From: a virus
IMG/VR virus record: IMGVR_UViG_3300036760_000945
Location: 1 to 64,000 of that record
Direction: 5' to 3' (one strand)
Length of the DNA stretch: 64,000 nt
The notes beneath the pieces were generated by a model. It saw only the letters and a program-made list of their open reading frames with translations. It made no database searches and had not been told where the DNA came from. Of this stretch, positions 1 through 64,000 are shown piece by piece (positions within the stretch are counted from its first letter, which is position 1; every line of letters starts with the position of its first letter). The translations under genes and the position numbers were made by a program.

Positions 1-18
1 CTAAAGAAGAATGAAACC

Positions 19-246
19 ATGATAAAGAACATCTTCTCAAAGAAGAAGCACAAGATCGGAGAGAAATTTACTATTACGAATAGACGTACTGGCCAACAAA
101 TGGAGGCAACGGTTATCAGGGACTACGGCGATGCAAGTAGCGGACCCATAACAACAATAAATGGCGAACCAATATGGCGCGATTACTATCAAGTAGAATG
201 CCACGAGCCTCTTGATGAGGAAATTCCTGGCGAGGAGACCGAATGA
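19..246 (+). CDS. hypothetical protein, 75 aa
   Basis: No family recognised. The protein has a basic N-terminus (residues 1-25, many Lys/Arg) and an acidic C-terminal tail (DEEIPGEE). The middle looks like a small beta domain. A short purine-rich stretch (AAGAAG) precedes the ATG. The stop overlaps the ATG of the next gene (ATGA), so it belongs to the replication operon and is probably translationally coupled to it. The operon continues left beyond the window edge. Confidence 0.6.
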   Translation: MIKNIFSKKKHKIGEKFTITNRRTGQQMEATVIRDYGDASSGPITTINGEPIWRDYYQVECHEPLDEEIPGEETE

Positions 247-425
247 ACATTCTTGACTGGCTTGATGCGCACATGCTTGTGTTCTGTGCAGCCTGTGGGA
301 AATTAATATTCAAAAAGGATGCTCAGTACGAGAGAACTACAACCGGGGCCACCGCCCCGCTCTGCAGAAAATGCCACCAGGAGATCTTCAATCCCTGGTC
401 AGACAAAGAGGAAAAGAAGAAATGA
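243..425 (+). CDS. small zinc-finger protein, 60 aa
   Basis: Two CxxC pairs, C17-A-A-C20 and C41-R-K-C44, separated by about 20 residues, form a four-cysteine zinc-ribbon-like module that occupies most of the protein. Probably a zinc-stabilised binding protein (nucleic acid or protein partner); function unknown. It is joined to both neighbours by ATGA overlaps, which argues that this short ORF is real. Confidence 0.65.
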   Translation: MNILDWLDAHMLVFCAACGKLIFKKDAQYERTTTGATAPLCRKCHQEIFNPWSDKEEKKK

Positions 426-838
426 GATCGTCACTCTACTTATTCGATCCCGATGAAGATGAGCAGACTATCCAGCGCGCAGCGCTAAGAGCAAAGACCC
501 CTCTTCAGGAGCGGGCACTTGCTGCATGTGGTAGGAAGTATTTCAAAAGCACGGAAGAACGAAAGCGCTGGCGGCTCCTTGAAGGAAAAACTCTCGGCGG
601 TACCGATGAGCAAATCCTCTATGCGGCATGGCTGTACCATAATATTGAACTTTGGGAAAAGGCCAATAGCAAAATGGTTGAGCGCATCTTCTATAAACTC
701 ATGTCAGCAATGGAGAATGAAGAACGCCGTATCGACTGGGAGGTAGCGAACCGGGCGAAGGTATTCGCGGACAGGAAAATAGATGTCAGCGCGCTCTTCG
801 AGAAAGGGAAAACAGATGATAATAGACCACATATCTAG
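422..838 (+). CDS. hypothetical replication-operon protein, 138 aa
   Basis: The start at 422 is chosen because it overlaps the upstream stop (ATGA) and follows a GAGGAAAAGAAG purine tract; the open frame extends further upstream but that part overlaps the previous gene. The sequence looks mostly helical and charged, with a Trp/Arg-rich middle (KRWRLLEGK). No catalytic motif was seen. Its place directly before the helicase loader suggests a replication-initiation or loader-accessory role, but that is inference from position only. Confidence 0.6.
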   Translation: MRSSLYLFDPDEDEQTIQRAALRAKTPLQERALAACGRKYFKSTEERKRWRLLEGKTLGGTDEQILYAAWLYHNIELWEKANSKMVERIFYKLMSAMENEERRIDWEVANRAKVFADRKIDVSALFEKGKTDDNRPHI

Positions 839-1643
839 GCTAGAAAGCTGGCTGTTCTGGCGGGACTTTATAGACAATCACCCAGGCAAGTTCGATAAAC
901 TTCAGTTCCCCATGTCTATCGAAGCCTATAGGCGAGTAATTGGGCCGGCGTGCCCCTTCTGTCATAATAACGGCTGGGGACCAGTGGGAGAGAAAAATAT
1001 CTATTGTGTATGCACCATGTTGGAATGGCTAGAGCAAAGCCGCCGGGACCTCCAGGACTTCGAAACTCCGGTAAAGGCAACCAGCCTCCTTACTCTTCAC
1101 CCTCTAGGAATATCACCCGAAGGCGATCAAGATCTACTGACCCTTCTCAAGGGCCTAAAGTCTTGGATCGAGTACCCCCATGGGTGGCTTGTAATCCAGG
1201 GGGGTAATGGCAGTGGCAAGACCCATGCTCTGGCAGCCATCAAGACCAGCTTGAACGGGCTGGCTGCCTTCATCAGCGTTGATAGGTTTCAGCAGAAACT
1301 TTTCGGTGCCCTTGAAGAGTCTGGCAAGGTAGAAGAGCTGATCCAGAACCTATCCACTATACCTATATTGTTGCTCGATGACTGGGGCTTGGAACACGAG
1401 AATTCCTGGACTACCGATACTTTGGCCTCAATTATCAATCGGAGGTATATGTACGCAGACGAATTCCCAACTGTAGTGACCTTCAATACTCCACTGGGCA
1501 CACTGCTCACCTCGCCCAACCCAGCCAAGCGCAGGATCATAAGCCGGCTTATCGACAGCAAGATTTCTACCATCTATAGGTTGCGGCAGGCTGACTACCG
1601 CTCGCCCATCGTGCAGAAGCAGATAGCGAGGGGAGGAAAATGA
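816..1643 (+). CDS. DnaC/DnaI-like helicase loader (AAA+ ATPase), 275 aa
   Basis: Predicted to load the replicative helicase on DNA. Visible parts: an N-terminal helical region; a cysteine cluster at residues 46-66 (CPFC followed by CVC) as in zinc-bearing DnaC/DnaI-type loaders; Walker A GGNGSGKT at about 129-136; Walker B ILLLDDWG at about 184-191; a sensor-1-like TVVTFNTP; and an Arg-containing segment RRIISRLID as an arginine-finger candidate. The ATG at 816 follows AAAGGG and overlaps the preceding gene by 23 nt. The stop overlaps the helicase ATG, so loader and helicase are produced together. Family assignment is confident; the exact partner is inferred. Confidence 0.88.
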   Translation: MIIDHISRLESWLFWRDFIDNHPGKFDKLQFPMSIEAYRRVIGPACPFCHNNGWGPVGEKNIYCVCTMLEWLEQSRRDLQDFETPVKATSLLTLHPLGISPEGDQDLLTLLKGLKSWIEYPHGWLVIQGGNGSGKTHALAAIKTSLNGLAAFISVDRFQQKLFGALEESGKVEELIQNLSTIPILLLDDWGLEHENSWTTDTLASIINRRYMYADEFPTVVTFNTPLGTLLTSPNPAKRRIISRLIDSKISTIYRLRQADYRSPIVQKQIARGGK

Positions 1644-2482
1644 CCATCCAACGCATTGACGAAATCGCACGTAAGGTCATCGATGATACCCGCAGGCGCC
1701 AAGAGCATCCCGAGGACTTTCGGCCTATCCCAACGAATCTCGAGGATCTCGACAAGATCATTGGCGGCATCACCGAGAGTCTCTATGTGGTCATTGGTGG
1801 GAAACACAAGACCGGTAAGTCGTCCCTGGCACTACATATTGCCTCTGCATTGGCCGCCTCTGGCCGCGGCAGAACCGAGTTCTATTCACTTGAGGAACTA
1901 CGAGAGCAGATGGGCACAAGATCGCTGGTGCGTCTCACCAATACAGTAGATCGCACAATGATGCGGAACCTCGTATTACAGGAGCAGCACTTCGAAGAGC
2001 TAGAGGCTGCACACGGTATGCTCATGGAGGGTAAAGTAAACTTGTGGCTTGAGGATGCCGAATCTACAGTAGAAGTGATTATCAAGGCTGCCATAGAAAA
2101 TAAGGCCAAGTTCGTGATTGTAGACTATTTGCAGCTTCTCGAAAGCAGGGCAAAGAAGACTGATAGCTATGTCCAGCAATGGGATCAGATCTCGGCACAG
2201 TTTGTCAGGGCCAGAAACCAGCACGAGATTTGCTTTGTGGTCGTCTACCAAATAGGTGAGCAAGGCAAAGCCTATGGCTCCCGCGCGGTCTACAGAGATG
2301 CAGACCTGATCATTGAAGTTGAAAGAAAGATAGATATTGTTACCGCAAAAGAGCTTGAGGAGCTTATCCACGTCAATGTGCGCCGCTCCAGGATCTGCAT
2401 GAGTGGCGAATGCGATCTAGCATTCAGTGGTGCACACAGTCGAGTTGGTAATATCCTACCACTAAATTTAGACATAGTATGA
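1640..2482 (+). CDS. DnaB-like replicative helicase, RecA-type core only, 280 aa
   Basis: Predicted hexameric 5'-3' helicase motor. Walker A-like GGKHKTGKSS at about residues 53-62, followed by a KaiC/DnaB-like core with Walker B FVIVDYLQLLE near residue 155 and a late Gln/Arg-containing segment (VVYQIGEQ, then the basic NVRRSR). It is short: full DnaB proteins are about 450 aa and have an N-terminal primase-interaction domain, which is missing here apart from about 35 residues. It could therefore work as a minimal helicase or a RecA-like ATPase. The ATGA overlap with the loader gene supports the helicase reading. Confidence 0.85.
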   Translation: MTIQRIDEIARKVIDDTRRRQEHPEDFRPIPTNLEDLDKIIGGITESLYVVIGGKHKTGKSSLALHIASALAASGRGRTEFYSLEELREQMGTRSLVRLTNTVDRTMMRNLVLQEQHFEELEAAHGMLMEGKVNLWLEDAESTVEVIIKAAIENKAKFVIVDYLQLLESRAKKTDSYVQQWDQISAQFVRARNQHEICFVVVYQIGEQGKAYGSRAVYRDADLIIEVERKIDIVTAKELEELIHVNVRRSRICMSGECDLAFSGAHSRVGNILPLNLDIV

Positions 2483-2488
2483 TATAAT
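2480..2488 (+). promoter_or_regulatory. extended -10 promoter (TGATATAAT)
   Basis: TATAAT at 2483-2488 preceded by TGn, overlapping the helicase stop codon, 24 nt before an ATG with an AAGGAG ribosome binding site. No good -35 hexamer at the usual distance. The following bases (TATAATACAGATGT) are identical to the promoter at 8666. Confidence 0.7.
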
Positions 2489-2512
2489 ACAGATGTTCAA
2501 GAAGGAGACAAA

Positions 2513-2764
2513 ATGAGCGACACAATGAGAAACCTTGAAGATCTCATCGCTGAAGAGGTAGGCATCGGTGTCCACACGGGACTACGCAAGTATTGTGGTT
2601 CAATAGAAGCGAACAAGGCATGGCACAGCATTAAAGAGATGCCAAGTAAAGAATGGGAATGCGTATGTGATGGAGTAGCAGAGGAGATAATCAAGGTTCT
2701 ACAAGAGCAGTACGTGAAGGGGAACCTGATCGGCAAGCTATGGCCACCTTTGTGCGTATTGTAA
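2513..2764 (+). CDS. hypothetical protein, 83 aa, own promoter
   Basis: Starts MSDTMRNLEDL after AAGGAG at 2502-2507. The first 70 residues look like a normal soluble helical protein. The last residues (GKLWPPLCVL) run into sequence that, in another frame, encodes an HNH endonuclease core, so the natural C-terminus may have been altered by an insertion. Function unknown. Confidence 0.6.
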   Translation: MSDTMRNLEDLIAEEVGIGVHTGLRKYCGSIEANKAWHSIKEMPSKEWECVCDGVAEEIIKVLQEQYVKGNLIGKLWPPLCVL

Positions 2765-2942
2765 CCAGAAGAAGCCTCTCCAGATGGACCATGTAGTTCC
2801 ACTTTCGAAGGGTGGCAGACATGATATAGATAATATAGTTCCAGCGTGCAAACCATGCAATGATAGTAAGGGAGTTTCTTCACTCTTGGTATTCTTATAC
2901 CGAAGGGCACAATCAAAAAGGAGTATACCAACAATATGCTAA
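2730..2942 (+). pseudogene. HNH endonuclease core without its own start
   Basis: In the frame read from 2742 the codons give a clear HNH core: HLCAYCNQKK, then MDHVVPLSKGGRHD, then IDNIVPACKPCNDSKG. That is CxxC, the catalytic DH, the conserved N of the middle HNH position and a second CxxC. The frame is closed upstream by a TGA at 2727-2729 and has no usable start codon before the first CxxC. It therefore looks like a decayed homing endonuclease, or the C-terminal part of the 2513 gene joined by a +1 frame change. Its last codons carry an AAAGGAG ribosome binding site and the ATG of the next gene at 2936. Confidence 0.75.
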
Positions 2943-3331
2943 AACTCTTTATGGGCAACCCCAGAGAGTTTATTAGACTAATACAATCTGGCATTTTCAA
3001 TCGCCTCACAAAGTTCTTCAATAATCTTGCGGGCAGGACCAGCGCCAGAGCATACCGCCTACTCTATGGCGGAGAAATGCCAGCGGCCCTGCCCAATGTA
3101 GCCACCTTACGAGACGATGAGGTGTTCGTTGTGGTAACTATCTATAAGGGGAGTGTCAGAATTGATGGGATTGTGGGGGCCCCAGAAAATGTGCAGATGT
3201 ACCTGGACAATTACCCGGGCGCAGTTGCCTATGTAAGGCGTATTGATGAATTGAAGCAAAGCGTCATGGGAATAATTACTTCACCGCAAATTTATGCTAG
3301 TGGCAGGAGCGATAAGAAATGGCTACTATAA
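2936..3331 (+). CDS. hypothetical protein, 131 aa
   Basis: Starts MLKLFMGNPREF with AAAGGAG 11 nt upstream. The N-terminal 40 residues are amphipathic and basic; the rest (FVVVTIYKGSVRIDGIVG and following) looks like a compact alpha/beta fold. No family recognised. It overlaps the wHTH gene by 13 nt. The ribosome binding site and start lie inside the 3' end of the HNH remnant. Confidence 0.6.
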   Translation: MLKLFMGNPREFIRLIQSGIFNRLTKFFNNLAGRTSARAYRLLYGGEMPAALPNVATLRDDEVFVVVTIYKGSVRIDGIVGAPENVQMYLDNYPGAVAYVRRIDELKQSVMGIITSPQIYASGRSDKKWLL

Positions 3332-3555
3332 CCGTTTTATCAGATCAGCACCTGATGGTCCTTCTTGGAATATCTCGGCACCAATCCATTCGCGAGATCG
3401 CTGCAATCATAGGCCGTGCAGTTGGCACAGTCCAGCAGAGATTGCACGATCTCGAGGAGGCTGGCCTGATCTCCAAGAGCGTGGCAAGAAAAGCACGTAA
3501 CAGATATCTGACAAGCAGCGGCCAGGCGCTATTGCAGCAGCGCAGGCTCGGCTAG
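3319..3555 (+). CDS. winged helix-turn-helix DNA-binding protein, 78 aa
   Basis: A single wHTH domain fills the protein: helix 2 HQSIREIAAIIG, turn, recognition helix AVGTVQQRLHDLEEAGLI, then a wing-like segment ending RYLTSSGQALL. This is the layout of MarR/ArsR-type minimal regulators. With no other domain it is probably a small transcription regulator of the phage. The start overlaps the previous gene. Confidence 0.75.
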   Translation: MATITVLSDQHLMVLLGISRHQSIREIAAIIGRAVGTVQQRLHDLEEAGLISKSVARKARNRYLTSSGQALLQQRRLG

Positions 3556-3574
3556 TTTCCAAGTTGGAGGAAGA

Positions 3575-3610
3575 ATGGACCAAGACCAGATCAAAGCATT
3601 TGTTATCTCT
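3575..3610 (+). repeat. degenerate copy of the 5' end of the 4237 gene
   Basis: ATG at 3575 follows GGAGG and reads MDQDQIKAFVIS, close to MEQKVKEFIIS at 4237. The DNA also matches (ATGGA, CA, AAAG, TTATCTCT in register). It then runs into the GIY-YIG gene and hits a stop at 3731-3733. It marks the left edge of an endonuclease insertion in the first codons of the 4237 gene. Confidence 0.65.
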
Positions 3611-3623
3611 TCTAGAGGTAGTT

Positions 3624-4253
3624 ATGCTTCAACAGGGTATTTACCAAATTACAAATCTAATCAGTGGCAGTTTCTATATTGGCCAGTCAAGTCACTTAGC
3701 TACTCGAAGGGCAGAGCATTGGCGTTCACTTAGAAGAGGCAATCACCACAACCAACATATCCAGTATGCCTGGAATAGATACGGCCCAGAGAGTCTTAAA
3801 TTTACAACTCTCTTATACTGTGAGCTATTTGAGCTTACACATTATGAGCAGGCATTTGTAGAGAGACTACATCCAGAATATAACATCTGCCTTGAGTGTG
3901 TAACTAGCACTCGAGGTTTATCTCTTTCAAATGAGCACAAGAAGAAAATCAGTATATCACTACTTGGCAACACCAGAAATCTTGGCCGTCATCATACAGA
4001 CAGTACCAAGCAGAAAATGAGTATGGCGCGCAAAGGTAAACCACATCCTTATAGGCGCCCCCCTCATTCAGAGGAGACAAAGCAGAAAATGAGTATAGCA
4101 GCACTTGGCCGGCACCTCTCTGAGGAAAGTAAACAAAAGATAAGCAAGGGACACATGGGCCTACGCCCCACAGAAGAAACCAGAAAGAAAATGAGTAGAA
4201 CACATAAGCTACTAAAATCCAGAAGGAGACTAGAATATGGAGCAGAAAGTTAA
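3624..4253 (+). CDS. GIY-YIG homing endonuclease with NUMOD3 repeats, 209 aa
   Basis: The GIY-YIG catalytic domain is at residues 5-90: GIYQITN, then FYIGQSS, then a catalytic-type Arg/Glu region (RRAEHWRSL and HYEQAFVERLHPEYN). The C-terminal half holds five NUMOD3-like DNA-binding repeats of about 18 residues (HKKKISISLLG, TKQKMSMARKG, TKQKMSIAALG, SKQKISKGHMG, TRKKMSRTHK). The start at 3624 follows AGAGGT; the open frame extends upstream from a TTG at 3564 but that part is the copied start of another gene. The 3' end contains the ribosome binding site and ATG of the downstream gene. Confidence 0.92.
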   Translation: MLQQGIYQITNLISGSFYIGQSSHLATRRAEHWRSLRRGNHHNQHIQYAWNRYGPESLKFTTLLYCELFELTHYEQAFVERLHPEYNICLECVTSTRGLSLSNEHKKKISISLLGNTRNLGRHHTDSTKQKMSMARKGKPHPYRRPPHSEETKQKMSIAALGRHLSEESKQKISKGHMGLRPTEETRKKMSRTHKLLKSRRRLEYGAES

Positions 4254-4593
4254 AGAGTTCATTATCTCTGTGCGCCTGCGTTCCAGGGCAGAGATGAACG
4301 TCAACGGCTCAAGCCGGAAGAGTGTTAAAAGGCTCATCATTCAGATGACTGACGCCCTTGAGAACAAGAAGTTGAGGAACCATGTGCTAGCAGCAATTAC
4401 GGGGCTGCCTATCACCAGCCAAAACCAACTTACGCAGGGCAGCACCAGTATCCTGATTGATGAAACGAACGATGGCAAGTCGAATGAGATCCTGCGCGCT
4501 ATCGAAGAAGTAGTAGCCGCAGGCTTTGCAAAGGATCCTATTCACTTTCGCCCGTGCACATTGTTTCAATGGGAGCATCCCAGTGGCAAATAA
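4237..4593 (+). CDS. hypothetical protein, 118 aa, displaced by the GIY-YIG gene
   Basis: No family recognised. Mixed alpha/beta composition with a basic N-terminal half. The start and its AAGGAG lie inside the last codons of the GIY-YIG endonuclease (17 nt overlap). A second, degenerate copy of its first twelve codons lies in front of the endonuclease at 3575, so the gene seems to have survived the insertion by using a start supplied by the element. It overlaps the next gene by 11 nt. Confidence 0.65.
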   Translation: MEQKVKEFIISVRLRSRAEMNVNGSSRKSVKRLIIQMTDALENKKLRNHVLAAITGLPITSQNQLTQGSTSILIDETNDGKSNEILRAIEEVVAAGFAKDPIHFRPCTLFQWEHPSGK

Positions 4594-5014
4594 ATTATCA
4601 GAGAGAGACCTGCTCAAGATAAACTTAGTTTCAGAGCGCAGCATGTTTGTCCCGGGCAAAGGTAGATTCCCTATTTGCCCCGTTTGTAAGCACGCTATCT
4701 TTGGTGCACCCGACCTCCATGAGGCAATTATCACCCGCGGCCAGGTAGCAGGTACGGGGAAGGCAAGAAAGGACAAGATATATAGCCGTTATAACTGTGT
4801 GCTAAGGCACAATACTTGCCCTACCGGACAGTCGCATACACCGGGCATTGGCAGTCACGAAGACTTTGATGCTTGCCTCAAGCAGATTATAGAGTTTGAG
4901 GGCTATGAGGCGCTCTTGGAATGGCTGGCTAGCATGGAGGATACCTATCCAATAGCAGCTACCCAGGCCATGTTCCGTGTCAAAAGCCACCACAACAAAG
5001 CAAAAGGAGACTAA
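4583..5014 (+). CDS. zinc-binding HNH/treble-clef-like protein, 143 aa
   Basis: The GTG at 4583 with GGGAGC upstream is preferred over earlier in-frame starts that lie inside the previous gene. CPVC at about residues 32-35, LHEAIITRG at about 44-52 and a following NCVLRHNTCP resemble the metal-binding frame of treble-clef/HNH-like phage proteins, but the catalytic DH pair is not obvious. The C-terminal 50 residues are helical. It could be a nuclease or a structural zinc protein; I cannot decide. Confidence 0.6.
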   Translation: MANKLSERDLLKINLVSERSMFVPGKGRFPICPVCKHAIFGAPDLHEAIITRGQVAGTGKARKDKIYSRYNCVLRHNTCPTGQSHTPGIGSHEDFDACLKQIIEFEGYEALLEWLASMEDTYPIAATQAMFRVKSHHNKAKGD

Positions 5015-5015
5015 A

Positions 5016-5345
5016 ATGTATATCGAACTAGACAAGATAGCGCTTATTATCAACTTCATGTATGTTCATGACATGAGGATGCACAACGACAAAGGAAGAA
5101 AGAATAAATTCTTTGGGTGTCCAATGGTCACAGTGTGTTGGCTTACTGATCGGAAACCAGGGGAACCAATGGCCAGAACTACGGAAACACAGGCGCGGTG
5201 TTCCGAGTCAGAAAAGACCTGTAACAAGATCCGCGGGAAGAAAGTGGCCCTCGCGAAGGCACTCATCTCAGCATTCCCAGAGAACAAAGATATTCGTAGG
5301 CGGGTCTGGGAACAATACCTGGCACTTACGGCACCTGGAGGCTAA
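5016..5345 (+). CDS. hypothetical protein, 109 aa
   Basis: The start at 5016 is chosen for the strong AAAGGAG 7 nt before it. The middle is Cys- and Arg-rich (RCSESEKTCNKIRGKK) and the C-terminus is helical. The spacing to the neighbours is one to two bases, so it lies within the same operon. Function unknown. Confidence 0.6.
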   Translation: MYIELDKIALIINFMYVHDMRMHNDKGRKNKFFGCPMVTVCWLTDRKPGEPMARTTETQARCSESEKTCNKIRGKKVALAKALISAFPENKDIRRRVWEQYLALTAPGG

Positions 5346-5346
5346 T

Positions 5347-5898
5347 ATGTTCGATAGTTTTGTCAGTGAACAGAAAGACAAGACGCCCAATGCCGTCCCC
5401 TTCTTCGATGAAGTCAAGGCAAGTGCTGGTTGGCAGGGCTATGCAACGACCAAATCTCTTGACACCCTCAAGGCCGAGGTCATGACCGCCATGAGCCGGC
5501 TGGGAGGTCTAGTGAGCGGCTTCGAGAGAGGTATGTACGGCGAGCGTGGCGGGTTTAGGATCCATTACACTATTGAGTCGGAGACGGGCAAGATGTACCC
5601 GGGACAAATGGATATTGCCGCGCTGCCGGTCAGGAAGACGCCACACCGCAGGTCCTACCAAGGCTACGAAAAACTCTGCGAGCAGGCCCTGCGTATGGCG
5701 CTGTACAATATAGCCATGTGCCTTGAGGGTATGTGGCTTATGCAGCAACTATCGCCAGGGTACGCGCCGCTTATCCCATGGATGCTAGTAGCAAACGGCA
5801 AGACAGTAACCCAACTATGGAGCGAGAGCTCCTCAATGAAGGCGCTAGCCCCGCTAGTAGAGGAAGAATTCATCGAGGGCATTGCGAGAGAGATATAG
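5347..5898 (+). CDS. hypothetical protein, 183 aa
   Basis: Starts MFDSFVSEQ one base after the previous stop, with GGAGG upstream. Residues 60-95 look like beta strands (GGFRIHYTIESETGK) and the C-terminal half is helical and rather hydrophobic (ALYNIAMCLEGMWLMQQL). No membrane signal is strong enough to call. No family recognised; its position between zinc proteins and the RNA ligase suggests a role in nucleic-acid metabolism only by context. Confidence 0.65.
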   Translation: MFDSFVSEQKDKTPNAVPFFDEVKASAGWQGYATTKSLDTLKAEVMTAMSRLGGLVSGFERGMYGERGGFRIHYTIESETGKMYPGQMDIAALPVRKTPHRRSYQGYEKLCEQALRMALYNIAMCLEGMWLMQQLSPGYAPLIPWMLVANGKTVTQLWSESSSMKALAPLVEEEFIEGIAREI

Positions 5899-5910
5899 GA
5901 GAAAAACAAA

Positions 5911-5976
5911 ATGGAACATATTAGCAGCTATCCTTGGCCACTTGTAGTATACTTAGGGCATGGAAATATCCATTGA
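5911..5976 (+). repeat. degenerate copy of the RNA ligase 5' end
   Basis: An ORF of 21 codons starting MEHISSYPWP and continuing VYLGHGNIH before a stop. The true ligase starts MQHISSYCEV and continues YQLGHRSIK. It has its own ribosome binding site (TAGGAG at 5897-5902) and lies 204 nt upstream of the intact start. The fragment looks like the original start of the ligase gene, cut off by the insertion of the 5960-6112 sequence. Confidence 0.65.
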
Positions 5977-6112
5977 ATATCTTGCATTGTTTATTGCAAC
6001 AAGTAGCGGGGGACGAGGACACCAGCATGGAATGCAGCGCCTGCCAATCGAACTTGAAAAGCGAAGAGAAGAACTAAAACAACTACTACACCAAGAAAAT
6101 AGGAGATATTGA
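5960..6112 (+). CDS. small ORF between two copies of the ligase start, 50 aa
   Basis: The ORF reads MEISIEYLALFIATSS and ends with a charged helix ELEKRREELKQLLHQENRRY. Its last codons contain the GGAG used by the ligase ATG at 6115. It occupies the same position relative to the ligase as the GIY-YIG gene does to the 4237 gene. It may be the remains of a mobile insert or a new small gene; no nuclease motif is visible. Confidence 0.4.
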   Translation: MEISIEYLALFIATSSGGRGHQHGMQRLPIELEKRREELKQLLHQENRRY

Positions 6113-6114
6113 CA

Positions 6115-7023
6115 ATGCAACACATTTCAAGTTATTGTGAAGTTTATCAGCTTGGCCACCGCTCAATCAAGGATATTTTCTCATCAGAGGTTGTCCTAGA
6201 AGAGAAAATTGACGGCTCATCATTTTCGTTTGGGGTCCTTGGCGATGAATTAGTATGTCGCAGCAAGGGCAAGCAATTGATAGTCGATGCACCAGAAAAG
6301 ATGTTTACGAAGGCCATTGCAACTGCGCAGAGAATTATGCCAGAACTACACAAGGACTGGATCTATCGTGGTGAGTTTCTTGAAAAGCCAAAGCACAACA
6401 CACTAAAATACTCACGTGTGCCAGATGGCAATATCATCATATACGATATAATGGTTGCGCCGGAGGACTATCTTGGGCCCCAAGAGAAGGTCGAGGAGTG
6501 CAGGAGGCTTGGCCTCGAATGTGTGCCCCTGCTAGCCAAAGGCAAGATCGACAACCTCGAGATGTTCAAGGAGTTCCTCGAGCAGGAGTCAATCTTGGGC
6601 GGCACCAAGATTGAGGGCATAGTAATCAAGAACTACTCACTGTTCACTCAATCCAAGAAGGCAATGATGGGCAAATATGTCAGTGAGGCCTTCAAGGAGG
6701 TCCATGACAAGGACTGGAAAACACGCAACCCTCATGGGAAAGACCTAGTATTTATGCTTACAGAGAAATATCACACTGAGGCGCGTTGGCAAAAAGCAAT
6801 CCAGCACCTACGCGACGCCGGTGCCCTTGAAGGGTCGCCTAAAGATATTGGCTTGCTCATCCGCGAGGTGCCAGCCGACATCCTGAAGGAATGTGAAACT
6901 GAGATTAGGGATGTTCTATTCAAGCACTTCTGGCCGCAAATTGCCCGGGGCGTTACCCGCGGGTTGCCCGAGTTCTACAAAGAGCAGCTTGCGGAGAGTA
7001 CATTCCAGGAGGTTAAGGAATGA
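6115..7023 (+). CDS. Rnl2-like RNA ligase, 302 aa
   Basis: ATP-dependent RNA ligase of the nucleotidyltransferase superfamily, predicted to seal nicked or cleaved RNA such as host-damaged tRNA. Motif I EKIDGSSFSFG has the lysine that would be adenylylated at residue 31; motif III YRGEFL is at about 84-89; motif IV EGIVIK is at about 167-172; motif V is MMGKYV with Lys near 187. The C-terminal 100 residues are helical, as in Rnl2. A TTG at 6109 is in frame, but the ATG at 6115 has better spacing from GGAG. The phage also carries a tRNA-Arg, consistent with tRNA defence, although this link is inference. Confidence 0.9.
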   Translation: MQHISSYCEVYQLGHRSIKDIFSSEVVLEEKIDGSSFSFGVLGDELVCRSKGKQLIVDAPEKMFTKAIATAQRIMPELHKDWIYRGEFLEKPKHNTLKYSRVPDGNIIIYDIMVAPEDYLGPQEKVEECRRLGLECVPLLAKGKIDNLEMFKEFLEQESILGGTKIEGIVIKNYSLFTQSKKAMMGKYVSEAFKEVHDKDWKTRNPHGKDLVFMLTEKYHTEARWQKAIQHLRDAGALEGSPKDIGLLIREVPADILKECETEIRDVLFKHFWPQIARGVTRGLPEFYKEQLAESTFQEVKE

Positions 7024-7054
7024 AAATCTGGATACATGTTAAGGGAGCACTATA

Positions 7055-7399
7055 ATGCCAACAGCCCGAGAATATGAGGATGAGATCGAGCGCCAGCAGA
7101 GAACCAATCAGGACCTATTTAGTCAACTAGCAAACATCAAAAGTCAAGTTGTTACCCTAGAGGATATAGAAAAGATGGAGCAGAATTATATCCACGCAAG
7201 TAACTATCAGTTCCGTCGAGAGAATGAAAGATTTAGTTGGCTCACGGATCTTCTTTGTGCCATCAGAAAATATCTAGGGATAGAAGACAAAAAGTATGGC
7301 CTCTCGTCCCTAATAGATAGGGCCAAGAACAAAAAACTAATCCTCTTACTCGATGCTCTCCAGATCTTTTACTCGAGGATGGACCTAGATGATAGATAG
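7055..7399 (+). CDS. coiled-coil hypothetical protein, 114 aa
   Basis: Residues 5-65 are rich in Glu, Gln and Lys with heptad-like spacing (YEDEIERQQRTNQDLFSQL), suggesting a coiled coil. The C-terminal part is Leu-rich and helical. GGGAG lies 8 nt before the ATG. No family recognised. Confidence 0.6.
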   Translation: MPTAREYEDEIERQQRTNQDLFSQLANIKSQVVTLEDIEKMEQNYIHASNYQFRRENERFSWLTDLLCAIRKYLGIEDKKYGLSSLIDRAKNKKLILLLDALQIFYSRMDLDDR

Positions 7400-7408
7400 G
7401 CCCAAAAA

Positions 7409-7519
7409 ATGAAATGCTATCGCATCATTGAGATCAAGAATGGGAAGCCCCTATCATTATTCCATGGCACCAATGGAAGCCGCACGCAAGAGGCGAAGTG
7501 TATCTGGCACGGTTTATAA
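7409..7519 (+). CDS. very small ORF, 36 aa
   Basis: Reads MKCYRIIEIKNGKPLSL and continues FHGTNGSRTQE. The strand-turn-strand composition looks protein-like and fills the gap between two genes. The ribosome binding site is weak. It may be the N-terminal part of a longer gene that has been truncated; the downstream 48 nt hold only the ribosome binding site of the next gene. Confidence 0.4.
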   Translation: MKCYRIIEIKNGKPLSLFHGTNGSRTQEAKCIWHGL

Positions 7520-7567
7520 GAATTACCGATCTTACGCCAGTCTAGCGAATACAAGAGAGAGGCAGAA

Positions 7568-7777
7568 ATGATCACACTTGCCATAATAACCGTAGCTGTT
7601 ATAATAGCCTTTCTCGTGCTATGTCTCGCACTATGGATAATTCTAATTTTATGGTTCGGCTTATCTCCCAAGGAGACGCACAATGATCTTGAACAGCCCC
7701 CAAGTAAACGACACTATGATGACCGAAGATATGATGGGAACAGAAGGGATCGCGGGAGAGGAAGTCGCCCGTCTTGA
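7568..7777 (+). CDS. small membrane protein, 69 aa
   Basis: A single long hydrophobic segment at residues 3-33 (Ile/Leu/Val/Ala/Trp) is followed by a hydrophilic, strongly basic tail (DRRYDGNRRDRGRGSRPS). Predicted topology: an N-terminal membrane anchor with a cytoplasmic Arg-rich tail. GAGAGAGG precedes the start. The last 95 nt overlap the next gene in another frame, so the tail sequence is constrained by two proteins. Confidence 0.6.
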   Translation: MITLAIITVAVIIAFLVLCLALWIILILWFGLSPKETHNDLEQPPSKRHYDDRRYDGNRRDRGRGSRPS

Positions 7778-8648
7778 AGGATATAAGCATATCTACCGAG
7801 TTACACATACATTCCCAGAAAAAAGAAGGTTGAGCTTTGCAGCCGAGTTTGGCATCGAGACATTCGCAACCATTGTCGCTGCCATCGGAGCTATCGTTTT
7901 GGCCAGTATCTCTACCGGATCTGTGTTCTTGGTGCGAACAATAGACTTTCTGGCGCATTACAATATCCCGGAGAGTGTTCAGCAGGTCCTGGGATGGATC
8001 TCCATGATCGCCGCCCTAGGCTCCGTAGAGGGCTATCTCTCAGCAAGAGGAATCAGGAATGGGAAAAATAGAGGGTCATCTTCCGTCTCTCGAATTGGCA
8101 TGTTTGCGGCATTCTTGATCTCTTGTCTTGCCGGTATCGCAAACTCGCTACAGCTTGTAAATGCTATCCCGGAACCACTACAGATCACGATGAACTGGGC
8201 ACTGGTTGCAGTATCGGGTATAGGCGCAACCGTTCTAGCCTACTATGGTTCCGAAAACTTTGGGGCGATCTTCTATTCCTGGAATGGTAAACTCGATGAG
8301 GTTCACAAACAATTCCAGGAAGAAATAAATGCTTGGAATATCAAGTTCCAAAATGATTATCGTACCAAAGGCCGCTCCAGGATATTCGGCATGGACTCTT
8401 TCAAGGAAGAGAGGGCAACACCTGTTGAGAAACAACACGTAGCAAATGTACAGGCGAGTGTACGGCAGTACCTGAAGGACCGCGGCCTATCGGCCTGGGA
8501 TATTGGTCCTACAAGCCAGGGGAAGACTGCTACGCCGAAGGACATTGCCGGGGAATTAGGACTAAACACACCGCGGGAGCAGTCAAACTTAAGAGTTATT
8601 CTGGGCAGACTACGTGATCAGGAGCAAAGAGAGCAGCAGGCCAGGTAA
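7683..8648 (+). CDS. multi-pass membrane protein with C-terminal HTH-like domain, 321 aa
   Basis: Hydrophobic segments at about 55-85, 100-115, 135-155 and 165-185 suggest four membrane helices. The C-terminal cytoplasmic part is charged and, from about residue 260, contains TPKDIAGELGL followed by a second helix, an HTH-like pattern. AAGGAG precedes the ATG, which supports this start despite a 95-nt overlap with the previous gene. Pairing of membrane helices with a putative DNA-binding end resembles membrane-tethered regulators or DNA-anchoring proteins; the function is not known. Confidence 0.65.
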   Translation: MILNSPQVNDTMMTEDMMGTEGIAGEEVARLEGYKHIYRVTHTFPEKRRLSFAAEFGIETFATIVAAIGAIVLASISTGSVFLVRTIDFLAHYNIPESVQQVLGWISMIAALGSVEGYLSARGIRNGKNRGSSSVSRIGMFAAFLISCLAGIANSLQLVNAIPEPLQITMNWALVAVSGIGATVLAYYGSENFGAIFYSWNGKLDEVHKQFQEEINAWNIKFQNDYRTKGRSRIFGMDSFKEERATPVEKQHVANVQASVRQYLKDRGLSAWDIGPTSQGKTATPKDIAGELGLNTPREQSNLRVILGRLRDQEQREQQAR

Positions 8649-8662
8649 TGTCACAATGACTG

Positions 8663-8671
8663 TGGTATAAT
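8663..8671 (+). promoter_or_regulatory. extended -10 promoter (TGGTATAAT)
   Basis: TATAAT at 8666-8671 preceded by TGG, 15 nt after the previous stop and 31 nt before the next ATG, with GGAG between. The following 8 bases (ACAGATGT) match those after the promoter at 2483. Confidence 0.75.
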
Positions 8672-8701
8672 ACAGATGTACAAAACGAAAGGAGAATTGA
8701 A

Positions 8702-8911
8702 ATGTCAGACACAATAACAGTTGAACGGGTCGAAAGAGGCTTTATCGTAGACTATTGGACCGGCAATAAAGATATTTGTTTTTCGCTAGATGAGCTGTTT
8801 GAGAAACTACTCTTGCACTATGAGGGTAGAAGCGAGCTCTTCTATGAGGACATCTATGGTAAGGTAACTATTGATCGGAAAGACCCCAATCAAACAAAAG
8901 GAGATAGCTAA
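8702..8911 (+). CDS. hypothetical protein, 69 aa
   Basis: Starts MSDTITVERVERGFIVDYW after AAAGGAG. Acidic, with alternating strand-like (ERGFIVDYW) and helical (SLDELFEKLLLHYEG) segments. The promoter, ribosome binding site and first three residues match those of the 2513 gene, but the rest differs. Function unknown. Confidence 0.65.
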   Translation: MSDTITVERVERGFIVDYWTGNKDICFSLDELFEKLLLHYEGRSELFYEDIYGKVTIDRKDPNQTKGDS

Positions 8912-8912
8912 G

Positions 8913-9152
8913 ATGAAAACATTCTGGATCGTTATGCGCGACAAGGCAGAAACACTTGTAAGCAAACGGCACCCTACTCTCGAGGAGGCGCAGCTCGAGG
9001 CCAAGCGCCTATGTCAAAGAGAGGGCGTCCGTTTTTATGTGCTCAGCGTTGTAGGCTGTGCCGAGATAGAAGAAAGACCAGTGGCATGGCGATATGCCCC
9101 CGCCGATGGTGTCTGGGAAATCAAGCACCCTGGGGAACTCTTCCCGTTCTAA
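8913..9152 (+). CDS. hypothetical protein, 79 aa
   Basis: The ATG at 8913 is preferred over an upstream in-frame start because AAAGGAG lies 9 nt before it. The pattern FWIVMRD, then KRHPTLEEAQLEAKRLC, then FYVLSVVG (strand, helix, strand) is common in small phage proteins of unknown role. It follows the previous gene by one base. Confidence 0.7.
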   Translation: MKTFWIVMRDKAETLVSKRHPTLEEAQLEAKRLCQREGVRFYVLSVVGCAEIEERPVAWRYAPADGVWEIKHPGELFPF

Positions 9153-9162
9153 GGAGTAGATA

Positions 9163-9846
9163 ATGGCAAACCATACCAAAAAAACAGAGATTGCAGCTAT
9201 CGAGAAAGCAGACAAAGCACAGATCGAGATCCTTGATACACAGATATCCCCCGAGTCCCTAAAAGCAATTACTGCACTGCGCACCGCCAGGATCCCCAAA
9301 GAAGACCTGCGCCAGCATGAGGGCAAGAGCGGAAAGATATTCAGCTATGTGCCTCACCCACTTGCTACAGCAACGATGAATGACGCATTTGGCATGAACT
9401 GGGATTGGCAGATCCTGGATTATATGGTCTATCCCGACAAGAGCGCCGTCGCACGTGGCCAGCTCATTCTCTATTACTGGGACAGAGACGGGAACAGACA
9501 GCGGCGAACTATCACCGAGGTGGGCGGCTATCAGTTTGTTGGCGACAATCCCGTTCTAGCCAATGTTGTACTATCTGCCTGCTCACGTGCGCTCTTGCGC
9601 TGCATGTTCCGCGCCTTTGGTTACGGCAAGGAACTATATAAAGAGGATAGCAAAGGACTTACTCCTGCCGGCGCCTGGGACGTACTCAAGCGCTTTGCCA
9701 AAACCAAGAAGGTCAAGGAAGGCGACCTGGTCAAGGCAATCAAAGAGGCGGGCATTACTGATGAGACGTTCATCGATCGCTATGAAGAGGCTTATCAGTT
9801 AGTCCTCCAACTTGCTGCGCCTATACCTGCTTCTCCCGATCTCTAA
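9163..9846 (+). CDS. Rad52-like single-strand annealing protein, 227 aa
   Basis: Residues 55-150 match the Rad52-type annealing core in outline: FSYVPHPLATATMNDAFG, a WDWQILDY strand, a RGQLILYYWDRDG hairpin and TEVGGYQF. It probably anneals complementary single strands during phage recombination, with the helicase set upstream. The N-terminal 45 residues are charged; the C-terminal 60 residues are helical and lysine-rich, as in other phage Rad52-like proteins. No partner exonuclease is visible in the window. The start has AAGGAG upstream. Subfamily not certain. Confidence 0.75.
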   Translation: MANHTKKTEIAAIEKADKAQIEILDTQISPESLKAITALRTARIPKEDLRQHEGKSGKIFSYVPHPLATATMNDAFGMNWDWQILDYMVYPDKSAVARGQLILYYWDRDGNRQRRTITEVGGYQFVGDNPVLANVVLSACSRALLRCMFRAFGYGKELYKEDSKGLTPAGAWDVLKRFAKTKKVKEGDLVKAIKEAGITDETFIDRYEEAYQLVLQLAAPIPASPDL

Positions 9847-9892
9847 ACCAGTGGTGTACCGGCCCGCCTCGCAGACCGGCAGGAAGGCAAAT

Positions 9893-10048
9893 ATGACAAA
9901 CCTTGATGAACAGTATGTCGGCAAAGCAATTACCGTAAAAGGCCACACCTTTCTTACCCGGTATGACACAGACAACAATCTCTACGAACATGATGTTTGT
10001 TGTGACAAGTGGTACAAGTTTGTTGAAACTGTTTCCAAAGAGGAGTAA
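9893..10048 (+). CDS. small hypothetical protein, 51 aa
   Basis: The start at 9893 has AGGAAGG upstream; the longer in-frame extension overlaps the annealing protein. Reads like a small beta domain (ITVKGHTFLTRYD, then YEHDVCCDKWYKF). Function unknown. Confidence 0.55.
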   Translation: MTNLDEQYVGKAITVKGHTFLTRYDTDNNLYEHDVCCDKWYKFVETVSKEE

Positions 10049-10051
10049 CTA

Positions 10052-10411
10052 ATGACAGAAGAGATGAAGTTTGACTGGGATCATATCTATCTACTGAGCT
10101 GGTATGATCAGAACGGGAAAGCGTATTTGACTACCTGGGAGGGAGACTTGCCCATTATCGCCGTCGTGGTCACTGGTGCCAGAAAGCCCTATGGGCCGCC
10201 ACTGTGGCGGGCGCCTGTACCCGCAGGGTGCGAGTTGCACGAAATACCCACAGGAAAAGGCAATCAAGAGTATGCCAAGGAACTAGGCGGGGTTGTCGCC
10301 ATTGGCTGGTATATCAAGGATGGCCTAACCCGCTATCCTCACGAGGTTCCCCTCCAGCAACCCCTGGTTCTACCGCCAATAGACAAGACCCTCTTATACA
10401 GGTCAATATGA
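10052..10411 (+). CDS. hypothetical protein, 119 aa
   Basis: Begins 3 nt after the previous stop. Aromatic-rich N-terminus (FDWDHIYLLSWYD), then beta-like strands and a proline-rich C-terminus. No family recognised. The stop overlaps the ATG of the ASCH-domain gene, implying coupled translation. Confidence 0.6.
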   Translation: MTEEMKFDWDHIYLLSWYDQNGKAYLTTWEGDLPIIAVVVTGARKPYGPPLWRAPVPAGCELHEIPTGKGNQEYAKELGGVVAIGWYIKDGLTRYPHEVPLQQPLVLPPIDKTLLYRSI

Positions 10412-10764
10412 GATTAATGGCATTCACGATAACAACCAGGCAATTCTGTAATAGGACAAAGACTGTCACCCGCAGACTTGGCTGGCACAATCTCCAAGCT
10501 GGAGAAATGCTCTGCGGCATCGAAAAGGGCCAGGGATTAAAGAAGGGAGAGCGCATCAAGCGACTTGGTCAAATTCAGGTGGTCTCGTCGCGCCGGGAGC
10601 CGCTGCGCAGGATGACAGACGATCTCGAATATGGTTTTCAAGAAACGGTCCTAGAGGGCTTCCCTGAACTATCCCCCAAGCAGTTTGTTGGCTACTTCTG
10701 TTTTATTGACCACTGCACGCCCGATGTAATTGTGAACCGTATAGAGTTCAAGCGTATGGACTAA
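10408..10764 (+). CDS. ASCH-domain protein, 118 aa
   Basis: The pattern TTRQFCNRTKTVTRRLGW, then LQAGEMLCGIEKGQGLKKGE, then VVSSRREPL, then EGFPELSPKQFVGYF matches the ASCH fold, a PUA-like beta barrel that binds RNA or modified nucleosides. The start at 10408 overlaps the previous stop (ATGA). Likely role: RNA or nucleoside recognition; substrate unknown. Confidence 0.8.
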   Translation: MRLMAFTITTRQFCNRTKTVTRRLGWHNLQAGEMLCGIEKGQGLKKGERIKRLGQIQVVSSRREPLRRMTDDLEYGFQETVLEGFPELSPKQFVGYFCFIDHCTPDVIVNRIEFKRMD

Positions 10765-10777
10765 GAGGAGAAAAAAC

Positions 10778-12544
10778 ATGGGAATAAAGACAGGCATTAG
10801 CTACGTTCATGGAACCTGGAATTGCTGGCAGGGCTGTCAGAAAGTATCAGAAGGCTGCAAGAATTGCCTCGACCCCGCAACGCTGATTTTATATCGAGAT
10901 TGGACATGGCGGCTCATAGGGGATGCCAAAGAGGGCGATCTACTAATTGGGTTTAATGAAACCGGCAAAGGATTGCGCAAATTGGCCCTTGCTGAAATCC
11001 AAGGAGTTCGCAATACAAGACAGCCTGCTATTCGGGTCACAACCAAACAGACGGAAGTAATTTGCTCAGCAGAACATCCGTTTCTGATAAGCGGGCGTGG
11101 CACCTGGCAAAAACCTGCCAAATTTACCCTGACTACAACATTGCGCTATATTCCCCAACAAACGCGTTTCCAAGAGACAGAAGATTATCGTATTGGTTAT
11201 ATAGCAGGAATGACCGCGGGAGACGGCACAATGCAGTGGGAGGAGGGCTGGGGTTCAGTATGGCGCAAAGAGTCCCCGCAGTGCTACTGGCGAGTAGCAG
11301 TCACTGATCGCGAGATACTTGAGCGGCTTCAGAACTATCTTGCTACAGTGTTGAATCTATCACTGGAAATAAAGGACTTTGATGGTGGCAACAAAGGTAT
11401 AAAGCCCTGCTGGAAACTAGAGACCCGAAGCCAGCCGGTGCTAGCCACCATTGCAGCAATTTTGAGGCCAAGAGAGACAATAGAATATGCCCGAGGCTGG
11501 CTGGCTGGAATATTCGATGCTGAAGGTAGTCACCAAATCAACGCGGCACATGCCAGTAACTTACGCATTAGTAATACAGACACACGAATCCACGAGACTA
11601 TAATCAATTACGCCGCGAAACTAGGTTATCAATTCAAACTAGAGGCTACCCAGGTAGAGAGAGCACGAACTGTGCGTCTATATGGTGATGCTGCCAAGCG
11701 CGGTGCCTTTCTAGGCACTATTCAGCCTGCCCTACTTCGTAAAGTAGATGGACTGCTGGGGCACTCAATCTCATATCAACCGTCGCCAGTGATAGGCATT
11801 GAACAAATGCCAGTTAGAGACCTAATCGATATTCAAACCAGCACCAAGACGTTTTATGCCAGCGGATTGGCAACACATAACTGTTACATGTACCGGGAGA
11901 AGCTCAGATATGGACAATATCCTGCGGAAGTTGTCAGGTCCCGGGATAGAACATTCTTCGCGCCACGTTGGTGGAAATTGCACGATGGCGCAAGGATCAT
12001 GGTGTGTAGTTGGTCAGATTTCTTCCATATAGACGCAGACAAATGGCGGCCAGAGGCATGGAAGATAATAAAGGAACTGCCACAGTACAACTTCCTGATC
12101 CCAACCAAGCGCCCCGAGCACATTACTGCCTCTCTGCCGGCTGATTGGGGCAGTGGCTATCCCAATGTCTGGCTTGGCGTGAGTGTCGAGAATCAAGAGA
12201 TGTTCAAGAAGCGCGTGCCTATACTCATGGATATTCCAGCAAAGCTGCGCTGGCTCAGTATTGAGCCCATGTTAGGCCCGCTCAGTATCTGGGATGCTGG
12301 TGCCTATGCAGGTAGCTATATAGACTGGGTAGTGCTGGGAGGTGAATCGGGCCCACATCACAGACTAATGGAGAATGAGTGGGCATTGAAGATCGTGGAG
12401 GAATGCAAGATTGCGATGATCCCCGTGTATGTGAAACAAAAGGGCGGCTGGCCCAATACAAGGCACCGGCTCGAGGATTTGCCCGAAGGACTCAAGATCA
12501 GGGAATACCCGGGTTCCAAAGATTGGCCAGTATCATTGGGCTAA
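10778..12544 (+). CDS. DUF5131 (phage Gp37/Gp68-like) protein containing an intein, 588 aa precursor
   Basis: The host protein is split around an intein at residues 30-368. Extein part one is residues 1-29, with Cys at 16, 20 and 27 in a CxxxC...GCKN motif. Part two starts CYMYREK and holds FFAPRWW, IMVCSWSDFFH, TKRPEH, WLGVSVENQ, WLSIEPMLGPL and VVLGGESG, the characteristic DUF5131 blocks. The spliced product would be 249 aa. The family has a conserved cysteine cluster at its N-terminus resembling a metal site; its reaction is not established. The intein sits exactly in that cluster, so without splicing the protein is broken. GAGGAG precedes the start. A terminator follows the stop. Confidence 0.9.
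   Translation: MGIKTGISYVHGTWNCWQGCQKVSEGCKNCLDPATLILYRDWTWRLIGDAKEGDLLIGFNETGKGLRKLALAEIQGVRNTRQPAIRVTTKQTEVICSAEHPFLISGRGTWQKPAKFTLTTTLRYIPQQTRFQETEDYRIGYIAGMTAGDGTMQWEEGWGSVWRKESPQCYWRVAVTDREILERLQNYLATVLNLSLEIKDFDGGNKGIKPCWKLETRSQPVLATIAAILRPRETIEYARGWLAGIFDAEGSHQINAAHASNLRISNTDTRIHETIINYAAKLGYQFKLEATQVERARTVRLYGDAAKRGAFLGTIQPALLRKVDGLLGHSISYQPSPVIGIEQMPVRDLIDIQTSTKTFYASGLATHNCYMYREKLRYGQYPAEVVRSRDRTFFAPRWWKLHDGARIMVCSWSDFFHIDADKWRPEAWKIIKELPQYNFLIPTKRPEHITASLPADWGSGYPNVWLGVSVENQEMFKKRVPILMDIPAKLRWLSIEPMLGPLSIWDAGAYAGSYIDWVVLGGESGPHHRLMENEWALKIVEECKIAMIPVYVKQKGGWPNTRHRLEDLPEGLKIREYPGSKDWPVSLG
10865..11881 (+). mobile_element. LAGLIDADG intein in the DUF5131 gene, 339 aa
   Basis: The first residue is Cys of CLDPATLIL, the last residues are LATHN and the +1 residue is Cys, all as required for class 1 splicing. 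Block B is SAEHPFLIS; block F is DIQTSTKTFYASGL. The endonuclease carries two LAGLIDADG motifs: IGYIAGMTAGDGTM and RGWLAGIFDAEGS. Both contain the acidic residue needed for catalysis, so splicing and homing both look intact. Confidence 0.92.
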
Positions 12545-12550
12545 AACAAA

Positions 12551-12575
12551 AGAGGCCAGAGAATATCTGGCCTCT
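12551..12575. terminator. bidirectional rho-independent terminator
   Basis: AGAGGCCAGA, loop GAATA, TCTGGCCTCT: a perfect 10-bp stem followed by TTTGCTTT on the plus strand and preceded by AAAACAAA, which is T-rich on the minus strand. It lies between convergent genes ending at 12544 and 12585 and serves both. Confidence 0.9.
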
Positions 12576-12584
12576 TTGCTTTCA

Positions 12585-12878
12585 CTATACCTTAGTCAAC
12601 TTGTGAACAACCTGGCCAGCCGAGTGCGTAAGCACTGTGCCCGCGGCGATAGCAAACCAGGGCGCCAGTGCGCTCATGGTGGCCGCCGGTACATAAGTTA
12701 GGATCGCGTAGAAGCCAAGCGCCAATGCTACAGAAACAGCTTTTGTGATCAGGCTCTTTGCCTCAGACGCAAGTGCCACGAACTTTGGGATGTGCTCCAG
12801 GAGCCAGGAGGCGACAATGATGCTGCCCCCACTGTAGATCATCCATAGAATGAATTGAGTCAAATCGGTTGTAAGCAT
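12585..12878 (-). CDS. holin-like small membrane protein, 97 aa
   Basis: Start at 12878 (MLTTDLTQFILW) has AAGGAG 7 nt upstream; a longer start at 12893 would overlap it. Hydrophobic segments at about 8-28, 45-65 and 70-88 suggest two to three membrane helices with a short basic C-terminus (VVHKLTKV). Size and topology fit phage holins. It is a single-gene minus-strand unit with its own promoter, distant from the lysozyme at 48 kb, so the holin call is based on shape only. Confidence 0.6.
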   Translation of the reverse strand: MLTTDLTQFILWMIYSGGSIIVASWLLEHIPKFVALASEAKSLITKAVSVALALGFYAILTYVPAATMSALAPWFAIAAGTVLTHSAGQVVHKLTKV

Positions 12879-12913
12879 AGTGTTCTCCTTCAAAAAGGGA
12901 TTAGGCTGAGCGC

Positions 12914-12922
12914 ATTATACCA
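12914..12922 (-). promoter_or_regulatory. extended -10 promoter (TGGTATAAT), leftward
   Basis: On the minus strand TGTGGTATAATGCG lies 36 nt before the holin-like ATG. The same element occurs at other intergenic positions in the window. Confidence 0.75.
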
Positions 12923-12997
12923 CAGCCCGTCCACATACTCGAGGATTTTCGGGCTAGAAATTCCACTACCCGCAACTTCCCCAAAAGGGCGGCTTTG

Positions 12998-13006
12998 CGG
13001 TATAAT
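12998..13006 (+). promoter_or_regulatory. -10 promoter element (CGGTATAAT)
   Basis: TATAAT at 13001-13006, followed by AAGGAG at 13014-13019 and the ATG at 13028. The space of only about 15 nt between -10 and ribosome binding site implies a short leader for the endonuclease VII gene. Confidence 0.65.
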
Positions 13007-13027
13007 TGCCACTAAGGAGATAGTAGT

Positions 13028-13366
13028 ATGCAAACAAGAGTCCGCAGTGTGAAGTATCCATGGGGAATCTATCGCCGCAGGGATATCATGAAGAGGAAAT
13101 ATGGTATCACGCTCAGCAAATACTATGACATGTTCGTCCAGCAGAAAGGCAAGTGTGCAATATGCAGTACGCATCAGGATGACCTAGGAAGACTGTTGGC
13201 CGTTGATCACGATCACAAAACAGGCAAGATACGAGAACTACTCTGTGGCCCCTGTAATCATGGACTTGGCAATTTTAGAGATGGCCCAGCGCTTTTACAG
13301 AGGGCCATTAAATACCTCGAAAGGCATACAGGAAAAGGAGCGCAAAATGAACTGTCCACGTTGTAA
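13028..13366 (+). CDS. recombination endonuclease VII-like protein, 112 aa
   Basis: The core reads YGITLSKYYDMFVQQKGKC, then AICSTH, then LAVDHDHKTGKIRELLC, then GPCNHGLG. This gives CxxC, the catalytic DHDH, and a second CxxC with the following Asn-His, the signature of T4 endonuclease VII-type His-Me nucleases. Such proteins resolve branched DNA or act as homing nucleases. Its 3' end contains the ribosome binding site and ATG of the next gene (20 nt overlap), the arrangement seen at the other endonuclease insertions here. Confidence 0.9.
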   Translation: MQTRVRSVKYPWGIYRRRDIMKRKYGITLSKYYDMFVQQKGKCAICSTHQDDLGRLLAVDHDHKTGKIRELLCGPCNHGLGNFRDGPALLQRAIKYLERHTGKGAQNELSTL

Positions 13367-15887
13367 CTCTAACAACTATAGCAAATATGGGCATGGTCGT
13401 CATAGCGAACAGAGATATCAGTGCGCTGACTGCAAAAGCACTTTCGTAGAGGGTATAGAAGAAAGAAAAACAGAGCGAGAAGCGGGGCGTCTGAACTGCC
13501 CCTGGTGTGACAGCACTAACGTAACCCGGCGAGGGAAAACCAATAATGGTGAACAAAAATATCATTGTGAAGACTGCAAGAAATACTATAGAGAAAGGAC
13601 AATCAAAGTAATAAACACTAAAGTGCCCTGTCCCTACTGTCATTCTACCAACACATGCAAGGAAGGCAAGAAGCCAAGTGGTATGCAGGAGAGAAAATGC
13701 GAGAAGTGTGGGAGATACTTTAGTGACAGCACCCTCGATAAGTTTAACTCCCTGGATGCCAGCGAGATCGAATATACCGATAACGAGATCCATGTTGTGG
13801 AGGTTTCTAGGGCGCCAAAGACACTAGAGACAATCATCAAAGAGCGGGGCATCAATATGGACGAATGGGAAGTTGCCAAGTACAGAGTAAAAACTTCCGA
13901 GGGGTACCGCAAAGACAGAAAGTCTGACTGGCATGTCGTAGATGGCAAGGTTGTGCATGGAGATGTAGAGGATAGCGGCAAAATGTTGATCGTTCCTCTC
14001 TATAGCGTCGAGGTCCTCTTCGCCAAAAAGGTAAAGGTTGTTGAGGCAAGGCTCGGCATTCAAGAAATGCTGGCCGATGCCAAGGAATATGCTCCCAAGT
14101 ATGACGAGATCCAGTATCCCCAATTTCCCGCTGGCGTACTCTACGAAGTCTCTATCCCCGACATCCACTTTGGGCGCCTTGCCTGGGCCGAGGAAAGCGG
14201 CGATGACTATGACATCAAGATAGCCAAGAGGATGGTCATGGAGACCCTCAAGAAACTATTGGCTTACTCAAAGAACTATCCAGTTGAAAAGATCCTTCTC
14301 CCACTTGGAAACGACTACTTCAATGTCAACAGTAAGAGCAATACCACTGTCCGCGGCACCCCGCAGCAGGAGGATACACGCTGGGCAAAAACCTACAGAA
14401 AAGGTAGGGAAATGGCCGTGGAGATGATCGACCAGTGTTCTGCAATAGCCCCAGTAGACGTACTGATGATATCGGGCAACCACGACTGCTATTCTGCTGA
14501 TACAGAGGTCCTAACAAACGCCGGGTGGAAAAACTATAAGATGCTCGTCGAGGCCGATATGGTTGCGACCATCAACCGCCATACCAAAGAGGTAGAATAT
14601 CAGCCCTATACCAATCTGGTTGAATATGACTATGATGGAGAAATGTACAATTTCAAAAACAGATTTACCGATGTTCTTGTAAGCCCAAACCATAGAATGC
14701 TGCACAGAGTAAGTTGGCAAGATGATTATAGTTACTCTACTGCCGAAACACTATCAAAGCATAGTGTATACCACTTTAGAATCTCAGGGAGAAACGCAAG
14801 GGAGGACTTCCCGATTGACGATAACTGGTTGCGCCTCTTTGCCTGGCTAAACACAGATGGGGGGATACGGTCGCCAATATCATATACTATCTACCAAAGT
14901 AAAAGAACTGGGTGTGACAAAATCGAGAGCGTTCTCTCTTCTCTTGGAATAGGGTATAAGAAGGCAGTCAAAGAAAAAGCAATAAAAGAAATTGGCGGCA
15001 GGATTCTCAGAAATATCCCCCTTCCGTTTACCACCTATAGCCTAAACACAAAACACACATCGCGGGAGCATCTTGCGTTTATCTCCGCCCATATTACCGA
15101 TAAATACAAGGTTCCTCAAGTATTGTTTCAGTGTTCTGAGAGGCAGGTGGATATTTATGTCTCTTCCTTTGTTGATGGAGACGGAACAAGGAAAGCAGAT
15201 AATAGTACCTGGGCGATGGTATATGGAAAGGAAAACCTATTATCCGATCTACAACATCTTCTTGTAGAAAATTCATACTCGGCACACATGAATTTCTATC
15301 GCGACCAGCAGTGTAGATTATATCTAGTTAAGGGTCATGTAAATACTAAAATGAAGCCGGGCTACATAAGCAAAATAATGTATCGTGGCAAGATCTGGTG
15401 TCTTCAGGTTCCCAACAGCAATTTTATTACCCGCAGAAACGGTAAGGTTGCAATACATGGGAATTCTGAAAAAATCTTTTACATGGGCGATGCGCTGGAA
15501 TGCTGGTACAACAACAATCCCAATGTCAAAGTCGACAATCTAGCCAGGACCAGGAAGTATTATTCCTATGGGAGAGTCCTACTTGGCTTTACTCACGGCT
15601 GTGATATAAAAATCGACAGGCTCGTATCAGTCATGCCCCTCGAGGAGCCCCATCTTTGGGGGCAGTCCAAGTTTAGAGAATGGCATATAGGCCATGTCCA
15701 CCACGCTTATAAGCTGAACAATGACATAGAGGAAATGGTTGGCGTTGTAGTACGCTCACTGAGATCTCTGGTGCCAGCAGACGCCTGGACCTTCGATCAT
15801 GGATTGGTTGGGGCTATCAAGGCCGCCGAGGCGTTTCTCTGGGACAAAGAAGCGGGACTGATCGCACAATTCATGGCGCTACCATGA
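13347..15887 (+). CDS. metallophosphoesterase with three zinc ribbons and an intein, 846 aa precursor
   Basis: The start at 13347 has AAAAGGAG 8 nt upstream; earlier in-frame codons overlap the endonuclease gene. The N-terminus has three zinc-ribbon repeats of about 40 residues (CPRC...CADC, CPWC...CEDC, CPYC...CEKC), each with the G...GQ.Y.C pattern of transposase-type zinc ribbons. The phosphoesterase follows with SIPDIHFG, LPLGNDYF, ISGNHD, GFTHG and GHVHH, the five metal-binding motifs. An intein interrupts it just after GNHD. The spliced product would be 520 aa. Probably a DNA-associated nuclease or phosphatase; zinc ribbons suggest nucleic-acid binding. Confidence 0.88.
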   Translation: MNCPRCNSNNYSKYGHGRHSEQRYQCADCKSTFVEGIEERKTEREAGRLNCPWCDSTNVTRRGKTNNGEQKYHCEDCKKYYRERTIKVINTKVPCPYCHSTNTCKEGKKPSGMQERKCEKCGRYFSDSTLDKFNSLDASEIEYTDNEIHVVEVSRAPKTLETIIKERGINMDEWEVAKYRVKTSEGYRKDRKSDWHVVDGKVVHGDVEDSGKMLIVPLYSVEVLFAKKVKVVEARLGIQEMLADAKEYAPKYDEIQYPQFPAGVLYEVSIPDIHFGRLAWAEESGDDYDIKIAKRMVMETLKKLLAYSKNYPVEKILLPLGNDYFNVNSKSNTTVRGTPQQEDTRWAKTYRKGREMAVEMIDQCSAIAPVDVLMISGNHDCYSADTEVLTNAGWKNYKMLVEADMVATINRHTKEVEYQPYTNLVEYDYDGEMYNFKNRFTDVLVSPNHRMLHRVSWQDDYSYSTAETLSKHSVYHFRISGRNAREDFPIDDNWLRLFAWLNTDGGIRSPISYTIYQSKRTGCDKIESVLSSLGIGYKKAVKEKAIKEIGGRILRNIPLPFTTYSLNTKHTSREHLAFISAHITDKYKVPQVLFQCSERQVDIYVSSFVDGDGTRKADNSTWAMVYGKENLLSDLQHLLVENSYSAHMNFYRDQQCRLYLVKGHVNTKMKPGYISKIMYRGKIWCLQVPNSNFITRRNGKVAIHGNSEKIFYMGDALECWYNNNPNVKVDNLARTRKYYSYGRVLLGFTHGCDIKIDRLVSVMPLEEPHLWGQSKFREWHIGHVHHAYKLNNDIEEMVGVVVRSLRSLVPADAWTFDHGLVGAIKAAEAFLWDKEAGLIAQFMALP
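14487..15464 (+). mobile_element. LAGLIDADG-like intein in the metallophosphoesterase gene, 326 aa
   Basis: Starts at Cys of CYSADTEVLTNAGW, right after GNHD. Block B is VLVSPNHRML. The ends are VAIHGN followed by Ser as +1. The penultimate residue is Gly where His is usual, which is known to be tolerated in some inteins but may slow Asn cyclisation. Two endonuclease motifs are visible: LRLFAWLNTDGGI and VSSFVDGDGTR. Host motif placement (metal-binding GNHD) is typical for inteins. Confidence 0.88.
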
Positions 15888-15894
15888 GGAGCCT

Positions 15895-16026
15895 ATGGGC
15901 AAGTGCTGTGTTTGTGGAAGCAAGACACTTAAAGACTGGTGGCACTGCGAAAGCTGTCACCAGTCAATGTGTTTTCTGTGTTGGTTGACGAATTTATGCC
16001 AATGTCCAGAGTGTAATCTAGGGTAA
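15895..16026 (+). CDS. cysteine-rich zinc-binding mini-protein, 43 aa
   Basis: Ten cysteines in 43 residues: KCCVCGS, then WWHCESCHQSMC, then FLCW, then CQCPEC. The spacing (CxxC, CxxCH, CxC..C) resembles a RING- or B-box-like cross-brace. GAGGAG lies at 15885-15890, 4 nt before the ATG. It begins 7 nt after the phosphoesterase stop and is the last gene of the rightward block before the minus-strand virion genes. Confidence 0.65.
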   Translation: MGKCCVCGSKTLKDWWHCESCHQSMCFLCWLTNLCQCPECNLG

Positions 16027-16043
16027 CACCTCTAAAGAGCATA

Positions 16044-16307
16044 TTAGCTCTTCCTCAGGAACGCAGCAATTCCTATTGCAAGTGCGCCGAATACAGAGTT
16101 CACGCTGCTCCACACAGTATTCTGCTTTCGCAGCGTTGTAATTTCGGTATCGTGTGAGTCAATAGTTGTCTCAAGCCTGGCCGCTTGCACCTCGAGTGCG
16201 CCTATGCGGGTGCCCATCTTATCGAGGTTATCTCTGAGCAGGCCCAGACTATCCTCGACCATGCTCTCTATTCGTACTAGATGTCCATTCTCGCTCCGAG
16301 TTGTCAT
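16044..16307 (-). CDS. XhlA-like coiled-coil membrane protein, 87 aa
   Basis: The start at 16307 (MTTRSENGH) has GGGAGGA 7 nt upstream. Residues 15-65 form a heptad-like coiled coil (LLRDNLDKMGTRIGALE); residues 70-84 form one hydrophobic C-terminal helix (VFGALAIGIAAFL) ending in Arg-Lys-Ser. This is the XhlA/haemolysin layout of phage lysis accessory proteins, anchored in the inner membrane. It is the last gene of the minus-strand virion operon. Confidence 0.7.
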   Translation of the reverse strand: MTTRSENGHLVRIESMVEDSLGLLRDNLDKMGTRIGALEVQAARLETTIDSHDTEITTLRKQNTVWSSVNSVFGALAIGIAAFLRKS

Positions 16308-16323
16308 ATAATCCTCCCGAATC

Positions 16324-16743
16324 CTATTCCTGACCAAGGGCGGGCCTATGCCGCTTCCTGGAATCTTTCCTTGGGGCTGGCTCATCGATCATCCATTCAA
16401 GGTCGAGTAAGATTGCACCTACAAATTCGTCCGGCAACTGTTCTGGACGAATCTTTTTGAGATCCAACTCGAGTTCGTTTTCCCCGATGAATTCCACAAG
16501 TTCTTTTTGAAATTTGGCCCATGCCAGACTGCCCGGGAGAACGGACGTTGATCCATCTTCTTGCTTCTCGCCATATTTTGTCTTGATGAGATCGACACGA
16601 AAGTCATTATATGGCGTCAGCGCATCCCCTATAAGCCGAAGATTGTGCCGTATGGCAAAGGCACTGTCTCGCTTTATTCTCGACTGCATCAATGTCAATA
16701 GGGCATTTTCTGCGGGTAGTAAGGTCGCTAGTTTGATTTTCAT
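16324..16743 (-). CDS. hypothetical protein of the tail region, 139 aa
   Basis: The start at 16743 (MKIKLATLLPAENAL) has AAAGGAA upstream. The N-terminal 70 residues are helical and Leu/Arg-rich; a conserved-looking region LELDLKKIRPEQLPDEFVGAI is followed by a basic C-terminus. Similar small helical proteins sit between tail fibres and lysis genes in other phages, with unknown role. Confidence 0.6.
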   Translation of the reverse strand: MKIKLATLLPAENALLTLMQSRIKRDSAFAIRHNLRLIGDALTPYNDFRVDLIKTKYGEKQEDGSTSVLPGSLAWAKFQKELVEFIGENELELDLKKIRPEQLPDEFVGAILLDLEWMIDEPAPRKDSRKRHRPALGQE

Positions 16744-16766
16744 TGCAATTCCTTTCGATTATTGAA

Positions 16767-16774
16767 ATTATACC
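16767..16774 (-). promoter_or_regulatory. leftward -10 element (GGTATAAT)
   Basis: TATAAT on the minus strand overlapping the tail-fibre stop codon, 24 nt before the 16743 start. It lacks the T of TGn, so it is weaker than the others. It may add transcription of the two small downstream genes. Confidence 0.45.
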
Positions 16775-18651
16775 TTGATTTCGGATTTGATGCCACGCAT
16801 CCACATCCAGCGCGGTGGAGTTCTCTTGACGTATGACTCTGGGATGCTGACCTCGTCGCGTTGTTTGAGAAGTTCTGATAATATATCCTCATCCTCCTCC
16901 TTTTTGATTTGTAACTCAATCTTTGCCAACTGGCCCTCTACCATATCAATTGCCTGCTGGCGCAAGATGGCCTGAGCTTCTTGTCCAGCGTCCCAATCAA
17001 CGCGCATCTCGGGCGATAGATCTTCTAGGTAGATAAATGTTTCGCCAGACAGCTTTTCGATTGCCCGAACAGCGCCCATCATGTCCACGTCAATGCGTTT
17101 ACCCAGGTATGCATTCGAGCAGGAATACGACCAGGGGTATTCCCGGCCATCCAGCGGCAGCGTGTTCAAAAAGTCAGCTGGGTGCGGGGTCAACTGCGGC
17201 GTGTTTCCGGCTTCGTCCATTGCGAATAGCTCAGCGCTGGATGATACATCTTTAGAAAATAGCGAAACTTGATTGGCAACACCACCAGCCGGAGCAGTGC
17301 CGTTGCCAAGAGAGAGAACACCTGTGCCGGCTGTGCTGCTGCCACCGGGCGCCGTCGTCCCGATGCCGACGTTGCCGTCTTTTATTATTCGTACCTTTTC
17401 AGCAAATGTCGTTCCGTCAGCTGTAGACATTGTTCCAAAAGACATGAATCCGGCGTCTGACGGGAAGTATGTGCGTAGCTCGTTGGTTTGGATGCCGAAT
17501 CCATAACGAAAATAGTTGCTGGCCCCACCCTCGAAAAGATTGAACTTCTGAGCAGTAACACTATTACCAAGCGACAAAAGCACCAAAGGTCCCGTCGTCC
17601 CGATGCCGACGTTGCCTGCTATTGTTGTATTACCCGTTCCCTGGACAATTAGATTCTGAGTCATCGTAACAACCCCAGAACTATTTATGGACATCTGAAC
17701 ATTACTGCCTGAAGTCGTATCATTTGAAGCTGTGTGAAATTTGATATTTTTCGAAATATATCCAGCAATCGTGCCGCCACCAAAATTCACCTCATTCGTA
17801 GTTCCGTCATCAGCACCAACTATTACAATTGTATCCAACGCCCGTGGCGTTTTTTGCCTCAAGAACCACCTCGCATAACCATCGGAAGAATTACCAACTT
17901 TCAGGTTACCGATAATATCCAATGCTTGTCCCGGCGCCGTCGTCCCGATGCCGACGTTGCCGCCCTTGAAATAAATACCCGTAGTTGAACTTGGTCCGAT
18001 CCATGATTCGGCAATCGTGGTCAAGGGATTGATCAGTGTAAACGAGTTAGCCTGGTTGAGCAACGCCGCCGTGCCGGTGGCGGGGATGGTCAGGTTGTAG
18101 TTGCCTGTTGCTGTCAGCGTCAGCGTTTTTCCGCTGGTCACGGCTAGATCGGTCTTACCGCCCGTCGTCCCAGAAAGCAAATACCCAGACCACGCAGGAG
18201 TAAACGGGTCTGCCCCTGCTGTCAATATTTGATATTGCGCTGTTCCAACTTGGAGATTTCCTAAGGGCAACAGCCCGGTTATTGCTGCTGCCTGAGCCAG
18301 GTCGACTGCGCCCCAACCTTCTTCGTCTGCCCCCATAACTAGACTTTGATACTGTGCGCCTGCCGCCAAGCCTGCCCAGACCGGAGATGCACCATGACCA
18401 ATAATGAGCATCCCTCGCGCAATGGATATGCCTGCGATATTGGTAAGGTCGGTGTCAAGTGGTTGATAGGTAGCAGAGTGATTGTGTCCTACTACAGCAA
18501 AGTCAGTCGGATCATAGTTGCTATCAGCAATCAGCTTACCTGTTGCATCGTCGAATACCGCCAGGTTGCCTTCTACAGCGGAGGCAGGACCAAATACATT
18601 GCCAATTGGGGCATCAACTTGTTCCACATTTATTTGTGTGCCTTTAGCCAT
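16768..18651 (-). CDS. tail fibre / receptor-binding protein, 627 aa
   Basis: The N-terminal 40 residues (INVEQVDAPIGNVFG, then AVFDDATGKL) look like a tail attachment part. A long beta-rich shaft follows, containing four copies of NVGIGTT, three as NVGIGTTAPG, typical of fibre proteins in phages and metagenomes. The C-terminal 120 residues (ending with a coiled stretch LAKIELQIKKEEDEDILSEL) do not show a recognisable endosialidase-type chaperone motif. Acts outside the cell as part of the virion tip and probably binds the host surface. The start MAKGTQINVEQ is preceded by a GGAG-like site. Confidence 0.8.
   Translation of the reverse strand: MAKGTQINVEQVDAPIGNVFGPASAVEGNLAVFDDATGKLIADSNYDPTDFAVVGHNHSATYQPLDTDLTNIAGISIARGMLIIGHGASPVWAGLAAGAQYQSLVMGADEEGWGAVDLAQAAAITGLLPLGNLQVGTAQYQILTAGADPFTPAWSGYLLSGTTGGKTDLAVTSGKTLTLTATGNYNLTIPATGTAALLNQANSFTLINPLTTIAESWIGPSSTTGIYFKGGNVGIGTTAPGQALDIIGNLKVGNSSDGYARWFLRQKTPRALDTIVIVGADDGTTNEVNFGGGTIAGYISKNIKFHTASNDTTSGSNVQMSINSSGVVTMTQNLIVQGTGNTTIAGNVGIGTTGPLVLLSLGNSVTAQKFNLFEGGASNYFRYGFGIQTNELRTYFPSDAGFMSFGTMSTADGTTFAEKVRIIKDGNVGIGTTAPGGSSTAGTGVLSLGNGTAPAGGVANQVSLFSKDVSSSAELFAMDEAGNTPQLTPHPADFLNTLPLDGREYPWSYSCSNAYLGKRIDVDMMGAVRAIEKLSGETFIYLEDLSPEMRVDWDAGQEAQAILRQQAIDMVEGQLAKIELQIKKEEDEDILSELLKQRDEVSIPESYVKRTPPRWMWMRGIKSEIKV
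17351..17961 (-). repeat. three near-identical 25-bp repeats in the fibre gene
   Basis: The sequence CGTCGTCCCGATGCCGACGT with flanks recurs at 17351-17376, 17592-17616 and 17936-17961, spaced about 240 and 345 bp. On the minus strand it encodes GNVGIGTTAP or NVGIGTT. Conservation at the DNA level, including third positions, suggests recent duplication or recombination between shaft modules. Confidence 0.8.
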
Positions 18652-18663
18652 GAACTATCTCCA

Positions 18664-19068
18664 TTACATAACCTGTGCTGCTGGACCCCGGCTGCGCCCC
18701 GCGGGCGTATATGGTTTATAATATTCAGCCTGTAGTAATATCTGAGTAATTCTACGAAAGTTTGTGGCTTCTCTATACTCTGGCATTACCAATACTTGAG
18801 TTATACGCCGCTCATTGGTAGGCATTGTATATTCAGCCTCAACCAGAACTTGAGTAACATATCGAGGAGGCGTATACTCAACCATTACACCAATGGTGGT
18901 GGTTCTTGCCATATGAGGAGGCAAGTATTCAACTATTGCTCCGATATCGGTAGTTCTGGCCTTGTGAACGGGCGCAAATTCAGCTATTGCTCCGATATTA
19001 GTAGTTCTTATTTTGCGGAGATCAACAAATTCGACTATTTCGCCGATATTGGTAGTTCTTTTTGCCAT
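18664..19068 (-). CDS. tail protein made of seven 17-residue repeats, 134 aa
   Basis: The whole protein is a tandem array: RTTNIGEIVEF, RTTNIGAIAEF, RTTDIGAIVEY, RTTTIGVMVEY, VTQVLVEAEY, RITQVLVMPEY and RITQILLQAEY, each followed by a short Pro- or charge-rich turn. The first four are one subtype and the last three a second. Each unit would give a beta strand plus turn, so the product is probably a regular beta structure in the tail tip. It lies between the fibre gene and two paralogous tail proteins. Confidence 0.75.
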   Translation of the reverse strand: MAKRTTNIGEIVEFVDLRKIRTTNIGAIAEFAPVHKARTTDIGAIVEYLPPHMARTTTIGVMVEYTPPRYVTQVLVEAEYTMPTNERRITQVLVMPEYREATNFRRITQILLQAEYYKPYTPAGRSRGPAAQVM

Positions 19069-19071
19069 AAG

Positions 19072-20079
19072 TTAGCTCCGGGTCTTGGGACCAACTTGTA
19101 AGGCATCTAATTCTGCTACTGTCCATGCAAGTCCAGTTTGTGGGTTGACAAGATATTCGGTTCCGAAAATCCGTTTATTGTAAACACTTAACAATTCAAC
19201 ATCCGGACCCGCATACTCAACAGCATGTGTCTTCACCACAAGAGAAATCAGACCCCCCGCTGCAACAGTATCTTTTGCTCGTGCTTCTGCATAAACGCGG
19301 AAAATGGTTACGTTTGCCAGATTACTTGGCGATAAATTATATAAATCTTTTTCATCAACAGTTGCTCCTTCAACATAGGTTGTGTCGCCGTCTGCCGGAA
19401 TATCATCCACAAGCAAGTAATTATCAACCTGATTTGCATCTGAGCCCGTTAATTGAGAAAGATCACCATTGGCGTTTGGCCGCAACAATATAATCCTTCC
19501 GTCCCCACACCAAGAATCATCAACTCCTCCAGCCAAATCATTCAAAGCCAGATCGTCGAAATATTCAGTGGCATTATCTCCAAACATTAAATATACAATA
19601 TCCGCAGATGATGCAGTGAATGTATCTCCAGTGAATGTTACATCCAGCACACCATCAATTCTCACCTCGACTATGCCTCCAACATTTGCTACCCCAATAT
19701 GAATCTCTACTAGATGCCATTCATTTAGTGATATTGGAGTTGTGCCTCTTGCTACTTCTGTTGGATTACCTCCGGCATCAAAAAGGACGATCCCTATACC
19801 AATGCTACCAATAGCATTGATTGAACACATCTTTTCTGTGGGAGTATGTCCAAATGCAAAAATCTCCTGTGCGTTGGATGCGGTATAGTAGGCAAAGCGT
19901 AGATAAAGTTCAGTTAGAGGAGCTATCTGTTTCATTGATGGCGTCTGTCCTAAAGAATTGGCAGACCAACTCACTAAACCTGATCTTATATGGGCTGAGG
20001 ACAGCGAATCACCCACACCGACGTAAGTCCAGAATAGTTCGTCTTGCATTTCAAAACCTTCAGTAAATATTCTAGCCAT
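19072..20079 (-). CDS. LamG/concanavalin-like tail protein, 335 aa (paralogue A)
   Basis: Starts MARIFTEGFEMQDELFW. Residues 10-175 have the jelly-roll pattern: SGLVSWSANS, TELYLRFAYYT, SLNEWHLVEIHI, VEVRIDGVLDVTF, EYFDDLALND. The C-terminal half contains SWCGDGRIILLRPNANG and a second beta domain. Probably an adhesin or decoration protein of the tail. It has the same length and plan as the neighbouring gene at 20125, so the pair arose by tandem duplication. Confidence 0.75.
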   Translation of the reverse strand: MARIFTEGFEMQDELFWTYVGVGDSLSSAHIRSGLVSWSANSLGQTPSMKQIAPLTELYLRFAYYTASNAQEIFAFGHTPTEKMCSINAIGSIGIGIVLFDAGGNPTEVARGTTPISLNEWHLVEIHIGVANVGGIVEVRIDGVLDVTFTGDTFTASSADIVYLMFGDNATEYFDDLALNDLAGGVDDSWCGDGRIILLRPNANGDLSQLTGSDANQVDNYLLVDDIPADGDTTYVEGATVDEKDLYNLSPSNLANVTIFRVYAEARAKDTVAAGGLISLVVKTHAVEYAGPDVELLSVYNKRIFGTEYLVNPQTGLAWTVAELDALQVGPKTRS

Positions 20080-20124
20080 TTTTATACCTCTTTCTTGTAT
20101 AAATTGGGATCATTTTCTCTAAAT

Positions 20125-21132
20125 TCATCGAATTATACATCCGGCCTGGAGTGCGTTCACACGCGCTTCTGTCCAGGCAGCCGAGTCCGCAGGATCTGTT
20201 AAATATTCAGCAGACAAATAGCGGGCATAGGCAAGTGTTAGGGCTTGATCTACGCCCTGTTCGTCCGTTGTGGCGCTGCGCAAGAGTGTAGCGATTTTAT
20301 CTCCGTCCGCTGCTGTTTCAAGTGCATCCACTTCTACCCACACACGAGCAATGGAAGCGCCACTAGGCAGTCCGGCAATGTCGGACAAGAGATAAGTGGA
20401 CTTTTTGTCCACTGTGGACTCGTAAACATAGTCTGTGCTGTTAGCTGGGATTTCATTTACGCAATCCCAAGCGTTGCCGGTACTGGCAATCAAGTCGGCG
20501 TATTCGGCAGCGCCAGTAATAGGTACTAACGCCGCAAGTACACCGCCGTCACCGATCCAAGAATTATCAACAGCGCCAGCAGTATCATTAAAGGCAATAT
20601 CGTCAAAATAAGAGTTGTTACTTCCACTAGGAGCAGTAACAGAACGACAGTAGAATCTGTCCATTGCCGCCTGAGCATTTGTTGCACCAGACCAATCAAG
20701 GACAAGCGTACCATCGAATTTGACCTGGAAGATCCCATTGGGGGCCGCTGCAATTTTGACGTGGACTTCAAATACGTGCCATTCATTCAGGTTCATGGTG
20801 AATAAGGAACTTGTTGCCCTTAATGTAGTACCATCATACATCTCTATACTCGCTACTCCATTTCCAAACGTCTTAGTTCGCAACGATCCGGCCTCACTCG
20901 CACCATTATTCCATTGAAAGAACCGGCAAGCACTCGAAAGGTCCACGCGAAAGGCAAAGCGGATATAAAACTCTGTCATAGAGGTAAGAACTTTCAGCGC
21001 CGAGTGAGCAGAAGAAGCAATTCTATATGAATAATTTCCTGTTCGTCTTGTTGTACTGATAGATACTTCTTCAACACTTGTCAATCTCAACAGATCACCG
21101 CTTTCTGCACCGTCTGTAAATAGTCGAGTCAT
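20125..21132 (-). CDS. LamG/concanavalin-like tail protein, 335 aa (paralogue B)
   Basis: Starts MTRLFTDGAESGDLL. Shares with its neighbour the blocks TEFYIRFAF, NLNEWHVFEVHVKI, FQVKFDGTLVLDW, YFDDIAFND and the later SWIGDGGV, at matching positions. A jelly-roll lectin-like N-domain followed by a beta-rich C-domain. The two sequences have diverged strongly outside these blocks, which could broaden receptor range. Confidence 0.75.
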   Translation of the reverse strand: MTRLFTDGAESGDLLRLTSVEEVSISTTRRTGNYSYRIASSAHSALKVLTSMTEFYIRFAFRVDLSSACRFFQWNNGASEAGSLRTKTFGNGVASIEMYDGTTLRATSSLFTMNLNEWHVFEVHVKIAAAPNGIFQVKFDGTLVLDWSGATNAQAAMDRFYCRSVTAPSGSNNSYFDDIAFNDTAGAVDNSWIGDGGVLAALVPITGAAEYADLIASTGNAWDCVNEIPANSTDYVYESTVDKKSTYLLSDIAGLPSGASIARVWVEVDALETAADGDKIATLLRSATTDEQGVDQALTLAYARYLSAEYLTDPADSAAWTEARVNALQAGCIIR

Positions 21133-21141
21133 GTTATTCTC

Positions 21142-22287
21142 CTAGCTATAAACCACGTGAACCGTTAGATTTTCGCCAGCGACAGAACTGCCAATTTGGT
21201 CAATATCTGCTGTCAGATACTCGCCATCTTCCAGGGTGATAACATCAATGGTTGTAGTATAACCCGTATGTTCTCCGGCTGCAACCTGTGGGCGATTCCC
21301 CTGAGCAGTAAAAATGGTCGTACCAGACTTGTGAATATCTACGATAATTGCCGCGCCCGTAGGTGCAGTGCCTACAGCAAGGAACACTTTTGAGATAGTT
21401 AGCGTTCCACCAAGATTGTTGTAGATGCGGATCGCGCCTATAGCCAGCGTTAGTACATCCTCATAAGTGAAAATAAACACGCGCTTTGACACCGTTGCAT
21501 TAGTTTCAACGTAATATTCTATAATTAACCCATCACCAACCTCAGGCACAAAGTTCAATATCAATATAGGCTTGCCATAATCATCGGTGTCTAATATATA
21601 TATCTCTGGTTCCTGACGCAAACCATTGTAGAACACAGAGACCTGCTCAGAAAATGGATCTCGGCTAAGGTCAAATGTATCTGTTATTCCATCAATTTGG
21701 CTAGTAAGATTTTCTATAAACCCAGAGAGGTTGCCTCCACCGCCAAGTGTAACTACCGAGGCATCGCCTACCTCATCATCTTCCACCTGAACGTTGAGGC
21801 CAACGAAATTGAGTTTTGTACGTTGGGCAAGTGGTGTGCCCTCGTCTTGGATGATATGGCCGCCGCCAGCTCCAAGATTTCCATGTTCGTCTTCTGTGAG
21901 ATGATAATATTCTGCCGGTGTGCCCTCAGAGGGCGCCAACCCTCCCTGAATGCCAGATAGATCATTATGCTGTCCACCATAAGGCGTGGGCTCGGTTGGC
22001 GGCGGTACCACGGGTGCTGGAACGAACGTTCTCCTCGCTGCCGTTGTTATTGCTGTATCAACATTCCCGCTTGCAGTATGAACTATGGGCGTGCCACTAC
22101 GGTAATCTACATAGACAGAATCGCCGATGGAGGGAGAGGCACCTAAGAAGATCAAGCCATGCAAGAGCTTTCCGACACCGCTAAGACGAACACTACAAAA
22201 CCTTCCCAGCACATCGACTACAGTTGCGGGGATAATCTTTTGCTTGGAGAGCTTTGAGATCTCGGACGAAATTCTTGTGCGTGCCAT
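21142..22287 (-). CDS. baseplate/tail-tip protein with OB-like N-domain, 381 aa
   Basis: Residues 15-75 (IIPATVVDVLGRFCSVRLSG, then PSIGDSVYVDYRSGTPIVH) look like the OB-fold seen at the base of phage tail-tip and spike proteins. A linker with YYHLTEDEHGNLG follows, then beta-rich domains (LTSQIDGITDTFDLS, DGLIIEYYVE). The C-terminus (FIFTYEDVLTLAIG to LTVHVVYS) is a separate beta domain. Works in the distal tail. Confidence 0.65.
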   Translation of the reverse strand: MARTRISSEISKLSKQKIIPATVVDVLGRFCSVRLSGVGKLLHGLIFLGASPSIGDSVYVDYRSGTPIVHTASGNVDTAITTAARRTFVPAPVVPPPTEPTPYGGQHNDLSGIQGGLAPSEGTPAEYYHLTEDEHGNLGAGGGHIIQDEGTPLAQRTKLNFVGLNVQVEDDEVGDASVVTLGGGGNLSGFIENLTSQIDGITDTFDLSRDPFSEQVSVFYNGLRQEPEIYILDTDDYGKPILILNFVPEVGDGLIIEYYVETNATVSKRVFIFTYEDVLTLAIGAIRIYNNLGGTLTISKVFLAVGTAPTGAAIIVDIHKSGTTIFTAQGNRPQVAAGEHTGYTTTIDVITLEDGEYLTADIDQIGSSVAGENLTVHVVYS

Positions 22288-22289
22288 TG

Positions 22290-23252
22290 TTAGGTCTTCT
22301 TCCTACCAGAAACCGACATTCGATAAGCGCCGTCTTCTAATCTTATCTGGATCCCCTCTACAATTATATTATCCTCTATGTGCCTGAGAGTACTGGTTGC
22401 GATCAAGTCCACAGCGAGAATGTCCCGCGCCTCGAGACGTGGATCCAACCGTGCGTCGACAGTTTTTTCATGCCTCTTCTGCAAAGCGGTAATTTGATAT
22501 TTTCGCGCCGCCTCGATTGCGCCAGAGCTTAGCTCGCTTAGCCTATATAGCCTCGTGATTAAACCAACCTCTTCGGCGGTGGCCGCGTCTATCGCCAGGG
22601 CAACGTCCTCGCCCTGGATAATACCATCCGAGCTAAGTTGCAGATTGTCCTCTAGGGTATCTGCATATTGCTTGATGTGGTGCGCAAGCACAGTATCCTT
22701 TACTGCTGAGTAGGTGAATTCCAGGTTTCTGTCCACGCCGGCGTTTATCTCTATTGGGCGCTGCTGGATCACGGACTGGATCGCACTCTCGGTATTGGCC
22801 TCATAGTCAACATAAACTGCCTCGCGCTGATCGGCTAACTCCGAGCGGCAAATATTTCCAAGCACGAGTGTACCAACGGTCACACTTAGACTGGCTGTTA
22901 CCGTAGCCAGATAAGTAGCGGCCCCAACGGCATAGCTGTATACACAACACCCATTACAATACCCAGAAATATATTGGTCGTAGATGAAGATACGAATTTC
23001 AAAGTCCAAGGCTGCATCCTCTCCAAGTTGGAAGTTGGAGACATCAACAGTATCGGCCCCCATAAGCGTCTTGAATTTCACATACCGATCGCCATCTATT
23101 GTCTCTGCCTCAACACTTACTTTGAGCGCAGCGGCCGCATCACCAGTAGTATAGTAAGCAGGTAATGCCTGTATATCAGTAGTAAGCACAATGGTTCTTC
23201 CTACTACGGGTACAAAAGAGAAAAATACTTCGAGGCTGCCGTGTTCTGCCAT
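22290..23252 (-). CDS. tail protein, 320 aa
   Basis: The N-terminal 170 residues are beta-rich (LEVFFSFVPVVGRTIVLTTD, FEIRIFIYDQYIS); residues 180-290 are helical with a central IEAARKYQITALQKRHEKTVDARLDPRLEARDI-type charged stretch. It ends with IIVEGIQIRLEDGAYRMSVSG, a motif type often found at the C-termini of tail-tip proteins. It overlaps the next gene by one base. Position between the tape measure and fibres supports a distal-tail role. Confidence 0.65.
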   Translation of the reverse strand: MAEHGSLEVFFSFVPVVGRTIVLTTDIQALPAYYTTGDAAAALKVSVEAETIDGDRYVKFKTLMGADTVDVSNFQLGEDAALDFEIRIFIYDQYISGYCNGCCVYSYAVGAATYLATVTASLSVTVGTLVLGNICRSELADQREAVYVDYEANTESAIQSVIQQRPIEINAGVDRNLEFTYSAVKDTVLAHHIKQYADTLEDNLQLSSDGIIQGEDVALAIDAATAEEVGLITRLYRLSELSSGAIEAARKYQITALQKRHEKTVDARLDPRLEARDILAVDLIATSTLRHIEDNIIVEGIQIRLEDGAYRMSVSGRKKT

Positions 23253-26200
23253 TAGAGCTCAAACTCCTCGCCAGGGCTATATGTACCATTAGCCAGGATA
23301 ATATCTCCTGGAAAGGCTGCATCGGTGCCCGCTATTCTGCAAAACTTCTCCAAGAGTGAGGTAATGGAATTGTCGTGGTCATTGCTGGAGGCATAGAAAC
23401 CCTTTAGTTCCACTGTATCCTTGGAGTGAATATAAACAAAAGTTCCTTCAGGATAAGAAACGCCCTCCGCCGGCGTGGCGATCAAGGAGACCCCGGTCAA
23501 CCCATTGACAAGATACATTTTCTCAGAGCACGAGGCGGAGTAGTCTGGGATATCCTCTGAATAATGTCGCGCCCTTTCTCTTGCCCAGACAACCTGTCCA
23601 ACAGTTGTAATCCACACCTTCCATTGTGTGTTCTGGTTCAGCCAAGCATAGCCAGCACTTGTGGCAACAATAGCACCCTCAAGATCATCTGAATGTGCGG
23701 CGCCATCGAGCCATTTGAATTGATAGAATTCTACTGCCATCCCGCCTTGGTAAGTATAGCCGCCACCGGGATCAGAGTTATATGGCGTGCCCCAATCTGT
23801 GTAGTTCCGCAACTGGAATGGCCCATTGGGTGGATTATCGACATCGTTGAAGAATTCGTTTTTCCCAGTATACTTATAGATCGTGCCGTCAATATCAACC
23901 TCTCCCGCTGTAGGGAAGTCAGTCACGAAGTCGGAGTCAAGGCTTGTATCATCCATGTCCAATGGCAGGACAGGAATAATTGCCTCAGTGGAGCAAAAGC
24001 CGGTTGTTCTAAAGCGCGGCGGATCAATGAAGCCATAAATGCCAACATGGAATATATCGTTAACTGTAACTATGCTGCCATCGGCTTCTAGCCAGGAGTA
24101 TAGCAGTTGCGAGCCCCTGGTGGGCCATACTACAGTAGTGATCTCTTTTACCTCAAGGCCGAAGAGGCCGTCTCTATGCCAAAGGCGCATATCGTAGTCA
24201 GTGCCTCCCACAATATCTCCGTTGTTCTGCTCGAGGAGGATTGTCTTCCGGCCACCGCGGATCTTGGCAAGACCCATCTTCCCCTCTGAGATATAGCCGA
24301 GAACGAAGTTGTCTTTGTCACTGCCAAGACCAAGAGGTCCAACGGACGTGTATTCTCCTTTGAATTGTACCCTAACATCGCAGTCGAAATTCCAAGCCGA
24401 GAACGGGCGCGAGGAGAATAGGATTTGTGGGATACCCTTTACTTTACTTCTCATAACTGTTGGCAAGTCTCCGCCACCACCGACAGAGCCAGCAGTCACA
24501 TTAATACTTGCTGCTATATATTTATTGGTATCCCAAAAAAGAGGTACTATGCCACCATCGATTGTGAACCAGTCGCCTGATTGTATATCAGTTTCGAAGG
24601 TGTGCTCGAAAGTATGACTGTAGGGGTTAGTGCGAGTAAAAACCTCACTATAGGCATCCTCTACAATGGCGCCGAATTGTCCGCCTCTTTTATGTACAAT
24701 ATTATATTGAATTGTATTACCGCCGCCGGTTGGGCTTCCAGAGAAAGTAATGCTAACTGTGACCTGGCCGCCAGTGCCGTGATTCGGACTTAATTCAAAG
24801 ACGATCTTCTCGTCATCCCAACACAGGTAGTTCCAACCGTGTGGTCCGGCAAGATATTCAAGTGAGTCTGACCATATATTTGGGTCCCACGGATTTTCAG
24901 TCTCGCCGTTTATCTGATGAACACTTCCCACCTCTTCTTCGACCACAAAGCCAGGCTGATATGTTGACTCTATCGGTATCAGATTTACTGTGATGCCCGG
25001 CAGCTCAACACGCTCGGGATAATAAACCGTAGCACCACTATCTGATATTACGCGTATGCCAACCTTGATGAGCTTCTTGCCCTCGCCTGGGTTTACCATT
25101 TGATAGACTACTGGGTATGAGCCCGCGCGTGCTCCTTCAGGGAAGTAGGTTTGCGGCGGATTTGAATAGCCACCATAGTCATCATCCAGCTCCTCGAGTG
25201 TAGACACAACTGTACTTTGTAAACCGTTTTCATCCTCTACCAATAAGAGTGCATAGAAGTCATCATTTGGCGAGTTGTGCGGTGTTGGATCATACGGATT
25301 GGGCTCCGGTGCGCCGCTGTCAATGCCGGCCCGGCTCCAACCGAAGCTGCGAACTTCTATGGTGGCCGCGTCATCGAGCACGGGATATTCTGTACAGAAA
25401 GTCTCAATATCAGCACACCAGTGATCTGTGGCAGTTGCAGCTTCGTGACATTGATATCCAAGGCCGCCGCCTTCGGCTAGGATTTCTGGTGTCCAGAAGT
25501 CGCAGGACAATGTCCAGGTTGGACCAGCATCAGAGTTGACATCATAGAGATTAGATTTATCCTTGACCAGGTCCAGAATAGACTGCTTGCCCTGCAGCTC
25601 CAGGTAAAAGGGGTGCGTCATTGAAGATGTATGCCACAGGCCATCGGGAAGAACAGAAAGATCATAGCCTCTTACACCATCCCCGAAGGATTTCACAATG
25701 CGTGCAATCACAACATCGTGATACTTGAGCCATTCCAAACCAGCAATTGTGTGAACACCAATTTCCAGCTTGGAATATGTGCCCGTGTCAAGGTAGGGAT
25801 TGTCGAGGTAGAGCTCATCGCTGGCCTTCGCCTTTACTGCCCAGCCAGCCTGGGGATCGCCACTAATATTATCAAGGACAATGTCGACAGAGGGTGTATC
25901 CTCCCCAATAACCTGATACGGCGCAACGGTTCGATAGAGTTGTGTGTCTGTGAAAAAGACAATATCGCCACTTTCCTCATCGTAGCGCGCCGAGAAGCGA
26001 AGATCTACCTGGCTGACAAGTACTCTTCTATCAAGAGAGAAAACGATACCATCGTCAGAATGGGACAATAGTGTATAGACAGTACTTGTCTCAAACTCTT
26101 CTTGTCGATAGAAACGACCAACCATGAACACGCGCTCGTTATATACAAAGACGCCGGTTATGTCGAAATTGCTGAGGTCCTCGGGGATCGCAATAAAGAA

Positions 26201-26662
26201 GTCGGACCAGGAACCATCCTTGTTGTTAGTAGCCAATTTATAGTAAATACCCTGAACCGCCCCATCGTATCTAGTAAAGTAGGCAAAGATTTTGTCCCCA
26301 AAGATAGCGGCGCCAGAATTTATTAGTTGGGCAGAGTCGTCTTCATACTCGTCTATAAGAGGCAGAACGTTAACTGGGTCAAATATCCTTCCCGGAGAAA
26401 TGTGGACAGCATCGTCGCCATCAATATAGGCAATTCTAACAGCCCCCTCATCAAAGTAAAACCTGATCTTCTGTGTGGCCGATACCGGATGAGTAACATC
26501 GTCAACGCCAACTATAGTTGGAAGGGTTGGCGTATATACTTCATTTACGAGGTCCGCGGCATCGAAATAGACACGCGACTTATAGGCCGTAAGTCTGCCA
26601 GTTGCCTTGAAGCTCTCGGGAATAGTGATCGCATCTTCGAGTTCCGTGCCTGTTTGTCTCAT
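23252..26662 (-). CDS. large tail protein, 1136 aa
   Basis: The start at 26662 (MRQTGTELEDAI) is chosen because GAGGAG lies 9 nt upstream and it overlaps the upstream stop (TAATG); a longer frame begins at 26704. The protein is almost entirely beta-rich, with propeller-like stretches early (KIFAYFTRYDGAVQGIYYKL, RVFMVGRFYR) and Trp/Gly-rich domains later. Most likely the central hub or a minor tail protein located between the tape measure end and the fibres. No enzyme motif seen. Confidence 0.7.
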   Translation of the reverse strand: MRQTGTELEDAITIPESFKATGRLTAYKSRVYFDAADLVNEVYTPTLPTIVGVDDVTHPVSATQKIRFYFDEGAVRIAYIDGDDAVHISPGRIFDPVNVLPLIDEYEDDSAQLINSGAAIFGDKIFAYFTRYDGAVQGIYYKLATNNKDGSWSDFFIAIPEDLSNFDITGVFVYNERVFMVGRFYRQEEFETSTVYTLLSHSDDGIVFSLDRRVLVSQVDLRFSARYDEESGDIVFFTDTQLYRTVAPYQVIGEDTPSVDIVLDNISGDPQAGWAVKAKASDELYLDNPYLDTGTYSKLEIGVHTIAGLEWLKYHDVVIARIVKSFGDGVRGYDLSVLPDGLWHTSSMTHPFYLELQGKQSILDLVKDKSNLYDVNSDAGPTWTLSCDFWTPEILAEGGGLGYQCHEAATATDHWCADIETFCTEYPVLDDAATIEVRSFGWSRAGIDSGAPEPNPYDPTPHNSPNDDFYALLLVEDENGLQSTVVSTLEELDDDYGGYSNPPQTYFPEGARAGSYPVVYQMVNPGEGKKLIKVGIRVISDSGATVYYPERVELPGITVNLIPIESTYQPGFVVEEEVGSVHQINGETENPWDPNIWSDSLEYLAGPHGWNYLCWDDEKIVFELSPNHGTGGQVTVSITFSGSPTGGGNTIQYNIVHKRGGQFGAIVEDAYSEVFTRTNPYSHTFEHTFETDIQSGDWFTIDGGIVPLFWDTNKYIAASINVTAGSVGGGGDLPTVMRSKVKGIPQILFSSRPFSAWNFDCDVRVQFKGEYTSVGPLGLGSDKDNFVLGYISEGKMGLAKIRGGRKTILLEQNNGDIVGGTDYDMRLWHRDGLFGLEVKEITTVVWPTRGSQLLYSWLEADGSIVTVNDIFHVGIYGFIDPPRFRTTGFCSTEAIIPVLPLDMDDTSLDSDFVTDFPTAGEVDIDGTIYKYTGKNEFFNDVDNPPNGPFQLRNYTDWGTPYNSDPGGGYTYQGGMAVEFYQFKWLDGAAHSDDLEGAIVATSAGYAWLNQNTQWKVWITTVGQVVWARERARHYSEDIPDYSASCSEKMYLVNGLTGVSLIATPAEGVSYPEGTFVYIHSKDTVELKGFYASSNDHDNSITSLLEKFCRIAGTDAAFPGDIILANGTYSPGEEFEL

Positions 26663-27111
26663 TATGAGGACTCCTCTGTAGGTCCTATAAACAGGAACGT
26701 ACATTGTATCACATAGAAGGAGTATATGCCCTCTATCTCGATACCAAGGATCTTCTCTGCAAAACTACCAACCATAAGTACATCATAGTCGTCACCGAAG
26801 TGTGTGGTCAGGACCAGGATATTCGAAGGTGTTCCGTTTGGATTATTATAGGAGAAGAACGTCTTTAGATCCTCGAGTGTTCCCCAGTCACTCTCTTCGT
26901 ATTCGTCTTCTTCCTCGGTGTGCCGTACACGTACCAGGTATTCATGCTGCTCATAGAGCCCGCCCATGGACACATCAAGGCCGCCATCAAGCGTCCTGTC
27001 AACCGTTTGTGACTTTTCCATAGTAGGGTTATATCCCTCAAAAAGGACATGAAACCTTTTAGAGAGGGTGTCATTGCTATTTGTCAAAACGAAATATTTG
27101 TTCGTGGTCAT
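26662..27111 (-). CDS. distal tail protein candidate, 149 aa
   Basis: Short beta-rich protein (YFVLTNSNDTLSKRFHVLFEG, DVSMGGLYEQHEYLVRVRH) directly after the tape measure, the usual position of the distal tail (Dit) protein, but shorter than most. The stop overlaps the next start. The Dit assignment is positional. Confidence 0.55.
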   Translation of the reverse strand: MTTNKYFVLTNSNDTLSKRFHVLFEGYNPTMEKSQTVDRTLDGGLDVSMGGLYEQHEYLVRVRHTEEEDEYEESDWGTLEDLKTFFSYNNPNGTPSNILVLTTHFGDDYDVLMVGSFAEKILGIEIEGIYSFYVIQCTFLFIGPTEESS

Positions 27112-27112
27112 G

Positions 27113-30100
27113 CTAGCTCCTCAGCTCCTTCGTGACCGCATCGAGGACAAAGGAAGAGAGTTTCTCGTTGCCAATATAGATGTTCACAATCTGTGGCGCA
27201 CCGGCCTTCTTGCCGCCCATTGGAATATAGGATGAACCGCCAGCAATTGTTACGCCGACAGGGCGCTGGAAAAGATTATGAATACGTTTCAGACTCTCCC
27301 ATTCGCTGTGTGGAATTACACGGCCGCCGACGATGCCTTCAGTGCCCTGTTCGCCAACTTCGACTGCGCCACTAGCAAGACCTCGAAGAATACCACCTGC
27401 GGCTTTCATGCTTTCAAGGTTATGAGCCAATACTCCGCCAGCAAAATAGCTATGTGTCTCGTCATCCGTTCCGAAGTTATAGGACGGTACCTGTTCTCCG
27501 TTCCAGGAAAGATCTGTTACAACAACGTCTTTTCCATCTTTGTCCAGTAGCGCATCTCCAAGTCGTAAAGTCTTGGCATGTGCCCACTCGCCATTAATAG
27601 ACATTGGGTGTCCCGCTGTTACGCCAAGGTGCTTATTGATAGTAATATAGCCACAGTTGCTTTTAGCAGAGTGATGAAACACTTTATTGACCCTCGCATT
27701 TACCGGCTCGCGAGTCTTGATATTCATCGAGAGAACCATATCTCCAACCTGAACCTCTTCAATGGGTTTGGTCAAGCCGGCTACCATTGTTATCATTGTT
27801 CCTGCAATGAAGCATGGTGCATTTCCTTCACCTTCGCCATGCTCGGTTGTGACTCCTGGCATCCGTAGAAGTTGATCAATCCACTTTTTGAGAATAGGTA
27901 TAGAAGTGGACATGGCGGTTTGCCAATCCATTAGGGCATCGTCTGTCAATAGACTGAGTGCGCCCTTGGCATTATCGGCATAGATCTGGAACTTGACCAT
28001 TGCGTCGTTCAGATCTTTTTGCTGTTTGGCATAGAAGGCAGTAATACCAGCCGACTCTTTCTCGAGCGCCATCTGCTGGATATACTGTGCGCGTTCGAGC
28101 TTGGTCTGCTCTTCCTGGAGTATCTTGTTCTGCTGGTAATACTCGATGGACTTATCGAGTTGTTCCTGTTGCATCTTTAGATTCTCTTTGAACTGTTTGT
28201 TCTGAAGAGCAAAACGCTGATCTTCAAGTTTCCAGAGTTCCTTCTGCCTATTCTTTTGTTTATCGATCTGCTCACCTTCAAGATCGTGCATAATTGTCTC
28301 GCGGCCCATTTGCCGTTCTGCAAGTTTGCGTTCACGCCCAGTCATGAAACGGATATTTTCGGCGTAGTCTTCCTGGCGCCAGCCCCACTGAAGTTCGCGT
28401 GTTTGGGTCTGATAGCCCCAGTCTTGCTGTGTCCAGCCGCGTTGCATTTGCGTACCGCGTTGATTGAGTGCCATGTTCTCCTGGAACTGCTGCGCGCCAA
28501 GGTTCATGCCTCTCTGCTGAAAACCGAATTGCCATCCCTGTTGTTGATAACCAAGTGCGCGTTGTGCGTCCTGCAGACCCCAAGTACCGCCCTGGTACAA
28601 CGGCCCAAACGGCTGCCCGGTCTGTGGATTGATTGTACCCGCATATTGTTGTATGCCAACGCCGGTCGTAAAGGCCAGATTCTGATTTACACGTTTCATC
28701 GCCAGGCCAGCAGAGGCCATTGCCTGATTGTACTGAGACTGGTTCTGCATGAACTGTAGTGCATACTGGCCACCAATATTGCCAATTGTTTCACCGCTGG
28801 CAAGTGTCATTGGCCCACCAGGAATTGCAATACCACCAGCCATGCCAGCAATGAAGGGTGCAGCCAGGCCGGTAGAGGTTTGCCAGTTTCTACCCCAGAT
28901 CTGTTGTGCAGTCTGGAGTCCAGTCTGGCCAACCTGTGCCAAACTACTCTGTCCCCAATTCAAACCTGTTGGCTGGTTGGTCCCCATACGTATATCGGTC
29001 AAGGCCATATTGTTAATACCCATAGTCTGGCCAGTGATCATGGGGAAGCGCTGGGCCATCAACTGTGGCGATATTCCGCCCGTTGCAGCAAGTGCAGCAA
29101 CTGCAGTTGGTTGTGCATTATACAACTGGTTATAGAACCATTCCTGGCCTTTGGGCATTGCACCAGAAGTGAACTGTTGATATAACTGGTTGCCGAGTGC
29201 AGGACGGTTAAATTGATAGGCTTGCTGTTGTAACTGCGCACCAATACCAATGCGATAATTGGCCTGAGCCTCCTGGGCACTCCAAGTCGCAGTCTGGCGA
29301 GCTGCTTCTTCTGGCAACATAGCGACAGCCTCACCACCAGATATATATTCTGTCTGAAGAGGTGCGGGAGTCCTAGTTAGACCTGCTGCGCGTTGTGCCA
29401 TCCATGCAGAGTAACGCGCCTTATAAACATCTCCAGCGGGTTTATTGTAAAGAATACCATTGGCTATTTGGTTATCCAGATACTTTTTCATATCTGTGTC
29501 TGTTCGAAGTTGACTTGCCGTTGTGACATTTCCAGGAAGCCACGCTGCAGCTGCACCAAAACCACTCGTGTATTGTCCACCAAGTCCCAATAGTGCTTGT
29601 TGGTTTGCAGTTGGATAGTTTTTACTAATATAGTTGGCCAGAGCACCCTGAACTGTAGTGGTTACCCCGGGAATAAGTGCAGTCCCTGCCGTTGTTTGTC
29701 CAAGAGCAGGCGGTCCCTGCAGGGTTCCATAAAGAGGAGCTGCCGCAAATGCACCTGCACCCATACCAGAGGCAGACAAAATACCTGCTGCCAGTTCACC
29801 TGGTTGCATACCTTGTTGATATTGTTCAGCAAAGCGCTGCCAATAACTCTGCGGAAGGTTTTGGTTTGAAACCAGAGTAAATGCTTTGGCAATTGCATCA
29901 GGAGCCAGATCTGTTCTTTGGCCCTGAGCGATCTGCATTGTTGTAGAAAGTGCTTTAACATATTGAGTTGTTCCAGGAAGAGTGCCAGCAAGTTGCCACA
30001 TTTGTGCATTGGGCTGTCCTGACATCATCTGGCGTAGAACTGTCCATTTCGCTGTTTCTTTATCCTGATCGGTACCACCTAGGCCAGCAGCAATACCTGT

Positions 30101-33100
30101 CGTAGAAAAAACAGTCAGGAAATTCTGCAGGGAGGCATATGCCCCACCAGTAGCAGCAACCTTTGACATTTGGTAGGCCACGGTTTCGGGGGCTTGCATT
30201 TTTTGATAAGTTTGTGCAGCTATATTAAGTCCTGCAACGCCCGCAGCAAGCGCAATTGCACCGGGGCCCTTTGCAAAACTCATCATCCCCGTACCTTCAC
30301 CTGCCCACTGGCCAAATTGTTGAGTAATAGCATAGGCACCAAGCCCAGCTACTCCCGTAGAAGTAATGTCGGATAGTAATGGGTTTTGCGCTATTATCAT
30401 CTTTCCAGCAGTTACTGGGTTGACCTGGGCACCATAAAGTGCAGTTATATTCTGTGCTGCACGTAATTGGTTATAGGGCACATAAGCAGCTCCACCTGCT
30501 TGCGAGGCAGCACCAGCAAAGGTATCTTGCATTGCCAACGCTTCTTGTTGACCCTGTCCTACACCACCCGTTATCATCCCCGCAATACGGGCCATGTACA
30601 TCATGCCCCAGCCCCCTAGCGCTCTCCTTAGAAAGGATCCTCTAAACAACTGTGGGGTACCGGTTATATCCTCCTGAAGTTCGCCCTCTTGCCTACCAAG
30701 ACGACCCAATTCGCCTTCTGCTCTGCGTATCTTGCTGGGTAGACCAGGTTCTACTGCACCGGCTCTATATTGTTCACGATAACCAGCAAGTTCTGCTGTT
30801 ACTGTTGCCCTTTGCTGCTGTACTTCAGCAAGTCTTATTTGCCGCTCAGAATTCTCATACTGCTTGAGTTCGGCCTTGTTCATATTTTCAAGAGAACCGC
30901 CGGCCTTATCGAGTAAACCTTTCTGTCTCTCCATTAACTGGTTATATTTCTCGACAGACTCTATTGGCAACTGGATCAGCTCTTTGGCGCCCGCGCCACG
31001 TCCGCGGCCAGCACCGCCAGTAGTACCCAAGTCCTCACTTCTACCAAGAATTGGGGAGCCAAACACACCCAGTTGCTGAAGTGCATCATAGGTCGCGCCG
31101 CCGGCTACAGCACCAGCCCGCAACATTTCATATTCTGCACCGGCACCCAGGCCCAGTTTCTCTGTAGCATATTTGAAAGCGCGTTGCACCTGTGGTGCAT
31201 TTGCGCCAATGCCCTTAAGCAGTTTCTGCACAGGGGCAATAGCAGCGCCAAACTGCTCAGGGGCATTCTCCAGGGCCCAGCCAATACGTTGGTACATCTC
31301 TCCTGCAGGTGCACCAAGTTGAGTTAAAACACCCTCAATGCCAGCCCGCATAGGTTCAAGATATGGCCTGGCGCCCTGTAACCACGCTACAGTAGCTTGA
31401 TAGTCACGCGAACTCATATAGGGAGGTTCTTGTAGTTCTCCAAAGGAACTCCATCCTCTGCCACCCCCACCGCCTCTACTTCCACCCGCGCCTCCACCCT
31501 GACCGCCACGCCAACCGCCGCCGCTCGGCGGTCTATTGCCGCCGCCGGCCATCATTCGAAGATCGGCTTCTCTTTGTTGGGCCCGCGCCGATGGAATATC
31601 TTGCTCTCTGCGGAAGCGCTGATAGGCCTCAGCATCCATTTTCGTCTGCTCAGGCGTCTTTGTTGGATATTCAGTTGCCCTCTGTGGCGCACCTGTAACC
31701 GCAGTTGCCGCCTGGCGCTGGCGCTCAATCGCAGCCTCTATTTGCCGATTTAGCCCTTGGCTTTCTTCTACCTTGCCAGGATCAATTATATCGGTACCAG
31801 GAATAAATGTTGCAGTAAGTTTTGTTTTGAGAGAAGCAATTGTATCCTCTGCTACACCAAGAGGAATACCGGTGCCAGCAAGCATTGTTTCCCAGGGCGC
31901 TCGAGCGGCAGCAGGTAGAGTAGCCATGGCCGCTGTAATTTCATGTCCGCCAGGGATTTTGCCTGCCATAAGATTTGCAATTGTACCCGTGGCCTGCCAC
32001 TGCTTATAGAGTTCAGGGAACTTCTCTTGGAACTTCGCTCCAAGTTGGAGAGCGCCAGCCTTTGTCGTCGCCATGCCGCCGAGAGCAGTCATGATAGGTA
32101 GTCCCATCATTTCGCCGTAGCCCTGTTTCTCTAGTTGTTGCCACAGGACTTCTTTTCTACCGGCAATTGGTACACCCTGGAGTTGCTTGAGCAAACCCTC
32201 ATAGCCACTTGCAGGTGCAAACATACCCGCAAGCATCTCGCTTGCAATCGGGTAATACTCTTTGCCTTTCTCTACGATCGGACGTGTAGCAATATCGGCA
32301 ATGCCATGTAGAAAGTTAGAAACCCCGCCTGCGGCAGCGCCCTCGGCACCTAATACATATTTGCTCTTGTAGCGTCCACCAGCACCCAACACGCCAGCCA
32401 TTAGTTCGCCCTCGGGGGTAAACTTGGCACTACCAAGCAGAGAAGCAAAAGGTACGCCGCTCTTGCCTGTAAGCCACTTATCGAGACCTGTCTGGTAGGG
32501 CTGTATCAAGCTCTCTGATACATCTGCAATGGTTTTGGCAGAATAGCCAGCCATTTGCATTGCAGGATACATGGGATTGCGGATATTATAGGTCTGCCCC
32601 ATAGTTGCCTGTGAATACACTGCCATTTGGCGGTGCACAGCCTGTGCCTCTTTCATACCGCCCCATTGTAGATCATTGCCCTTGCCAAGAGGATCAACGC
32701 CCTGAATAACATCCTTCATCGCATTGAAGGTCGAGGACGATCTCTGGTAAATACCAACATCCTGGAAGCGTGCTTTTGCTATACCCGTGGCCTTTTCGGG
32801 GGTCAGGGCTGCATTTTCTTTCCAGAAATCCTCGGTTGCAAAAGTTTCTAGTTTGCCCTCTGGAGTTCTACGCAACATCTGAATTACCGTTGCGATATCC
32901 CTGTCCAGATCGCCCTGAGAGGCTTGCGTACCCGCGGCAAAACCAACAAAAGCGCCCCCTCTATTCTCGGGGTTTGCGAGTGCGGCAGCCGCGGCCTCAG
33001 AGCCAACGCGAGCCGCATATTCACCATAGCCAATTTCCCGCATGGCCAGAGAACTCTCCGCGCGCGAACCTACGGGAATACGGGTAAAGGTAGCTGCGAG

Positions 33101-36091
33101 TTTGCCAGATGTGGCAATAGTTTCATATTGCTGCCTGGCACCGGGCAGCTCGCTCTCCGCAAAACCAAGCCTGCGAAGCACCAGATCCCTTGTATCGGGA
33201 GCCATAAGCATTTCGTTTGTCTGTAATCCGGGCAGACTTGCATAACGCAATGTTGCGCCACTCGGTACTTCCCTGGAGGCGATCTCTTTATAGGCCTCGC
33301 CTCGCTCAGAGAAGTTCTGTTTGAAGAGATTATATAGACCTGCAATACCACCAAGGGCAGCAGTGCGAGAGCCGGCCTGCTCCGCTGCCACGGCAGCCCT
33401 AAGTGCCTTGAAATAAGTACGCCCACCACCGCCGATCTCGGTCCCAAGTGGTGCATACTGCAGTTCCTGCATTGCCCTGGGTGCCACAAGCGAAACACCT
33501 GTCCTTGGGAAATAAGGTACGCCAGCAGTCTCTCCGGCATCGCCAATAACACCACGAAAAGCCTCAAGGCGCTCACGAGAAGGCATGCCTCGAGTGCCCT
33601 CTAGGACTGCCGAGGCCCGTTGCAGCAACGCGGGCGTCATCTCGATCGCGTTTTCTGGTCTATAGCCTTGCCCAGCCGCGACAGACTTGGTTTGTGCATA
33701 GAAGCCAAAGGCCTGTTTCCAGGCGCCCTGCATTCTTGTAGCGTCGCCGGGCACAGTATTCAGTAGGCCTAACCACTTTGACATCTCCGGCCATTTCTGC
33801 GATAGGCCAGCACCAAGTTCCATATTTACACGTGCGCGACCGGCATACTCGGGTACCATGTAGTTCATTGTTCTTGCATAGGGTACAGCACCTGCAGCAG
33901 TCTGTGTTAGAAGTGGATACTCGGCGCGGTTTCCCTCTACATCAGCCAAGATGGAAGTTGCTATCTGACTAGGCGTACCACCCTCTGCAGAAGTAGAATA
34001 TCTCTGTCTTGCAGCCGCCTCAAGTTGTGCCTCGGTAGCATTCTTGAATTCCGGCATAGTGCGCAGAACCTCTTTGGCCTGCATCGTCATGAAGTTGATC
34101 ATGTCTGGTGAAGCACGATAAGAGAAGGAAGGATCTCGCACTAACCCAATCTCGTGTTCCCTTAGATGGCGAATATTCTCAGGAGACTCCGGCGTCACGC
34201 CCTTGAAGAAAACCGTATTGAAAATATCCGCAGCCGCCTCCATACCCGTACCCGTGAAGGGCACATCGCTCTTTCGGGTCTGTCTTTGCCAGTATTGCCC
34301 AAGGCGTTCAAGATCTAACTGCATACCACCGGCGCCCTCGGGGAAATTCTTCCCAACCCAGCGAGACAACCTGGCTGCTTCTGGCGTACCAGTCTTACCT
34401 GCATATTCCTGGAAGATATTGAGGATCTGCGAGCGGGACTGCGCTGCCATGATGCCCATAACGTCCATTATGCCGGCACCCTTGACCTCGCCATGTACGT
34501 CGGTCACTGGTAGGTTAAGACCGCCTTGCTGGACAGAAGCAGTTGTGCCGGCAGAGAAAGCACCGATTTTCTCCCCAAGTCCACGCGCCTTCGCGCCAAC
34601 ATCATAAGCCATGCCATAAGCAGAGAGGTTTACTGTACTGATGTTGGATCTGTTAATTATAAGATCGGGGTATTGTGCCTGGAGTTGTGCAACTAGAGGC
34701 TCGGTAGAAACTCCCTTCGCTACGGCCTTACCCGTTACCGGATCCCAGAAAGAGGGAATATTCAAGTAGGCGGCACGTACCTGGAAATTGCTAACAGAAC
34801 CAGCCACGCCCATGAACTTACTGGGTTCGCCCACCTCGGTTGGGCGTCCAATAATTTCCTCTTCACCCCTTGGTAGTCTGAACCTGCCAAGTGTCAAACC
34901 AGGACCGCCAGCAGGCACCGTTCTACCAACAAGTCCCTTCTGAATTGCCAGAGAGCCCGGCCCCTCACCAAGTAGGGTGCGTAAGTCCTCTACTGGAATA
35001 TCGGGAGAGACATAGCGGCGTTGAAAACCAAAAGTCAGATTCTCGGGGCGTGCAGGATTCTCATAACTTACTGCTGCACCGGGGATGCCCGTGGGTGCAA
35101 ACAGGGTTCTTCTAAGTTCACCAATGCGCCCCTCTTTCTCTCCGGGGTAGAGAATATTGGCTCTCGCAAGATATTGTTCTCCGCCCGGAGTAATAACCTC
35201 GGGCTTGATGGCCCTCAACATAGGCCGACCCGTAGAATAATCCATCACATAGGCATTGGCTTGCTGTGTGCCGAAGAAGAGAGAAGAGGATTTGAAGGTT
35301 TTCTCGGGCTCGCGTGGGCCGAGCATTTCCCTGGTCAGAACTGTTTGCTCGCCAGGCTGGCCCGCATAAGTACTTCTAACACCACCGGCACCACCAAAGG
35401 CCTGTGGCTCTAGCATCCCAGACTTGCCATACATGAGACCATATTTAGCCAGCTCGGTCCAAGTATATGGCTTGCCCTCTACGATTCTCCCTGAGAGAGA
35501 GGCAATCCTTGCCTCAATATCTTTCCCAACATTCCCAGGCACCCAGGGTGGTATATCTTCAGCCTTGCCAGTTGTACTCTCGAAAGCAAACTGAACACGC
35601 CCCTGCATTCTCTGTCTTTGTGCAGCGCCTTGTGGGTTCCAGACATCAAGATATGCAGGGGGGATACCCAACATAGTATCGCCATAGGACAACAGTCTAC
35701 TAAAGGCTTTCTCTGCTGTTTCCCCAGGCCGCTTTGTCCCAAATGCGCCAGAGACAGTCATTGCCAGGCGCTCCGCAGGAGAAAAGACCTGTGGTGTCTC
35801 AGCGTATTCTTCTGTCTTCGGATTTACGCGAAACTTGAAAAAGCCAGTTTCCACATAGGGTTGCTGGCCTGCTGTTTGCCTGCCGATAAGATAAGTCTGT
35901 CCTAGAGGCCCCCCATATCCTTCTGCAATATCCAAAGGCAGCGTTTCCCCACTACCGCTCATTGTGATAAAGTAACGTGGATATTTCTCTACAAGCTGCC
36001 GCGAAATAGCATATTCGCCGCCCAGCATACTCCGTAATCTGGCAGTGATCGGATCGTTCTCTTGGCTGGAGAATGGAACTCTAAGTGGCAT
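27113..36091 (-). CDS. tape measure protein with embedded Hint domain, 2992 aa
   Basis: Determines tail length and is probably released at DNA ejection. The start at 36091 (MPLRVPFSSQEND) has AGGAG 9 nt upstream. Central hydrophobic helices lie around residues 1740-1860 (GAIALAAGVAGLNIAAQ). A Gly-rich linker is near residue 1510 (PPSGGGWRGG). A Gln-rich amphipathic coiled region spans about 2480-2700. A Hint domain occupies residues 2760-2891, and a canonical tape-measure end (GAVEVGEQGTEGIVGG) follows. At about 0.15 nm per residue (the known lambda ratio) the roughly 2,860 non-Hint residues predict a tail of about 430 nm. Confidence 0.9.
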   Translation of the reverse strand: MPLRVPFSSQENDPITARLRSMLGGEYAISRQLVEKYPRYFITMSGSGETLPLDIAEGYGGPLGQTYLIGRQTAGQQPYVETGFFKFRVNPKTEEYAETPQVFSPAERLAMTVSGAFGTKRPGETAEKAFSRLLSYGDTMLGIPPAYLDVWNPQGAAQRQRMQGRVQFAFESTTGKAEDIPPWVPGNVGKDIEARIASLSGRIVEGKPYTWTELAKYGLMYGKSGMLEPQAFGGAGGVRSTYAGQPGEQTVLTREMLGPREPEKTFKSSSLFFGTQQANAYVMDYSTGRPMLRAIKPEVITPGGEQYLARANILYPGEKEGRIGELRRTLFAPTGIPGAAVSYENPARPENLTFGFQRRYVSPDIPVEDLRTLLGEGPGSLAIQKGLVGRTVPAGGPGLTLGRFRLPRGEEEIIGRPTEVGEPSKFMGVAGSVSNFQVRAAYLNIPSFWDPVTGKAVAKGVSTEPLVAQLQAQYPDLIINRSNISTVNLSAYGMAYDVGAKARGLGEKIGAFSAGTTASVQQGGLNLPVTDVHGEVKGAGIMDVMGIMAAQSRSQILNIFQEYAGKTGTPEAARLSRWVGKNFPEGAGGMQLDLERLGQYWQRQTRKSDVPFTGTGMEAAADIFNTVFFKGVTPESPENIRHLREHEIGLVRDPSFSYRASPDMINFMTMQAKEVLRTMPEFKNATEAQLEAAARQRYSTSAEGGTPSQIATSILADVEGNRAEYPLLTQTAAGAVPYARTMNYMVPEYAGRARVNMELGAGLSQKWPEMSKWLGLLNTVPGDATRMQGAWKQAFGFYAQTKSVAAGQGYRPENAIEMTPALLQRASAVLEGTRGMPSRERLEAFRGVIGDAGETAGVPYFPRTGVSLVAPRAMQELQYAPLGTEIGGGGRTYFKALRAAVAAEQAGSRTAALGGIAGLYNLFKQNFSERGEAYKEIASREVPSGATLRYASLPGLQTNEMLMAPDTRDLVLRRLGFAESELPGARQQYETIATSGKLAATFTRIPVGSRAESSLAMREIGYGEYAARVGSEAAAAALANPENRGGAFVGFAAGTQASQGDLDRDIATVIQMLRRTPEGKLETFATEDFWKENAALTPEKATGIAKARFQDVGIYQRSSSTFNAMKDVIQGVDPLGKGNDLQWGGMKEAQAVHRQMAVYSQATMGQTYNIRNPMYPAMQMAGYSAKTIADVSESLIQPYQTGLDKWLTGKSGVPFASLLGSAKFTPEGELMAGVLGAGGRYKSKYVLGAEGAAAGGVSNFLHGIADIATRPIVEKGKEYYPIASEMLAGMFAPASGYEGLLKQLQGVPIAGRKEVLWQQLEKQGYGEMMGLPIMTALGGMATTKAGALQLGAKFQEKFPELYKQWQATGTIANLMAGKIPGGHEITAAMATLPAAARAPWETMLAGTGIPLGVAEDTIASLKTKLTATFIPGTDIIDPGKVEESQGLNRQIEAAIERQRQAATAVTGAPQRATEYPTKTPEQTKMDAEAYQRFRREQDIPSARAQQREADLRMMAGGGNRPPSGGGWRGGQGGGAGGSRGGGGGRGWSSFGELQEPPYMSSRDYQATVAWLQGARPYLEPMRAGIEGVLTQLGAPAGEMYQRIGWALENAPEQFGAAIAPVQKLLKGIGANAPQVQRAFKYATEKLGLGAGAEYEMLRAGAVAGGATYDALQQLGVFGSPILGRSEDLGTTGGAGRGRGAGAKELIQLPIESVEKYNQLMERQKGLLDKAGGSLENMNKAELKQYENSERQIRLAEVQQQRATVTAELAGYREQYRAGAVEPGLPSKIRRAEGELGRLGRQEGELQEDITGTPQLFRGSFLRRALGGWGMMYMARIAGMITGGVGQGQQEALAMQDTFAGAASQAGGAAYVPYNQLRAAQNITALYGAQVNPVTAGKMIIAQNPLLSDITSTGVAGLGAYAITQQFGQWAGEGTGMMSFAKGPGAIALAAGVAGLNIAAQTYQKMQAPETVAYQMSKVAATGGAYASLQNFLTVFSTTGIAAGLGGTDQDKETAKWTVLRQMMSGQPNAQMWQLAGTLPGTTQYVKALSTTMQIAQGQRTDLAPDAIAKAFTLVSNQNLPQSYWQRFAEQYQQGMQPGELAAGILSASGMGAGAFAAAPLYGTLQGPPALGQTTAGTALIPGVTTTVQGALANYISKNYPTANQQALLGLGGQYTSGFGAAAAWLPGNVTTASQLRTDTDMKKYLDNQIANGILYNKPAGDVYKARYSAWMAQRAAGLTRTPAPLQTEYISGGEAVAMLPEEAARQTATWSAQEAQANYRIGIGAQLQQQAYQFNRPALGNQLYQQFTSGAMPKGQEWFYNQLYNAQPTAVAALAATGGISPQLMAQRFPMITGQTMGINNMALTDIRMGTNQPTGLNWGQSSLAQVGQTGLQTAQQIWGRNWQTSTGLAAPFIAGMAGGIAIPGGPMTLASGETIGNIGGQYALQFMQNQSQYNQAMASAGLAMKRVNQNLAFTTGVGIQQYAGTINPQTGQPFGPLYQGGTWGLQDAQRALGYQQQGWQFGFQQRGMNLGAQQFQENMALNQRGTQMQRGWTQQDWGYQTQTRELQWGWRQEDYAENIRFMTGRERKLAERQMGRETIMHDLEGEQIDKQKNRQKELWKLEDQRFALQNKQFKENLKMQQEQLDKSIEYYQQNKILQEEQTKLERAQYIQQMALEKESAGITAFYAKQQKDLNDAMVKFQIYADNAKGALSLLTDDALMDWQTAMSTSIPILKKWIDQLLRMPGVTTEHGEGEGNAPCFIAGTMITMVAGLTKPIEEVQVGDMVLSMNIKTREPVNARVNKVFHHSAKSNCGYITINKHLGVTAGHPMSINGEWAHAKTLRLGDALLDKDGKDVVVTDLSWNGEQVPSYNFGTDDETHSYFAGGVLAHNLESMKAAGGILRGLASGAVEVGEQGTEGIVGGRVIPHSEWESLKRIHNLFQRPVGVTIAGGSSYIPMGGKKAGAPQIVNIYIGNEKLSSFVLDAVTKELRS
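27419..27814 (-). other. mini Hint (intein-like) domain inside the tape measure, 132 aa
   Basis: Starts at Cys of CFIAGTMITMVAG after NAP. KPIEEVQVGDMVLS is block A-like, VTAGHPMSI is block B (TxxH), and SYFAGGVLAHN forms blocks F and G ending His-Asn. The +1 residue is Leu, not Cys, Ser or Thr. There is no endonuclease domain. Chemistry of the family predicts Asn cyclisation and C-terminal cleavage, with possible N-terminal cleavage at the Cys, rather than splicing. Cleavage would release the last 101 residues of the tape measure. Confidence 0.88.
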
Positions 36092-36763
36092 TTGCAGAGG
36101 CTCCTGGTATACTTTCCATAATAGCAATTTGTTGTTCTATCACCGACCACTCCAAGAGCCAGATATGTGGTTGGTCGAGTACCCCACCGGCAACAAGTGG
36201 AAGGCCAGTAGATCTGCATCTTTCATACAAGGTCATAGCCTCAGGTTTTTCTGGGAAATCAACCTTGAGGCCTGCCTTCAGTTCATTGAGTAGACCATAA
36301 TATTCTCTAATCTCGTCTCGTAACTTCTCCAATTTCCCCGCGACTAGGCTTCCCCCATCGGCCCAGCCCACAGAGGATTCATCTCGAGGACTTTATCGTG
36401 GATCTCTTCGGCGACTATTGGAGGAAGCCCCGCCCAGCCTCTCTTGAAGGAGGCCGGATCTACCTTGCCGTCCTTGAAGAAGAAGGTCGGCTTCCCATTA
36501 TCATTCTCGATATTGCAGCCCACCATTGTCAGCTCTACCTCTCTGCGATAGAGTTCCTCGGGGGAAAAGTGCTGAGATACAGTTAATTGGTCGCCATCGA
36601 AGACGCGGGTGAACTCCGACAGTAACGCATTGCGCACCTCACATTGGCCTTGAGTTGCCTGGCGGATACGGACAGTAGTATGATCATCCTTGACATCATA
36701 TTCTTTGTCCGTCTTCTCGAGGATGAAGTCTTTCTCGATTGGTGCAGTTAGTTTTAGTGCCAT
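36081..36763 (-). CDS. tail assembly chaperone fusion made by -1 frameshift (G-GT type)
   Basis: The upstream ORF (36344-36763) and the ORF at 36081-36371 overlap and are in a -1 relation. The second ORF has no convincing start of its own (a GTG at 36371 without a good ribosome binding site). The run of five G at 36352-36356 (minus-strand reading ATG GGG GAA GCC TAG), eight bases before the upstream stop, is the likely slip site. Its position directly before the tape measure is the classical place for this frameshift in siphoviruses. The fusion would be about 225 residues. The second part contains KLEKLRDEIREYYGLL, a helical segment. Confidence 0.75.
36344..36763 (-). CDS. tail assembly chaperone, short form (G-like), 139 aa
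   Basis: Starts MALKLTAPIEKDFIL with AGGAG upstream. Predicted to bind the tape measure and keep it soluble during tail assembly; absent from the mature virion in related systems. It ends in PLWAGPMGEA, just after the proposed slip site. Residues 25-110 have a mixed alpha/beta pattern with a charged surface. No sequence family beyond position is recognised. Confidence 0.75.
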   Translation of the reverse strand: MALKLTAPIEKDFILEKTDKEYDVKDDHTTVRIRQATQGQCEVRNALLSEFTRVFDGDQLTVSQHFSPEELYRREVELTMVGCNIENDNGKPTFFFKDGKVDPASFKRGWAGLPPIVAEEIHDKVLEMNPLWAGPMGEA

Positions 36764-36785
36764 TTGTTTCTCCTATAAGGCTATG

Positions 36786-36821
36786 GAGGGGGGGCAAGAT
36801 ATTGGTGCCATGCCCCCCCTC
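36786..36821 (-). other. strong GC hairpin between tail tube and chaperone genes
   Basis: GAGGGGGGGCA pairs with TGCCCCCCCTC, an 11-bp stem with a 14-base loop. There is no T tract after it in the direction of transcription, so it is not a standard terminator. It could reduce read-through or stabilise the 3' end of the abundant tail-tube mRNA. Confidence 0.7.
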
Positions 36822-36845
36822 TCTTGGGTTATCTATTTATCGTGC

Positions 36846-37922
36846 TTAGGTCGGCCAGATGTATTCCGGGACCAGGTTGCGCAGCGTGAAGGTTGCATAG
36901 GCGATATCGGGATCAGTCTCAAGTGCTACACCAGCAAAGCGCAGCAGGATAGACTGGTTGCCAGCCAGGGTAAGGCCGCCAACCTGTGACATCATGACTT
37001 TGTTAGCAGCAACCACCAGTGAATAGGGTTCAATGTCCTCGGGTGTATTCATCGGAGAGACGGCCTTGACCTCGAAGGATGTGGTATACGGCTTGCCGGA
37101 CCACTCAGTGCCAACAGCACTACCGGTCAGAAGGGCAGCATAAAGATCGGGGTTGTTCCATTTGACGGTCATATCGTAGGCCAAGCGCCGCTGAACGATC
37201 GTCACATCCTCAAGGAATGGACTGCCATAGACACGCTCTTGACGAATATCAAGAGGCACATTCTGGAAACCGACGGTTGCGGCAACCACAGGCAGCTCGT
37301 CGCCGCCATCGCCAATCTTGAGCCAGCCACCAGTCTGGCAACCTACGGGAATTGATTCCCAGGACTCGAACTCGTTTTCCCATGACCACTGGTCCGGTGC
37401 ATGATCGAGCTCGAACTCGCGCCCGAGCACATCGACACGCATCGTCAGTGGCGCGTCGTTGGGTAGTACCAGTGAAGCACCCACGATCTTGCAATCCCTG
37501 AAGATCTGGCCCAGATCGGTGGCCGGATTAGCCTCCTTGGGCGGGATATGCTTACGGAAACTCATCCAGGGGACATAAGATGGCTCAGCGGCAAAACCGA
37601 AGATATGCTTGACGATGTTCTCTGAATAGTCGTAGTCGTCATCATCACTATCAACAGCACCCATGAGACCATACAGCAACCAGCCAAGTGTACTTTCAAG
37701 GCGCGGCTGGATCGTAAACCCGCCAGCAACCACGGGTCCGGCCTTATAGGGGAAAGTTGGCACGGGCACGCCGCCAATCTCCGGGACGCCTTCGCGAACT
37801 TCATCCATCACGTCCAGGTCGACCATGGTAGCCCGATGTTTGTACCAGTAGGGCGGACTGAAATCGCCCATGCCGGCTTGGGGGGCAAAGCCAATTATTG
37901 CCGAAGCAGCGGTAATTCCCAT
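36846..37922 (-). CDS. major tail tube protein, 358 aa
   Basis: Starts MGITAASAIIGFAPQ. The beta-rich body includes GGFTIQPRLESTLGWLLYGL, MRVDVLGREFEL, YDMTVKWNNPDLYAALL and the late SILLRFAGVALETDP, consistent with a tail-tube fold decorated by an extra domain (longer than the usual 150-250 aa). Polymerises to form the non-contractile tail. Position before the chaperones and after the tail terminator is as expected. No sheath gene is present. Confidence 0.82.
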   Translation of the reverse strand: MGITAASAIIGFAPQAGMGDFSPPYWYKHRATMVDLDVMDEVREGVPEIGGVPVPTFPYKAGPVVAGGFTIQPRLESTLGWLLYGLMGAVDSDDDDYDYSENIVKHIFGFAAEPSYVPWMSFRKHIPPKEANPATDLGQIFRDCKIVGASLVLPNDAPLTMRVDVLGREFELDHAPDQWSWENEFESWESIPVGCQTGGWLKIGDGGDELPVVAATVGFQNVPLDIRQERVYGSPFLEDVTIVQRRLAYDMTVKWNNPDLYAALLTGSAVGTEWSGKPYTTSFEVKAVSPMNTPEDIEPYSLVVAANKVMMSQVGGLTLAGNQSILLRFAGVALETDPDIAYATFTLRNLVPEYIWPT

Positions 37923-37970
37923 TGTAAAACTCCTTGCCTGTCATAGACAGGACTTATAAAAAGATAAATG

Positions 37971-38510
37971 CTAGGGCCTTTCAGTAAGACATTGCCAGAG
38001 AACCTTGCCTCGGAAGATGAACTGTTTAGGCGGGCCACCGCTTTCAAAGAAAGTGTTGCCAAAACAGAACATCTTGATAGCATGTTCGCCGTAGTCGTCC
38101 GTCAGGCCGTATAAACTGGTATCTTCTATCGAACTCATCAATCTGCCAAGAATATCATAGGCTGTTTCATGCGCCTCGTCCTCCGTGAGATTCTCGCGAA
38201 TGAAGAAGCACTCAAGCCTTGCTACGCCTCTACGCCACCACATTTCCCCACCACCTATTTCTCTGGCCGGTAGAGTAAAACCAATGTTGGGTAGCTTCTC
38301 AAGGGTCACAATGCCGTCAGTGTAAAGCGGATCCTCGTGATCACCGCCACTTACGCCGATCTGTATATTCTTCTGGGTCTTGTCGCTTTGGAGTAGACCC
38401 TTCTTAATAACATCGACATAGGTAGGATCGGTTTTACTAACATTGGTCTGCAGCACATCTGTGAGATGTGCCACCAGTGCATCGAGGATCAAGTTCACTA
38501 CTTGTGTCAT
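37971..38510 (-). CDS. tail terminator / head-tail completion protein, 179 aa
   Basis: N-terminal helix NLILDALVAHLTDVLQTNV followed by a beta domain (GIVTLEKLPNIGFTLP, WWRRGVARLECFFI), which is the plan of tail-terminator proteins that cap the tube. It overlaps the connector gene by 4 nt. The call rests on fold pattern and order. Confidence 0.6.
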   Translation of the reverse strand: MTQVVNLILDALVAHLTDVLQTNVSKTDPTYVDVIKKGLLQSDKTQKNIQIGVSGGDHEDPLYTDGIVTLEKLPNIGFTLPAREIGGGEMWWRRGVARLECFFIRENLTEDEAHETAYDILGRLMSSIEDTSLYGLTDDYGEHAIKMFCFGNTFFESGGPPKQFIFRGKVLWQCLTERP

Positions 38511-39169
38511 TGTAATATGCCCTTTTGCCGTGTAGGTATCCTTTGCAGCTCGAGTTCGAAGCGCCGTAAGAAGAAGTCGGACATATCTTTCAACGGATTG
38601 TCAGTCGGTTGCCCGGAGTCAACTTTTGTGTCGAACTGCCGGATATTGGCTGAACCAACCGCTTTATTAAGTAGACAATAAGAGGCCGCAAATAAAACAA
38701 GAGCAGTGACTGTACTTTCCGGGGGTTCGAGAGCATCGTCGTCATCAGCCGGTTTAGTCCAGGAAGCACTATAGTAGATTTTTGCGCCGTCAGTGCCTAA
38801 AACATTGACGAAGGCGATCGTCCCTTCAGGATAGTCTGTCCAGGCATTCGTTTCAAATCCAACAAGAGTGTTCCTGTTTGCCTGTAGGCCCATCATTGGA
38901 AGGAATAAACCAACAGTCTTGTCATAAACGCCCTCAATGCCAATGGCATCTTCCGGGGCGTCATATTCAGACTCGCCGCCGCCAATTTCCTCTGTCTGAG
39001 ACTTCCAAATTCTTACGGTTATTGCATCGAGTGCGGCACAGATCGCATCCTTTAGGGTATCGGCACTGTAAACAGTACCGCCAACAGTCTCGCCATAGTC
39101 TGGCTCAACTATATCGTCCGCCAGGATACGAATGACTTTCCTTTTCAGGTCGCCAAAATCAAGATCCAT
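38507..39169 (-). CDS. head-tail connector protein, 220 aa
   Basis: The N-terminal helical part (FGDLKRKVIRILADDIVE, TLKDAICAALDAITVRIW) and the C-terminal helices (STVTALVLFAASYCLL, DFFLRRFELELQRI) with a beta insert between fit gp6-type adaptor proteins that bind below the portal. It sits immediately after the major capsid gene. Confidence 0.65.
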   Translation of the reverse strand: MDLDFGDLKRKVIRILADDIVEPDYGETVGGTVYSADTLKDAICAALDAITVRIWKSQTEEIGGGESEYDAPEDAIGIEGVYDKTVGLFLPMMGLQANRNTLVGFETNAWTDYPEGTIAFVNVLGTDGAKIYYSASWTKPADDDDALEPPESTVTALVLFAASYCLLNKAVGSANIRQFDTKVDSGQPTDNPLKDMSDFFLRRFELELQRIPTRQKGILQ

Positions 39170-39191
39170 GCCGCACTCCTATATACTTTGA

Positions 39192-40616
39192 TTAGCTGCC
39201 CAAATCAGGGGCAGGCGGTGCAATCACGCCACCGGGTTTCGGCAAGGTGACTGCGGAGAAGTGGCACTCAAAGAGGGACGGTTCCCAAATATTGTAGCCA
39301 GCAATGATGTCCCAAACATAGCGCCAAACACTCTCGAAGTCGTCAACGGGCTTCGGTTCGTAGAACGCGAGCGGCTGGTTGACGTTGCCTTTGATGCCAC
39401 CGCGAGAGCCCAGGACCAGGTTGAAGGCAACGTGCGTGCCCTTGGTCACATAGGCAAATTCGTCGGTGCCCAGATCGACCGTATAGGGCTTCATGATCGG
39501 GCGATCAAACGATAGTGTCTTATCGCCATACTCGCCATCGTTAATATCCACGATGCGGCGCACAATGGTCTTGCCACTCAGGAAGTTCACGCCGTTGACC
39601 ACACCAAAGTCGCTGGTCCTCTGGGTATGGATGGATACCTGATCGTTCAACTCGAAGATGGACATATCGGTGTCATCGGCCAACGTAATGAAGTGCGTAA
39701 CGCCCCTCTGGCCGACATACCAAACATCGTCAACGGCAGTGTTTTCAGGATCCGGACAACCATCGCCGCGGTTGATTGGCTCTTTGACAACGGCCTGGAC
39801 AGCAATGGGACCAGCATTGTAGAGAATGGCTGAGTTCTGGCCATAGGTATCATTCGGGCACTCGACGAAGCGAATGTTCTTGTAGACACCAATCTCGTAC
39901 TGTAGCTTGTCCTTGTAAAGGGACGCATCGCGCCACATCTGGGCCTCACTCGTGCTGGCGCCGGCCAGCGATTCCTGGAAGTCATAGATGACGCCAGGAG
40001 GAACGATAGCGAGTTTCGCAGAAGCAGCGGTGCCAGGGATGATCGGCGTACCGATATTGCCCAGGCGCAGGTTCCAGGCATTAACAGCACTCAAGGAGAA
40101 CTTGTTTTCCGCGCTGAGATCTCCAAAGTCCTCGGCGCCACCGGCATAGGTCCAATAGGAACGAGGGCCGAGCAGGTGTGCATTACGTGCAAGGATCTCC
40201 AGCTTTCGGCGCACATTGTTGCCCAAGAGGCCACGCAGAAGCGGGCGCCAGTCGCGGCCACCGGACATCCGCCACATCTGGAAGACGCCGGAACTCTTGG
40301 CATATTGCACCTTGTCGCCATATCTTTTGACCATGAGCTTGCGCTGTCTGGAGTCGACGCCGGCAGGCTCGGGGATGTATTGGTCAGTGATTGCGATTTC
40401 ATCATTGTCCACATCGCCCTCGAGCAGGTCAGTAAATATGGATGTTGAAGCTCCAGTCGCGCGGGACTGATCTACCCAGTCGATCAAGGGGGTATAGATA
40501 GTCGGGCCGCGCTGGAAGTTCAGGATAACCTCGGGGACCTTGTCGTCCCAAAGGTTCTGATCAACCACAGAAATCGGGTTGATATTGTAATAGTCTTCAA
40601 AAGTTAAATCAGCCAT
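39192..40616 (-). CDS. major capsid protein, 474 aa
   Basis: The start at 40616 (MADLTFEDYYNINPI) has GGAGG 7 nt upstream. The protein has the N4-gp56-like layout: DKVPEVILNFQRGPTIYTPL, FTDLLEGDVDNDEI, RYGDKVQYAKSSGVFQMW and SGGRDWRPLLRGLLG, with a C-terminal FEPKP-type domain. HK97-fold shell protein. It follows the scaffold gene as expected. Confidence 0.85.
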   Translation of the reverse strand: MADLTFEDYYNINPISVVDQNLWDDKVPEVILNFQRGPTIYTPLIDWVDQSRATGASTSIFTDLLEGDVDNDEIAITDQYIPEPAGVDSRQRKLMVKRYGDKVQYAKSSGVFQMWRMSGGRDWRPLLRGLLGNNVRRKLEILARNAHLLGPRSYWTYAGGAEDFGDLSAENKFSLSAVNAWNLRLGNIGTPIIPGTAASAKLAIVPPGVIYDFQESLAGASTSEAQMWRDASLYKDKLQYEIGVYKNIRFVECPNDTYGQNSAILYNAGPIAVQAVVKEPINRGDGCPDPENTAVDDVWYVGQRGVTHFITLADDTDMSIFELNDQVSIHTQRTSDFGVVNGVNFLSGKTIVRRIVDINDGEYGDKTLSFDRPIMKPYTVDLGTDEFAYVTKGTHVAFNLVLGSRGGIKGNVNQPLAFYEPKPVDDFESVWRYVWDIIAGYNIWEPSLFECHFSAVTLPKPGGVIAPPAPDLGS

Positions 40617-40645
40617 GACAGCCTCCAAAAATTGCTAAACAGGAT

Positions 40646-41314
40646 TTATGCTTTTTGGGTGGCCTTTACATACTTATCGTACAACTCATTGTACAACTTC
40701 TGGTCGCCAGCAATGGCGGCGGCATTGATCTGCAGCATTAGTGCCTTCGCGCCTTCGGGCTCCGTGGTCTTTGGCGGTGGAGGCGTGGTCACGCCGCCTT
40801 TCCCAAAGTCCTCTTTGCCCTTTTCTTTGATGACACCGAGCTTGGTCAAGAAGTTGCCGAAAGTCTCTTCGAGCTTTTCCTCTTCGGCCTCTGGAAGCAA
40901 TCCATCAGCCTCAAAAGTTGCAAGTTCTGGAAACTTTCCCATAATGAGACTTGCTCGCTTATCCTTGCGGCGCAAGGTCTCCAACTCAATCTCCTGTCCA
41001 GTCTTCTCGGTTTCCAACTTGGAAAGGGTGTCCTGGAAGGAACTTTTTTCGCTGGTGAGCACGGTCAGTTCACCTCTGAGCTGTTCAAGTTCTGTTGTAG
41101 TCACCTTATGAGCATCTTGTTCTTTCTGGTATGTGACTTGCAGGCCAGCGCGCCTTTTTTCAGCAGTGTCCAATTCCTTGGTCGCTTTGGCTTGCGCTTC
41201 CTCATATAGTTTCTTGTAGTCTGTTTTATCCTGTTGACCAGCGATGTCGGACGGAGTGGTGGTACCACCACCGGCGCCCGGATCCTGATCAAGGGTCGGG
41301 GAAGGGTTGGACAT
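40646..41314 (-). CDS. capsid scaffolding protein, 222 aa
   Basis: Residues 25-125 form one long coiled coil (YKKLYEEAQAKATKELDTAE to GQEIELETLRRKDKR), acidic and Glu/Lys/Leu-rich, flanked by low-complexity Pro/Gly/Thr segments. The C-terminal 40 residues (AKALMLQINAAAIAGDQKLY) form a helix of the type that contacts capsid proteins. Size, composition and position directly upstream of the major capsid gene support scaffolding. Confidence 0.8.
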   Translation of the reverse strand: MSNPSPTLDQDPGAGGGTTTPSDIAGQQDKTDYKKLYEEAQAKATKELDTAEKRRAGLQVTYQKEQDAHKVTTTELEQLRGELTVLTSEKSSFQDTLSKLETEKTGQEIELETLRRKDKRASLIMGKFPELATFEADGLLPEAEEEKLEETFGNFLTKLGVIKEKGKEDFGKGGVTTPPPPKTTEPEGAKALMLQINAAAIAGDQKLYNELYDKYVKATQKA

Positions 41315-41332
41315 GATATTTCTCCTATAGAA

Positions 41333-41554
41333 CTAAATTAGTCCCGCCTTTTTGTCCTCTAGCCAGGCCTGATGAGCCATCTCGGGTACAAATTTAGCGG
41401 CGGCGCGGATTATCTTTCTACGCTCTTCCTTCGAGCGGGACTTACCACGTAATTTCAGGGCACTGATAGCCTGTTGCTTGGTAGCAACAGGAAATCGGCC
41501 CCCTCCAACGGCAGAATGTTTCTTTCTATCCTCGGCATCTACATGAGCGGCCAT
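41333..41554 (-). CDS. small virion-assembly protein, 73 aa
   Basis: Basic protein with the pattern FPVATKQQAISALKLRG, then SKEERRKIIRAAAKFVPEMA, then a C-terminal DKKAGLI. This pattern is common in small proteins next to portal and scaffold genes in many phages; function not known, possibly part of capsid assembly. GGAG precedes the start. Confidence 0.65.
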   Translation of the reverse strand: MAAHVDAEDRKKHSAVGGGRFPVATKQQAISALKLRGKSRSKEERRKIIRAAAKFVPEMAHQAWLEDKKAGLI

Positions 41555-41566
41555 AATTGCATCTCC

Positions 41567-43087
41567 TTAAGCTACGATAGGCTCGGTATCCTTTCGGATA
41601 CCCGGTTTCTTGCTATTATCGGGCAGATTGCCTATGGGTTTTTGTGGTGCAGCCGCAGTCTCTTCCTTGATCTTAACCTTCTCTTCTTCGATGTCAGGAA
41701 TGTCACCAAAGAGGGACATGAGATGCTCCTGCGAGCCTAACTTGTATTTCGCGCGGATGCCAGCCTCATTGATAAGTGCAGTACGATCTACAGGCAACAT
41801 CGGTGCCCAGGAAATGATAAGCGGTGTAGCAATATGTTCCTCTGTGATCTCGTTGATACCCTTGATAGACATCATCTTCAATAAGATCCTGCAGAACTTA
41901 GCCAGGCCGACTGTCCAGAAGATGCGCTCCATCTCAGCGTGTGTGACCAGCGGCCACATCCTTGTAGAGAGGGTCAAGCTCGAACGTTGCGAACCCTCGT
42001 CTTCCCCATCTGCAACTGCCGGATGAATGGCCTCGCGGCGATAGATATCGTAAAGTTCTCCGCCAAGTCTAAGCATTACATCCGAAGCAGTTTTGAGAGA
42101 GACCGTCAGTAGGTCCGGGTTTGCCTCATTACCCGCAAGGCCTGTAGTACTGCCAAGGTCAAGGATGGGCCGGCCATCTATCTTCTTGACCTGTACAGCG
42201 CCTCTTACATTGCGCATTGCAATTGGCTGATGCGAGTCGTCGCTGACCGCATCGCCGGTATCTGCCCAGCGTAAGTTTATTTCTCTGATAACACCCTTGA
42301 TCATCTCAGAGATAATGGAGTTGCCAAGGAATGTAGTTGTCCGTAAGTGTGGGATATATTCTATTGGGACAACCCCAAAGGGATTTACGCCCTTTTGAGG
42401 CGTGTCACCGAACATGATTGTCTGCCCGTTGATCGCAATCTCGTATTCTTCTTCTGTCCAGTGTTCCGTATAGAAATACTTGAGGTCATTCTCGCTAAGG
42501 GCATACTCGGTCTTATAGGACTTGATATCGTCTTTGGTAATCTCCCTAACGATCCAGGCCTCTCTTAGCTCCCAATAATTGGCGCCTTTGGGAAAACCGA
42601 TGAACTCTTTTGGCGAGGGATTGAAAATGCCAATCCGCTTTTCTATTGGCAGCCAACTAGCACTAAAGACACAGCCGCGGAGGTATTGCGAGATAATTCC
42701 ATTCGAGATGAATAATGCGCCGCCGCCGTTGTCTTCAAAGACATTTTTCAGTGCCTTCTCGACCGCCTTGCCTTGTGTTTTCTTGCCCTTCTCTACATCA
42801 GCCAATATTCTGACCGGTACGCCTCCGTAGTGAATGCTGTCCAGTGTCTGCCCGAATAACGCCGATGTATGTCGCTCACAGGTACCCTTCAGCGGATTGA
42901 TCTTGATAGGGTATTTATCTATCTTCTTCCCGGAGGCAGTATCTACGGTGAAGTCGTCCAATTTGGCGCCGGAATACCAATCCTCGAGCATGGCATAGTT
43001 CTCGAGTTGGGTCATATAGGTCGTATACGGGAACCCCTTGAGTTCCTGAAGAGTAAAGGGTGCAGAGAAGTTTGTTAGCTCAGCCAT
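41567..43087 (-). CDS. portal protein, 506 aa
   Basis: Forms the dodecameric DNA channel at the capsid vertex. Size, position between terminase and scaffold, and composition fit: an N-terminal helical clamp-like part (QLENYAMLEDWYSGAKLDDF), a central alpha/beta wing (YFYTEHWTEEEYEIAINGQ), a helix-rich stem (LLTVSLKTASDVMLRLGGELYDIYRREAIHP) and a disordered charged C-terminus (EKVKIKEETAAAPQKP). The terminase gene ends about 660 bp upstream, with one small gene between. Confidence 0.82.
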   Translation of the reverse strand: MAELTNFSAPFTLQELKGFPYTTYMTQLENYAMLEDWYSGAKLDDFTVDTASGKKIDKYPIKINPLKGTCERHTSALFGQTLDSIHYGGVPVRILADVEKGKKTQGKAVEKALKNVFEDNGGGALFISNGIISQYLRGCVFSASWLPIEKRIGIFNPSPKEFIGFPKGANYWELREAWIVREITKDDIKSYKTEYALSENDLKYFYTEHWTEEEYEIAINGQTIMFGDTPQKGVNPFGVVPIEYIPHLRTTTFLGNSIISEMIKGVIREINLRWADTGDAVSDDSHQPIAMRNVRGAVQVKKIDGRPILDLGSTTGLAGNEANPDLLTVSLKTASDVMLRLGGELYDIYRREAIHPAVADGEDEGSQRSSLTLSTRMWPLVTHAEMERIFWTVGLAKFCRILLKMMSIKGINEITEEHIATPLIISWAPMLPVDRTALINEAGIRAKYKLGSQEHLMSLFGDIPDIEEEKVKIKEETAAAPQKPIGNLPDNSKKPGIRKDTEPIVA

Positions 43088-43213
43088 AATAAACGCAAAA
43101 AAGAGAACAGAATAGATATATCCCTCGTCTCGTCTGTTCTCTTCTAGTTTACTTCTGGTCTAGGCTAGATTATAAGGTGTTATCCTGAAAAAAGCAAGCT
43201 CCACCCGGAAATG

Positions 43214-43516
43214 TCAAATCTCCAACCTATCGCAGAGGCATCGGAGCCGTGAGTTCAGTATATCAATATATAGTATGTGCTTGCTTAATTCCTCTGCCAT
43301 TTGCGATATCGGCAAGACTTTCTCTTGATTTTCATTGCAGCTCGGTGCTGGAATGGCAGGAACCAAGGCCGAACTAAGTCTATTCTCTAGTTTGCCAATG
43401 GTCTCCTCGAGTTCCGACAGACTCTTGGCAATTCCTTCCGAGTACATCGGGATGTTCCTCTTTGCCTCAGGTCCTGAGGCTGGCACACACGCGGAAGACA
43501 AATTAGTGGTTGACAT
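43214..43516 (-). CDS. hypothetical protein between terminase and portal, 100 aa
   Basis: The start at 43516 (MSTTNLSSACVPAS) has AGAGGAG 8 nt upstream. Two helices (SLSELEETIGKLENRLSSAL and MAEELSKHILYIDILNSRLRCLCDRL) suggest a small coiled-coil dimer. Its own promoter lies 36-44 nt upstream. Function unknown; it could be a small head protein. Confidence 0.6.
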   Translation of the reverse strand: MSTTNLSSACVPASGPEAKRNIPMYSEGIAKSLSELEETIGKLENRLSSALVPAIPAPSCNENQEKVLPISQMAEELSKHILYIDILNSRLRCLCDRLEI

Positions 43517-43551
43517 TTTACATCTCCTCTTGAATTTGGTTTGTTCCCTCA

Positions 43552-43560
43552 ATTATACCA
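43552..43560 (-). promoter_or_regulatory. leftward extended -10 promoter (TGGTATAAT)
   Basis: Lies in the 231-bp gap between the terminase stop (43748) and the 43516 start. A second, weaker copy (TGGTATACT) is at 43615-43623. The gap also contains a 61-codon open frame on the minus strand that I do not accept as a gene. These sites probably give separate high-level expression of portal and capsid genes. Confidence 0.7.
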
Positions 43561-43747
43561 TACTCCCGAAAGTATCTACGAAAGAGTATTCTGGGCGGCC
43601 AAAATCTAATGGCCAGTATACCACAATGCCCAATGCAGACAATAAGATAATAGGGGCCCTGGCGAAAATCGTCTATCTGATCATAGCCGATCAACTTCCT
43701 CATCTTGCTTTTCTCTGCTCCCTATCTATCGACCTTTCCTTTTTTCT

Positions 43748-46414
43748 CTATCGAGGCCACGTCGTTGACGAACCTGCCTCGTCTCGCCTGCGGGTACGTA
43801 CTTCATTTCTATCATGTCGGCGCCCCGAGACAAGTCCAGGGCTATCATCGCCAGTCTCGCTGCTGTTTTCCTCTCCAAAATCGCCATAATAAGCCCGGAT
43901 CGCAAACGCACCCATTGCCAACGTTGCAACAACGTCTTGCGCCAGCTTGCCACCACTTGCTTTATCCGCGATAGGATCATAGTTTTTTAGTTGGCTTCCT
44001 ATGCCAGTACAGATCGAAGGCCATGAGAGCATCTTGCTTTCGAGCGATAGTCTCAGTGCAACAAGGTAACTATACCTTTTTGCGCCCGAAAAGTCAAGAC
44101 CGGTTATTGAAATGACCGACTTCTTCTTGCCGTAGATATAATCCGTGCTGATCAGCTCCGCCGTACTCTTCTGGGGCCCGGTATTGTCCACGGCAGCCAA
44201 TATGGGTCCATAAGTATCGATCCACTCGATAAAACGGCTCACAAAAGGCATGATCGAGCCTGCGCCATTACCCCACCAGAAAGCAACTATTGGACTATGC
44301 ACTGGCGCCTCTGTGACATCAAAAACGATGATACAGGGAGCATTTCGGGAGGGTGCCACGCCTGTGCCTGGGTCGCCAATGATGAAATATTGGCGTCCTG
44401 CCTTACGTGGCTGTCTGAGATAGAACGCACCCATGTGCGGCAAGGTCTCCATCTCATAACCAGCCTCGCCTTTGTCGATGGCATTCAGGACTATCTCTGA
44501 TTGCCCGGCATCCAAGCAGGGATCAACAGTCGAGGCCGGGAAGTAAGAACCCTTACCCTGTGGGCGGTCCCCGGTCATGAAACGGTTGTGCAGTTCTTTG
44601 GGGATCATCTTCAGCGCAAAGCGGATCTGTTTATCGGTCGTATTCTTGTTATACTTGGTGTCAATGTTGAATACCAGCCCGTCCTCTTTGTCCGCTGCTG
44701 CCATATCATAGAGTTGCCACAGCTCGGGGTTTTCCCACGGGTTAGAGATGAGCGAAAGCCGGCCTAGATAGGGGCGGTTCTCGGCAGTGCCGCCAGTAAG
44801 GCGGGTGACTAGGTTTGTCACCACCACCCCCAAATCGTCTATTTTCCCGGCTTCTTCGATATTGATCCAGTCGCCGCGGTAGGAAAAGATGTTTTCTGCA
44901 GTCCCCTCCTCACCCAATGTCTGAAATTCCAGAAGCGAGGAGAATTTCTTGGTGCCAATATAATACTCGAGGGCAACCTGCGGCCAGGGGCGCTTTGGCG
45001 CAGAGACAATGAGTTTTTCAAAGGGTGTGCCCTCGACCTGCTCCATTAGCGCTCGATACATAAGCATTGACTGCCAGGCACTGGGTGCAACATTCATAAA
45101 CTTGAATAATTGCGTCAGCGCCGCATGATAGGCGGCACCCATCACCACGCCGACGGTTTTGCCAGAATTATGAGAGACAACACCCTCCATAACATAATTT
45201 TCGTAGCCGGGAACATGGATATCATATAGATCTATTTCTCCAACATCCTCTATTTTAGTAATAATTGGTGTATAATAGTCCCACTTATTATTCTTGGGAG
45301 AGAAACATGGATCAGGAAGAACTTCAAATACTTGTTGATCAATTTGGGACACAGACGGCTGTAGCAAAGCGCCTCGGGATAAGACAGCAAGATCTCTGGT
45401 ATCTGGTAAAGAAAAATCACTGGCATATTCACTATGATATAACTCGCCGCAGAAAGAAGGGCTCGAAACTTGATCCTTATTCTCTAATACTGAAACATCT
45501 GGGAGATCTTGGTTGGAGTTGCCAGAGAATTGTTGATGCCCTCGAACTAAAGACCGATCCTGAGCACGTTCGTCGCTGGTTGGTTGTCCATTGTCCCCAA
45601 AAACGGAACAGGAAGCACGGTGGTGTGGGGGAAAGAAGTCCTGCCTTTGTCGATGGTGACTATTATAATAGGAAGGATAATTCTTATAACTTTGTACCCG
45701 CGCCAGAGGGGTATATGGGTCAGAAGAAATCAAATGGTTGGGTTGCAGAACATCGTCTTGTCGTTGAAAAGGAACTTGGCCGACTTCTTCATCCGGGCGA
45801 GGTTGTACATCATATTGATGGGGATGGAAAGAATAATCTCCCTGGAAACCTGATGACTTTCCCGACAAATCGCGAACATCTACTGTGGCACTGGGAGCAA
45901 ATGCAGGCAAAATATGAGGAGCGATTAGAACATCTCCGAGCCGTAGATCGCGAGTACGTACAAACCCTTGGCTGGCAGTCATAAAACGATGATCCAGAGA
46001 GACGGTAATTGTATTACCATTAGAGAAGGAAAGTCTTTTTGCCCTGGCCTTTCCCTTGTAGAACGGCAGTGTTGCCTGGACCATTGCCCATCCTGATATG
46101 CCGCGGGCTAAAACAACTGGCGCCCTCTTATTATCAAGAAGCCACCTAAATGATACATATCTCCCAAGTTCTACATCATAGAGATGACTATCAATGTCGG
46201 CGCAACTGATCCCACAGATGGCAACAATAAACGATTGCGTTGCCATACACATTGTTTCTTGCCATTTACCCTCTGACTCGAAGTTCCAGTCCAGCATCCA
46301 TCCGTGTTCTTGGTTTGGTTTTCTGAACCAGTAATCACAGAAAATATTGGGATTGGCCGCCCCGGCCCTAAGAATTTCAATCTCGGCAGCAGTCATTGCG
46401 TGAATCGAGGGCAT
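43748..46414 (-). CDS. terminase large subunit containing an intein, 888 aa precursor
   Basis: DNA-packaging motor. Extein one is residues 1-70 ending VAICGIS; extein two starts SGKTVGVVMGAAYHA, so splicing rebuilds the Walker A motif CGISSGKT. Walker B-like DWINIEEAG follows in extein two. The C-terminal RNase H-like nuclease shows FIIGDPGTG, PILAAVDNTGP and LAQDVVATLAMGA, with the acidic residues expected for metal binding. The spliced product would be 542 aa, normal for the family. The intein (residues 71-416) carries an antisense gene. A small subunit is not recognised in the window. Confidence 0.9.
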   Translation of the reverse strand: MPSIHAMTAAEIEILRAGAANPNIFCDYWFRKPNQEHGWMLDWNFESEGKWQETMCMATQSFIVAICGISCADIDSHLYDVELGRYVSFRWLLDNKRAPVVLARGISGWAMVQATLPFYKGKARAKRLSFSNGNTITVSLDHRFMTASQGFVRTRDLRLGDVLIAPHILPAFAPSATVDVRDLSGKSSGFQGDYSFHPHQYDVQPRPDEEVGQVPFQRQDDVLQPNHLISSDPYTPLARVQSYKNYPSYYNSHHRQRQDFFPPHHRASCSVFGDNGQPTSDERAQDRSLVRGHQQFSGNSNQDLPDVSVLENKDQVSSPSFCGELYHSEYASDFSLPDTRDLAVLSRGALLQPSVSQIDQQVFEVLPDPCFSPKNNKWDYYTPIITKIEDVGEIDLYDIHVPGYENYVMEGVVSHNSGKTVGVVMGAAYHAALTQLFKFMNVAPSAWQSMLMYRALMEQVEGTPFEKLIVSAPKRPWPQVALEYYIGTKKFSSLLEFQTLGEEGTAENIFSYRGDWINIEEAGKIDDLGVVVTNLVTRLTGGTAENRPYLGRLSLISNPWENPELWQLYDMAAADKEDGLVFNIDTKYNKNTTDKQIRFALKMIPKELHNRFMTGDRPQGKGSYFPASTVDPCLDAGQSEIVLNAIDKGEAGYEMETLPHMGAFYLRQPRKAGRQYFIIGDPGTGVAPSRNAPCIIVFDVTEAPVHSPIVAFWWGNGAGSIMPFVSRFIEWIDTYGPILAAVDNTGPQKSTAELISTDYIYGKKKSVISITGLDFSGAKRYSYLVALRLSLESKMLSWPSICTGIGSQLKNYDPIADKASGGKLAQDVVATLAMGAFAIRAYYGDFGEENSSETGDDSPGLVSGRRHDRNEVRTRRRDEAGSSTTWPR
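45271..45276 (+). promoter_or_regulatory. candidate promoter of the antisense HNH gene
   Basis: TATAAT at 45271-45276, 31 nt before the ATG at 45307, with GGGAGA between. It lies within the C-terminal splicing half of the intein. No -35 hexamer was recognised. Confidence 0.55.
45307..45984 (+). CDS. HNH homing endonuclease encoded antisense within the terminase intein, 225 aa
   Basis: The start at 45307 (MDQEELQILVDQFG) has GGGAGA 6 nt upstream. The N-terminus contains HTH-like helices (TQTAVAKRLGIRQQDLWYLV and ILKHLGDLGWSCQRIVDAL) that could read the target. The nuclease core is at about 130-190: WVAEHRLVVEKELGRLLHPG, then EVVHHIDGDGKNNLPGNLM and TNREHLLWHWE, with the paired catalytic histidines, the middle Asn and the final His in place. 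It lies wholly inside the intein and overlaps its coding sequence for 226 codons on the opposite strand. Both frames are open. Confidence 0.9.
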   Translation: MDQEELQILVDQFGTQTAVAKRLGIRQQDLWYLVKKNHWHIHYDITRRRKKGSKLDPYSLILKHLGDLGWSCQRIVDALELKTDPEHVRRWLVVHCPQKRNRKHGGVGERSPAFVDGDYYNRKDNSYNFVPAPEGYMGQKKSNGWVAEHRLVVEKELGRLLHPGEVVHHIDGDGKNNLPGNLMTFPTNREHLLWHWEQMQAKYEERLEHLRAVDREYVQTLGWQS

Positions 46415-46415
46415 C

Positions 46416-46709
46416 CTAGTTCCTTAGACTATCGCGTAAGAGTGCTAATCCGTTCTCCCAAATCTCGTCGGCCAGGAGTACATCCCGGTAGTCTGTTGGG
46501 AGTTCCATATTACTGAGCATCGCATCTTGCAGGAACCGGATTTCCTCCCTATCGAAGACAAAGATCATCCGTCGGTCCTCACGTTCAAGGCATATCGGCT
46601 GGATCTTGTGAGAAAGGAAGTATTTGACTGTACCCTCACGGTCAAACTCTGCTCTATTCTCTGGTTTTACGGTCTTTCCAGGAGTAGTTGATAATACCAA
46701 TCGTGCCAT
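46416..46709 (-). CDS. hypothetical protein upstream of terminase, 97 aa
   Basis: The start at 46709 (MARLVLSTTPGKTV) has GGAG 6 nt upstream; an earlier in-frame ATG at 46721 is possible. It contains VKYFLSHKIQPICLE and FVFDREEIRFLQDAMLSN. It ends one base before the terminase start. Its place would suit a small terminase subunit, but no helix-turn-helix or oligomerisation signature is visible, so I leave it unnamed. Confidence 0.55.
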   Translation of the reverse strand: MARLVLSTTPGKTVKPENRAEFDREGTVKYFLSHKIQPICLEREDRRMIFVFDREEIRFLQDAMLSNMELPTDYRDVLLADEIWENGLALLRDSLRN

Positions 46710-46777
46710 TTTGTTCTCCATTGTCCCTCTACCGTGGGACATATATAGGGTTTTTTACTCTGCTTTATTCTTATCAT

Positions 46778-47674
46778 CTATTCTACTTCTTCCAGATAGA
46801 CAACGAAGCCATTTTTGACGAGCACCCACAAATTCTCGCCAACCCTGCCAAATTCCTGGCGATCAAGTTCGGTGGGGGCCTCAAGAAGTTTGATAATGTC
46901 TCCCTCGTGAAGTCTACCACGAATACTCGCGCCCAGAGTTGGACTTGAGCGCAGTGCCGTTGATTGTACACACTTCATCTTCCAGACCTTGGGAATTGAC
47001 GATATTTCAGTGGCTTTCGCCTGCTCTTTGATAACTGTGCCCAAGATAGCGGTATAGGGGAACAGGAATACCTCATCGTAGTCCTGCCCCAGGGTCTTGA
47101 GTGTGATTTCCAGTTCTTCTGGGGTACAGGCACCCATAAAAATGCCTGGGACCTGTTTATACCCACGTGCTTGTGGCTGATTTAGTGTTTTCCAAGAGAG
47201 TAAAGGCGAGAAATAGAGGTTATCTGGTCCAATTCTGTCTTTAAGGCCGCGGAATACCTGCCCGAGTGCTGTTTTTGTCATATTCGGGCTCGCAAGTGCA
47301 CCGTAAACACAGATTTTTATGGGAAAACCCACATCGGCCAGAAATCTTGTCAGTCTTTCGGCTATATCTTCTGGTAAGGGGCCCAATGTCTCATAAACAC
47401 GGACAAAAACACGCGGAATTTGGTATTTCTGGACCACATCGAGCATCGGTGCCAACCAGGCGAGTTTTCTTCTCCAGGTTGGAGAGAAAATCAAAGCCGC
47501 CTCAAGCTGGTTCCCCTTTATCTCCCAGAATAACCGTTCAATTTCCGGCATCTTGGTGTCGGCGTCCACGCTGACTATAACGAAGTCAACCCCAGTGTTC
47601 GCGAGCCGTGGAACGGTATCCCCGGGCAATCCCTGTAGGATGTCATCCTTACTGAGAAGTACACCTATTTTCAT
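46778..47674 (-). CDS. protein with barrel-like domain and C-terminal SH3-like domain, 298 aa
   Basis: Residues 1-230 alternate strands and helices (DFVIVSVDADTKM, LEAALIFSPTW, IPRVFVRVYETL, IKICVYGALAS, VPGIFMGACT, EVFLFPYTAIL), an eight-fold pattern resembling a TIM barrel. Residues 233-298 (CVQSTALRSSPTLGASIRG, then GDIIKLLEAP, then GRVGENLWVLVKNGFVVYL) form a bacterial SH3-like domain, as in cell-wall-binding lysins. The adjacent gene is a GH25 lysozyme, so this could be a second wall-directed protein, but no catalytic pair was identified. It overlaps the HAD gene by 26 nt. Confidence 0.6.
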   Translation of the reverse strand: MKIGVLLSKDDILQGLPGDTVPRLANTGVDFVIVSVDADTKMPEIERLFWEIKGNQLEAALIFSPTWRRKLAWLAPMLDVVQKYQIPRVFVRVYETLGPLPEDIAERLTRFLADVGFPIKICVYGALASPNMTKTALGQVFRGLKDRIGPDNLYFSPLLSWKTLNQPQARGYKQVPGIFMGACTPEELEITLKTLGQDYDEVFLFPYTAILGTVIKEQAKATEISSIPKVWKMKCVQSTALRSSPTLGASIRGRLHEGDIIKLLEAPTELDRQEFGRVGENLWVLVKNGFVVYLEEVE

Positions 47675-48218
47675 TGTGCCTCATTGCCAATATTACCTCA
47701 AGCTCTCTATCGAACTCATCAATGTTCGAAAATCTCGGTACCGAACTCGCTTCATTCCACGGTTGGGCAATCAAGAGTGCTGGAATGCCCAACTTCTTGG
47801 CTTTTAGGGCTACATCGGCAATATCGTCCACTATAAACAGTGGTTTTAGCGATGCAATGATCTCCATCTTGTCTCCACCGTTCATCAGCAGTGTGCCTAA
47901 CCGAAAATCCTCTGCATCCAGCCAGAACTGAGTTATACCAACGGCCTCTTTGGGCCGAGAGGTTACAAACCAGATCTTGAAATCTCTTGCAAGCAATTCG
48001 TTATAGACCTGTACGCCTAGAGAAATGGGCTTCAGATCGATATAGGTCTTGGGGTTGTCCACGAACCACTTTACTTCTTTCCTCCAGTACGGATGTCGCT
48101 GCTCAAGACTGACCAGGCGCCTATTTTCGTAGCCAAAGTTATAGCAATACTTCCCCTCGAAGTCGGCCAAAACCCCATCTATGTCCAGAACTACTTTCAG
48201 AGAATTGTTTCTATCCAT
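47649..48218 (-). CDS. HAD-superfamily phosphatase, 5'-nucleotidase-like, 189 aa
   Basis: HAD motif I is DIDGVLADFEGK (residues 12-23) with the nucleophile Asp and the second acidic Asp; motif II is FVTSRPKEA; the lysine of motif III is in the MEIIASLKPL region; motif IV is LFIVDDIADVAL. Size and the IDGVLADF start match cytosolic deoxynucleotidases and related phage enzymes. Likely removes phosphate from nucleotides or sugars; the nearby glycosyltransferases leave both possibilities open. Confidence 0.82.
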   Translation of the reverse strand: MDRNNSLKVVLDIDGVLADFEGKYCYNFGYENRRLVSLEQRHPYWRKEVKWFVDNPKTYIDLKPISLGVQVYNELLARDFKIWFVTSRPKEAVGITQFWLDAEDFRLGTLLMNGGDKMEIIASLKPLFIVDDIADVALKAKKLGIPALLIAQPWNEASSVPRFSNIDEFDRELEVILAMRHNENRCTSQ

Positions 48219-48234
48219 CGTTTTAGTCTCTGCC

Positions 48235-49071
48235 TTATTCTTTCTTGAGATATTTCAGTCGTACCCAGCCGAGTGGTATCCTGGCCCAGTCATTTACAAT
48301 ATCGCTTACCACAACAATCTGCCCAATAGCTATGCGGCTAACTATTTTACAATTGAGGCCATCGTTAGGGGTTTTAAAGATCCATGAGGCCGCCAAGACG
48401 GTATAGTTTCCTACTGGCGGGGGCGAAGGAGGAAGAATTGCCGGCGGCGTAGATGCGAATTTATACAATTCTTCTACGGTCCCGTGGAATAGGTTTTGAT
48501 CTACGTCAAGACTTTCGCAACCGTATGCTTCGCCTTTACCTCTATCTGTATACTGCCAAAACGTCCATGTTGCCCATGGCCTGGGAGTCTTTATAAAGAT
48601 TTCCCAACTATACCATGCCAGCCAGAATGGGAATATTTTCCAGCCAATGTCTACCGAACCAAATTCGTTCCAGTAATAATAACCGGAATAAATCGCGGGG
48701 ATCTTCCCAAGTTTATCCTTTACATACTGTAGGAAGTTCCACAACCTCCCCCGTGCTTCGGCAGGACTTGGCTGGCCACTTGTTAACTTTTGCTCAAAGT
48801 CACAAACGGGCGGCAATTCACCGGGATCATCCTTGAGCAAACCCGTAAACAGCTTAGCCTGTTCGAGTTCACTCATTCTAAAATCCAGATAGTGATATGC
48901 ACCGCGTAAAAGCCCTACTTTCTTTGCGGCTCTCCAGTATTCTAAGAAACGTAAATCTGCAATACGCTGAGACGCCTTGATATATACAAATGTTGCACCG
49001 TTCGCAAGCATTTTTGCAAAGTCTACTTCACCATCCCACCAACTTATGTCTACGCCAATTGCTCTAGTCAT
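48235..49071 (-). CDS. endolysin: GH25 lysozyme with SH3-like wall-binding domain, 278 aa
   Basis: The start at 49071 (MTRAIGVDISWWDGEVDF) has AAGGAG 8 nt upstream. The GH25 barrel shows GVDISWWDG, FVYIKASQR, GAYHYLDF, LPPVCDFEQ (catalytic Asp-x-Glu) and WTFWQYTDRG, with DVDQNLF closing the domain near residue 200. The C-terminal about 60 residues (YTVLAASWIFKTPNDGLNC to GWVRLKYLKKE) are SH3-like. No signal peptide, so export needs a holin. Cleaves peptidoglycan glycan strands at lysis. Confidence 0.9.
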   Translation of the reverse strand: MTRAIGVDISWWDGEVDFAKMLANGATFVYIKASQRIADLRFLEYWRAAKKVGLLRGAYHYLDFRMSELEQAKLFTGLLKDDPGELPPVCDFEQKLTSGQPSPAEARGRLWNFLQYVKDKLGKIPAIYSGYYYWNEFGSVDIGWKIFPFWLAWYSWEIFIKTPRPWATWTFWQYTDRGKGEAYGCESLDVDQNLFHGTVEELYKFASTPPAILPPSPPPVGNYTVLAASWIFKTPNDGLNCKIVSRIAIGQIVVVSDIVNDWARIPLGWVRLKYLKKE

Positions 49072-49375
49072 GATTTTTCTCCTTGCTATCAAGATCTTTG
49101 AGTAACAACGAGGTATCCATGCCAATGTCTCCAAGAAACTGGTATAGCGAGGTTTCGAGGCCCGATATCTGCTCGTGGGGCAAACTAAACTGGAGATGAT
49201 AATTTATCGCTTCAAGTACTTCGTGTAACACCGTTGACTCCTGCGACTGCCTGTGTTGGTCCGGGTCAACATTGATAATCTGTTTCACGGTATGGAGTCT
49301 CCCGGCCTGATCCATGCCGCCGTTCTCCATAGAGGGCGAATATTTCAATTTATAATTGTAGCCGAATATTCTCAT
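49064..49375 (-). CDS. metallopeptidase-like hypothetical protein, 103 aa
   Basis: A helix with TVLHEVLEAINYH resembles the HExxH zinc helix, but the fifth position is Glu instead of His. Similar HEhhEA motifs occur in small phage proteins near lysis or neck genes. A second helix (HEQISGLETSLYQFLGDIG) completes it. Zinc binding is uncertain. It begins inside the tail of the upstream endonuclease gene (4 nt overlap) and ends 8 nt into the lysozyme gene. Confidence 0.6.
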   Translation of the reverse strand: MRIFGYNYKLKYSPSMENGGMDQAGRLHTVKQIINVDPDQHRQSQESTVLHEVLEAINYHLQFSLPHEQISGLETSLYQFLGDIGMDTSLLLKDLDSKEKNHD

Positions 49376-49980
49376 TTTGTCTCCTTCTTTCCTACTTTCT
49401 GCAGATAATTAATTGCACTTATTAGAATTTCTGTCGAGTCGTTGGCACTGCCAAGCATTGTATTGCATTTAGTACATAGAAATCCACGGATTTTACCCGT
49501 AGAATGATCATGATCTACGGCAAGATGTCTCCCATTGGGAGAACCGCCACAGATAGCGCAAATGCCTCCTTGATTAACAAGGATCACACTATATTCCTCA
49601 AGAGTTAGGCCATGGTCTCTTTTAAGACTGCCTCTTCTGCCTCTGATAGTACCATTTTCTTTGTGGCTTCTGTGATATTCTCTGTTCTTGGCGCGAATTT
49701 CTTCTCCTTTTTCTTTATAATAACTGATCCCATAGGAGCATCTTTCCTTTTTATGCTCCTCATAATATTTTTTGCTACCGGCTACTATTTCTTCACTGTG
49801 CCTCTGGCGATATTCGGCTTGTTTAGCCAAAATAATTTCCTTATTCTTCTTATAATAATTATGACTTCTGGAGGTAATTTTCCTCTTGTTTTCTATATAA
49901 TACCTGGCATCATAGGCACTTGTTTCCTCTTTATGTTTCTTGCGATACTCTCTCTGATATTCTCTCCTATTTGCCATCGG
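49372..49980 (-). CDS. endonuclease VII-like homing nuclease, 202 aa
   Basis: The start at 49980 (MANRREYQREYRKK) has AAAGGAG upstream. The N-terminal 115 residues consist of about six Lys/Tyr-rich repeats (EYRKKHKEE, YYIENKRKI, YYKKNKEII, EYRQRHSEE, YYEEHKKER, YYKEKGEEI), which would form a basic helical DNA-binding array. The C-terminal core is YSVILVNQGGICAICGG, then LAVDHDHSTGKIRGFLCTKC, with CxxC, DHDH and CxxC. The last codons (KKETK) contain the AAGGAG used by the downstream gene. Confidence 0.88.
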   Translation of the reverse strand, partial: PMANRREYQREYRKKHKEETSAYDARYYIENKRKITSRSHNYYKKNKEIILAKQAEYRQRHSEEIVAGSKKYYEEHKKERCSYGISYYKEKGEEIRAKNREYHRSHKENGTIRGRRGSLKRDHGLTLEEYSVILVNQGGICAICGGSPNGRHLAVDHDHSTGKIRGFLCTKCNTMLGSANDSTEILISAINYLQKVGKKETK

Positions 49981-50245
49981 TCTTCTCCTTTTTTGATAGA
50001 AGCCAAAAAATAGCCAGGTATTGATCGGCAATGCGCCGATCGCTTTCTTTCTCTTGTTCACTCAGTTCCTTGTATTTCCGGGACATTTGCGCGGTCCAGC
50101 GATCAACGAAGTCCTTCGGCAGCGTCCAGGTGCCGTTATCGTTGAATACACCCTTGCCGAACATATAACTGAGCCACTTCGTCCATACTCGGTGTGCGTG
50201 GTCTGCTATTGCCTCTCGCAGAGGTTGTTTGACATCATCGCCCAT
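49967..50245 (-). CDS. hypothetical protein, 92 aa, common phage type
   Basis: The pattern ADHAHRVWTKWLSYMFGKG, then GTWTLPKDFVDRWTAQMSRK, then YKELSEQEKESDRRIADQ recurs in many phages as a small protein of unknown function. Trp-rich and helical. Its own promoter lies about 32 nt upstream. Overlaps the endonuclease gene by 14 nt. Confidence 0.7.
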   Translation of the reverse strand: MGDDVKQPLREAIADHAHRVWTKWLSYMFGKGVFNDNGTWTLPKDFVDRWTAQMSRKYKELSEQEKESDRRIADQYLAIFWLLSKKEKTDGK

Positions 50246-50276
50246 GGCAACCTGCCTTTTAGTATTCCTAGAGAAG

Positions 50277-50285
50277 ATTATACCA
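50277..50285 (-). promoter_or_regulatory. leftward extended -10 promoter (TGGTATAAT)
   Basis: On the minus strand ATGGTATAATCTTC, just after the stop of the large glycosyltransferase gene, 32-40 nt before the 50245 start. Matches the phage-wide element. Confidence 0.75.
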
Positions 50286-50287
50286 TA

Positions 50288-52309
50288 TTATCTAATTCGT
50301 ATAGCACTCCACAAACGCTCGACTTGATTGAAAGAGGCCCAATTGCCGGTAGGTATTACTTCTTCATCTACAACCCTGCAGACACCAGGATATTTAGGCA
50401 ACTCGTGATCGTGAAAAGCTATATAACCGCCAATCGGCACAAATTTATTCCAGGCAAGCCAATCGGCGTGCACGTCCTCATATTTGTGACTGCCATCGAT
50501 AAACAATAGATTAATGGGCTTGCCGCGCTTGGCGGCGGCCCTTAGGCTGGTCGTCATGTGTGGATGTATAAAGGACGGGAAACTGCCAAAGATCGAGATA
50601 ATCTGTTCTTTGAAGATCTTTGGGGTTTCGGGCAAATGATAACGTAATGAACCGGTACGCCCCATGGTCCAAATATCGATAGTATGCAACACTGCAGTAG
50701 TGTTCTCCGCAATCACCAATCCCATCCCCAAATAGCACGTGGACATACCCCGATAGGGACCTATCTCGACAATCGCACCGTCCTTGGGAATTTGGGTTGC
50801 CAGGTATGTCAAATACTCACCCTCCATTGGACTGATCCTGCCGTCTAGCTGGGCCAGCTTCTTCTTTTTGTCAATTAGGTCTGGCGTAAACACCACCACC
50901 GGTTCATTGCGCGCTATCTTTCTCTGCATATTCACGATCGTATCGGGCACGACCTCTTGCACGCGCGCAAGTAGTAAATCCATGTCGCCGTGCGCCCCAG
51001 TGGCATGAAATTCGCCGCGGATGGCCTTGATATGCTTGAGTGGGACTAAGTCTTCGAGTATCTCGTATTCTGCGCCCTCGCAATCTATTAAGAGTAAAGA
51101 AATGGGTCTTTTGGTGCCCGTTACGGTGCTCAAGATTTTAGACAATGTGATTGAGGGTACTTCTGGATCCCCGCCGGCGCCATAGATATGATGAGCACCA
51201 CTATTCTTGCCCATGCTCATCCTTATTTTACGCCCATCTTTGGTAACAGCTAGATGATGAACCTTGACGAGATCAGTCAGTTTATTCTGCTGGATATTCT
51301 TGATAAGCCTCCCATAATTGAAAGGTGACGCCTCAAAGACATAGACACGACAGCCATACTTCTTTGCCAGGGTCATACTGACTTCGCCAACGTGTCCGCC
51401 AATCTCTATCACGATATCTTTGGGGCCAAGTCCCCAGGTATCGGTACGATAGTCCGTTTGTATCTCCTTTAGTATAACCTTCTCCTCCCAACCCGGGTCC
51501 GCAAATACAAGGCCCAATGGATTAAGTGGATCGGTCACTGCCCGCTTTCCTTTCATTTCCACCAATTTTGGTGATGGATAACCGTCCCTTGGTATTGGAT
51601 GCAAATCCCTGGCTAGTCCCCACATGTGGTAGACGAGGGTGTTCTCGTCGGGACTATTGTTGTTCCAGTCATTAGTAAGTCTCAACACCTTGACATCAGG
51701 GCAATTCTTCATTGCCCGAAGAAACGCCATTTCTTCCTGCCAGTTAGGTATACGTTTCCATTGTCTGTACCATTCATCGAAGAGTGTCGCAAGGCGCTCG
51801 TTCTTGTGGAAGAAAATGACTCCTGAATTGATATATGGGTGTTTATCTGGCGGATATCCGGTAAGGAACTTGCTAGTATGGTCTCTTTCCTTCCTCGGCG
51901 CATTCCAGTCCGGCTTTTTATTGTCTGGCTTGAACAAGTCCTCCAACATCCACCGACATCCCTTGGATATGCACATATCATATTCCTTGAGATAGTCAAA
52001 CCCAGGCATTATATCCCCCCATACCTCGGTGTCTGCATCGAGATAAAGATTGTACTCGAATGGAGTATATTTGTACAAAAACGGCTTTACGTTGCCGGCC
52101 CAAAATCTAAGTCGTCCAGGCACCGTTTCTGGCCCCCAGGGATTATTCCCTTCCCATTGAATAAAAGTTGTTCCAGGTACTTTGTGTGTCCCTATAGAAA
52201 TAACAGGAAGATCTATCTTCTGCGCCCTAACCGACTTAAGACTCTCGATGGCAGCAAGTACCGATACAGGACCAAAGGTCATATATATTATTCCGAGATT
52301 CTCGCTCAT
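50288..52309 (-). CDS. three-domain glycosyltransferase / FkbM methyltransferase / class I methyltransferase, 673 aa
   Basis: Residues 1-255: GT-A-type glycosyltransferase with LYLDADTEVWGD (DxD near 91-93) and PYINSGVIFFHKNE. Residues about 285-445: FkbM-type methyltransferase with IVIEIGGHVGEVSMTLAKK, VYVFEASPFNY and LLLIDCEGAEYEILEDL. Residues about 480-673: a second methyltransferase with AIVEIGPYRGMSTCYLG, LLFIDGSHKYEDVHADW and GGYIAFHDHE. All three look intact. It would add a sugar and methylate it twice, or act on several positions of one glycan. The first domain is a paralogue of the 53534 gene. Confidence 0.85.
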   Translation of the reverse strand: MSENLGIIYMTFGPVSVLAAIESLKSVRAQKIDLPVISIGTHKVPGTTFIQWEGNNPWGPETVPGRLRFWAGNVKPFLYKYTPFEYNLYLDADTEVWGDIMPGFDYLKEYDMCISKGCRWMLEDLFKPDNKKPDWNAPRKERDHTSKFLTGYPPDKHPYINSGVIFFHKNERLATLFDEWYRQWKRIPNWQEEMAFLRAMKNCPDVKVLRLTNDWNNNSPDENTLVYHMWGLARDLHPIPRDGYPSPKLVEMKGKRAVTDPLNPLGLVFADPGWEEKVILKEIQTDYRTDTWGLGPKDIVIEIGGHVGEVSMTLAKKYGCRVYVFEASPFNYGRLIKNIQQNKLTDLVKVHHLAVTKDGRKIRMSMGKNSGAHHIYGAGGDPEVPSITLSKILSTVTGTKRPISLLLIDCEGAEYEILEDLVPLKHIKAIRGEFHATGAHGDMDLLLARVQEVVPDTIVNMQRKIARNEPVVVFTPDLIDKKKKLAQLDGRISPMEGEYLTYLATQIPKDGAIVEIGPYRGMSTCYLGMGLVIAENTTAVLHTIDIWTMGRTGSLRYHLPETPKIFKEQIISIFGSFPSFIHPHMTTSLRAAAKRGKPINLLFIDGSHKYEDVHADWLAWNKFVPIGGYIAFHDHELPKYPGVCRVVDEEVIPTGNWASFNQVERLWSAIRIR

Positions 52310-52902
52310 TTTTCACTCTCCGTTACTTTTCTCGAAGGTATTACTACTTGGTGTTGCACTGTCTTGAGATCGGGTTTCATGCGTTCAATGACCGACTTAT
52401 AATTACCATGTCCGGCCATTAGTGTCCCCGATTCTCCGGCCTCGGGATCAAATGTTCGCATATTTCCAACAAGCGAATCACAGCACGCAAAGATTATTTT
52501 GGTACATCCCATTACCTTAATAATTGCAATACCTACTCGAACACTCATTTCTCCCGCCGAAAGACCAAAATCATTGTGTACATCAATGAAAATTCTTCGC
52601 TTGTGCTTCGATAGACAAAACCTAGAATACTCAGCCAAAATCAGGGTTATGTCCTCAGAGGGATATGCCATTGGGGACTTGCATTCGTGATCCTGTATTC
52701 CGCGCAACTTGCAACCCTCTTTTTGCAATGAGTATATCGGATTGGGCAACCCAAGTTCTTGAACAACGAGAATTGCCTGATTCAATGTAATTACAGGACC
52801 AGGGCCAAAATAAGACGCATCAAGATACCATAAACTAGGTCCCTTGCCAACCAAGTAAGCGGTACCATCGGGATATAAGTTTCGCAGTTCTTCGATCGTC
52901 AT
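52306..52902 (-). CDS. DUF115/MptE-like glycan-synthesis protein candidate, 198 aa
   Basis: The start at 52902 (MTIEELRNLYPDG) has TAGGAGG 13 nt upstream. TAYLVGKGPSLWYLD, then GPVITLNQAILVV, then SRFCLSKHKRRIFIDVHND resemble the VGxGPSL motif of the DUF115/MptE-like group, often linked to surface glycosylation. The C-terminus has IIKVMGCTKIIFACCDSL and GTLMAGHGNYK. It lies inside the glycosyltransferase/methyltransferase cassette with 2-4 nt junctions. Confidence 0.55.
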   Translation of the reverse strand: MTIEELRNLYPDGTAYLVGKGPSLWYLDASYFGPGPVITLNQAILVVQELGLPNPIYSLQKEGCKLRGIQDHECKSPMAYPSEDITLILAEYSRFCLSKHKRRIFIDVHNDFGLSAGEMSVRVGIAIIKVMGCTKIIFACCDSLVGNMRTFDPEAGESGTLMAGHGNYKSVIERMKPDLKTVQHQVVIPSRKVTESEK

Positions 52903-52904
52903 AA

Positions 52905-53534
52905 TTATTCTTTGCCTCCTATAATATAGGGCGGTCTCTGCAGTATCCAGACAAACTCGGCATATATACTTGGGCCAACAATGGACTTTACTATCCTGAA
53001 GCCGGCATTGACGATCCGTTGTTCCCACGATTCTCGATATAGATGCCATTCTACTTGTCGGTTGCCTTGATTGATACGCCGAAATCCCTCAATCTTCTCG
53101 CTCGATTTATAGGCAATACAGTTAGGGACTTCTACATACAAGATATTCCCAACAAATGCGTGCAACCTTTCGAACATCGTGTCGTGATCCTCGATATGTT
53201 CAAGAACTCCGAGAGCTACAACAACATCAAACTTCCGGGGAGTGGCGTCCTCTATCGAAGAACACACAAAAGTGGCTTTTGGCACACGTCTTTTGGCGAG
53301 TTCTATTGCAACAGGAGATAGATCTAGGCCCCAGCATTCGGTGCTGGGCCAGCGCTCTGAAAACACCTCAACCGTGTGTCCATTGCCACAACCAATATCT
53401 AGGAATGTTTTGGGGGGACTACCAAGATATTCATTGATTGTCCTGAATGCAAATAGATCACGTGGTAGATCTGCCCAAAGATTGGGGTTTTTGGTGTAAT
53501 ACGCATCGTATTCTTCTATGGCCGTCTTGTCCAT
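52905..53534 (-). CDS. class I SAM-dependent methyltransferase, 209 aa
   Basis: Motif I is FLDIGCGNGHTVEVF (residues about 39-53), post-I acidic WGLDLSPVAIELAKR, motif II-like FDVVVALGVLEHIEDH and motif III NILYVEVPN. This is the UbiE/COQ5-like small-molecule or glycan type, without a target-recognition domain, so DNA methylation is unlikely. It overlaps the upstream gene by one base. Confidence 0.85.
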   Translation of the reverse strand: MDKTAIEEYDAYYTKNPNLWADLPRDLFAFRTINEYLGSPPKTFLDIGCGNGHTVEVFSERWPSTECWGLDLSPVAIELAKRRVPKATFVCSSIEDATPRKFDVVVALGVLEHIEDHDTMFERLHAFVGNILYVEVPNCIAYKSSEKIEGFRRINQGNRQVEWHLYRESWEQRIVNAGFRIVKSIVGPSIYAEFVWILQRPPYIIGGKE

Positions 53535-54253
53535 TATACGCTCTTCGCCTCAGGTAATATATGTCGATCTCTGGCATATCCCCACTTGTGCCAGATTATC
53601 TTTGGCTTAGCAGGATTTTGTTCATTCCAAATAGATGATAAATGCTTTATCTTTGTTTCAGGACAAGTATGTTCTGCTCGGAGAAAGGCAAATTGCTCAT
53701 CCCATTGTTCCCATCTCAACCATTCCTCATGCCACTTTGTAAAGAATTTCTGGGATTGGGTGCTCTTCCTGAAGAAGATCACGCCCGAGTTTATTTCTTG
53801 GCTCTTGGACTTCCCAAGAAAGGCGGAAGTGAAATCGCGTTCCTCCCGCGCCCAGTTCCATGCCTTGCCGAGTTTGTTGTGTTTGTATGTATCCTCAATG
53901 AAACGCCTATCGTCTGCAATACAAATATCGTACTCCCGCAGAAAATCAAAACCGGGCATTATATTCCCACAGATTTCCGTATCTGCATCCAGGTACAGGG
54001 TGTACTCAAAGGGGCTATAGTTGTAAAGAAGAGGTTTCACTTTTCCTGCAAGGAATCTTCGCCCTGGTTGTGTGCCTGTCCATGGAGATCCCGCTTTCCA
54101 TTCAAGATGGTCAAGCCCGGGAACGGGGTGGGTGCCAATGGTAATTGCTGGAATACCCTCACCTATACTTGCCCTGACAGAACGATAACTTTCAAGAGCC
54201 GCAGCAGCGGACTTCTCCCCAAATACCGCATAAACGATGCCCTTTCTAGGCAC
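53534..54253 (-). CDS. glycosyltransferase, 239 aa
   Basis: The GTG at 54253 is chosen: GGAG lies 7 nt upstream and it overlaps the previous stop; an ATG at 54364 would overlap the zinc protein by over 100 nt. The GT-A domain shows YTLYLDADTEICGNI (DxD) and EINSGVIFFRKS, nearly the same as the N-terminal domain of the 673-aa protein. Common blocks include PFEY and WGYARDRH versus WGLARDLH. The two probably act on related acceptors. Confidence 0.82.
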   Translation of the reverse strand: MPRKGIVYAVFGEKSAAAALESYRSVRASIGEGIPAITIGTHPVPGLDHLEWKAGSPWTGTQPGRRFLAGKVKPLLYNYSPFEYTLYLDADTEICGNIMPGFDFLREYDICIADDRRFIEDTYKHNKLGKAWNWAREERDFTSAFLGKSKSQEINSGVIFFRKSTQSQKFFTKWHEEWLRWEQWDEQFAFLRAEHTCPETKIKHLSSIWNEQNPAKPKIIWHKWGYARDRHILPEAKSV

Positions 54254-54551
54254 TTGATTTCTCCAAGTCGGAAACTGATTTGCCGCAACTTCTACAATGG
54301 CCGCTCGCGGGAAATGGATAGCCACAATCACATAACCCGTAGTCTTGGGCCAACTCGTTGACAATTCGCCGGATCTCGTCCTTATTCGAGGCCTCTGCCT
54401 CCGAGATGCCGGTGTACGTCTCCAGATCGACTACTTTCTTGCACACCGGGCATCTCCAGGTGCGAAATCCACACGTTGGAGCATAGGGGCAATTATCATC
54501 TATAAATCCACAACTTGGACACTCGACAATTATAATATAGCGATCTCCCAT
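54246..54551 (-). CDS. double zinc-ribbon protein, 101 aa
   Basis: Cysteine pairs: CPSC (11-14) and CPVC (34-37) form one site, with CxxC-like CDCG and CRSC (near 74-90) the second. The middle is helical (KDEIRRIVNELAQDYG). Probably a nucleic-acid- or protein-binding adaptor. Its start and ribosome binding site lie inside the 3' end of the HNH endonuclease upstream, and its first five residues (MGDRY) are identical to those of that endonuclease. Confidence 0.7.
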   Translation of the reverse strand: MGDRYIIIVECPSCGFIDDNCPYAPTCGFRTWRCPVCKKVVDLETYTGISEAEASNKDEIRRIVNELAQDYGLCDCGYPFPASGHCRSCGKSVSDLEKSSA

Positions 54552-55141
54552 AGCTTTCCTCCTTCAATTTTCTTAATATTTCGATGACAAGATACACACA
54601 ATGTTGTTCCGTTTCCAGGATCCCACAATTCTTTACAGGACAAAGCGTCTTTAAGAGAAGATATGTGATTCTTTCTAAGAACTAAAGCAAATGGAGTTAA
54701 ATGATGTGCATTCAACTTCACCAATCTTCCCCTTGCGCCACACTTTATACAGGTTTTCTTGTCACGCTTAAATACTTTTATTTTCCATTCCTTATAAATA
54801 TCGGAATTTCTTACTTGCATATATAAAGACGTTATACCTCCTCTCCATCTAGGGCTTTTTTCTCCTGCCTGTACTCCCTTTAGTCCCCTATTCCATACAC
54901 TATGTGTTCGACTCCAGTTTTTATCTCCTTTCTGGGCCACACCAGATAAACTCAATAATCCTTGGGCGAACAGACCCTTCTTTGTATCAGAAATCTTCTT
55001 TTTCTTCTCTTTGCTACAAGGAATACCTGGCCTAACCCTTGAGTTATGCCCCGAGACAAATTGAGGAAGTCCGTAATATTTATGGTGTGGCCGAAATGCT
55101 ATATTTTCACCACAGCCACATCCACAATATCTATCGCCCAT
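54530..55141 (-). CDS. HNH homing endonuclease, 203 aa
   Basis: The start at 55141 (MGDRYCGCGCG) has AAGGAG 8 nt upstream. The N-terminal part has CGCGCG and HHKYYGLPQFVSGHN, a zinc-like recognition module, followed by a NUMOD-like SKEKKKKISDTKKG. The HNH core is KVFKRDKKTCIKCGARG, then LNAHHLTPFA, then NGTTLCVSCHRNI with CxxC, HH and CxxCH. The last codons carry GGAGG and the ATG of the zinc-ribbon gene (22 nt overlap). Confidence 0.9.
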   Translation of the reverse strand: MGDRYCGCGCGENIAFRPHHKYYGLPQFVSGHNSRVRPGIPCSKEKKKKISDTKKGLFAQGLLSLSGVAQKGDKNWSRTHSVWNRGLKGVQAGEKSPRWRGGITSLYMQVRNSDIYKEWKIKVFKRDKKTCIKCGARGRLVKLNAHHLTPFALVLRKNHISSLKDALSCKELWDPGNGTTLCVSCHRNIKKIEGGKLWEIAIL

Positions 55142-55174
55142 TGACATTCTCCTTCTTGGATAGGCATCTCCTTG

Positions 55175-55531
55175 TTATCGAGCCATGCTGCATACGGCAT
55201 AACCTTCTTTCAGAAATTCCTGCCAAAGATTCATCATCTCTACAGGTAGACGTTTTTGCATGATCCTCTCTGGGTCTACCGGGTCCAGATAGTGTGCCAA
55301 CTCGTGTGATATTACGGGAACCAATCCCATGCGATACTTTGGTTCCAAAATACGCACATCACTATAGTGTAAGATTACTTTGAGGACTTTCCCGAAGAGT
55401 GCTCTACCCATCAATGCCCCCTCGAAGGATTCATCATACACAACCTCAAAAACTGTGTCTTGAAGCTCGGGAAAGTATTTCTTCTGGACACTAGTCATTA
55501 AGTCGGCAATCTTCGTCTCGTTTTGGTTCAT
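55175..55531 (-). CDS. zinc metallopeptidase-like protein, 118 aa
   Basis: A full HExxH helix is present: VPVISHELAHYLDPVDPER, with the third ligand possibly in the DPVDPE segment. The small size and the N-terminal KKYFPELQDTVFEVVYDE resemble SprT-like or minigluzincin phage proteins. Possibly a virion-maturation or host-directed protease. It overlaps the upstream gene by 4 nt. Confidence 0.7.
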   Translation of the reverse strand: MNQNETKIADLMTSVQKKYFPELQDTVFEVVYDESFEGALMGRALFGKVLKVILHYSDVRILEPKYRMGLVPVISHELAHYLDPVDPERIMQKRLPVEMMNLWQEFLKEGYAVCSMAR

Positions 55532-55845
55532 ATATTAGATCCTTTCAATCTTGTCAACTGTTGTTGCCAAAATTCAGCTTCTTTCGGTGTAACAGCGGTA
55601 GTGATAAGTTCTTGCAAACTATTGGCGAGCATCTGAAGGGATTTATGGCGGTCCTCCTTTTGCTTTTGTGCTTGTGGATTGGAGCGGATTGTCTTGGGCC
55701 GAAATGTTTCTTTGGTTACGCCCTCGGGTCTGGCCCGTCCAATCCGTCCGCCGACGAAGACAAAACCCGATCTTGTGGCGGCTCGCATGGAACTGGGGAA
55801 TTGCCGTTGGGGTTGGCGATTTGCTGGGGGGATATTGGTCAACAT
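55528..55845 (-). CDS. hypothetical protein, 105 aa
   Basis: The start at 55845 has AAGGAG 6 nt upstream. The N-terminal half is basic, Pro/Arg-rich and probably disordered; the C-terminal half is a helical region (LQMLANSLQELITTAVTPKE). No family recognised. Coupled to the metallopeptidase-like gene by overlap. Confidence 0.55.
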   Translation of the reverse strand: MLTNIPPANRQPQRQFPSSMRAATRSGFVFVGGRIGRARPEGVTKETFRPKTIRSNPQAQKQKEDRHKSLQMLANSLQELITTAVTPKEAEFWQQQLTRLKGSNI

Positions 55846-55864
55846 TCCAACTCCTTCGGTGTCA

Positions 55865-56089
55865 TCATGATAGCTCCTCTTCGAGCGCTACCAGATAGTA
55901 GTCGGCCAGTGCCTGGTCTTCATCAATCGCGGCTATTGCAAGCCGCAATAACTTTACATAGCCCTGGGATTTGGCAAAACTCTCGACCCTGCCTTTCCAA
56001 AGACAGTGTTGATTGATCGTGACGGCACAGTCATAGTTCCCTGTTTTATCGGTGCCCGTACTATCATTGCGAATCTTCAGTGTCAACAT
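55865..56089 (-). CDS. hypothetical protein, 74 aa
   Basis: Beta N-terminus (LTLKIRNDSTGTDKTGNYDC) and helical C-terminus (YVKLLRLAIAAIDEDQALAD). A pattern common among small phage proteins with unknown role. No strong ribosome binding site, so the start is uncertain. Confidence 0.55.
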   Translation of the reverse strand: MLTLKIRNDSTGTDKTGNYDCAVTINQHCLWKGRVESFAKSQGYVKLLRLAIAAIDEDQALADYYLVALEEELS

Positions 56090-56116
56090 TAGATACTCTC
56101 AATTCTTCATCGTGCC

Positions 56117-56248
56117 CTAATCGCCCAGGTAGTGATTTGCACACATTGTCCGCCGTGTAAGCCGACGATACCACTGACGATTTTCGCGTCTAGGTTTACG
56201 CCTGTTACGCTCCGGGCAACGATCGGGAAACCCTGATCCATCAATCAT
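56117..56248 (-). CDS. small Arg-rich ORF, 43 aa
   Basis: Reads MIDGSGFPDRCPERNRR and continues with many Arg (KPRRENRQWYRRLTRRT). Net charge is strongly positive. A -10-like TGGTAGAAT ends only 4 nt before the ATG, so if real it would be read from a nearly leaderless mRNA or from the upstream promoter. It fills an otherwise empty gap. Confidence 0.4.
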   Translation of the reverse strand: MIDGSGFPDRCPERNRRKPRRENRQWYRRLTRRTMCANHYLGD

Positions 56249-56252
56249 ACCA

Positions 56253-56261
56253 ATTCTACCA
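56253..56261 (-). promoter_or_regulatory. leftward -10-like element (TGGTAGAAT)
   Basis: The same hexamer variant (TAGAAT with TGG) as the stronger promoter at 56336. It lies between the hairpin element and the 43-aa ORF. Confidence 0.4.
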
Positions 56262-56270
56262 CAAAAGAAC

Positions 56271-56324
56271 ACCCGCCACAATTTGAGCTTGCAGACGCTC
56301 TGCGACTGCAGAGGCCTGGCGGGT
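56271..56324 (-). ncRNA. candidate structured RNA or terminator, about 54 nt
   Basis: ACCCGCCA pairs perfectly with TGGCGGGT (8 bp) and encloses CTCTGC-AGTC-GCAGAG (6-bp hairpin, four-base loop). In the leftward direction it starts 12 nt after a good promoter's -10 and is followed by GTTCTTTTG. It could be a short stable RNA, an attenuator or an imperfect terminator. It is not a tRNA: no T-loop or CCA-type end. Confidence 0.45.
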
Positions 56325-56335
56325 ATACTGTCCCC

Positions 56336-56363
56336 ATTCTACCATAGTCTCACAATATGTCAA
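56336..56363 (-). promoter_or_regulatory. leftward sigma70-like promoter (TTGACA, 16 bp, TAGAAT)
   Basis: Perfect -35 TTGACA (56358-56363), 16-bp spacer ending TGG, and TAGAAT (56336-56341). It is the only promoter in the window where I see both hexamers. An inverted repeat overlaps the -35. It drives the leftward block (small genes, glycosylation, lysis) or the small structured RNA just downstream. Confidence 0.75.
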
Positions 56364-56372
56364 ATGTGAGAC
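56347..56372. promoter_or_regulatory. operator candidate: perfect inverted repeat over the -35
   Basis: GTCTCACA, ten-base spacer, TGTGAGAC. The two 8-bp arms are perfectly symmetrical and flank the TTGACA, so a dimeric repressor bound here would block the promoter. The wHTH protein at 3319 is one candidate regulator; this link is speculation. Confidence 0.6.
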
Positions 56373-56388
56373 ACAAAACGATTGGTAT

Positions 56389-56472
56389 CTAATAGATGAG
56401 CCACAAAACCAGCCACCGCTTATCAACATAAGCAATGCCGATTAGCAATATACCGGCAAAGATTGTAAACAT
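56389..56472 (-). CDS. tiny membrane peptide, 27 aa
   Basis: Reads MFTIFAGILLIGIAYVDKR and ends WLVLWLIY. One hydrophobic helix followed by a short loop and a second hydrophobic part. Weak ribosome binding site. Lies between the 53-aa gene and the sigma70-like promoter. Confidence 0.4.
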   Translation of the reverse strand: MFTIFAGILLIGIAYVDKRWLVLWLIY

Positions 56473-56497
56473 GGTGAGGGCTGCAAAACCCCCGAAG

Positions 56498-56659
56498 CTA
56501 TTGGGAATTGTACAAGGCCAACCAACACACACCATCTTTGCACATGCGTGCTCGCGGCTCGAGGTAGAATGCTACCCAGCCACGCCTGCGGAGAAAGTTC
56601 GCCATCAGGCGATGGTGAAAAGCCGAGGCATTATGCAACCAAACTAAGATTCTGTCCAT
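56498..56659 (-). CDS. small hypothetical protein, 53 aa
   Basis: Reads MDRILVWLHNASAF, then NFLRRRGWVAFYLEP, then CWLALYNSQ. Trp-, Arg- and Cys-containing and well structured for its size. AAAGGA lies 7 nt before the ATG and a TGGTATAAT promoter 52-60 nt upstream. I prefer it to the plus-strand open frame at 56435-56647, which has no ribosome binding site. Confidence 0.6.
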   Translation of the reverse strand: MDRILVWLHNASAFHHRLMANFLRRRGWVAFYLEPRARMCKDGVCWLALYNSQ

Positions 56660-56710
56660 TTTATTATCCTTTCTCTGAGAAAGAGCCTACAAGATTTGAG
56701 GTAGAAGCAT

Positions 56711-56719
56711 ATTATACCA
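56711..56719 (-). promoter_or_regulatory. leftward extended -10 promoter (TGGTATAAT)
   Basis: On the minus strand CTATGGTATAATATGC, upstream of the 53-aa gene. It is the rightmost leftward promoter found and marks the divergence point between the two transcription blocks. Confidence 0.75.
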
Positions 56720-56849
56720 TAGACCGGCAGTATAAAGCAGCAAGCAGTGCTCAATACCCCAAAAAACCTACGAGGGTGTAAAAGGGTAATAGTAGGGGAG
56801 AGAGAGGTGGGAAGTGAGCGGGGGGTATATATAAATATTTCCTGCGAGA

Positions 56850-56925
56850 CACAGGAGGCGGGGAGAGGCTCTCCCCCCGTGTCCTGTGGCCCGCAGGGCC
56901 AGCGCCCAGCAGCGAGCGCTGCTGG
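56850..56925 (+). promoter_or_regulatory. strongly structured leader with three successive hairpins
   Basis: Hairpin 1: CACAGGA (56850) with TCCTGTG (56882), enclosing GGGGAGAG and CTCTCCCC. Hairpin 2: TGGCCC-GCA-GGGCCA (56887-56901), sharing two bases with hairpin 1. Hairpin 3: CCAGCAGCG-AG-CGCTGCTGG (56906-56925). The ribosome binding site of the 56942 gene (AAAGGAGG) follows 4 nt later. No T tract, so a leader or mRNA-stability element is more likely than a terminator. The upstream 100 nt (56750-56849) hold a purine tract and an AT-rich stretch (TATATATAAATATTT) that may contain a rightward promoter. Confidence 0.65.
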
Positions 56926-56941
56926 AGAAAGGAGGCACGCA

Positions 56942-57115
56942 ATGGCTACAACTACATCAACCCTGAAGGCGGCTGCAGAGCAAGCCCTAAAAGAGGCTGG
57001 CGATGCGGCAAAGCGGGGGGAGTATCACAAAGTAAAAGAGTGGATGGCCAAGTACCAGGAGCGCCGTGCTCTATATCTTGCTGCCGTCCACAGTTGCCTA
57101 GTGCCCTTAGGCTAG
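56942..57115 (+). CDS. small helical protein, 57 aa
   Basis: The start at 56942 (MATTTSTLKAAAEQ) has AAAGGAGG 7 nt upstream. The longer in-frame extension covers the hairpin leader and is rejected. Ala/Lys/Glu-rich helices (LKAAAEQALKEAGDAAKRGE, HKVKEWMAKYQERRALYL). Function unknown; first gene of the rightward small-gene block. Confidence 0.7.
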   Translation: MATTTSTLKAAAEQALKEAGDAAKRGEYHKVKEWMAKYQERRALYLAAVHSCLVPLG

Positions 57116-57147
57116 GCGCGGCAGGACTTGGGGGACCTGCGTGGGCA

Positions 57148-57156
57148 TGGTAAAAT
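57148..57156 (+). promoter_or_regulatory. candidate extended -10 promoter (TGGTAAAAT)
   Basis: TAAAAT at 57151-57156 preceded by TGG, 31 nt before the 57187 start. Same layout as the TGGTATAAT sites with one changed base. Confidence 0.5.
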
Positions 57157-57186
57157 CAACCTATAAGCCCAGGAAAGGAGATCGAC

Positions 57187-57441
57187 ATGGCTGAGCAAGA
57201 ACGCTCAAAGGGAGGGAAAGACAGCAAGAAGGTCAAGCGCGCACGGCGCCATGCACATGGTGCATTCGTACCACGTGTGCACAATAAGACCAATTCTTTG
57301 CGGCGCATGATCCACAAGGGACAGGTCTTCAATGAGTATAAGGCGCGTGGCGAAAGCCCGTTCCTCATGCCCTTCGACAACTATCTGTGCCGCATGTTCG
57401 CATTCATGCGTGCACAAGGACTGCCCGCACCGCGCGGGTAG
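57187..57441 (+). CDS. small basic protein, 84 aa
   Basis: Lys/Arg/His-rich N-terminus (KGGKDSKKVKRARRHAHG) followed by a helical domain (NSLRRMIHKGQVFNEYK, DNYLCRMFAFMRAQ). AAAGGAG precedes the start. Possibly a nucleic-acid-binding protein. The tRNA gene starts 6 nt after its stop. Confidence 0.65.
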   Translation: MAEQERSKGGKDSKKVKRARRHAHGAFVPRVHNKTNSLRRMIHKGQVFNEYKARGESPFLMPFDNYLCRMFAFMRAQGLPAPRG

Positions 57442-57447
57442 CTAGTG

Positions 57448-57519
57448 GCCCCTATAGCTCAATGGATAGAGCAACTGCCTTCTAAGCAGAGGGTCTGGGT
57501 TCGAGTCCCAGTAGGGGCA
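57448..57519 (+). tRNA. tRNA-Arg (anticodon TCT)
   Basis: Full cloverleaf: acceptor GCCCCTA/TAGGGGC, D arm TAGCTCAATGGATAGAGCA, anticodon loop CTTCTAA with anticodon TCT at 57481-57483, T arm with GGGTTCGAGTCCC. Discriminator A; CCA is not encoded. It reads AGA and AGG, codons that many hosts use rarely but that occur in this phage. One A-A mismatch at the top of the anticodon stem. Confidence 0.95.
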
Positions 57520-57565
57520 TTAGGACAGGGACGTACCCTGCCCACATTCAAAGAAAGGAGTAAGA

Positions 57566-57697
57566 ATGCTCAAATATCTGCTTCGCTTACTGCGGCAACT
57601 CTTGCATATCAGACAAGAGACTAGCAAGGGGGATATGTATTGTCCTCAGTGCGGTTGGGGGTACACTGAGATCGAGCACACGCAGCAATGCGGGTAA
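57566..57697 (+). CDS. small zinc-ribbon protein, 43 aa
   Basis: Hydrophobic/basic N-terminus (MLKYLLRLLRQLLHIR) followed by CPQCGWGYTEIEHTQQCG, a three-cysteine plus His metal site. AAAGGAG precedes the ATG. The tRNA-to-gene gap contains a CAGGG-ACGTA-CCCTG hairpin (57526-57540). Confidence 0.55.
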   Translation: MLKYLLRLLRQLLHIRQETSKGDMYCPQCGWGYTEIEHTQQCG

Positions 57698-57775
57698 GAC
57701 CATGATCGTCGAGCCTGTAGTGCGAGCAGGCTCACGAATATGGCACTTGCCATAGACTGTTAGTAAGGAGGTCCT

Positions 57776-57961
57776 ATGATCAAGTTTGGCCTCAGCATCG
57801 AGGTCAAGCAGGAGAGGATTGGCAGTACCAATCCTTTCCCTGTGGTTTATGTGTACCAAGGGGGTGTACACATAAATCCTCTGGCACTTACAGATGGGGA
57901 AAATAAGACGCTGAAGAAACTATTAGCAGGGGTGAACTACAGGCTAATACGTTTGCCATAG
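57776..57961 (+). CDS. small hypothetical protein, 61 aa
   Basis: AAGGAGG precedes the start. Beta-like sequence (IKFGLSIEVKQERIG, VVYVYQGGVHINPLAL) then a short helix (NKTLKKLLAGV). The upstream 78-nt gap has a 7-bp hairpin (GAGCCTG with CAGGCTC). No function seen. Confidence 0.6.
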   Translation: MIKFGLSIEVKQERIGSTNPFPVVYVYQGGVHINPLALTDGENKTLKKLLAGVNYRLIRLP

Positions 57962-57990
57962 ACTTAGACAAGGACCCTAAGGAGGTCAAT

Positions 57991-58236
57991 ATGTCTACTG
58001 TAGTTGCACACTTGGCTTCATTCGAGAAGCCAAGCCAAGTCCCATTGAATAGATGTCCAGTGGGACTGTCTCTTATCGTAGGGGGCAGGCTGATGTCTGT
58101 AGTCAGCCTGGGCAAGGGCAAGGCGCTGCACTCTGATGCGCCAATCCCTGCGCCAATCAAGCGCCCAGACGATGGGCGCACATTCGCGCGGGCACGCAAG
58201 AACAACTCGCCCGCAGTCTCAATGAAGGAGGAATAG
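57991..58236 (+). CDS. small hypothetical protein, 81 aa
   Basis: AAGGAGG precedes the start. Central strand-rich part (CPVGLSLIVGGRLMSVVSLG) and a basic, Pro/Arg-rich C-terminal half (APIPAPIKRPDDGRTFARAR). Function unknown. Confidence 0.6.
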   Translation: MSTVVAHLASFEKPSQVPLNRCPVGLSLIVGGRLMSVVSLGKGKALHSDAPIPAPIKRPDDGRTFARARKNNSPAVSMKEE

Positions 58237-58237
58237 C

Positions 58238-58384
58238 GTGTTGACAAGGCTCTTGGTACGCGGTCTATATCGCCTGCGCAGGCGATACTCTCAGGCTACA
58301 TGCCTGAGGATAGGCAAGGAAGTCGCTTCCTATCCAGCGCTTCCATTCTATGCAACAGTACTGTATCTGGCACTGTTCGTGTAA
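58238..58384 (+). CDS. possible GTG-start small protein, 48 aa, over a hairpin array
   Basis: GTG at 58238 follows AAGGAGG 8 nt upstream. Reads Arg/Leu-rich (TRLLVRGLYRLRRRYSQ). Most of its DNA (58268-58345) is a series of perfect hairpins, so the RNA structure may be the functional element and the ORF accidental. I keep both possibilities. Confidence 0.4.
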   Translation: MLTRLLVRGLYRLRRRYSQATCLRIGKEVASYPALPFYATVLYLALFV

Positions 58385-58424
58385 TGGACTCCGCATCTGG
58401 GCTATGCGGGATAGAAATTAGCCC
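58268..58424 (+). ncRNA. candidate structured RNA: serial hairpins with alternative 3' pairings
   Basis: A 20-bp perfect palindrome (58268-58287); CTCAGGC-TACAT-GCCTGAG (58290-58308); GGAT..AGGAAG-TCG-CTTCCT-ATCC (58108-type nested stem at 58308-58335). Then CCGCAT (58391) with ATGCGG (58404), which overlaps GGGCTA (58399) that can instead pair with TAGCCC (58419) followed by ATTGTTTTTC. The last two pairings exclude each other, as in an attenuator. The following 58425-58638 has no accepted gene; it carries four TGTTGCA repeats. Confidence 0.5.
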
Positions 58425-58638
58425 ATTGTTTTTCTTTCGGCAGCACGTAATCTACTCAAGGTGTTGCAGATGTTATGTTTATGTTGCATTTCATAGACAT
58501 GTCATCCTCATCACATGTTGCAGTCTGTCAAGTCCATGTAATGTCAGCCCCATAACAGGATCGCACTTGTTATGGGCATTATGCTGCAATGTTGCAGTAG
58601 AGTGTACCAGCACTTCCTGGCCAAGAAAGGAGAATAAG

Positions 58639-58695
58639 ATGTCAGATACATACTTTTTTGTGGGACAATCAACTACATTAATGCAGTATTCGTGA
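58639..58695 (+). CDS. possible leader peptide, 18 aa
   Basis: ATG at 58639 after AAAGGAG; reads MSDTYFFVGQSTTLMQYS and its stop overlaps the next ATG (TGATG). It resembles a short coupled leader for the 58695 gene. A longer open frame from 58300 ends in the same residues but has no ribosome binding site. Confidence 0.45.
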   Translation: MSDTYFFVGQSTTLMQYS

Positions 58696-58877
58696 TGTCT
58701 AACGAGACACACGACCGGCTTTTCCCCGTCTGTCACGTACCAAATGAGCCGGGGGACGAACAACTCGGGACATGCAGCATGGGGGTGTGGGGTGAACCGT
58801 CAAACTTTGAAGAGGCAGTAGAGTTGGCAATCCGCTCTGCCGCGGAGTCGAACGCAGAGGTCTTCTTTCTCGCGTAA
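58695..58877 (+). CDS. small hypothetical protein, 60 aa
   Basis: Reads MSNETHDRLFPVCHVP and ends with a helix FEEAVELAIRSAAESNAEVFF. No ribosome binding site of its own; the stop of the 18-codon ORF overlaps its ATG, so translation is probably by re-initiation. Confidence 0.5.
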   Translation: MSNETHDRLFPVCHVPNEPGDEQLGTCSMGVWGEPSNFEEAVELAIRSAAESNAEVFFLA

Positions 58878-58891
58878 GCTCCTATCTCTTT

Positions 58892-58982
58892 CCGTGTGGC
58901 AGGTAATTGGCTCGAAGCCTGCGGAGAGGGACTAGTCGGGCTTGACCCGATGAGCGACCTGGCGCTTTCCAGGTCTGTACGG
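58892..58982 (+). ncRNA. cloverleaf-like 5' leader of the 59007 gene
   Basis: A closing helix CCGTGT with TGTACGG encloses three hairpins: GCAGG/CCTGC (58899-58922), TCGGG-CTTGA-CCCGA (58936-58950), and GACCTGG-CGCTTT-CCAGGTC (58956-58975). The AAAGGAG of the downstream gene follows after 11 nt. The four-way junction resembles riboswitch or structured-leader architecture; no known class recognised and no tRNA features (no T-loop). Confidence 0.55.
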
Positions 58983-59006
58983 CCATACTCATGAAAGGAG
59001 TTAACG

Positions 59007-59591
59007 ATGGCCAAAATGAAGGGTGTAAGTCTGCAAGAGGCTAAAGATCTGGTACCTCAGATCGAGCCCATCGTCCTTCCTATGGATTTCATCAATCTCC
59101 AGGAAGATAAAACTGCGCAAGCGCTGGAAGATGCAGCGCTGTTGCGCGGTCTTGCTTTCGAGTGCCTGAATCTGCGAAAGTCCGAGCTTGCAAAGCAGAA
59201 GGAAGCGCAGGGGAAACTCGAGATCTGGGAGTCCCGAACCAAGGAGAAACGTGCAGATGCCTGGAAGGCTTTCTGCACGCAGTATCCCGGCATGGCAGCG
59301 TTCATCTATTCCAATGCGCCCGGCGCTGAGAAGAAGAGGCACGAGATCAATCAGCGGATTGATACTCTGCTGATCAGCGTCGATCGGGAATATGCCCGCT
59401 TCGTGGAACTCAAGGCAGAGGTGAACGCTATCGATGCCTGGCTTGGCTCGAAAGAAGCGCTGGCCTTCAAGACGCATTTCGAAGATGCAAGGAAGGCGTT
59501 GGAGAAAGTGGGCCTCGACTTCGATGAGATCTGGCCCTCTCGGAAGGCAGCCAAGGGGGAACAAATTGAGGCCGAGCAGAAGATGAAATAG
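59007..59591 (+). CDS. helical coiled-coil protein, 194 aa
   Basis: Almost entirely helical and charged, with heptad-like stretches (LNLRKSELAKQKEAQGKLEI and VDREYARFVELKAEVNAIDA). Residues 90-115 (AFCTQYPGMAAFIYSNAPG) break the coil. GAAAGGAG precedes the ATG. Function unknown; a structured RNA leader precedes it, so its expression is probably controlled. Confidence 0.7.
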   Translation: MAKMKGVSLQEAKDLVPQIEPIVLPMDFINLQEDKTAQALEDAALLRGLAFECLNLRKSELAKQKEAQGKLEIWESRTKEKRADAWKAFCTQYPGMAAFIYSNAPGAEKKRHEINQRIDTLLISVDREYARFVELKAEVNAIDAWLGSKEALAFKTHFEDARKALEKVGLDFDEIWPSRKAAKGEQIEAEQKMK

Positions 59592-59679
59592 TCGGCCTGC
59601 CATAACCGCACTGGACACGGGGGGCAAGTCCAGTGCGGGCAGGGGCAAACCGGCCCCACTTTCACGCAAGGAGGTAACT

Positions 59680-60591
59680 ATGGCACGTTCGAAGAAGACT
59701 AGTACCACAAGCAAGATCAAAGTTTCTACACCTGTTCAAAACAAGGAGGTAACACCAATGTATGAGAATTTACCCGAGTTGAAATTCGCACCTGGCTATA
59801 TCAGCATCGGCAAGTTTGGCGAAGGCGAGCCAATCATTCGCATCGACCAGTTCCGTGGCTTCAATAGCCGCGATCTGATCGTGGGCTTGCTGAATGGGAT
59901 GTTCGATGCCAGCGCCGGCATCTATCCCGTGCTCGTGCCCGGCCTCCATCTAAAGCACACGATGGAAGAGTTGTGGGCGAAGGGATATGTGTCCAATGCT
60001 GGTTATGTCAATACCGAATATGCCGGCGAGTTTGCTGGTATGTTCGTAGAACCGCTGCGCACTGGCTGGTGGAGCATCGGCTTCGTCGGCGGCCAGTTCG
60101 TATTCGAATGGCAGGCGAAGTATGTTGGCTATGTCGAAGGCGAGGCGCCGTGGGTACAGAAGTCCCGCAATGCCTTCTGCAAGCATGTCGGCCTCGAACT
60201 CCTGCTGAAGGGCAAGCCCATCATTCTTCACTACAACGTGAAGGATGAATGGATGTCCTCCAAAGTAGCCACCAAGGTTGCCCAGGCAGGGATGTCGGTT
60301 GCTGACCGGCTTATCGACATTCGCACGAAGGTCGCCCAGACACAGGCCTGGCGGGTAAACCAGCAAGTCGAGGCCATCTATGCCCAGCCCGACTATGCCC
60401 CGGTTGCACGCCTTGCAACTGTACGACTGCACGGTGGAGGCAATATGGAACCAGAGGCGCTAGTTGGCCAGACGATCCTGAAGTGGATGGGTAACATCCG
60501 CGTCGGCGCAGTGGCGATTACTCCCGAGAACCTGCCAGCGCAGCTTGAAGTGCTGCGCCGCGGGCAAATGACCGTCGAGCTCGCCCAGTAA
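59680..60591 (+). CDS. hypothetical protein with two ribosome-bound starts, 303 aa
   Basis: The first start at 59680 (MARSKKTSTTSK) has AAGGAGGTAACT; an internal start at 59758 (MYENLPELKFAP) has AAGGAGGTAACACCA. The 26-residue leader is Lys/Ser/Thr-rich. The main domain is alpha/beta and Gly-rich (FRGFNSRDLIVGLLNG, GWWSIGFVGGQFVFEW). Two products, with and without a basic tail, are likely. No family recognised; its size and coding quality suggest an important early or structural protein. Confidence 0.75.
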   Translation: MARSKKTSTTSKIKVSTPVQNKEVTPMYENLPELKFAPGYISIGKFGEGEPIIRIDQFRGFNSRDLIVGLLNGMFDASAGIYPVLVPGLHLKHTMEELWAKGYVSNAGYVNTEYAGEFAGMFVEPLRTGWWSIGFVGGQFVFEWQAKYVGYVEGEAPWVQKSRNAFCKHVGLELLLKGKPIILHYNVKDEWMSSKVATKVAQAGMSVADRLIDIRTKVAQTQAWRVNQQVEAIYAQPDYAPVARLATVRLHGGGNMEPEALVGQTILKWMGNIRVGAVAITPENLPAQLEVLRRGQMTVELAQ

Positions 60592-60601
60592 TTCCTGTCA
60601 T

Positions 60602-60628
60602 GGAGGGAGAAAAGGGGGATCTCCCTCC
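60602..60628 (+). terminator. stem-loop after the 303-aa gene
   Basis: GGAGGGAGA pairs with TCTCCCTCC (9 bp, nine-base loop). No T tract follows, and a promoter begins 6 nt downstream, so it may insulate one transcript from the next. Confidence 0.5.
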
Positions 60629-60633
60629 CTCTG

Positions 60634-60642
60634 TGGTATAAT
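60634..60642 (+). promoter_or_regulatory. rightward extended -10 promoter (TGGTATAAT)
   Basis: TATAAT at 60637-60642 preceded by TGG, 24 nt before an ATG with AAAGGAGG. Same element as at 8663 and at the leftward sites. Confidence 0.75.
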
Positions 60643-60665
60643 ACGCCTGTATAAAGGAGGCAGCA

Positions 60666-60755
60666 ATGGAATGCGTATTTCTGCTTATAATGGTTTACTT
60701 TGCCGTTGAGCTAATCTGCTGGCTTACAGGAGCTGACAAGAGAGGAGGCTTTTAG
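60666..60755 (+). CDS. tiny membrane peptide, 29 aa
   Basis: MECVFLLIMVYFAVELICW is one hydrophobic helix, followed by LTGADKRGGF. AAAGGAGG is placed 5 nt before the ATG and a promoter is just upstream, so it is likely translated. Confidence 0.55.
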   Translation: MECVFLLIMVYFAVELICWLTGADKRGGF

Positions 60756-60757
60756 CT

Positions 60758-60901
60758 ATGTCCATAAAAGGCGGTTCGACCAAAAAGGGCACTCTGCCTA
60801 ATCCTTCCAAGAAGACGGCTGTACCTGGCACTGGTCGCAATAGACCTGCCAAGGGCTATGATCCTGTAACCAAGACCTGGCATCAAAGGGAGCAAAGATG
60901 A
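60758..60901 (+). CDS. small basic protein, 47 aa
   Basis: Reads MSIKGGSTKKGTLPNPSKK and ends YDPVTKTWHQREQR. Lys/Thr/Pro-rich, probably disordered. GAGGAGG lies inside the previous ORF 9 nt upstream; the stop overlaps the next start (ATGA). Confidence 0.5.
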   Translation: MSIKGGSTKKGTLPNPSKKTAVPGTGRNRPAKGYDPVTKTWHQREQR

Positions 60902-61098
60902 AACGTATATGGGCGATCTGCCTTCTGATCTCTGCAATGCTTGCACTGCTCTGGGATATACTGCTTGCCTGCGTTCTTGTCTTCTTCAAGGTGCCACACA
61001 TGTTCGTATATTTGTTCCTTAGCTTCAGCATCATCGTTCCTGCCTGCTTTCTTGTACTGGCTATGTGCGCTGCTGGAAGTGATGCAAGTTATGGGTAA
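60898..61098 (+). CDS. membrane protein, 66 aa
   Basis: Two hydrophobic segments at about 3-25 (IWAICLLISAMLALLWDILL) and 36-58 (VYLFLSFSIIVPACFLVLAM). Short loops, no signal-peptidase site apparent. Coupled to the previous ORF by ATGA. Could be a second holin-type or membrane-effector peptide. Confidence 0.55.
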   Translation: MKRIWAICLLISAMLALLWDILLACVLVFFKVPHMFVYLFLSFSIIVPACFLVLAMCAAGSDASYG

Positions 61099-61474
61099 AC
61101 GAATGCCTATACTTATGCTTACCAAACTCATTGGCAACAAGACTAATGCAACGAGACTCGATGATGCGATGCGCGTCTGTAAGTACCTCTCCCTATATTT
61201 ATCCAGGGCGCAGGCTGTTGTTCTATCCTTCAAGGGCATTCACACTGCTAGTCCCGAGTTTCTCAATGTTGCATTCGGGCAACTCTATGGCTCATTCGAG
61301 GGCGACTTCCTATCAAAGATGCTCTCTGTTGAAGATCTGCCTCCCTCGATAAGGCCAAAGCTGCGTAGAGCGATCAGTAATGCAAAGACATATTTCCAAG
61401 TTAGAAGCAAAGACATCCAGGAAGAGAAGACCCGCTTCGTAGATTGGCCCACTCCAGATGAAAATGGTAGCTGA
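61091..61474 (+). CDS. STAS-like (DUF4325-type) protein, 127 aa
   Basis: The start at 61091 overlaps the previous stop; in-frame codons further upstream lie in the membrane-protein gene. AQAVVLSFKGIHTASPEFLN, then VAFGQLYGSFEGDFL resemble the strand-helix of STAS-like DUF4325 domains, which bind partners in regulatory complexes. The rest is helical (RPKLRRAISNAKTYFQV). Confidence 0.6.
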   Translation: MGKRMPILMLTKLIGNKTNATRLDDAMRVCKYLSLYLSRAQAVVLSFKGIHTASPEFLNVAFGQLYGSFEGDFLSKMLSVEDLPPSIRPKLRRAISNAKTYFQVRSKDIQEEKTRFVDWPTPDENGS

Positions 61475-61598
61475 TAAGCGTATTGCACATTTGCTCGAAC
61501 GCAACCGTCGGCGGGGAATAAACTTTACCCGCCGCATCCATGCTGAGACCAAAGCGCACCGTAAGCAAGCAAAATGTTCGCGCCGTATAAATAGGTGA
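61458..61598 (+). CDS. small Arg-rich protein, 46 aa
   Basis: Reads MKMVADKRIAHLLERNRR, then INFTRRIHAETKAHRKQ, with 11 Arg. Overlaps the end of the STAS-like gene by 17 nt. A possible RNA- or DNA-binding peptide; ribosome binding site weak. Confidence 0.45.
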   Translation: MKMVADKRIAHLLERNRRRGINFTRRIHAETKAHRKQAKCSRRINR

Positions 61599-61614
61599 TG
61601 AAAGGAGAATAACT

Positions 61615-61857
61615 ATGACTAAGTCTATTACTGTAAAGGTACGCAAGATCGAAGATGGAACCACGGCTTACACAGAGGAACACCGAGATGCCTTTTATGT
61701 CGGGCATATGTATCCTGGTGAGACCATAAGCGTGATACCCAACGAAAACTGTCCAGGTTGGTATAAGAGCATAATAAATGGCTATAACTACCACAAGTCC
61801 TGGCTCATATTCCCCAAGGCCCGACATATTCGTGAAGGCGAATGTGCCAAAGCGTGA
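61615..61857 (+). CDS. small hypothetical protein, 80 aa (family shared with 62640)
   Basis: AAAGGAG precedes the start. The blocks MYPGETISVIPN, CPGWYKSI and YHKSWLIF match the 62640 protein (MRPGEVIEVVPN, CPGWYRDV, YHDSWLDF). A conserved beta-domain family within this genome; function unknown. Confidence 0.65.
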   Translation: MTKSITVKVRKIEDGTTAYTEEHRDAFYVGHMYPGETISVIPNENCPGWYKSIINGYNYHKSWLIFPKARHIREGECAKA

Positions 61858-61924
61858 GGAGAGAATATTGATATCCTCGTATACATGTCCATACACAAGA
61901 CTAGATAACAAGCAGCATTCTCGT

Positions 61925-62077
61925 ATGATTAATATCTATGAGCGTCCTCTTATGGGGCTTGCTGAACATAAATACTGGTGGCTCCCTATCTTCAGTATTT
62001 CCCGGGACAGAAGATTGAGGATCGACTGGCTGGTCTGGAATATCTATATAGGAAAGAGCAAATTATGGTGGCAATAG
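61925..62077 (+). CDS. small hypothetical protein, 50 aa
   Basis: Reads MINIYERPLMGLAEHKYWWL, then RRLRIDWLVWNIYIG. Aromatic and basic. No clear ribosome binding site, but composition is protein-like and it fills the only long gap in this block. Confidence 0.4.
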   Translation: MINIYERPLMGLAEHKYWWLPIFSISRDRRLRIDWLVWNIYIGKSKLWWQ

Positions 62078-62125
62078 AGATTGAGATCGCAGATAGTACG
62101 ATCGTTGAGTAAGGAAGAATTGATC

Positions 62126-62323
62126 ATGTACGAATATGAAGGCTTCCGAAGGCAGGCTTATGAGGGGGGACTGTCATTTATACCAGTCTGTACTATCTGT
62201 GGCCGTTTCGTCAAGGCGGACGAAACTGTTGTTATAAATGGATTAGGCGAATATGTCACTGAATTGAATGCTACCTGTTCTAAATGTGGCAGGGTAGAAA
62301 TGCCATTCGAGGGCTTTTCTTAA
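62126..62323 (+). CDS. small zinc-ribbon protein, 65 aa
   Basis: The start at 62126 (MYEYEGFRRQAYEGG) has AAGGAAG upstream; an earlier start at 62081 lacks one. CTICGRF and CSKCGRV are 27 residues apart, a four-cysteine ribbon with a beta core between (ETVVINGLGEYVTELN). Confidence 0.6.
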   Translation: MYEYEGFRRQAYEGGLSFIPVCTICGRFVKADETVVINGLGEYVTELNATCSKCGRVEMPFEGFS

Positions 62324-62359
62324 TAGGCGAGTTATGGCGATAAAGATAAGGAGAGACTA

Positions 62360-62656
62360 ATGAAGACAGAGATCTATTTTCACGGCCAGGGCTTCGCTGA
62401 CCCACCTGCAGCATTGAATCAAGCGAAGAATGTCATGCGCCTTGTTATTAGCTTGGCAGCCAAACTTGATATTCCTCTGCAAGATGCTGTGGATTGGCTG
62501 TATGAAGGTGATATACTTACTGGTAATGAGACTGTTGAGAACCTGGTTTACCAATGGAATAACGAAAATTGGCAACTGCAAGCCGAGGGATATTACGCAA
62601 GAGAATCAACTATAATCTCCAAGTTAGAAGGAGAGAACAATGACAATCAAAGTTAG
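62360..62656 (+). CDS. hypothetical protein, 98 aa
   Basis: AAGGAGAG precedes the start. Helical: PPAALNQAKNVMRLVISLAA, then LQDAVDWLYEGDILTGNETV. The first part (EIYFHGQGF) is strand-like. It overlaps the next gene by 17 nt. Function unknown. Confidence 0.6.
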   Translation: MKTEIYFHGQGFADPPAALNQAKNVMRLVISLAAKLDIPLQDAVDWLYEGDILTGNETVENLVYQWNNENWQLQAEGYYARESTIISKLEGENNDNQS

Positions 62657-63041
62657 AGTACGTATGATCCCCAAGAGAACTCAATTAACGAAGGATGGCT
62701 GGACGGACGTATTCACAGGAGAAAATATGAGGCCCGGCGAAGTTATTGAGGTTGTTCCTAACCATTGCCCAGGCTGGTATAGGGATGTCCCTAAGTCAGG
62801 CTCCTCCTCATATCACTACCATGATTCCTGGCTAGACTTCGATTTCGATTATACGCCTATAGCAGTGCCTGATAATTACTCAAAGGCCGCCCGGCTCTGG
62901 AAGGGACTACTGCAAAAGTACCTGATATCTACTATTGGTGGCCGGTCTGACCATGGGCCTATCATTGATGAGATCGAGGCAGCACTAAATGAGAGTGCAC
63001 AAGAAGCGCTTGCACTTAGCGGCATGCGGGAGTCTCTATGA
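62640..63041 (+). CDS. hypothetical protein, 133 aa (longer paralogue of 61615)
   Basis: Residues 1-75 share GEVIEVVPN, CPGWYRD and YHDSWLDF with the 61615 protein. A C-terminal helical extension (YSKAARLWKGLLQKYLI, DEIEAALNESAQEALAL) is added. AGAAGGAG precedes the start. A duplication with domain gain. Confidence 0.65.
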   Translation: MTIKVRVRMIPKRTQLTKDGWTDVFTGENMRPGEVIEVVPNHCPGWYRDVPKSGSSSYHYHDSWLDFDFDYTPIAVPDNYSKAARLWKGLLQKYLISTIGGRSDHGPIIDEIEAALNESAQEALALSGMRESL

Positions 63042-63256
63042 CTGACACTGTTATAGGGAGATGGACAATGCATTATTACTTTAGAGATACATTGCCAATG
63101 GAATTTATAGGTGATCTCTATGATATTATGCGGGATCGGGATAATGATATGCTTACACCTGAGAGGCTAATTGACGACATTGTCGATTTGCTAAGGCGGT
63201 ACATAGCTGCCCACTCAGAATCGCCTAAGGAGAAGTCAGATGAGACTAAAGGCTAG
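63038..63256 (+). CDS. small hypothetical protein, 72 aa
   Basis: The ATG overlaps the previous stop (ATGA). An internal ATG at 63068 has a better ribosome binding site (GGGAGATGG), so two starts are possible. Acidic helices (IGDLYDIMRDRDNDML, IDDIVDLLRRYIAAH). Function unknown. Confidence 0.55.
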   Translation: MTDTVIGRWTMHYYFRDTLPMEFIGDLYDIMRDRDNDMLTPERLIDDIVDLLRRYIAAHSESPKEKSDETKG

Positions 63257-63527
63257 TAATATTATGCAGAAGGGGGATATTATCCACTATAAGAAGGGTT
63301 CACTAAACCGAGACATAATAGTTGATGGTTGGGCCGGGTCCCAAGTAAGTGAGCTATTCTATGATCGAATGCTCGATTATGTAGAGCGTCCTGCGCCAAT
63401 AGTTCTCCCAAGTTGGTCCCCTTGGTCCTGGCTTCCTCTGTATCTGCTCTGGGTAGTTATGGCCATTATTGTTACGGCCATACCCCTTATCGTGGTCAGC
63501 CTCATTGTTGCCAGGTTTGTGCCCTAG
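63240..63527 (+). CDS. membrane-anchored hypothetical protein, 95 aa
   Basis: AAGGAG precedes the start. Soluble N-terminal 55 residues, then a Trp/Pro turn (SWSPWSWLPLYLL) and one strong transmembrane helix (VVMAIIVTAIPLIVVSLIVA) at the C-terminus. A tail-anchored topology. Confidence 0.6.
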   Translation: MRLKASNIMQKGDIIHYKKGSLNRDIIVDGWAGSQVSELFYDRMLDYVERPAPIVLPSWSPWSWLPLYLLWVVMAIIVTAIPLIVVSLIVARFVP

Positions 63528-63542
63528 GAAAGAGATAGGCAA

Positions 63543-63710
63543 ATGAAACTAATATTTTTCCTGCGCCCGCCCAGGTATTTCCTCCACAAAAACCGGTACG
63601 GCGTTCGTGCTTGCAATCTGTGGTATTGGCCATTCACGATATATATTTGGCTCTGTGATCTCGGCGCTACCACTTTTGGCTTTGCATGTGAGAAGAGGCC
63701 TAGAATATGA
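63543..63710 (+). CDS. small hypothetical protein, 55 aa
   Basis: Reads MKLIFFLRPPRYFLHKN, then ACNLWYWPFTIYIWLCDLG, then FACEKRPRI. Aromatic, with a hydrophobic centre that may be membrane-associated. AAAGAGATAGG lies upstream. Composition resembles the 61925 protein. Confidence 0.55.
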   Translation: MKLIFFLRPPRYFLHKNRYGVRACNLWYWPFTIYIWLCDLGATTFGFACEKRPRI

Positions 63711-63775
63711 GAATTCGTGTGATTTTGTGTGATTTCCTTCCAACTTGGAAAATGAGAGCCTACAAGGAGGACTAA

Positions 63776-64000
63776 ATGTCAGGAATGACTTGGATGAGAG
63801 AGCACTACCCAATAACTGCTGATGCAGCAGCCAGGCTTGGTCTGCTGGCTGCTGCCGAACACTCTTTACATAAGTGGGAGGGCTTTAGTAAAGAAGAGCG
63901 AAAGAAGCATAATGTCCACTTTGTCCATGGATATAGTATTACTTTAGCTGATGCAACTGGGGAAGATATTATGAGCATGGGCAGCACTACGTGTGCATAC
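63776..64000 (+). CDS. hypothetical protein, truncated by the window end (75 codons seen)
   Basis: ATG at 63776 has ACAAGGAGG 6 nt upstream. Reads MSGMTWMREHYPITADAAAR, then LGLLAAAEHSLHKWEGFSKE and remains open at the right edge. Helical, Ala-rich. Similar small proteins occur in phage early regions; function unknown. Confidence 0.6.
   Translation, partial: MSGMTWMREHYPITADAAARLGLLAAAEHSLHKWEGFSKEERKKHNVHFVHGYSITLADATGEDIMSMGSTTCAY

Follow-up and report, generated by a model that had tools for sequence, protein, structure and literature searches.

The closest described counterparts of the locus analyzed here are the mobile endonuclease ORFs (mORFs) of Glomus and Allomyces mitochondria, in which the ORF is flanked on one side by a foreign C-terminus joined to the gene and on the other by the native C-terminus, left stranded (PMC3630166). 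Duplicated C-termini of this kind accompany mORFs in Allomyces atp6 and in Glomus atp6, atp9, cox2 and nad3, and the two copies in Glomus atp6 are 63.5% identical in nucleotides and 91% in amino acids (PMC3630166). In the present phage a free-standing endonuclease gene likewise lies between two diverged copies of a part of its target gene, of which the imported one would complete the gene, and the copies, most clearly those at ssb, are again low in DNA identity and high in protein identity. In contrast to the fungal elements, the start of the gene with its ribosome binding site and ATG is replaced here rather than the end, translation restarts without an in-frame fusion, and the host replicon is a phage. 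The element therefore appears to work like a mORF but is no member of that class as defined, because the substitute part is N-terminal and not C-terminal.

In phages, the insertions of MobE and MobA split their target gene into pieces. MobE in Aeh1 nrdA and MobA in T4 gene 39/60 likewise lie in or beside essential genes whose function is kept, and co-conversion of the flanks with the endonuclease gene is established in phage homing (PMC2988022); a duplicated gene start is unmentioned in the same review of T4.

The window, bases 1-64000 of an 82,851-bp viral contig, carries on its plus strand a winged-helix gene (3319-3555, with Pfam HTH matches) whose stop lies 20 nt ahead of the ATG of a partial copy of a downstream gene's start. 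This upstream copy (3566-3616, plus strand), MDQDQIKAFVISSR, has a ribosome binding site GGAGG at 3566-3570, an ATG at 3575 and 14 codons, and the frame opening at this ATG begins MDQDQIKAFVISSRG. Codon 14, AGA (3614-3616), makes up the first letters of AGAGGT (3614-3619). Next follows, on the same strand, a GIY-YIG/NUMOD3 homing endonuclease gene (3624-4253); its ORF is open from TTG 3564 and ends with the stop at 4251-4253, while the probable start is ATG 3624 (MLQQGIYQ..), with AGAGGT just 5′ of it. In Pfam, the protein combines a GIY-YIG domain (PF01541, 24.7 bits against a cut-off of 22.6) with NUMOD3 modules (PF07460, 55.4 bits), and it matches the PHROG homing endonuclease family phrog_314 (E = 1.7e-28). 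Having its own start and stop, and lying between genes and outside any group I intron or intein, the endonuclease gene is free-standing, as are those of Seg-like enzymes, and group I intron families gave no matches at 2400-7100. A terminator-like hairpin at 3889-3917, on the same strand as the gene and within it, recalls the internal terminators reported in T4 mobE and segF (PMC2988022).

The displaced intact gene (4237-4593, plus strand) encodes 118 residues and begins MEQKVKEFIISVRLR. A preliminary description made from the DNA alone had claimed that the end of the endonuclease gene supplies the ribosome binding site and ATG of this gene, which is indeed the case, as AAGGAG (4223-4228) and ATG 4237 both lie within the final codons of the endonuclease ORF (4223-4253), giving a 17-bp overlap. 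Pfam and PHROG yield no confident family for the 4237 protein, and its predicted fold (pLDDT 48) is too poor for use. Other insertion-like features are also seen in the window: an HNH-like remnant without a start codon (2731-2942, plus strand, by eye) directly follows the ORF at 2513, its stop overlapping the ATG of the next gene (2936) by 7 bp, and large genes at 10778-12544, 13203-15887, 27113-36127 and 43748-46414 (by eye Gp37/68-like, phosphoesterase-like, tape-measure and terminase) read as if interrupted by intein/Hint-type insertions, also by eye. The terminase gene also contains, on its other strand, an HNH ORF (45265-45984, PF13392).

When the aligned starts of the 3575 copy (MDQDQIKAFVISSR) and of the 4237 gene (MEQKVKEFIISVR) are compared, their similarity is modest. 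The first 18 residues of each possible start in the 82.8-kb genome were scored against the 4237 start, and among the 6,415 start codons genome-wide the one at 3575 is the top non-self match to the 4237 N-terminus. An endonuclease-free relative, G011, has an ortholog of the 4237 gene that begins MLDEEVKQFVISCRR; this start picks out 4237 and then 3575 as the best two of the same 6,415 starts, and reciprocally, among 8,040 starts in G011, that of the ortholog is the best match to the 3575 copy. The pair score of 32, however, lies next to a chance tail that extends to 31 (305 gene starts with a ribosome binding site from both genomes, upstream distance up to 1.5 kb), and the DNA similarity alone does not exceed its null. 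It could accordingly be argued that the similarity at 4237 arose by chance and that only the ssb pair, and perhaps the RNA ligase pair, described below are real; we consider this rather improbable, given the genome-wide rank of the copy, its position adjoining the endonuclease, the reciprocal match and its own ribosome binding site. The copy is convincing because it adjoins the endonuclease and matches the G011 ortholog, the score and the DNA being insufficient by themselves. The differences between 3575 and 4237 are mostly conservative, so that the upstream copy need not be a decayed relic, and in simulations of neutral change their divergence speaks weakly against neutral decay (P = 0.04). 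The preliminary description had seen a degenerate copy of the 4237 start adjoining the endonuclease; the copy itself stands, but its description as simply degenerate is not supported, as the differences at ssb are nearly all synonymous.

G011 (88.7 kb) was the one of 16 related contigs, found through the major capsid protein of the contig, that has the operon, and it is the sole endonuclease-free relative found, at 40-50% protein identity. Its operon comprises a small ORF that by eye resembles a winged-helix gene and one further gene; the 4237 ortholog, about 42% identical to the 4237 protein, comes next, followed by orthologs of the genes at 4526 and 5347. The GIY-YIG endonuclease, absent from the corresponding site, is thus sporadic. 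No second start of the 4237 ortholog is found within 1.5 kb upstream in G011 (best score 15), the G011 ssb is a single copy with one start and no endonuclease, and a scan of upstream starts in G011 gives no comparable stub pair, low-complexity repeats aside. An upstream copy in endonuclease-free relatives had been named beforehand as the finding that would speak against an insertion; this is not what G011 shows, where the 4237 ortholog and ssb each have only one start. Beyond G011, searches of viral_contigs and annotated phages with the single protein, the alignment and a back-translated motif revealed no relatives of the 4237 protein, and eight bacterial matches to the back-translated motif are due to chance.

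When every gene start in the genome is compared with the starts that precede it, six pairs score at least 32. Three of them consist of a stub, an intervening ORF and an intact gene, namely 3575/4237, 5911/6115 (RNA ligase) and 67390/67943 (ssb). The other three, 61615/62640, 63776/64928 and 20079/21132, are full-length tandem paralogs (window 61615-63041, contig 63776-65329 and window 19072-21132, respectively) unrelated to endonucleases. The presence of such paralogs raises the alternative that an endonuclease replaced the body of the first of two tandem copies and left its start, the second copy always remaining intact, and paralogs would equally yield copies that have diverged as coding sequence. 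This origin seems unlikely, as G011 has a single 4237 ortholog and a single ssb; moreover, the stubs all stop at about codon 14-20 and the endonuclease ORFs extend a little way into the intact gene, so that independent replacements would have to coincide.

The ssb locus is the clearest example of the stub architecture, and a stronger one than 4237. It is located outside the window (contig 67390-68377; L111:3390-4377; score 88) and is composed of an ssb stub, an HNH endonuclease gene and the intact ssb. The stub has 18 codons, MSIHKVIAAGYLGRDPEM; the HNH-type endonuclease (L111:3492-3956) matches phrog_2340 (E = 3.6e-18) and is akin to phage endonucleases; and the intact ssb, with a Pfam SSB match of 101.7 bits, shares 14 bp with the endonuclease ORF, which thus ends inside its target gene as do those at 4237 (17 bp) and 54551 (22 bp). 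The 4237 gene starts inside the final part of the endonuclease gene and ssb shows the same architecture, and the earlier proposal that a substitute start serves the displaced gene is to that extent supported. The ssb copies are identical in 38 of 54 nucleotides (70%) and 16 of 18 residues (89%), with 10 synonymous and 2 non-synonymous codon differences, whereas 200,000 neutral simulations with the same number of changes gave a mean of 9.6 non-synonymous codons and a minimum of 3. As the non-synonymous count is below all simulations, duplication followed by neutral decay is rejected as the origin of the ssb copies; instead, each copy would have evolved under protein-level selection in its own genome, or one may have been recoded under selection.

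A similar picture emerges at the RNA ligase gene (6115-7023, plus strand; Pfam RNA_ligase, 62.4 bits), where an upstream start copy with its ribosome binding site, MEHISSYPWPLVVYLGHGNIH followed by a stop (5898-5976, plus strand, ATG 5911), is the best of the 6,415 starts barring the gene itself. The two starts (MEHISSY..VVYLGH and MQHISSY..VYQLGH) score 39 and have 7 synonymous and 7 non-synonymous codon differences, a value as low being reached in none of 50,000 neutral simulations. Between them lies a 50-residue ORF (5960-6112, plus strand) that has no Pfam or PHROG match, is no recognizable endonuclease, and is possibly a deletion remnant. Divergence of the copies, which the preliminary description had singled out as informative, therefore rejects neutral decay for ssb and RNA ligase, both of which have diverged under protein-level selection, and does so only weakly for 4237. 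This bears on a simpler scenario in which the insertion event simply duplicated the start and the upstream copy then decayed, free of selection. The resulting anatomy would be identical, and the 4237 pair taken alone disfavors neutral decay only weakly, but the ssb and RNA ligase pairs differ mainly at synonymous sites, the stubs contain no stop or frameshift before their ends, and for ssb the scenario is refuted, which leaves it very improbable overall.

The preliminary description had also placed the same architecture at 5911-6170 and 54530-55141. At the first of these the start copy is borne out while an endonuclease is not recognizable, and the second is weak. There, an HNH endonuclease gene (54530-55147, minus strand; Pfam HNH_2) beginning MSMGDRYCGCGCGE has its stop 22 bp inside the next gene (54246-54551, minus strand), which begins MGDRYIIIVECPSCG, and in this overlap the locus is like the others. 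The common piece, however, is limited to MGDRY, in frame with the HNH protein, the next gene opening with MGDRYIII, and the score of 29 is inside the chance tail; the RYCxCGCGE of the HNH protein is a common start of such endonuclease proteins.

Another possible reason for the existence of an upstream copy is that it serves as an operator. Such a duplicate homing site, beside the endonuclease promoter, would be bound by the endonuclease for self-repression, as with I-TevI. Homing-site-like operators are found just upstream of I-TevI, II and III (PMC2988022), and directly after the ssb stub comes a promoter-like TTGACC-17-TATATT (L111:3446-3474), 5′ of the HNH gene. An operator would nevertheless need no ribosome binding site, start codon or frame, all three of which the stubs have, and no forward promoter-like site was found upstream of the GIY-YIG gene. 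As an explanation of the stubs this is highly improbable, and an operator role may be a secondary use rather than their origin.

As a whole, the loci appear best explained, and we regard this as fairly probable, if the stub is the stranded start of the recipient and the present start came with the endonuclease by homing. First, a free-standing homing endonuclease would cut the 5′ end of the target gene in a recipient phage. Next, repair would copy the endonuclease gene together with the ribosome binding site, ATG and first codons of the donor, which would become fused to the gene body of the recipient, while the left side of the break would be joined without loss, leaving 14-20 codons of the recipient start upstream as a stub. 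Finally, the gene would be expressed from the donor start, with its ribosome binding site within the final codons of the endonuclease gene, and the differing, mostly synonymous donor sequence would make the new allele a poor target. A cut in the first codons and lossless joining on the left would together account for the gene order, for two copies conserved at the protein level and for an endonuclease gene that ends inside its target; cleavage within the first ~20 codons, the direction of transfer, the one-sided joining and the resistance of the new start are all parts that we infer. Several points count against the explanation: many free-standing endonucleases of T-even phages have cleavage sites hundreds of bases from the gene that encodes them (PMC2988022), G011 is the single endonuclease-free relative found and a distant one, the RNA ligase case has no recognizable endonuclease, T-even phages with SegH have no stub, and the 4237 score is near chance.

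The nrdD-nrdG junction of T-even phages allows a comparison of occupied and empty sites. It is empty in T2H, AV122 and 236Ecol005PP, where the nrdG ATG overlaps the nrdD stop, and holds SegH in RB10 (L144:570-1304) and F2 (L146:570-1304). Relative to the SegH-free AV122, the nrdG gene of RB10 and F2 differs in 9 of the first 39 nucleotides versus 3 of the next 120 (p = 0.0002). The end of nrdD, roughly its last 108 nucleotides, differs as well. SegH therefore arrived with short foreign ends of both neighbors, among them a replacement nrdG start about 33-39 nt long. RB10 and F2 are therefore like the 4237 locus in the replaced start of the target but unlike it in that no stub of the nrdG start remains. 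In T4, mobC (42906-43538, L137) begins exactly at the position of the T2H nrdG start and overlaps nrdG by 11 bp, and mobC and nrdG both open with MNYDRIY, 21 of 24 nucleotides being identical; MobC and SegH, both placed at the nrdG start with an ORF that ends within the first bases of nrdG, resemble the 4237 endonuclease in this position relative to the target. Between T4 and T2H, nrdG has diverged throughout (about 21%, compared with 3.7% in the last 300 nt of nrdD), and a T4 nrdG with only its start recoded is ruled out, since the whole gene has diverged. MobD begins MNYTKVYNNL, and the MNYxxxY common to mobC and nrdG may be a native endonuclease motif. Because of the divergence throughout nrdG and the MNYTKVY of MobD, the T4 mobC stub is ambiguous and suggestive only.

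The architecture is unusually frequent in the present phage and is not general. At most one of the 12 free-standing endonucleases of T4 (mobC) scores for a start copy, the seven HNH genes within the initial 50 kb of CB7 yield none, and among non-redundant GIY-YIG relatives about 1 of 57 is plausible, so the suggestion of a general route for free-standing homing genes does not hold. The plausible case, L007:5911-6960, has a GIY-YIG gene before a tail-protein gene, with starts reading MSYSVPIK and MPYAVPIN and similar ribosome binding site regions, and is nevertheless within the range of chance. Other candidates were discarded: no copy precedes HNH54 of CB7, which seemed to overlap the start of the DNA polymerase gene, the top DNA-level matches in the GIY-YIG loci L045, L058, L051 and L044 are AT-rich or short, three protein-level matches are self-matches of the endonuclease, and L071 contains two endonucleases in tandem.

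With respect to mORFs, two copies flanking an endonuclease gene are found at 4237 and ssb, and at RNA ligase without a recognizable endonuclease, while copies that have diverged as coding sequence are found at ssb and RNA ligase and, weakly (P = 0.04), at 4237. No phage report of an endonuclease insertion that duplicates a gene start was found in the open-access literature, to which the search was confined, or in the Skunavirus HNH paper; as far as found, the present loci extend to gene starts and to phages a mechanism described for fungal mitochondrial gene ends. They also resemble engineered home-and-rescue gene drives, which cut a gene and carry a differently coded rescuing copy (PMC7968924), and differ from these drives in being natural, with recoding as a defence against re-cutting something that we only infer. 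Tentatively, the elements might be natural home-and-rescue elements, whose endonucleases cut genes of replication and repair (ssb, RNA ligase, 4237) within their first ~20 codons and carry a differently coded, cut-resistant start; loss of the segment would break the gene, and the stub may double as an operator.

A standing question is how endonuclease genes settle, often at essential genes, in phage genomes that have no room to spare, and a carried-in replacement start would explain it. The insertion would be tied to the function of the gene, because deleting the insert would cut the gene from its start. A stub together with a substitute start is a simple signature in the sequence by which any collection of phages can be screened, and its occurrence here suggests that homing genes can enter a packed genome without killing the gene that they break.

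Follow-up and report, generated by a model that had tools for sequence, protein, structure and literature searches.

In conventional inteins the homing endonuclease, whether LAGLIDADG or HNH, is an in-frame domain, and its dose is tied to the synthesis of the host protein. A different solution is reportedly found in the 'fractured genes' that Dassa and colleagues are said to have presented in 2009, where split inteins flank a free-standing homing gene. The viral terminase intein analysed here is similar to that system in apparently holding a homing gene with its own expression between intein halves. However, the host gene of the split-intein system is physically broken and relies on trans-splicing, whereas ours keeps one continuous open reading frame (ORF) by overprinting. 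In cyanophage CL131, the dCTP deaminase contains HintN and an in-frame HNH_3 domain, and self-excision has been shown (PMC6293099). There, as in our locus, Hint halves flank a homing endonuclease insert of the same HNH_3 Pfam family, but the CL131 nuclease is an in-frame part of the spliced-out protein while ours is a separate protein read from the other strand. The large terminase (TerL) of phiCbK also carries an intein; an antisense HNH gene goes unmentioned in the excerpted account of it, with which our locus is compared by description only (PMC3556154).

Another relevant comparison is the ShiLan domain, an HNH concealed out of frame within the DNA methylase genes of actinophages (Arsenault et al., 2025; PMC11855218). 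Both systems are mobile, and both place an HNH homing-type gene in another frame of a host gene that stays open, with the filler predicted to be a loop in the case of ShiLan. On the other hand, the ShiLan HNH lies on the host strand of a methylase gene, with no Hint or splicing domain and no detectable ribosome binding site (RBS; PMC11855218), whereas antisense-HNH inteins use the opposite strand within a complete intein of the terminase P-loop, and an RBS and promoters are detectable in many loci. The opposite strand and complete Hint domain thus set our locus apart from the ShiLan type. For overlapping reading frames, the ShiLan report cites bioRxiv 10.1101/2025.01.02.630785 ('Actinobacteriophage Inteins: ... 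Non-Canonical Architecture') and Gorbalenya 1998 ('Non-canonical inteins'), which, as they are cited there, may describe related architectures. Apart from that preprint and Gorbalenya 1998, literature searches on inteins with an endonuclease on the antisense or opposite strand turned up no precedent beyond ShiLan.

The interrupted terminase and the gene opposite its linker

The window (the whole 64,000-nucleotide stretch analysed) comes from a virus record of 82,851 bp. Its terminase is one continuous 888-aa ORF, as in relatives, which is not a split-intein layout (Table 1). A sequence-only reading had proposed a Walker A intein with both splicing halves, and both the profiles that match this ORF (Pfam Intein_splicing PF14890, E=5e-12; intein_Cterm TIGR01443) and the predicted Hint fold bear this out; every element that it listed lies at the coordinates it gave. 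The intein runs from C71 to N416 of the ORF, with the junctions AICGIS/CADID...VVSHN/SGKT (slashes mark splice points), and has the class 1 residues C1, block B H72, H345-N346 and a +1 Ser; among 35–36 intein homologues C1, H72 and N346 are invariant and H345 is at least 90% conserved. In an AlphaFold model using homologue alignments, residues 1–98 and 308–346 adopt the Hint fold (pLDDT mostly 93–98, ~85 just before the linker), which Foldseek matched to the solved inteins NpuDnaB (4o1r, TM 0.84) and Ssp DnaB mini-intein M86 (TM 0.77; both target-normalised). Judged by motifs and modelled fold the insert is a class 1 intein, and protein splicing is predicted because the splicing motifs are intact and the interrupted P-loop is essential.

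The two Hint parts are separated by a linker of ~207 residues (about 100–306) with hardly any predicted secondary structure (AlphaFold pLDDT about 38–54, disordered). That the central 226 sense codons lack an endonuclease motif, as had been noted, is confirmed: a search of the sense linker found no domain, and the canonical in-frame endonuclease is absent from between the Hint halves. On the other strand these 226 codons mirror an HNH gene that is complete. Its 225-aa product matched phage HNH families (to 2e-17) as well as HNH_3 (PF13392, E=7.5e-9); the HNH protein and the intein, searched separately as had been recommended, each found their own families. Around the core motif EHRLVVEKELGRLLHPGEVVHHIDGDGKNN...H, residues H149, H168, H169, N177 and N181 are invariant and H191 is at least 90% conserved among 40 nested HNH proteins. 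Three parts can be told apart in the AlphaFold model of the protein (mean pLDDT 87): an HTH-like region at the N terminus, another bundle of helices and an HNH core of the bba-metal-like type. Its top solved-structure match is weak (I-HmuI, PDB 1u3e; Foldseek E=0.2, probability 0.66, identity 20%); the two have in common an HNH core with DNA-binding helices, but I-HmuI is encoded by a group I intron and the sequence identity is low. By motif the plus-strand protein is an HNH_3-type homing endonuclease, for which site-specific cleavage is predicted. The gene also has the Shine-Dalgarno (SD) sequence and TATAAT originally ascribed to it, although a search for a strong promoter ahead of it found only these, with no recognisable -35; GTGTATAATA is found upstream of the HNH gene in relatives L002 and L003 too. 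Taken together, we think it very likely that the locus is a mobile class 1 terminase P-loop intein whose homing endonuclease is a separate opposite-strand gene, with splicing, cleavage, homing and antisense expression as its predicted activities.

Table 1. Coordinates of the interrupted terminase, its intein and the opposite-strand gene in the window.
Feature	Position	Strand	Basis
Portal gene (SPP1_portal), neighbour of terminase	41567-43087	-	profile match
Large terminase (TerL) precursor, intein-interrupted, 888 aa	43748-46414	-	PHROG terminase large subunit E=2.9e-5; adjoins portal
C-extein: SGKT ... terminase ATPase + nuclease	43751-45166	-	translation; comparison with relatives
Intein, 346 aa, C1...HN, in Walker A P-loop (ICGIS/SGKT)	45167-46204	-	Intein profiles; AlphaFold Hint fold
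C-terminal Hint splicing half, residues 308-346, ending VVSHN	45167-45283	-	pLDDT 96-98; TIGR01443
TATAAT, possible -10 of internal promoter	45271-45276	+	no good -35 in front
Linker/filler, intein residues 99-307, mirror of HNH gene, predicted disordered	45284-45910	-	pLDDT 38-54
Shine-Dalgarno GGGAGAG of HNH gene	45296-45302	+	4 nt before ATG
HNH homing endonuclease gene (putative), 225 aa, antisense to linker	45307-45984	+	HNH_3; PHROG HNH; kept in L006/L007; pLDDT 87
HNH N-terminal helix-turn-helix-like domain (YdaS/Cro-like)	45313-45414	+	weak Pfam: YdaS_toxin E=1e-3, P22_Cro; three helices H3-36 in model
HNH catalytic core EHRLVVEKELGRLLHPGEVVHHIDGDGKNN...H	45742-45891	+	residue conservation, 40 nested HNH proteins
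N-terminal Hint splicing half, intein residues 1-98	45911-46204	-	pLDDT 85-98
N-extein = terminase N-terminus, last residues AICGIS	46205-46414	-	junction reading; homologous to L002

Distribution and mobility of antisense-HNH inteins

HNH-first searches of viral contigs, classified by intein models, gave 110 virus loci with an antisense HNH gene inside an intein, including the window and three cultured-phage loci; these form 75 clusters (separated at below 80% HNH identity). The frame relation is identical in all 110, and none of the classified intein loci had an in-frame HNH. Intein_splicing (PF14890) scored in 30 of 33 scanned host ORFs, and most hosts are terminases by PHROGs. The insertion sites vary (GGNR/SGKT; ANRIGK/T; a Walker B-like site in L081 and L084; sites in helicase-like genes, e.g. 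L019). In a tree, 73 of the 75 nested clusters fall into one supported group (97/92); since L081 and L084 branch outside it, antisense nesting probably has at least two origins. Among cultured phages, the carriers are Pectobacterium phages Koroua and Ymer, Dickeya phage Setonix and Pseudoalteromonas phage PHS3. The double coding accounts for annotation conflicts in such records: in the Pectobacterium phage hits (L085, PQ008972.1; L091, OP748252.2; and others), as in both annotated records of the Koroua, Ymer and Setonix set, the terminase goes as a hypothetical protein and the antisense HNH gene is missed, while in PHS3 (L087, KX912252.1 17336-19314) the HNH is annotated and the terminase is truncated to its C-terminal part (1,176 nt), the full terminase-intein ORF overlapping the HNH gene on the opposite strand.

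We also searched intein-first, with no HNH required, and all 46 long inteins found (46/46) had an antisense HNH in the same frame; because the search patterns came from HNH-bearing inteins, this census describes one Hint subfamily and not all inteins. As for homologues with an in-frame endonuclease or with none, which the sequence-only reading had singled out as informative, there was no in-frame HNH among the loci classified, and the HNH-less complete inteins are mini-inteins of 132–144 aa from which the linker has gone too (L317, L321/L322, L325). In L328 the HNH is shortened, and the linker by the same amount. A linker kept with no trace of HNH coding, the result that would have refuted the sequence-only reading, was sought and none was found, L337 being a partial case in which an in-frame stop lies within an otherwise recognisable HNH while the sense frame is open, as would be expected of a decaying homing gene. 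Beyond these loci, single-sequence searches with the HNH and the intein (INPHARED, viral contigs) and a search of GTDB genomes with an HNH alignment returned nothing or partial HNH cores only, and an HNH search of plasmids only partial cores.

Several comparisons bear on mobility. An uninterrupted GGNR-SGKT site is found in at least 120 viral contigs, some of which have exteins 94–96% identical to those of intein-bearing alleles. Conversely, the inteins of L064 and L074 share 95.5% DNA identity, compared with 61% and 65% for their exteins. On the sequence evidence, empty sites together with a near-identical intein in divergent terminases show that the intein is mobile. Two further pairs suggest replacement of one intein by another at a single P-loop site: exteins of L143 and L156 are 91–96% identical with inteins only 57% identical (DNA), and L035 and L160 have nearly identical terminases but inteins of 74.5% DNA identity.

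The same observations bear on whether the antisense HNH could be no homing enzyme at all but a cofactor that the terminase uses in packaging DNA and that the intein shelters. Most nested-HNH hosts are indeed terminases, and terminase-adjacent HNH proteins are generally known to serve packaging in some phages (a role mentioned in PMC11855218). Yet neither intein nor HNH is present in closely related terminases, mini-intein terminases have no HNH, the nested HNH family also occurs in helicase-like genes (L019) and at differing terminase positions, and the intein transfers between divergent terminases, making a packaging role unlikely. Returning to the homing reading, we lean towards the view that antisense-HEG inteins form a large class of mobile inteins in tailed viruses, one that is ancient and has escaped description until now. 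The strand opposite the linker would carry the nuclease gene, always overprinted in the same frame relation, and the code for the C-Hint half, or DNA next to it, would contain the promoter and RBS of that gene. Such a class would have arisen at least twice and would span the full homing cycle (empty site, full element, decayed HNH, mini-intein).

Some methylase genes offer a parallel. ShiLan-like HNH genes, in another frame and with no splicing domain, were seen in methylases of viral contigs L009, L020, L028, L045, L057 and L078, and their frame offset is that of intein-borne same-strand HNH genes. The latter, which fall in the ShiLan clade as well, occur at a constant offset in methylase genes with an apparent intein (G/C...TGN/SGFPKS; L011 4088-6625, L026 989-3226, L040 4016-6115, L060 4037-6133, L089 1558-3912), apparently a second overprinting architecture that links ShiLan-type insertions to inteins.

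Expression signals and coding constraints on the two strands

An SD sequence precedes the first HNH ATG in 38 of 75 clusters, compared with 9% of out-of-frame control ATGs, and sigma-70-like promoters lie upstream of the HNH inside the intein in 12 of 75 (1.75 expected), with a perfect TTGACA in 23/75 (2.8 expected) and TATAAT in 18/75 (5.3 expected). These enrichments support independent expression of the HNH gene for the class as a whole. They speak, indirectly, for the earlier suggestion that the nuclease is expressed at a different time from the terminase; the window itself has the SD and the TATAAT but no recognisable -35, and separate timing at this locus is conjectural. In L042, L022, L150 and relatives (GGNR/SGKT group) the nested HNH has no SD, and some have TATAAT very near the first ATG, a sign that their starts may be leaderless or that another start codon is used. 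The sigma-70-like promoters, directed in some loci against the terminase from inside the intein, could also mean that the main effect of the antisense gene is to lower terminase expression by way of its RNA or promoter, the nuclease being of lesser importance. Many loci have no detectable promoter, however, and the strong protein-level selection on the HNH described below also makes this quite improbable.

How exceptional is the double-open frame? The figure first given, about once in 50,000 for the second strand, stands as the random-sequence value ((61/64)^226, ~1/51,000 for 226 open codons); when the window HNH is shuffled among synonymous codons the sense frame stays open in 1/2000 trials (5.5 stops expected, 0 seen). 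For a set of 49 nested HNH genes, synonymous shuffles predict 374 antisense stops and none occurs; dipeptides of Phe-[Ile/Met/Thr/Asn/Lys], which force a stop in this frame, are likewise absent (34 expected). In contrast, 34 other (free) HNH relatives have 214 antisense stops (252 expected) and 34 such dipeptides (49 expected). The arrangement also recurs in two independent relatives (L002/L004 and L003) whose terminases are 50% and 45% identical, with an antisense HNH in the same place; the HNH proteins are 65% and 52% identical to that of the window, respectively, and the facing linkers 25–38%. We consider the double-open frame to be beyond chance because it recurs both in these 45–50%-identical terminases and in ~75 more distant clusters. 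An artefact of codon composition or assembly can be dismissed as next to impossible, for although codon bias does yield long antisense ORFs, the frame stays open in 0–1% of synonymous shuffles for every nested gene, cultured and independently sequenced phages show it, and free HNH relatives lack it.

In the common frame relation, HNH codon positions 1, 2 and 3 face sense positions 1, 3 and 2, respectively, and substitutions were compared by sense position (L005–L007 are loci L002–L004 re-oriented into this relation). Between the window and L006, the N side has 0.28/0.23/0.63 differences per codon (sense positions 1/2/3), the overlap 0.27/0.51/0.23 and the C side 0.39/0.29/0.65; for L023 and L041 the values in the same order are 0.30/0.19/0.52, 0.10/0.44/0.10 and 0.19/0.12/0.48. 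At the overlap edges the sense position with most differences flips from 3 to 2, both in window/L006 and in nine other pairs, and thus the site that changes freely within the overlap is HNH codon position 3. Consistent with this interpretation, the linker is the fastest-evolving part of the sense frame in pairwise alignments, and nearly every pair is more alike in the HNH than in the linker (e.g. 86% vs 52% identity). As the sequence-only reading had anticipated, then, these alignments show that selection acts on the plus-strand HNH frame, the terminase strand imposing only that its frame stay open.

The periodicity equally contradicts the idea that selection now keeps the sense linker and that what faces it on the plus strand is a relic HNH, decayed or unexpressed. 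One might point to the weak promoter of the window and to the stop within the HNH of one relative, L337; but most substitutions fall at HNH position 3, conservation is lowest in the sense linker, the catalytic residues are invariant and the linker disappears together with the HNH, so that a relic is very improbable. With the HNH frame taken as the selected one, a filler that need only be open and harmless would leave the nuclease gene free synonymously, barring stops on the terminase strand. We also considered whether synonymous codons of the HNH gene are chosen so as to adjust how hydrophilic the linker is, HNH position 3 facing sense position 2, and dropped the idea because the signal across 75 loci is weak (mean z -0.38, expected direction in 60%; window z=-2.0).

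Proposed homing cycle and neighbouring genes

The original proposal of an antisense-nested homing gene, with its mirror translated as filler, survived every test and is supported; homing itself we infer. Read on the terminase strand, the element would give a Hint domain whose halves are joined by ~207 disordered filler residues, and the intein would then excise itself to leave a working terminase, nothing being required of the filler except an open frame and harmlessness. The opposite strand, translated from a start of its own that lies within the intein close to the code for the C-terminal Hint half, would give an HTH-HNH nuclease that cuts intein-less terminase alleles at their P-loop codons; during repair of the cut allele the entire intein, and with it both genes, would be copied in. 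One stretch of DNA would in this way encode two proteins, an enzyme in one direction and a harmless spacer in the other, and the nuclease would be released from the frame, strand and promoter of the host protein with no added length to the element. As natural full-length antisense overprinting in 75 sequence clusters, these loci allow direct tests of how overlapping genes stay open, and they are a source of natural mini-inteins and of new HNH nucleases with predictable P-loop targets.

Two other minus-strand genes of the window deserve mention. An endonuclease VII-like protein (PF02945, E=4e-23; 49372-50061) with a repetitive basic N-terminal region is possibly a second free-standing homing-type nuclease near the terminase. 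The ORF at 48235-49134, judged by eye, resembles a lysozyme of glycoside hydrolase family 25 whose C-terminal part is SH3-like.
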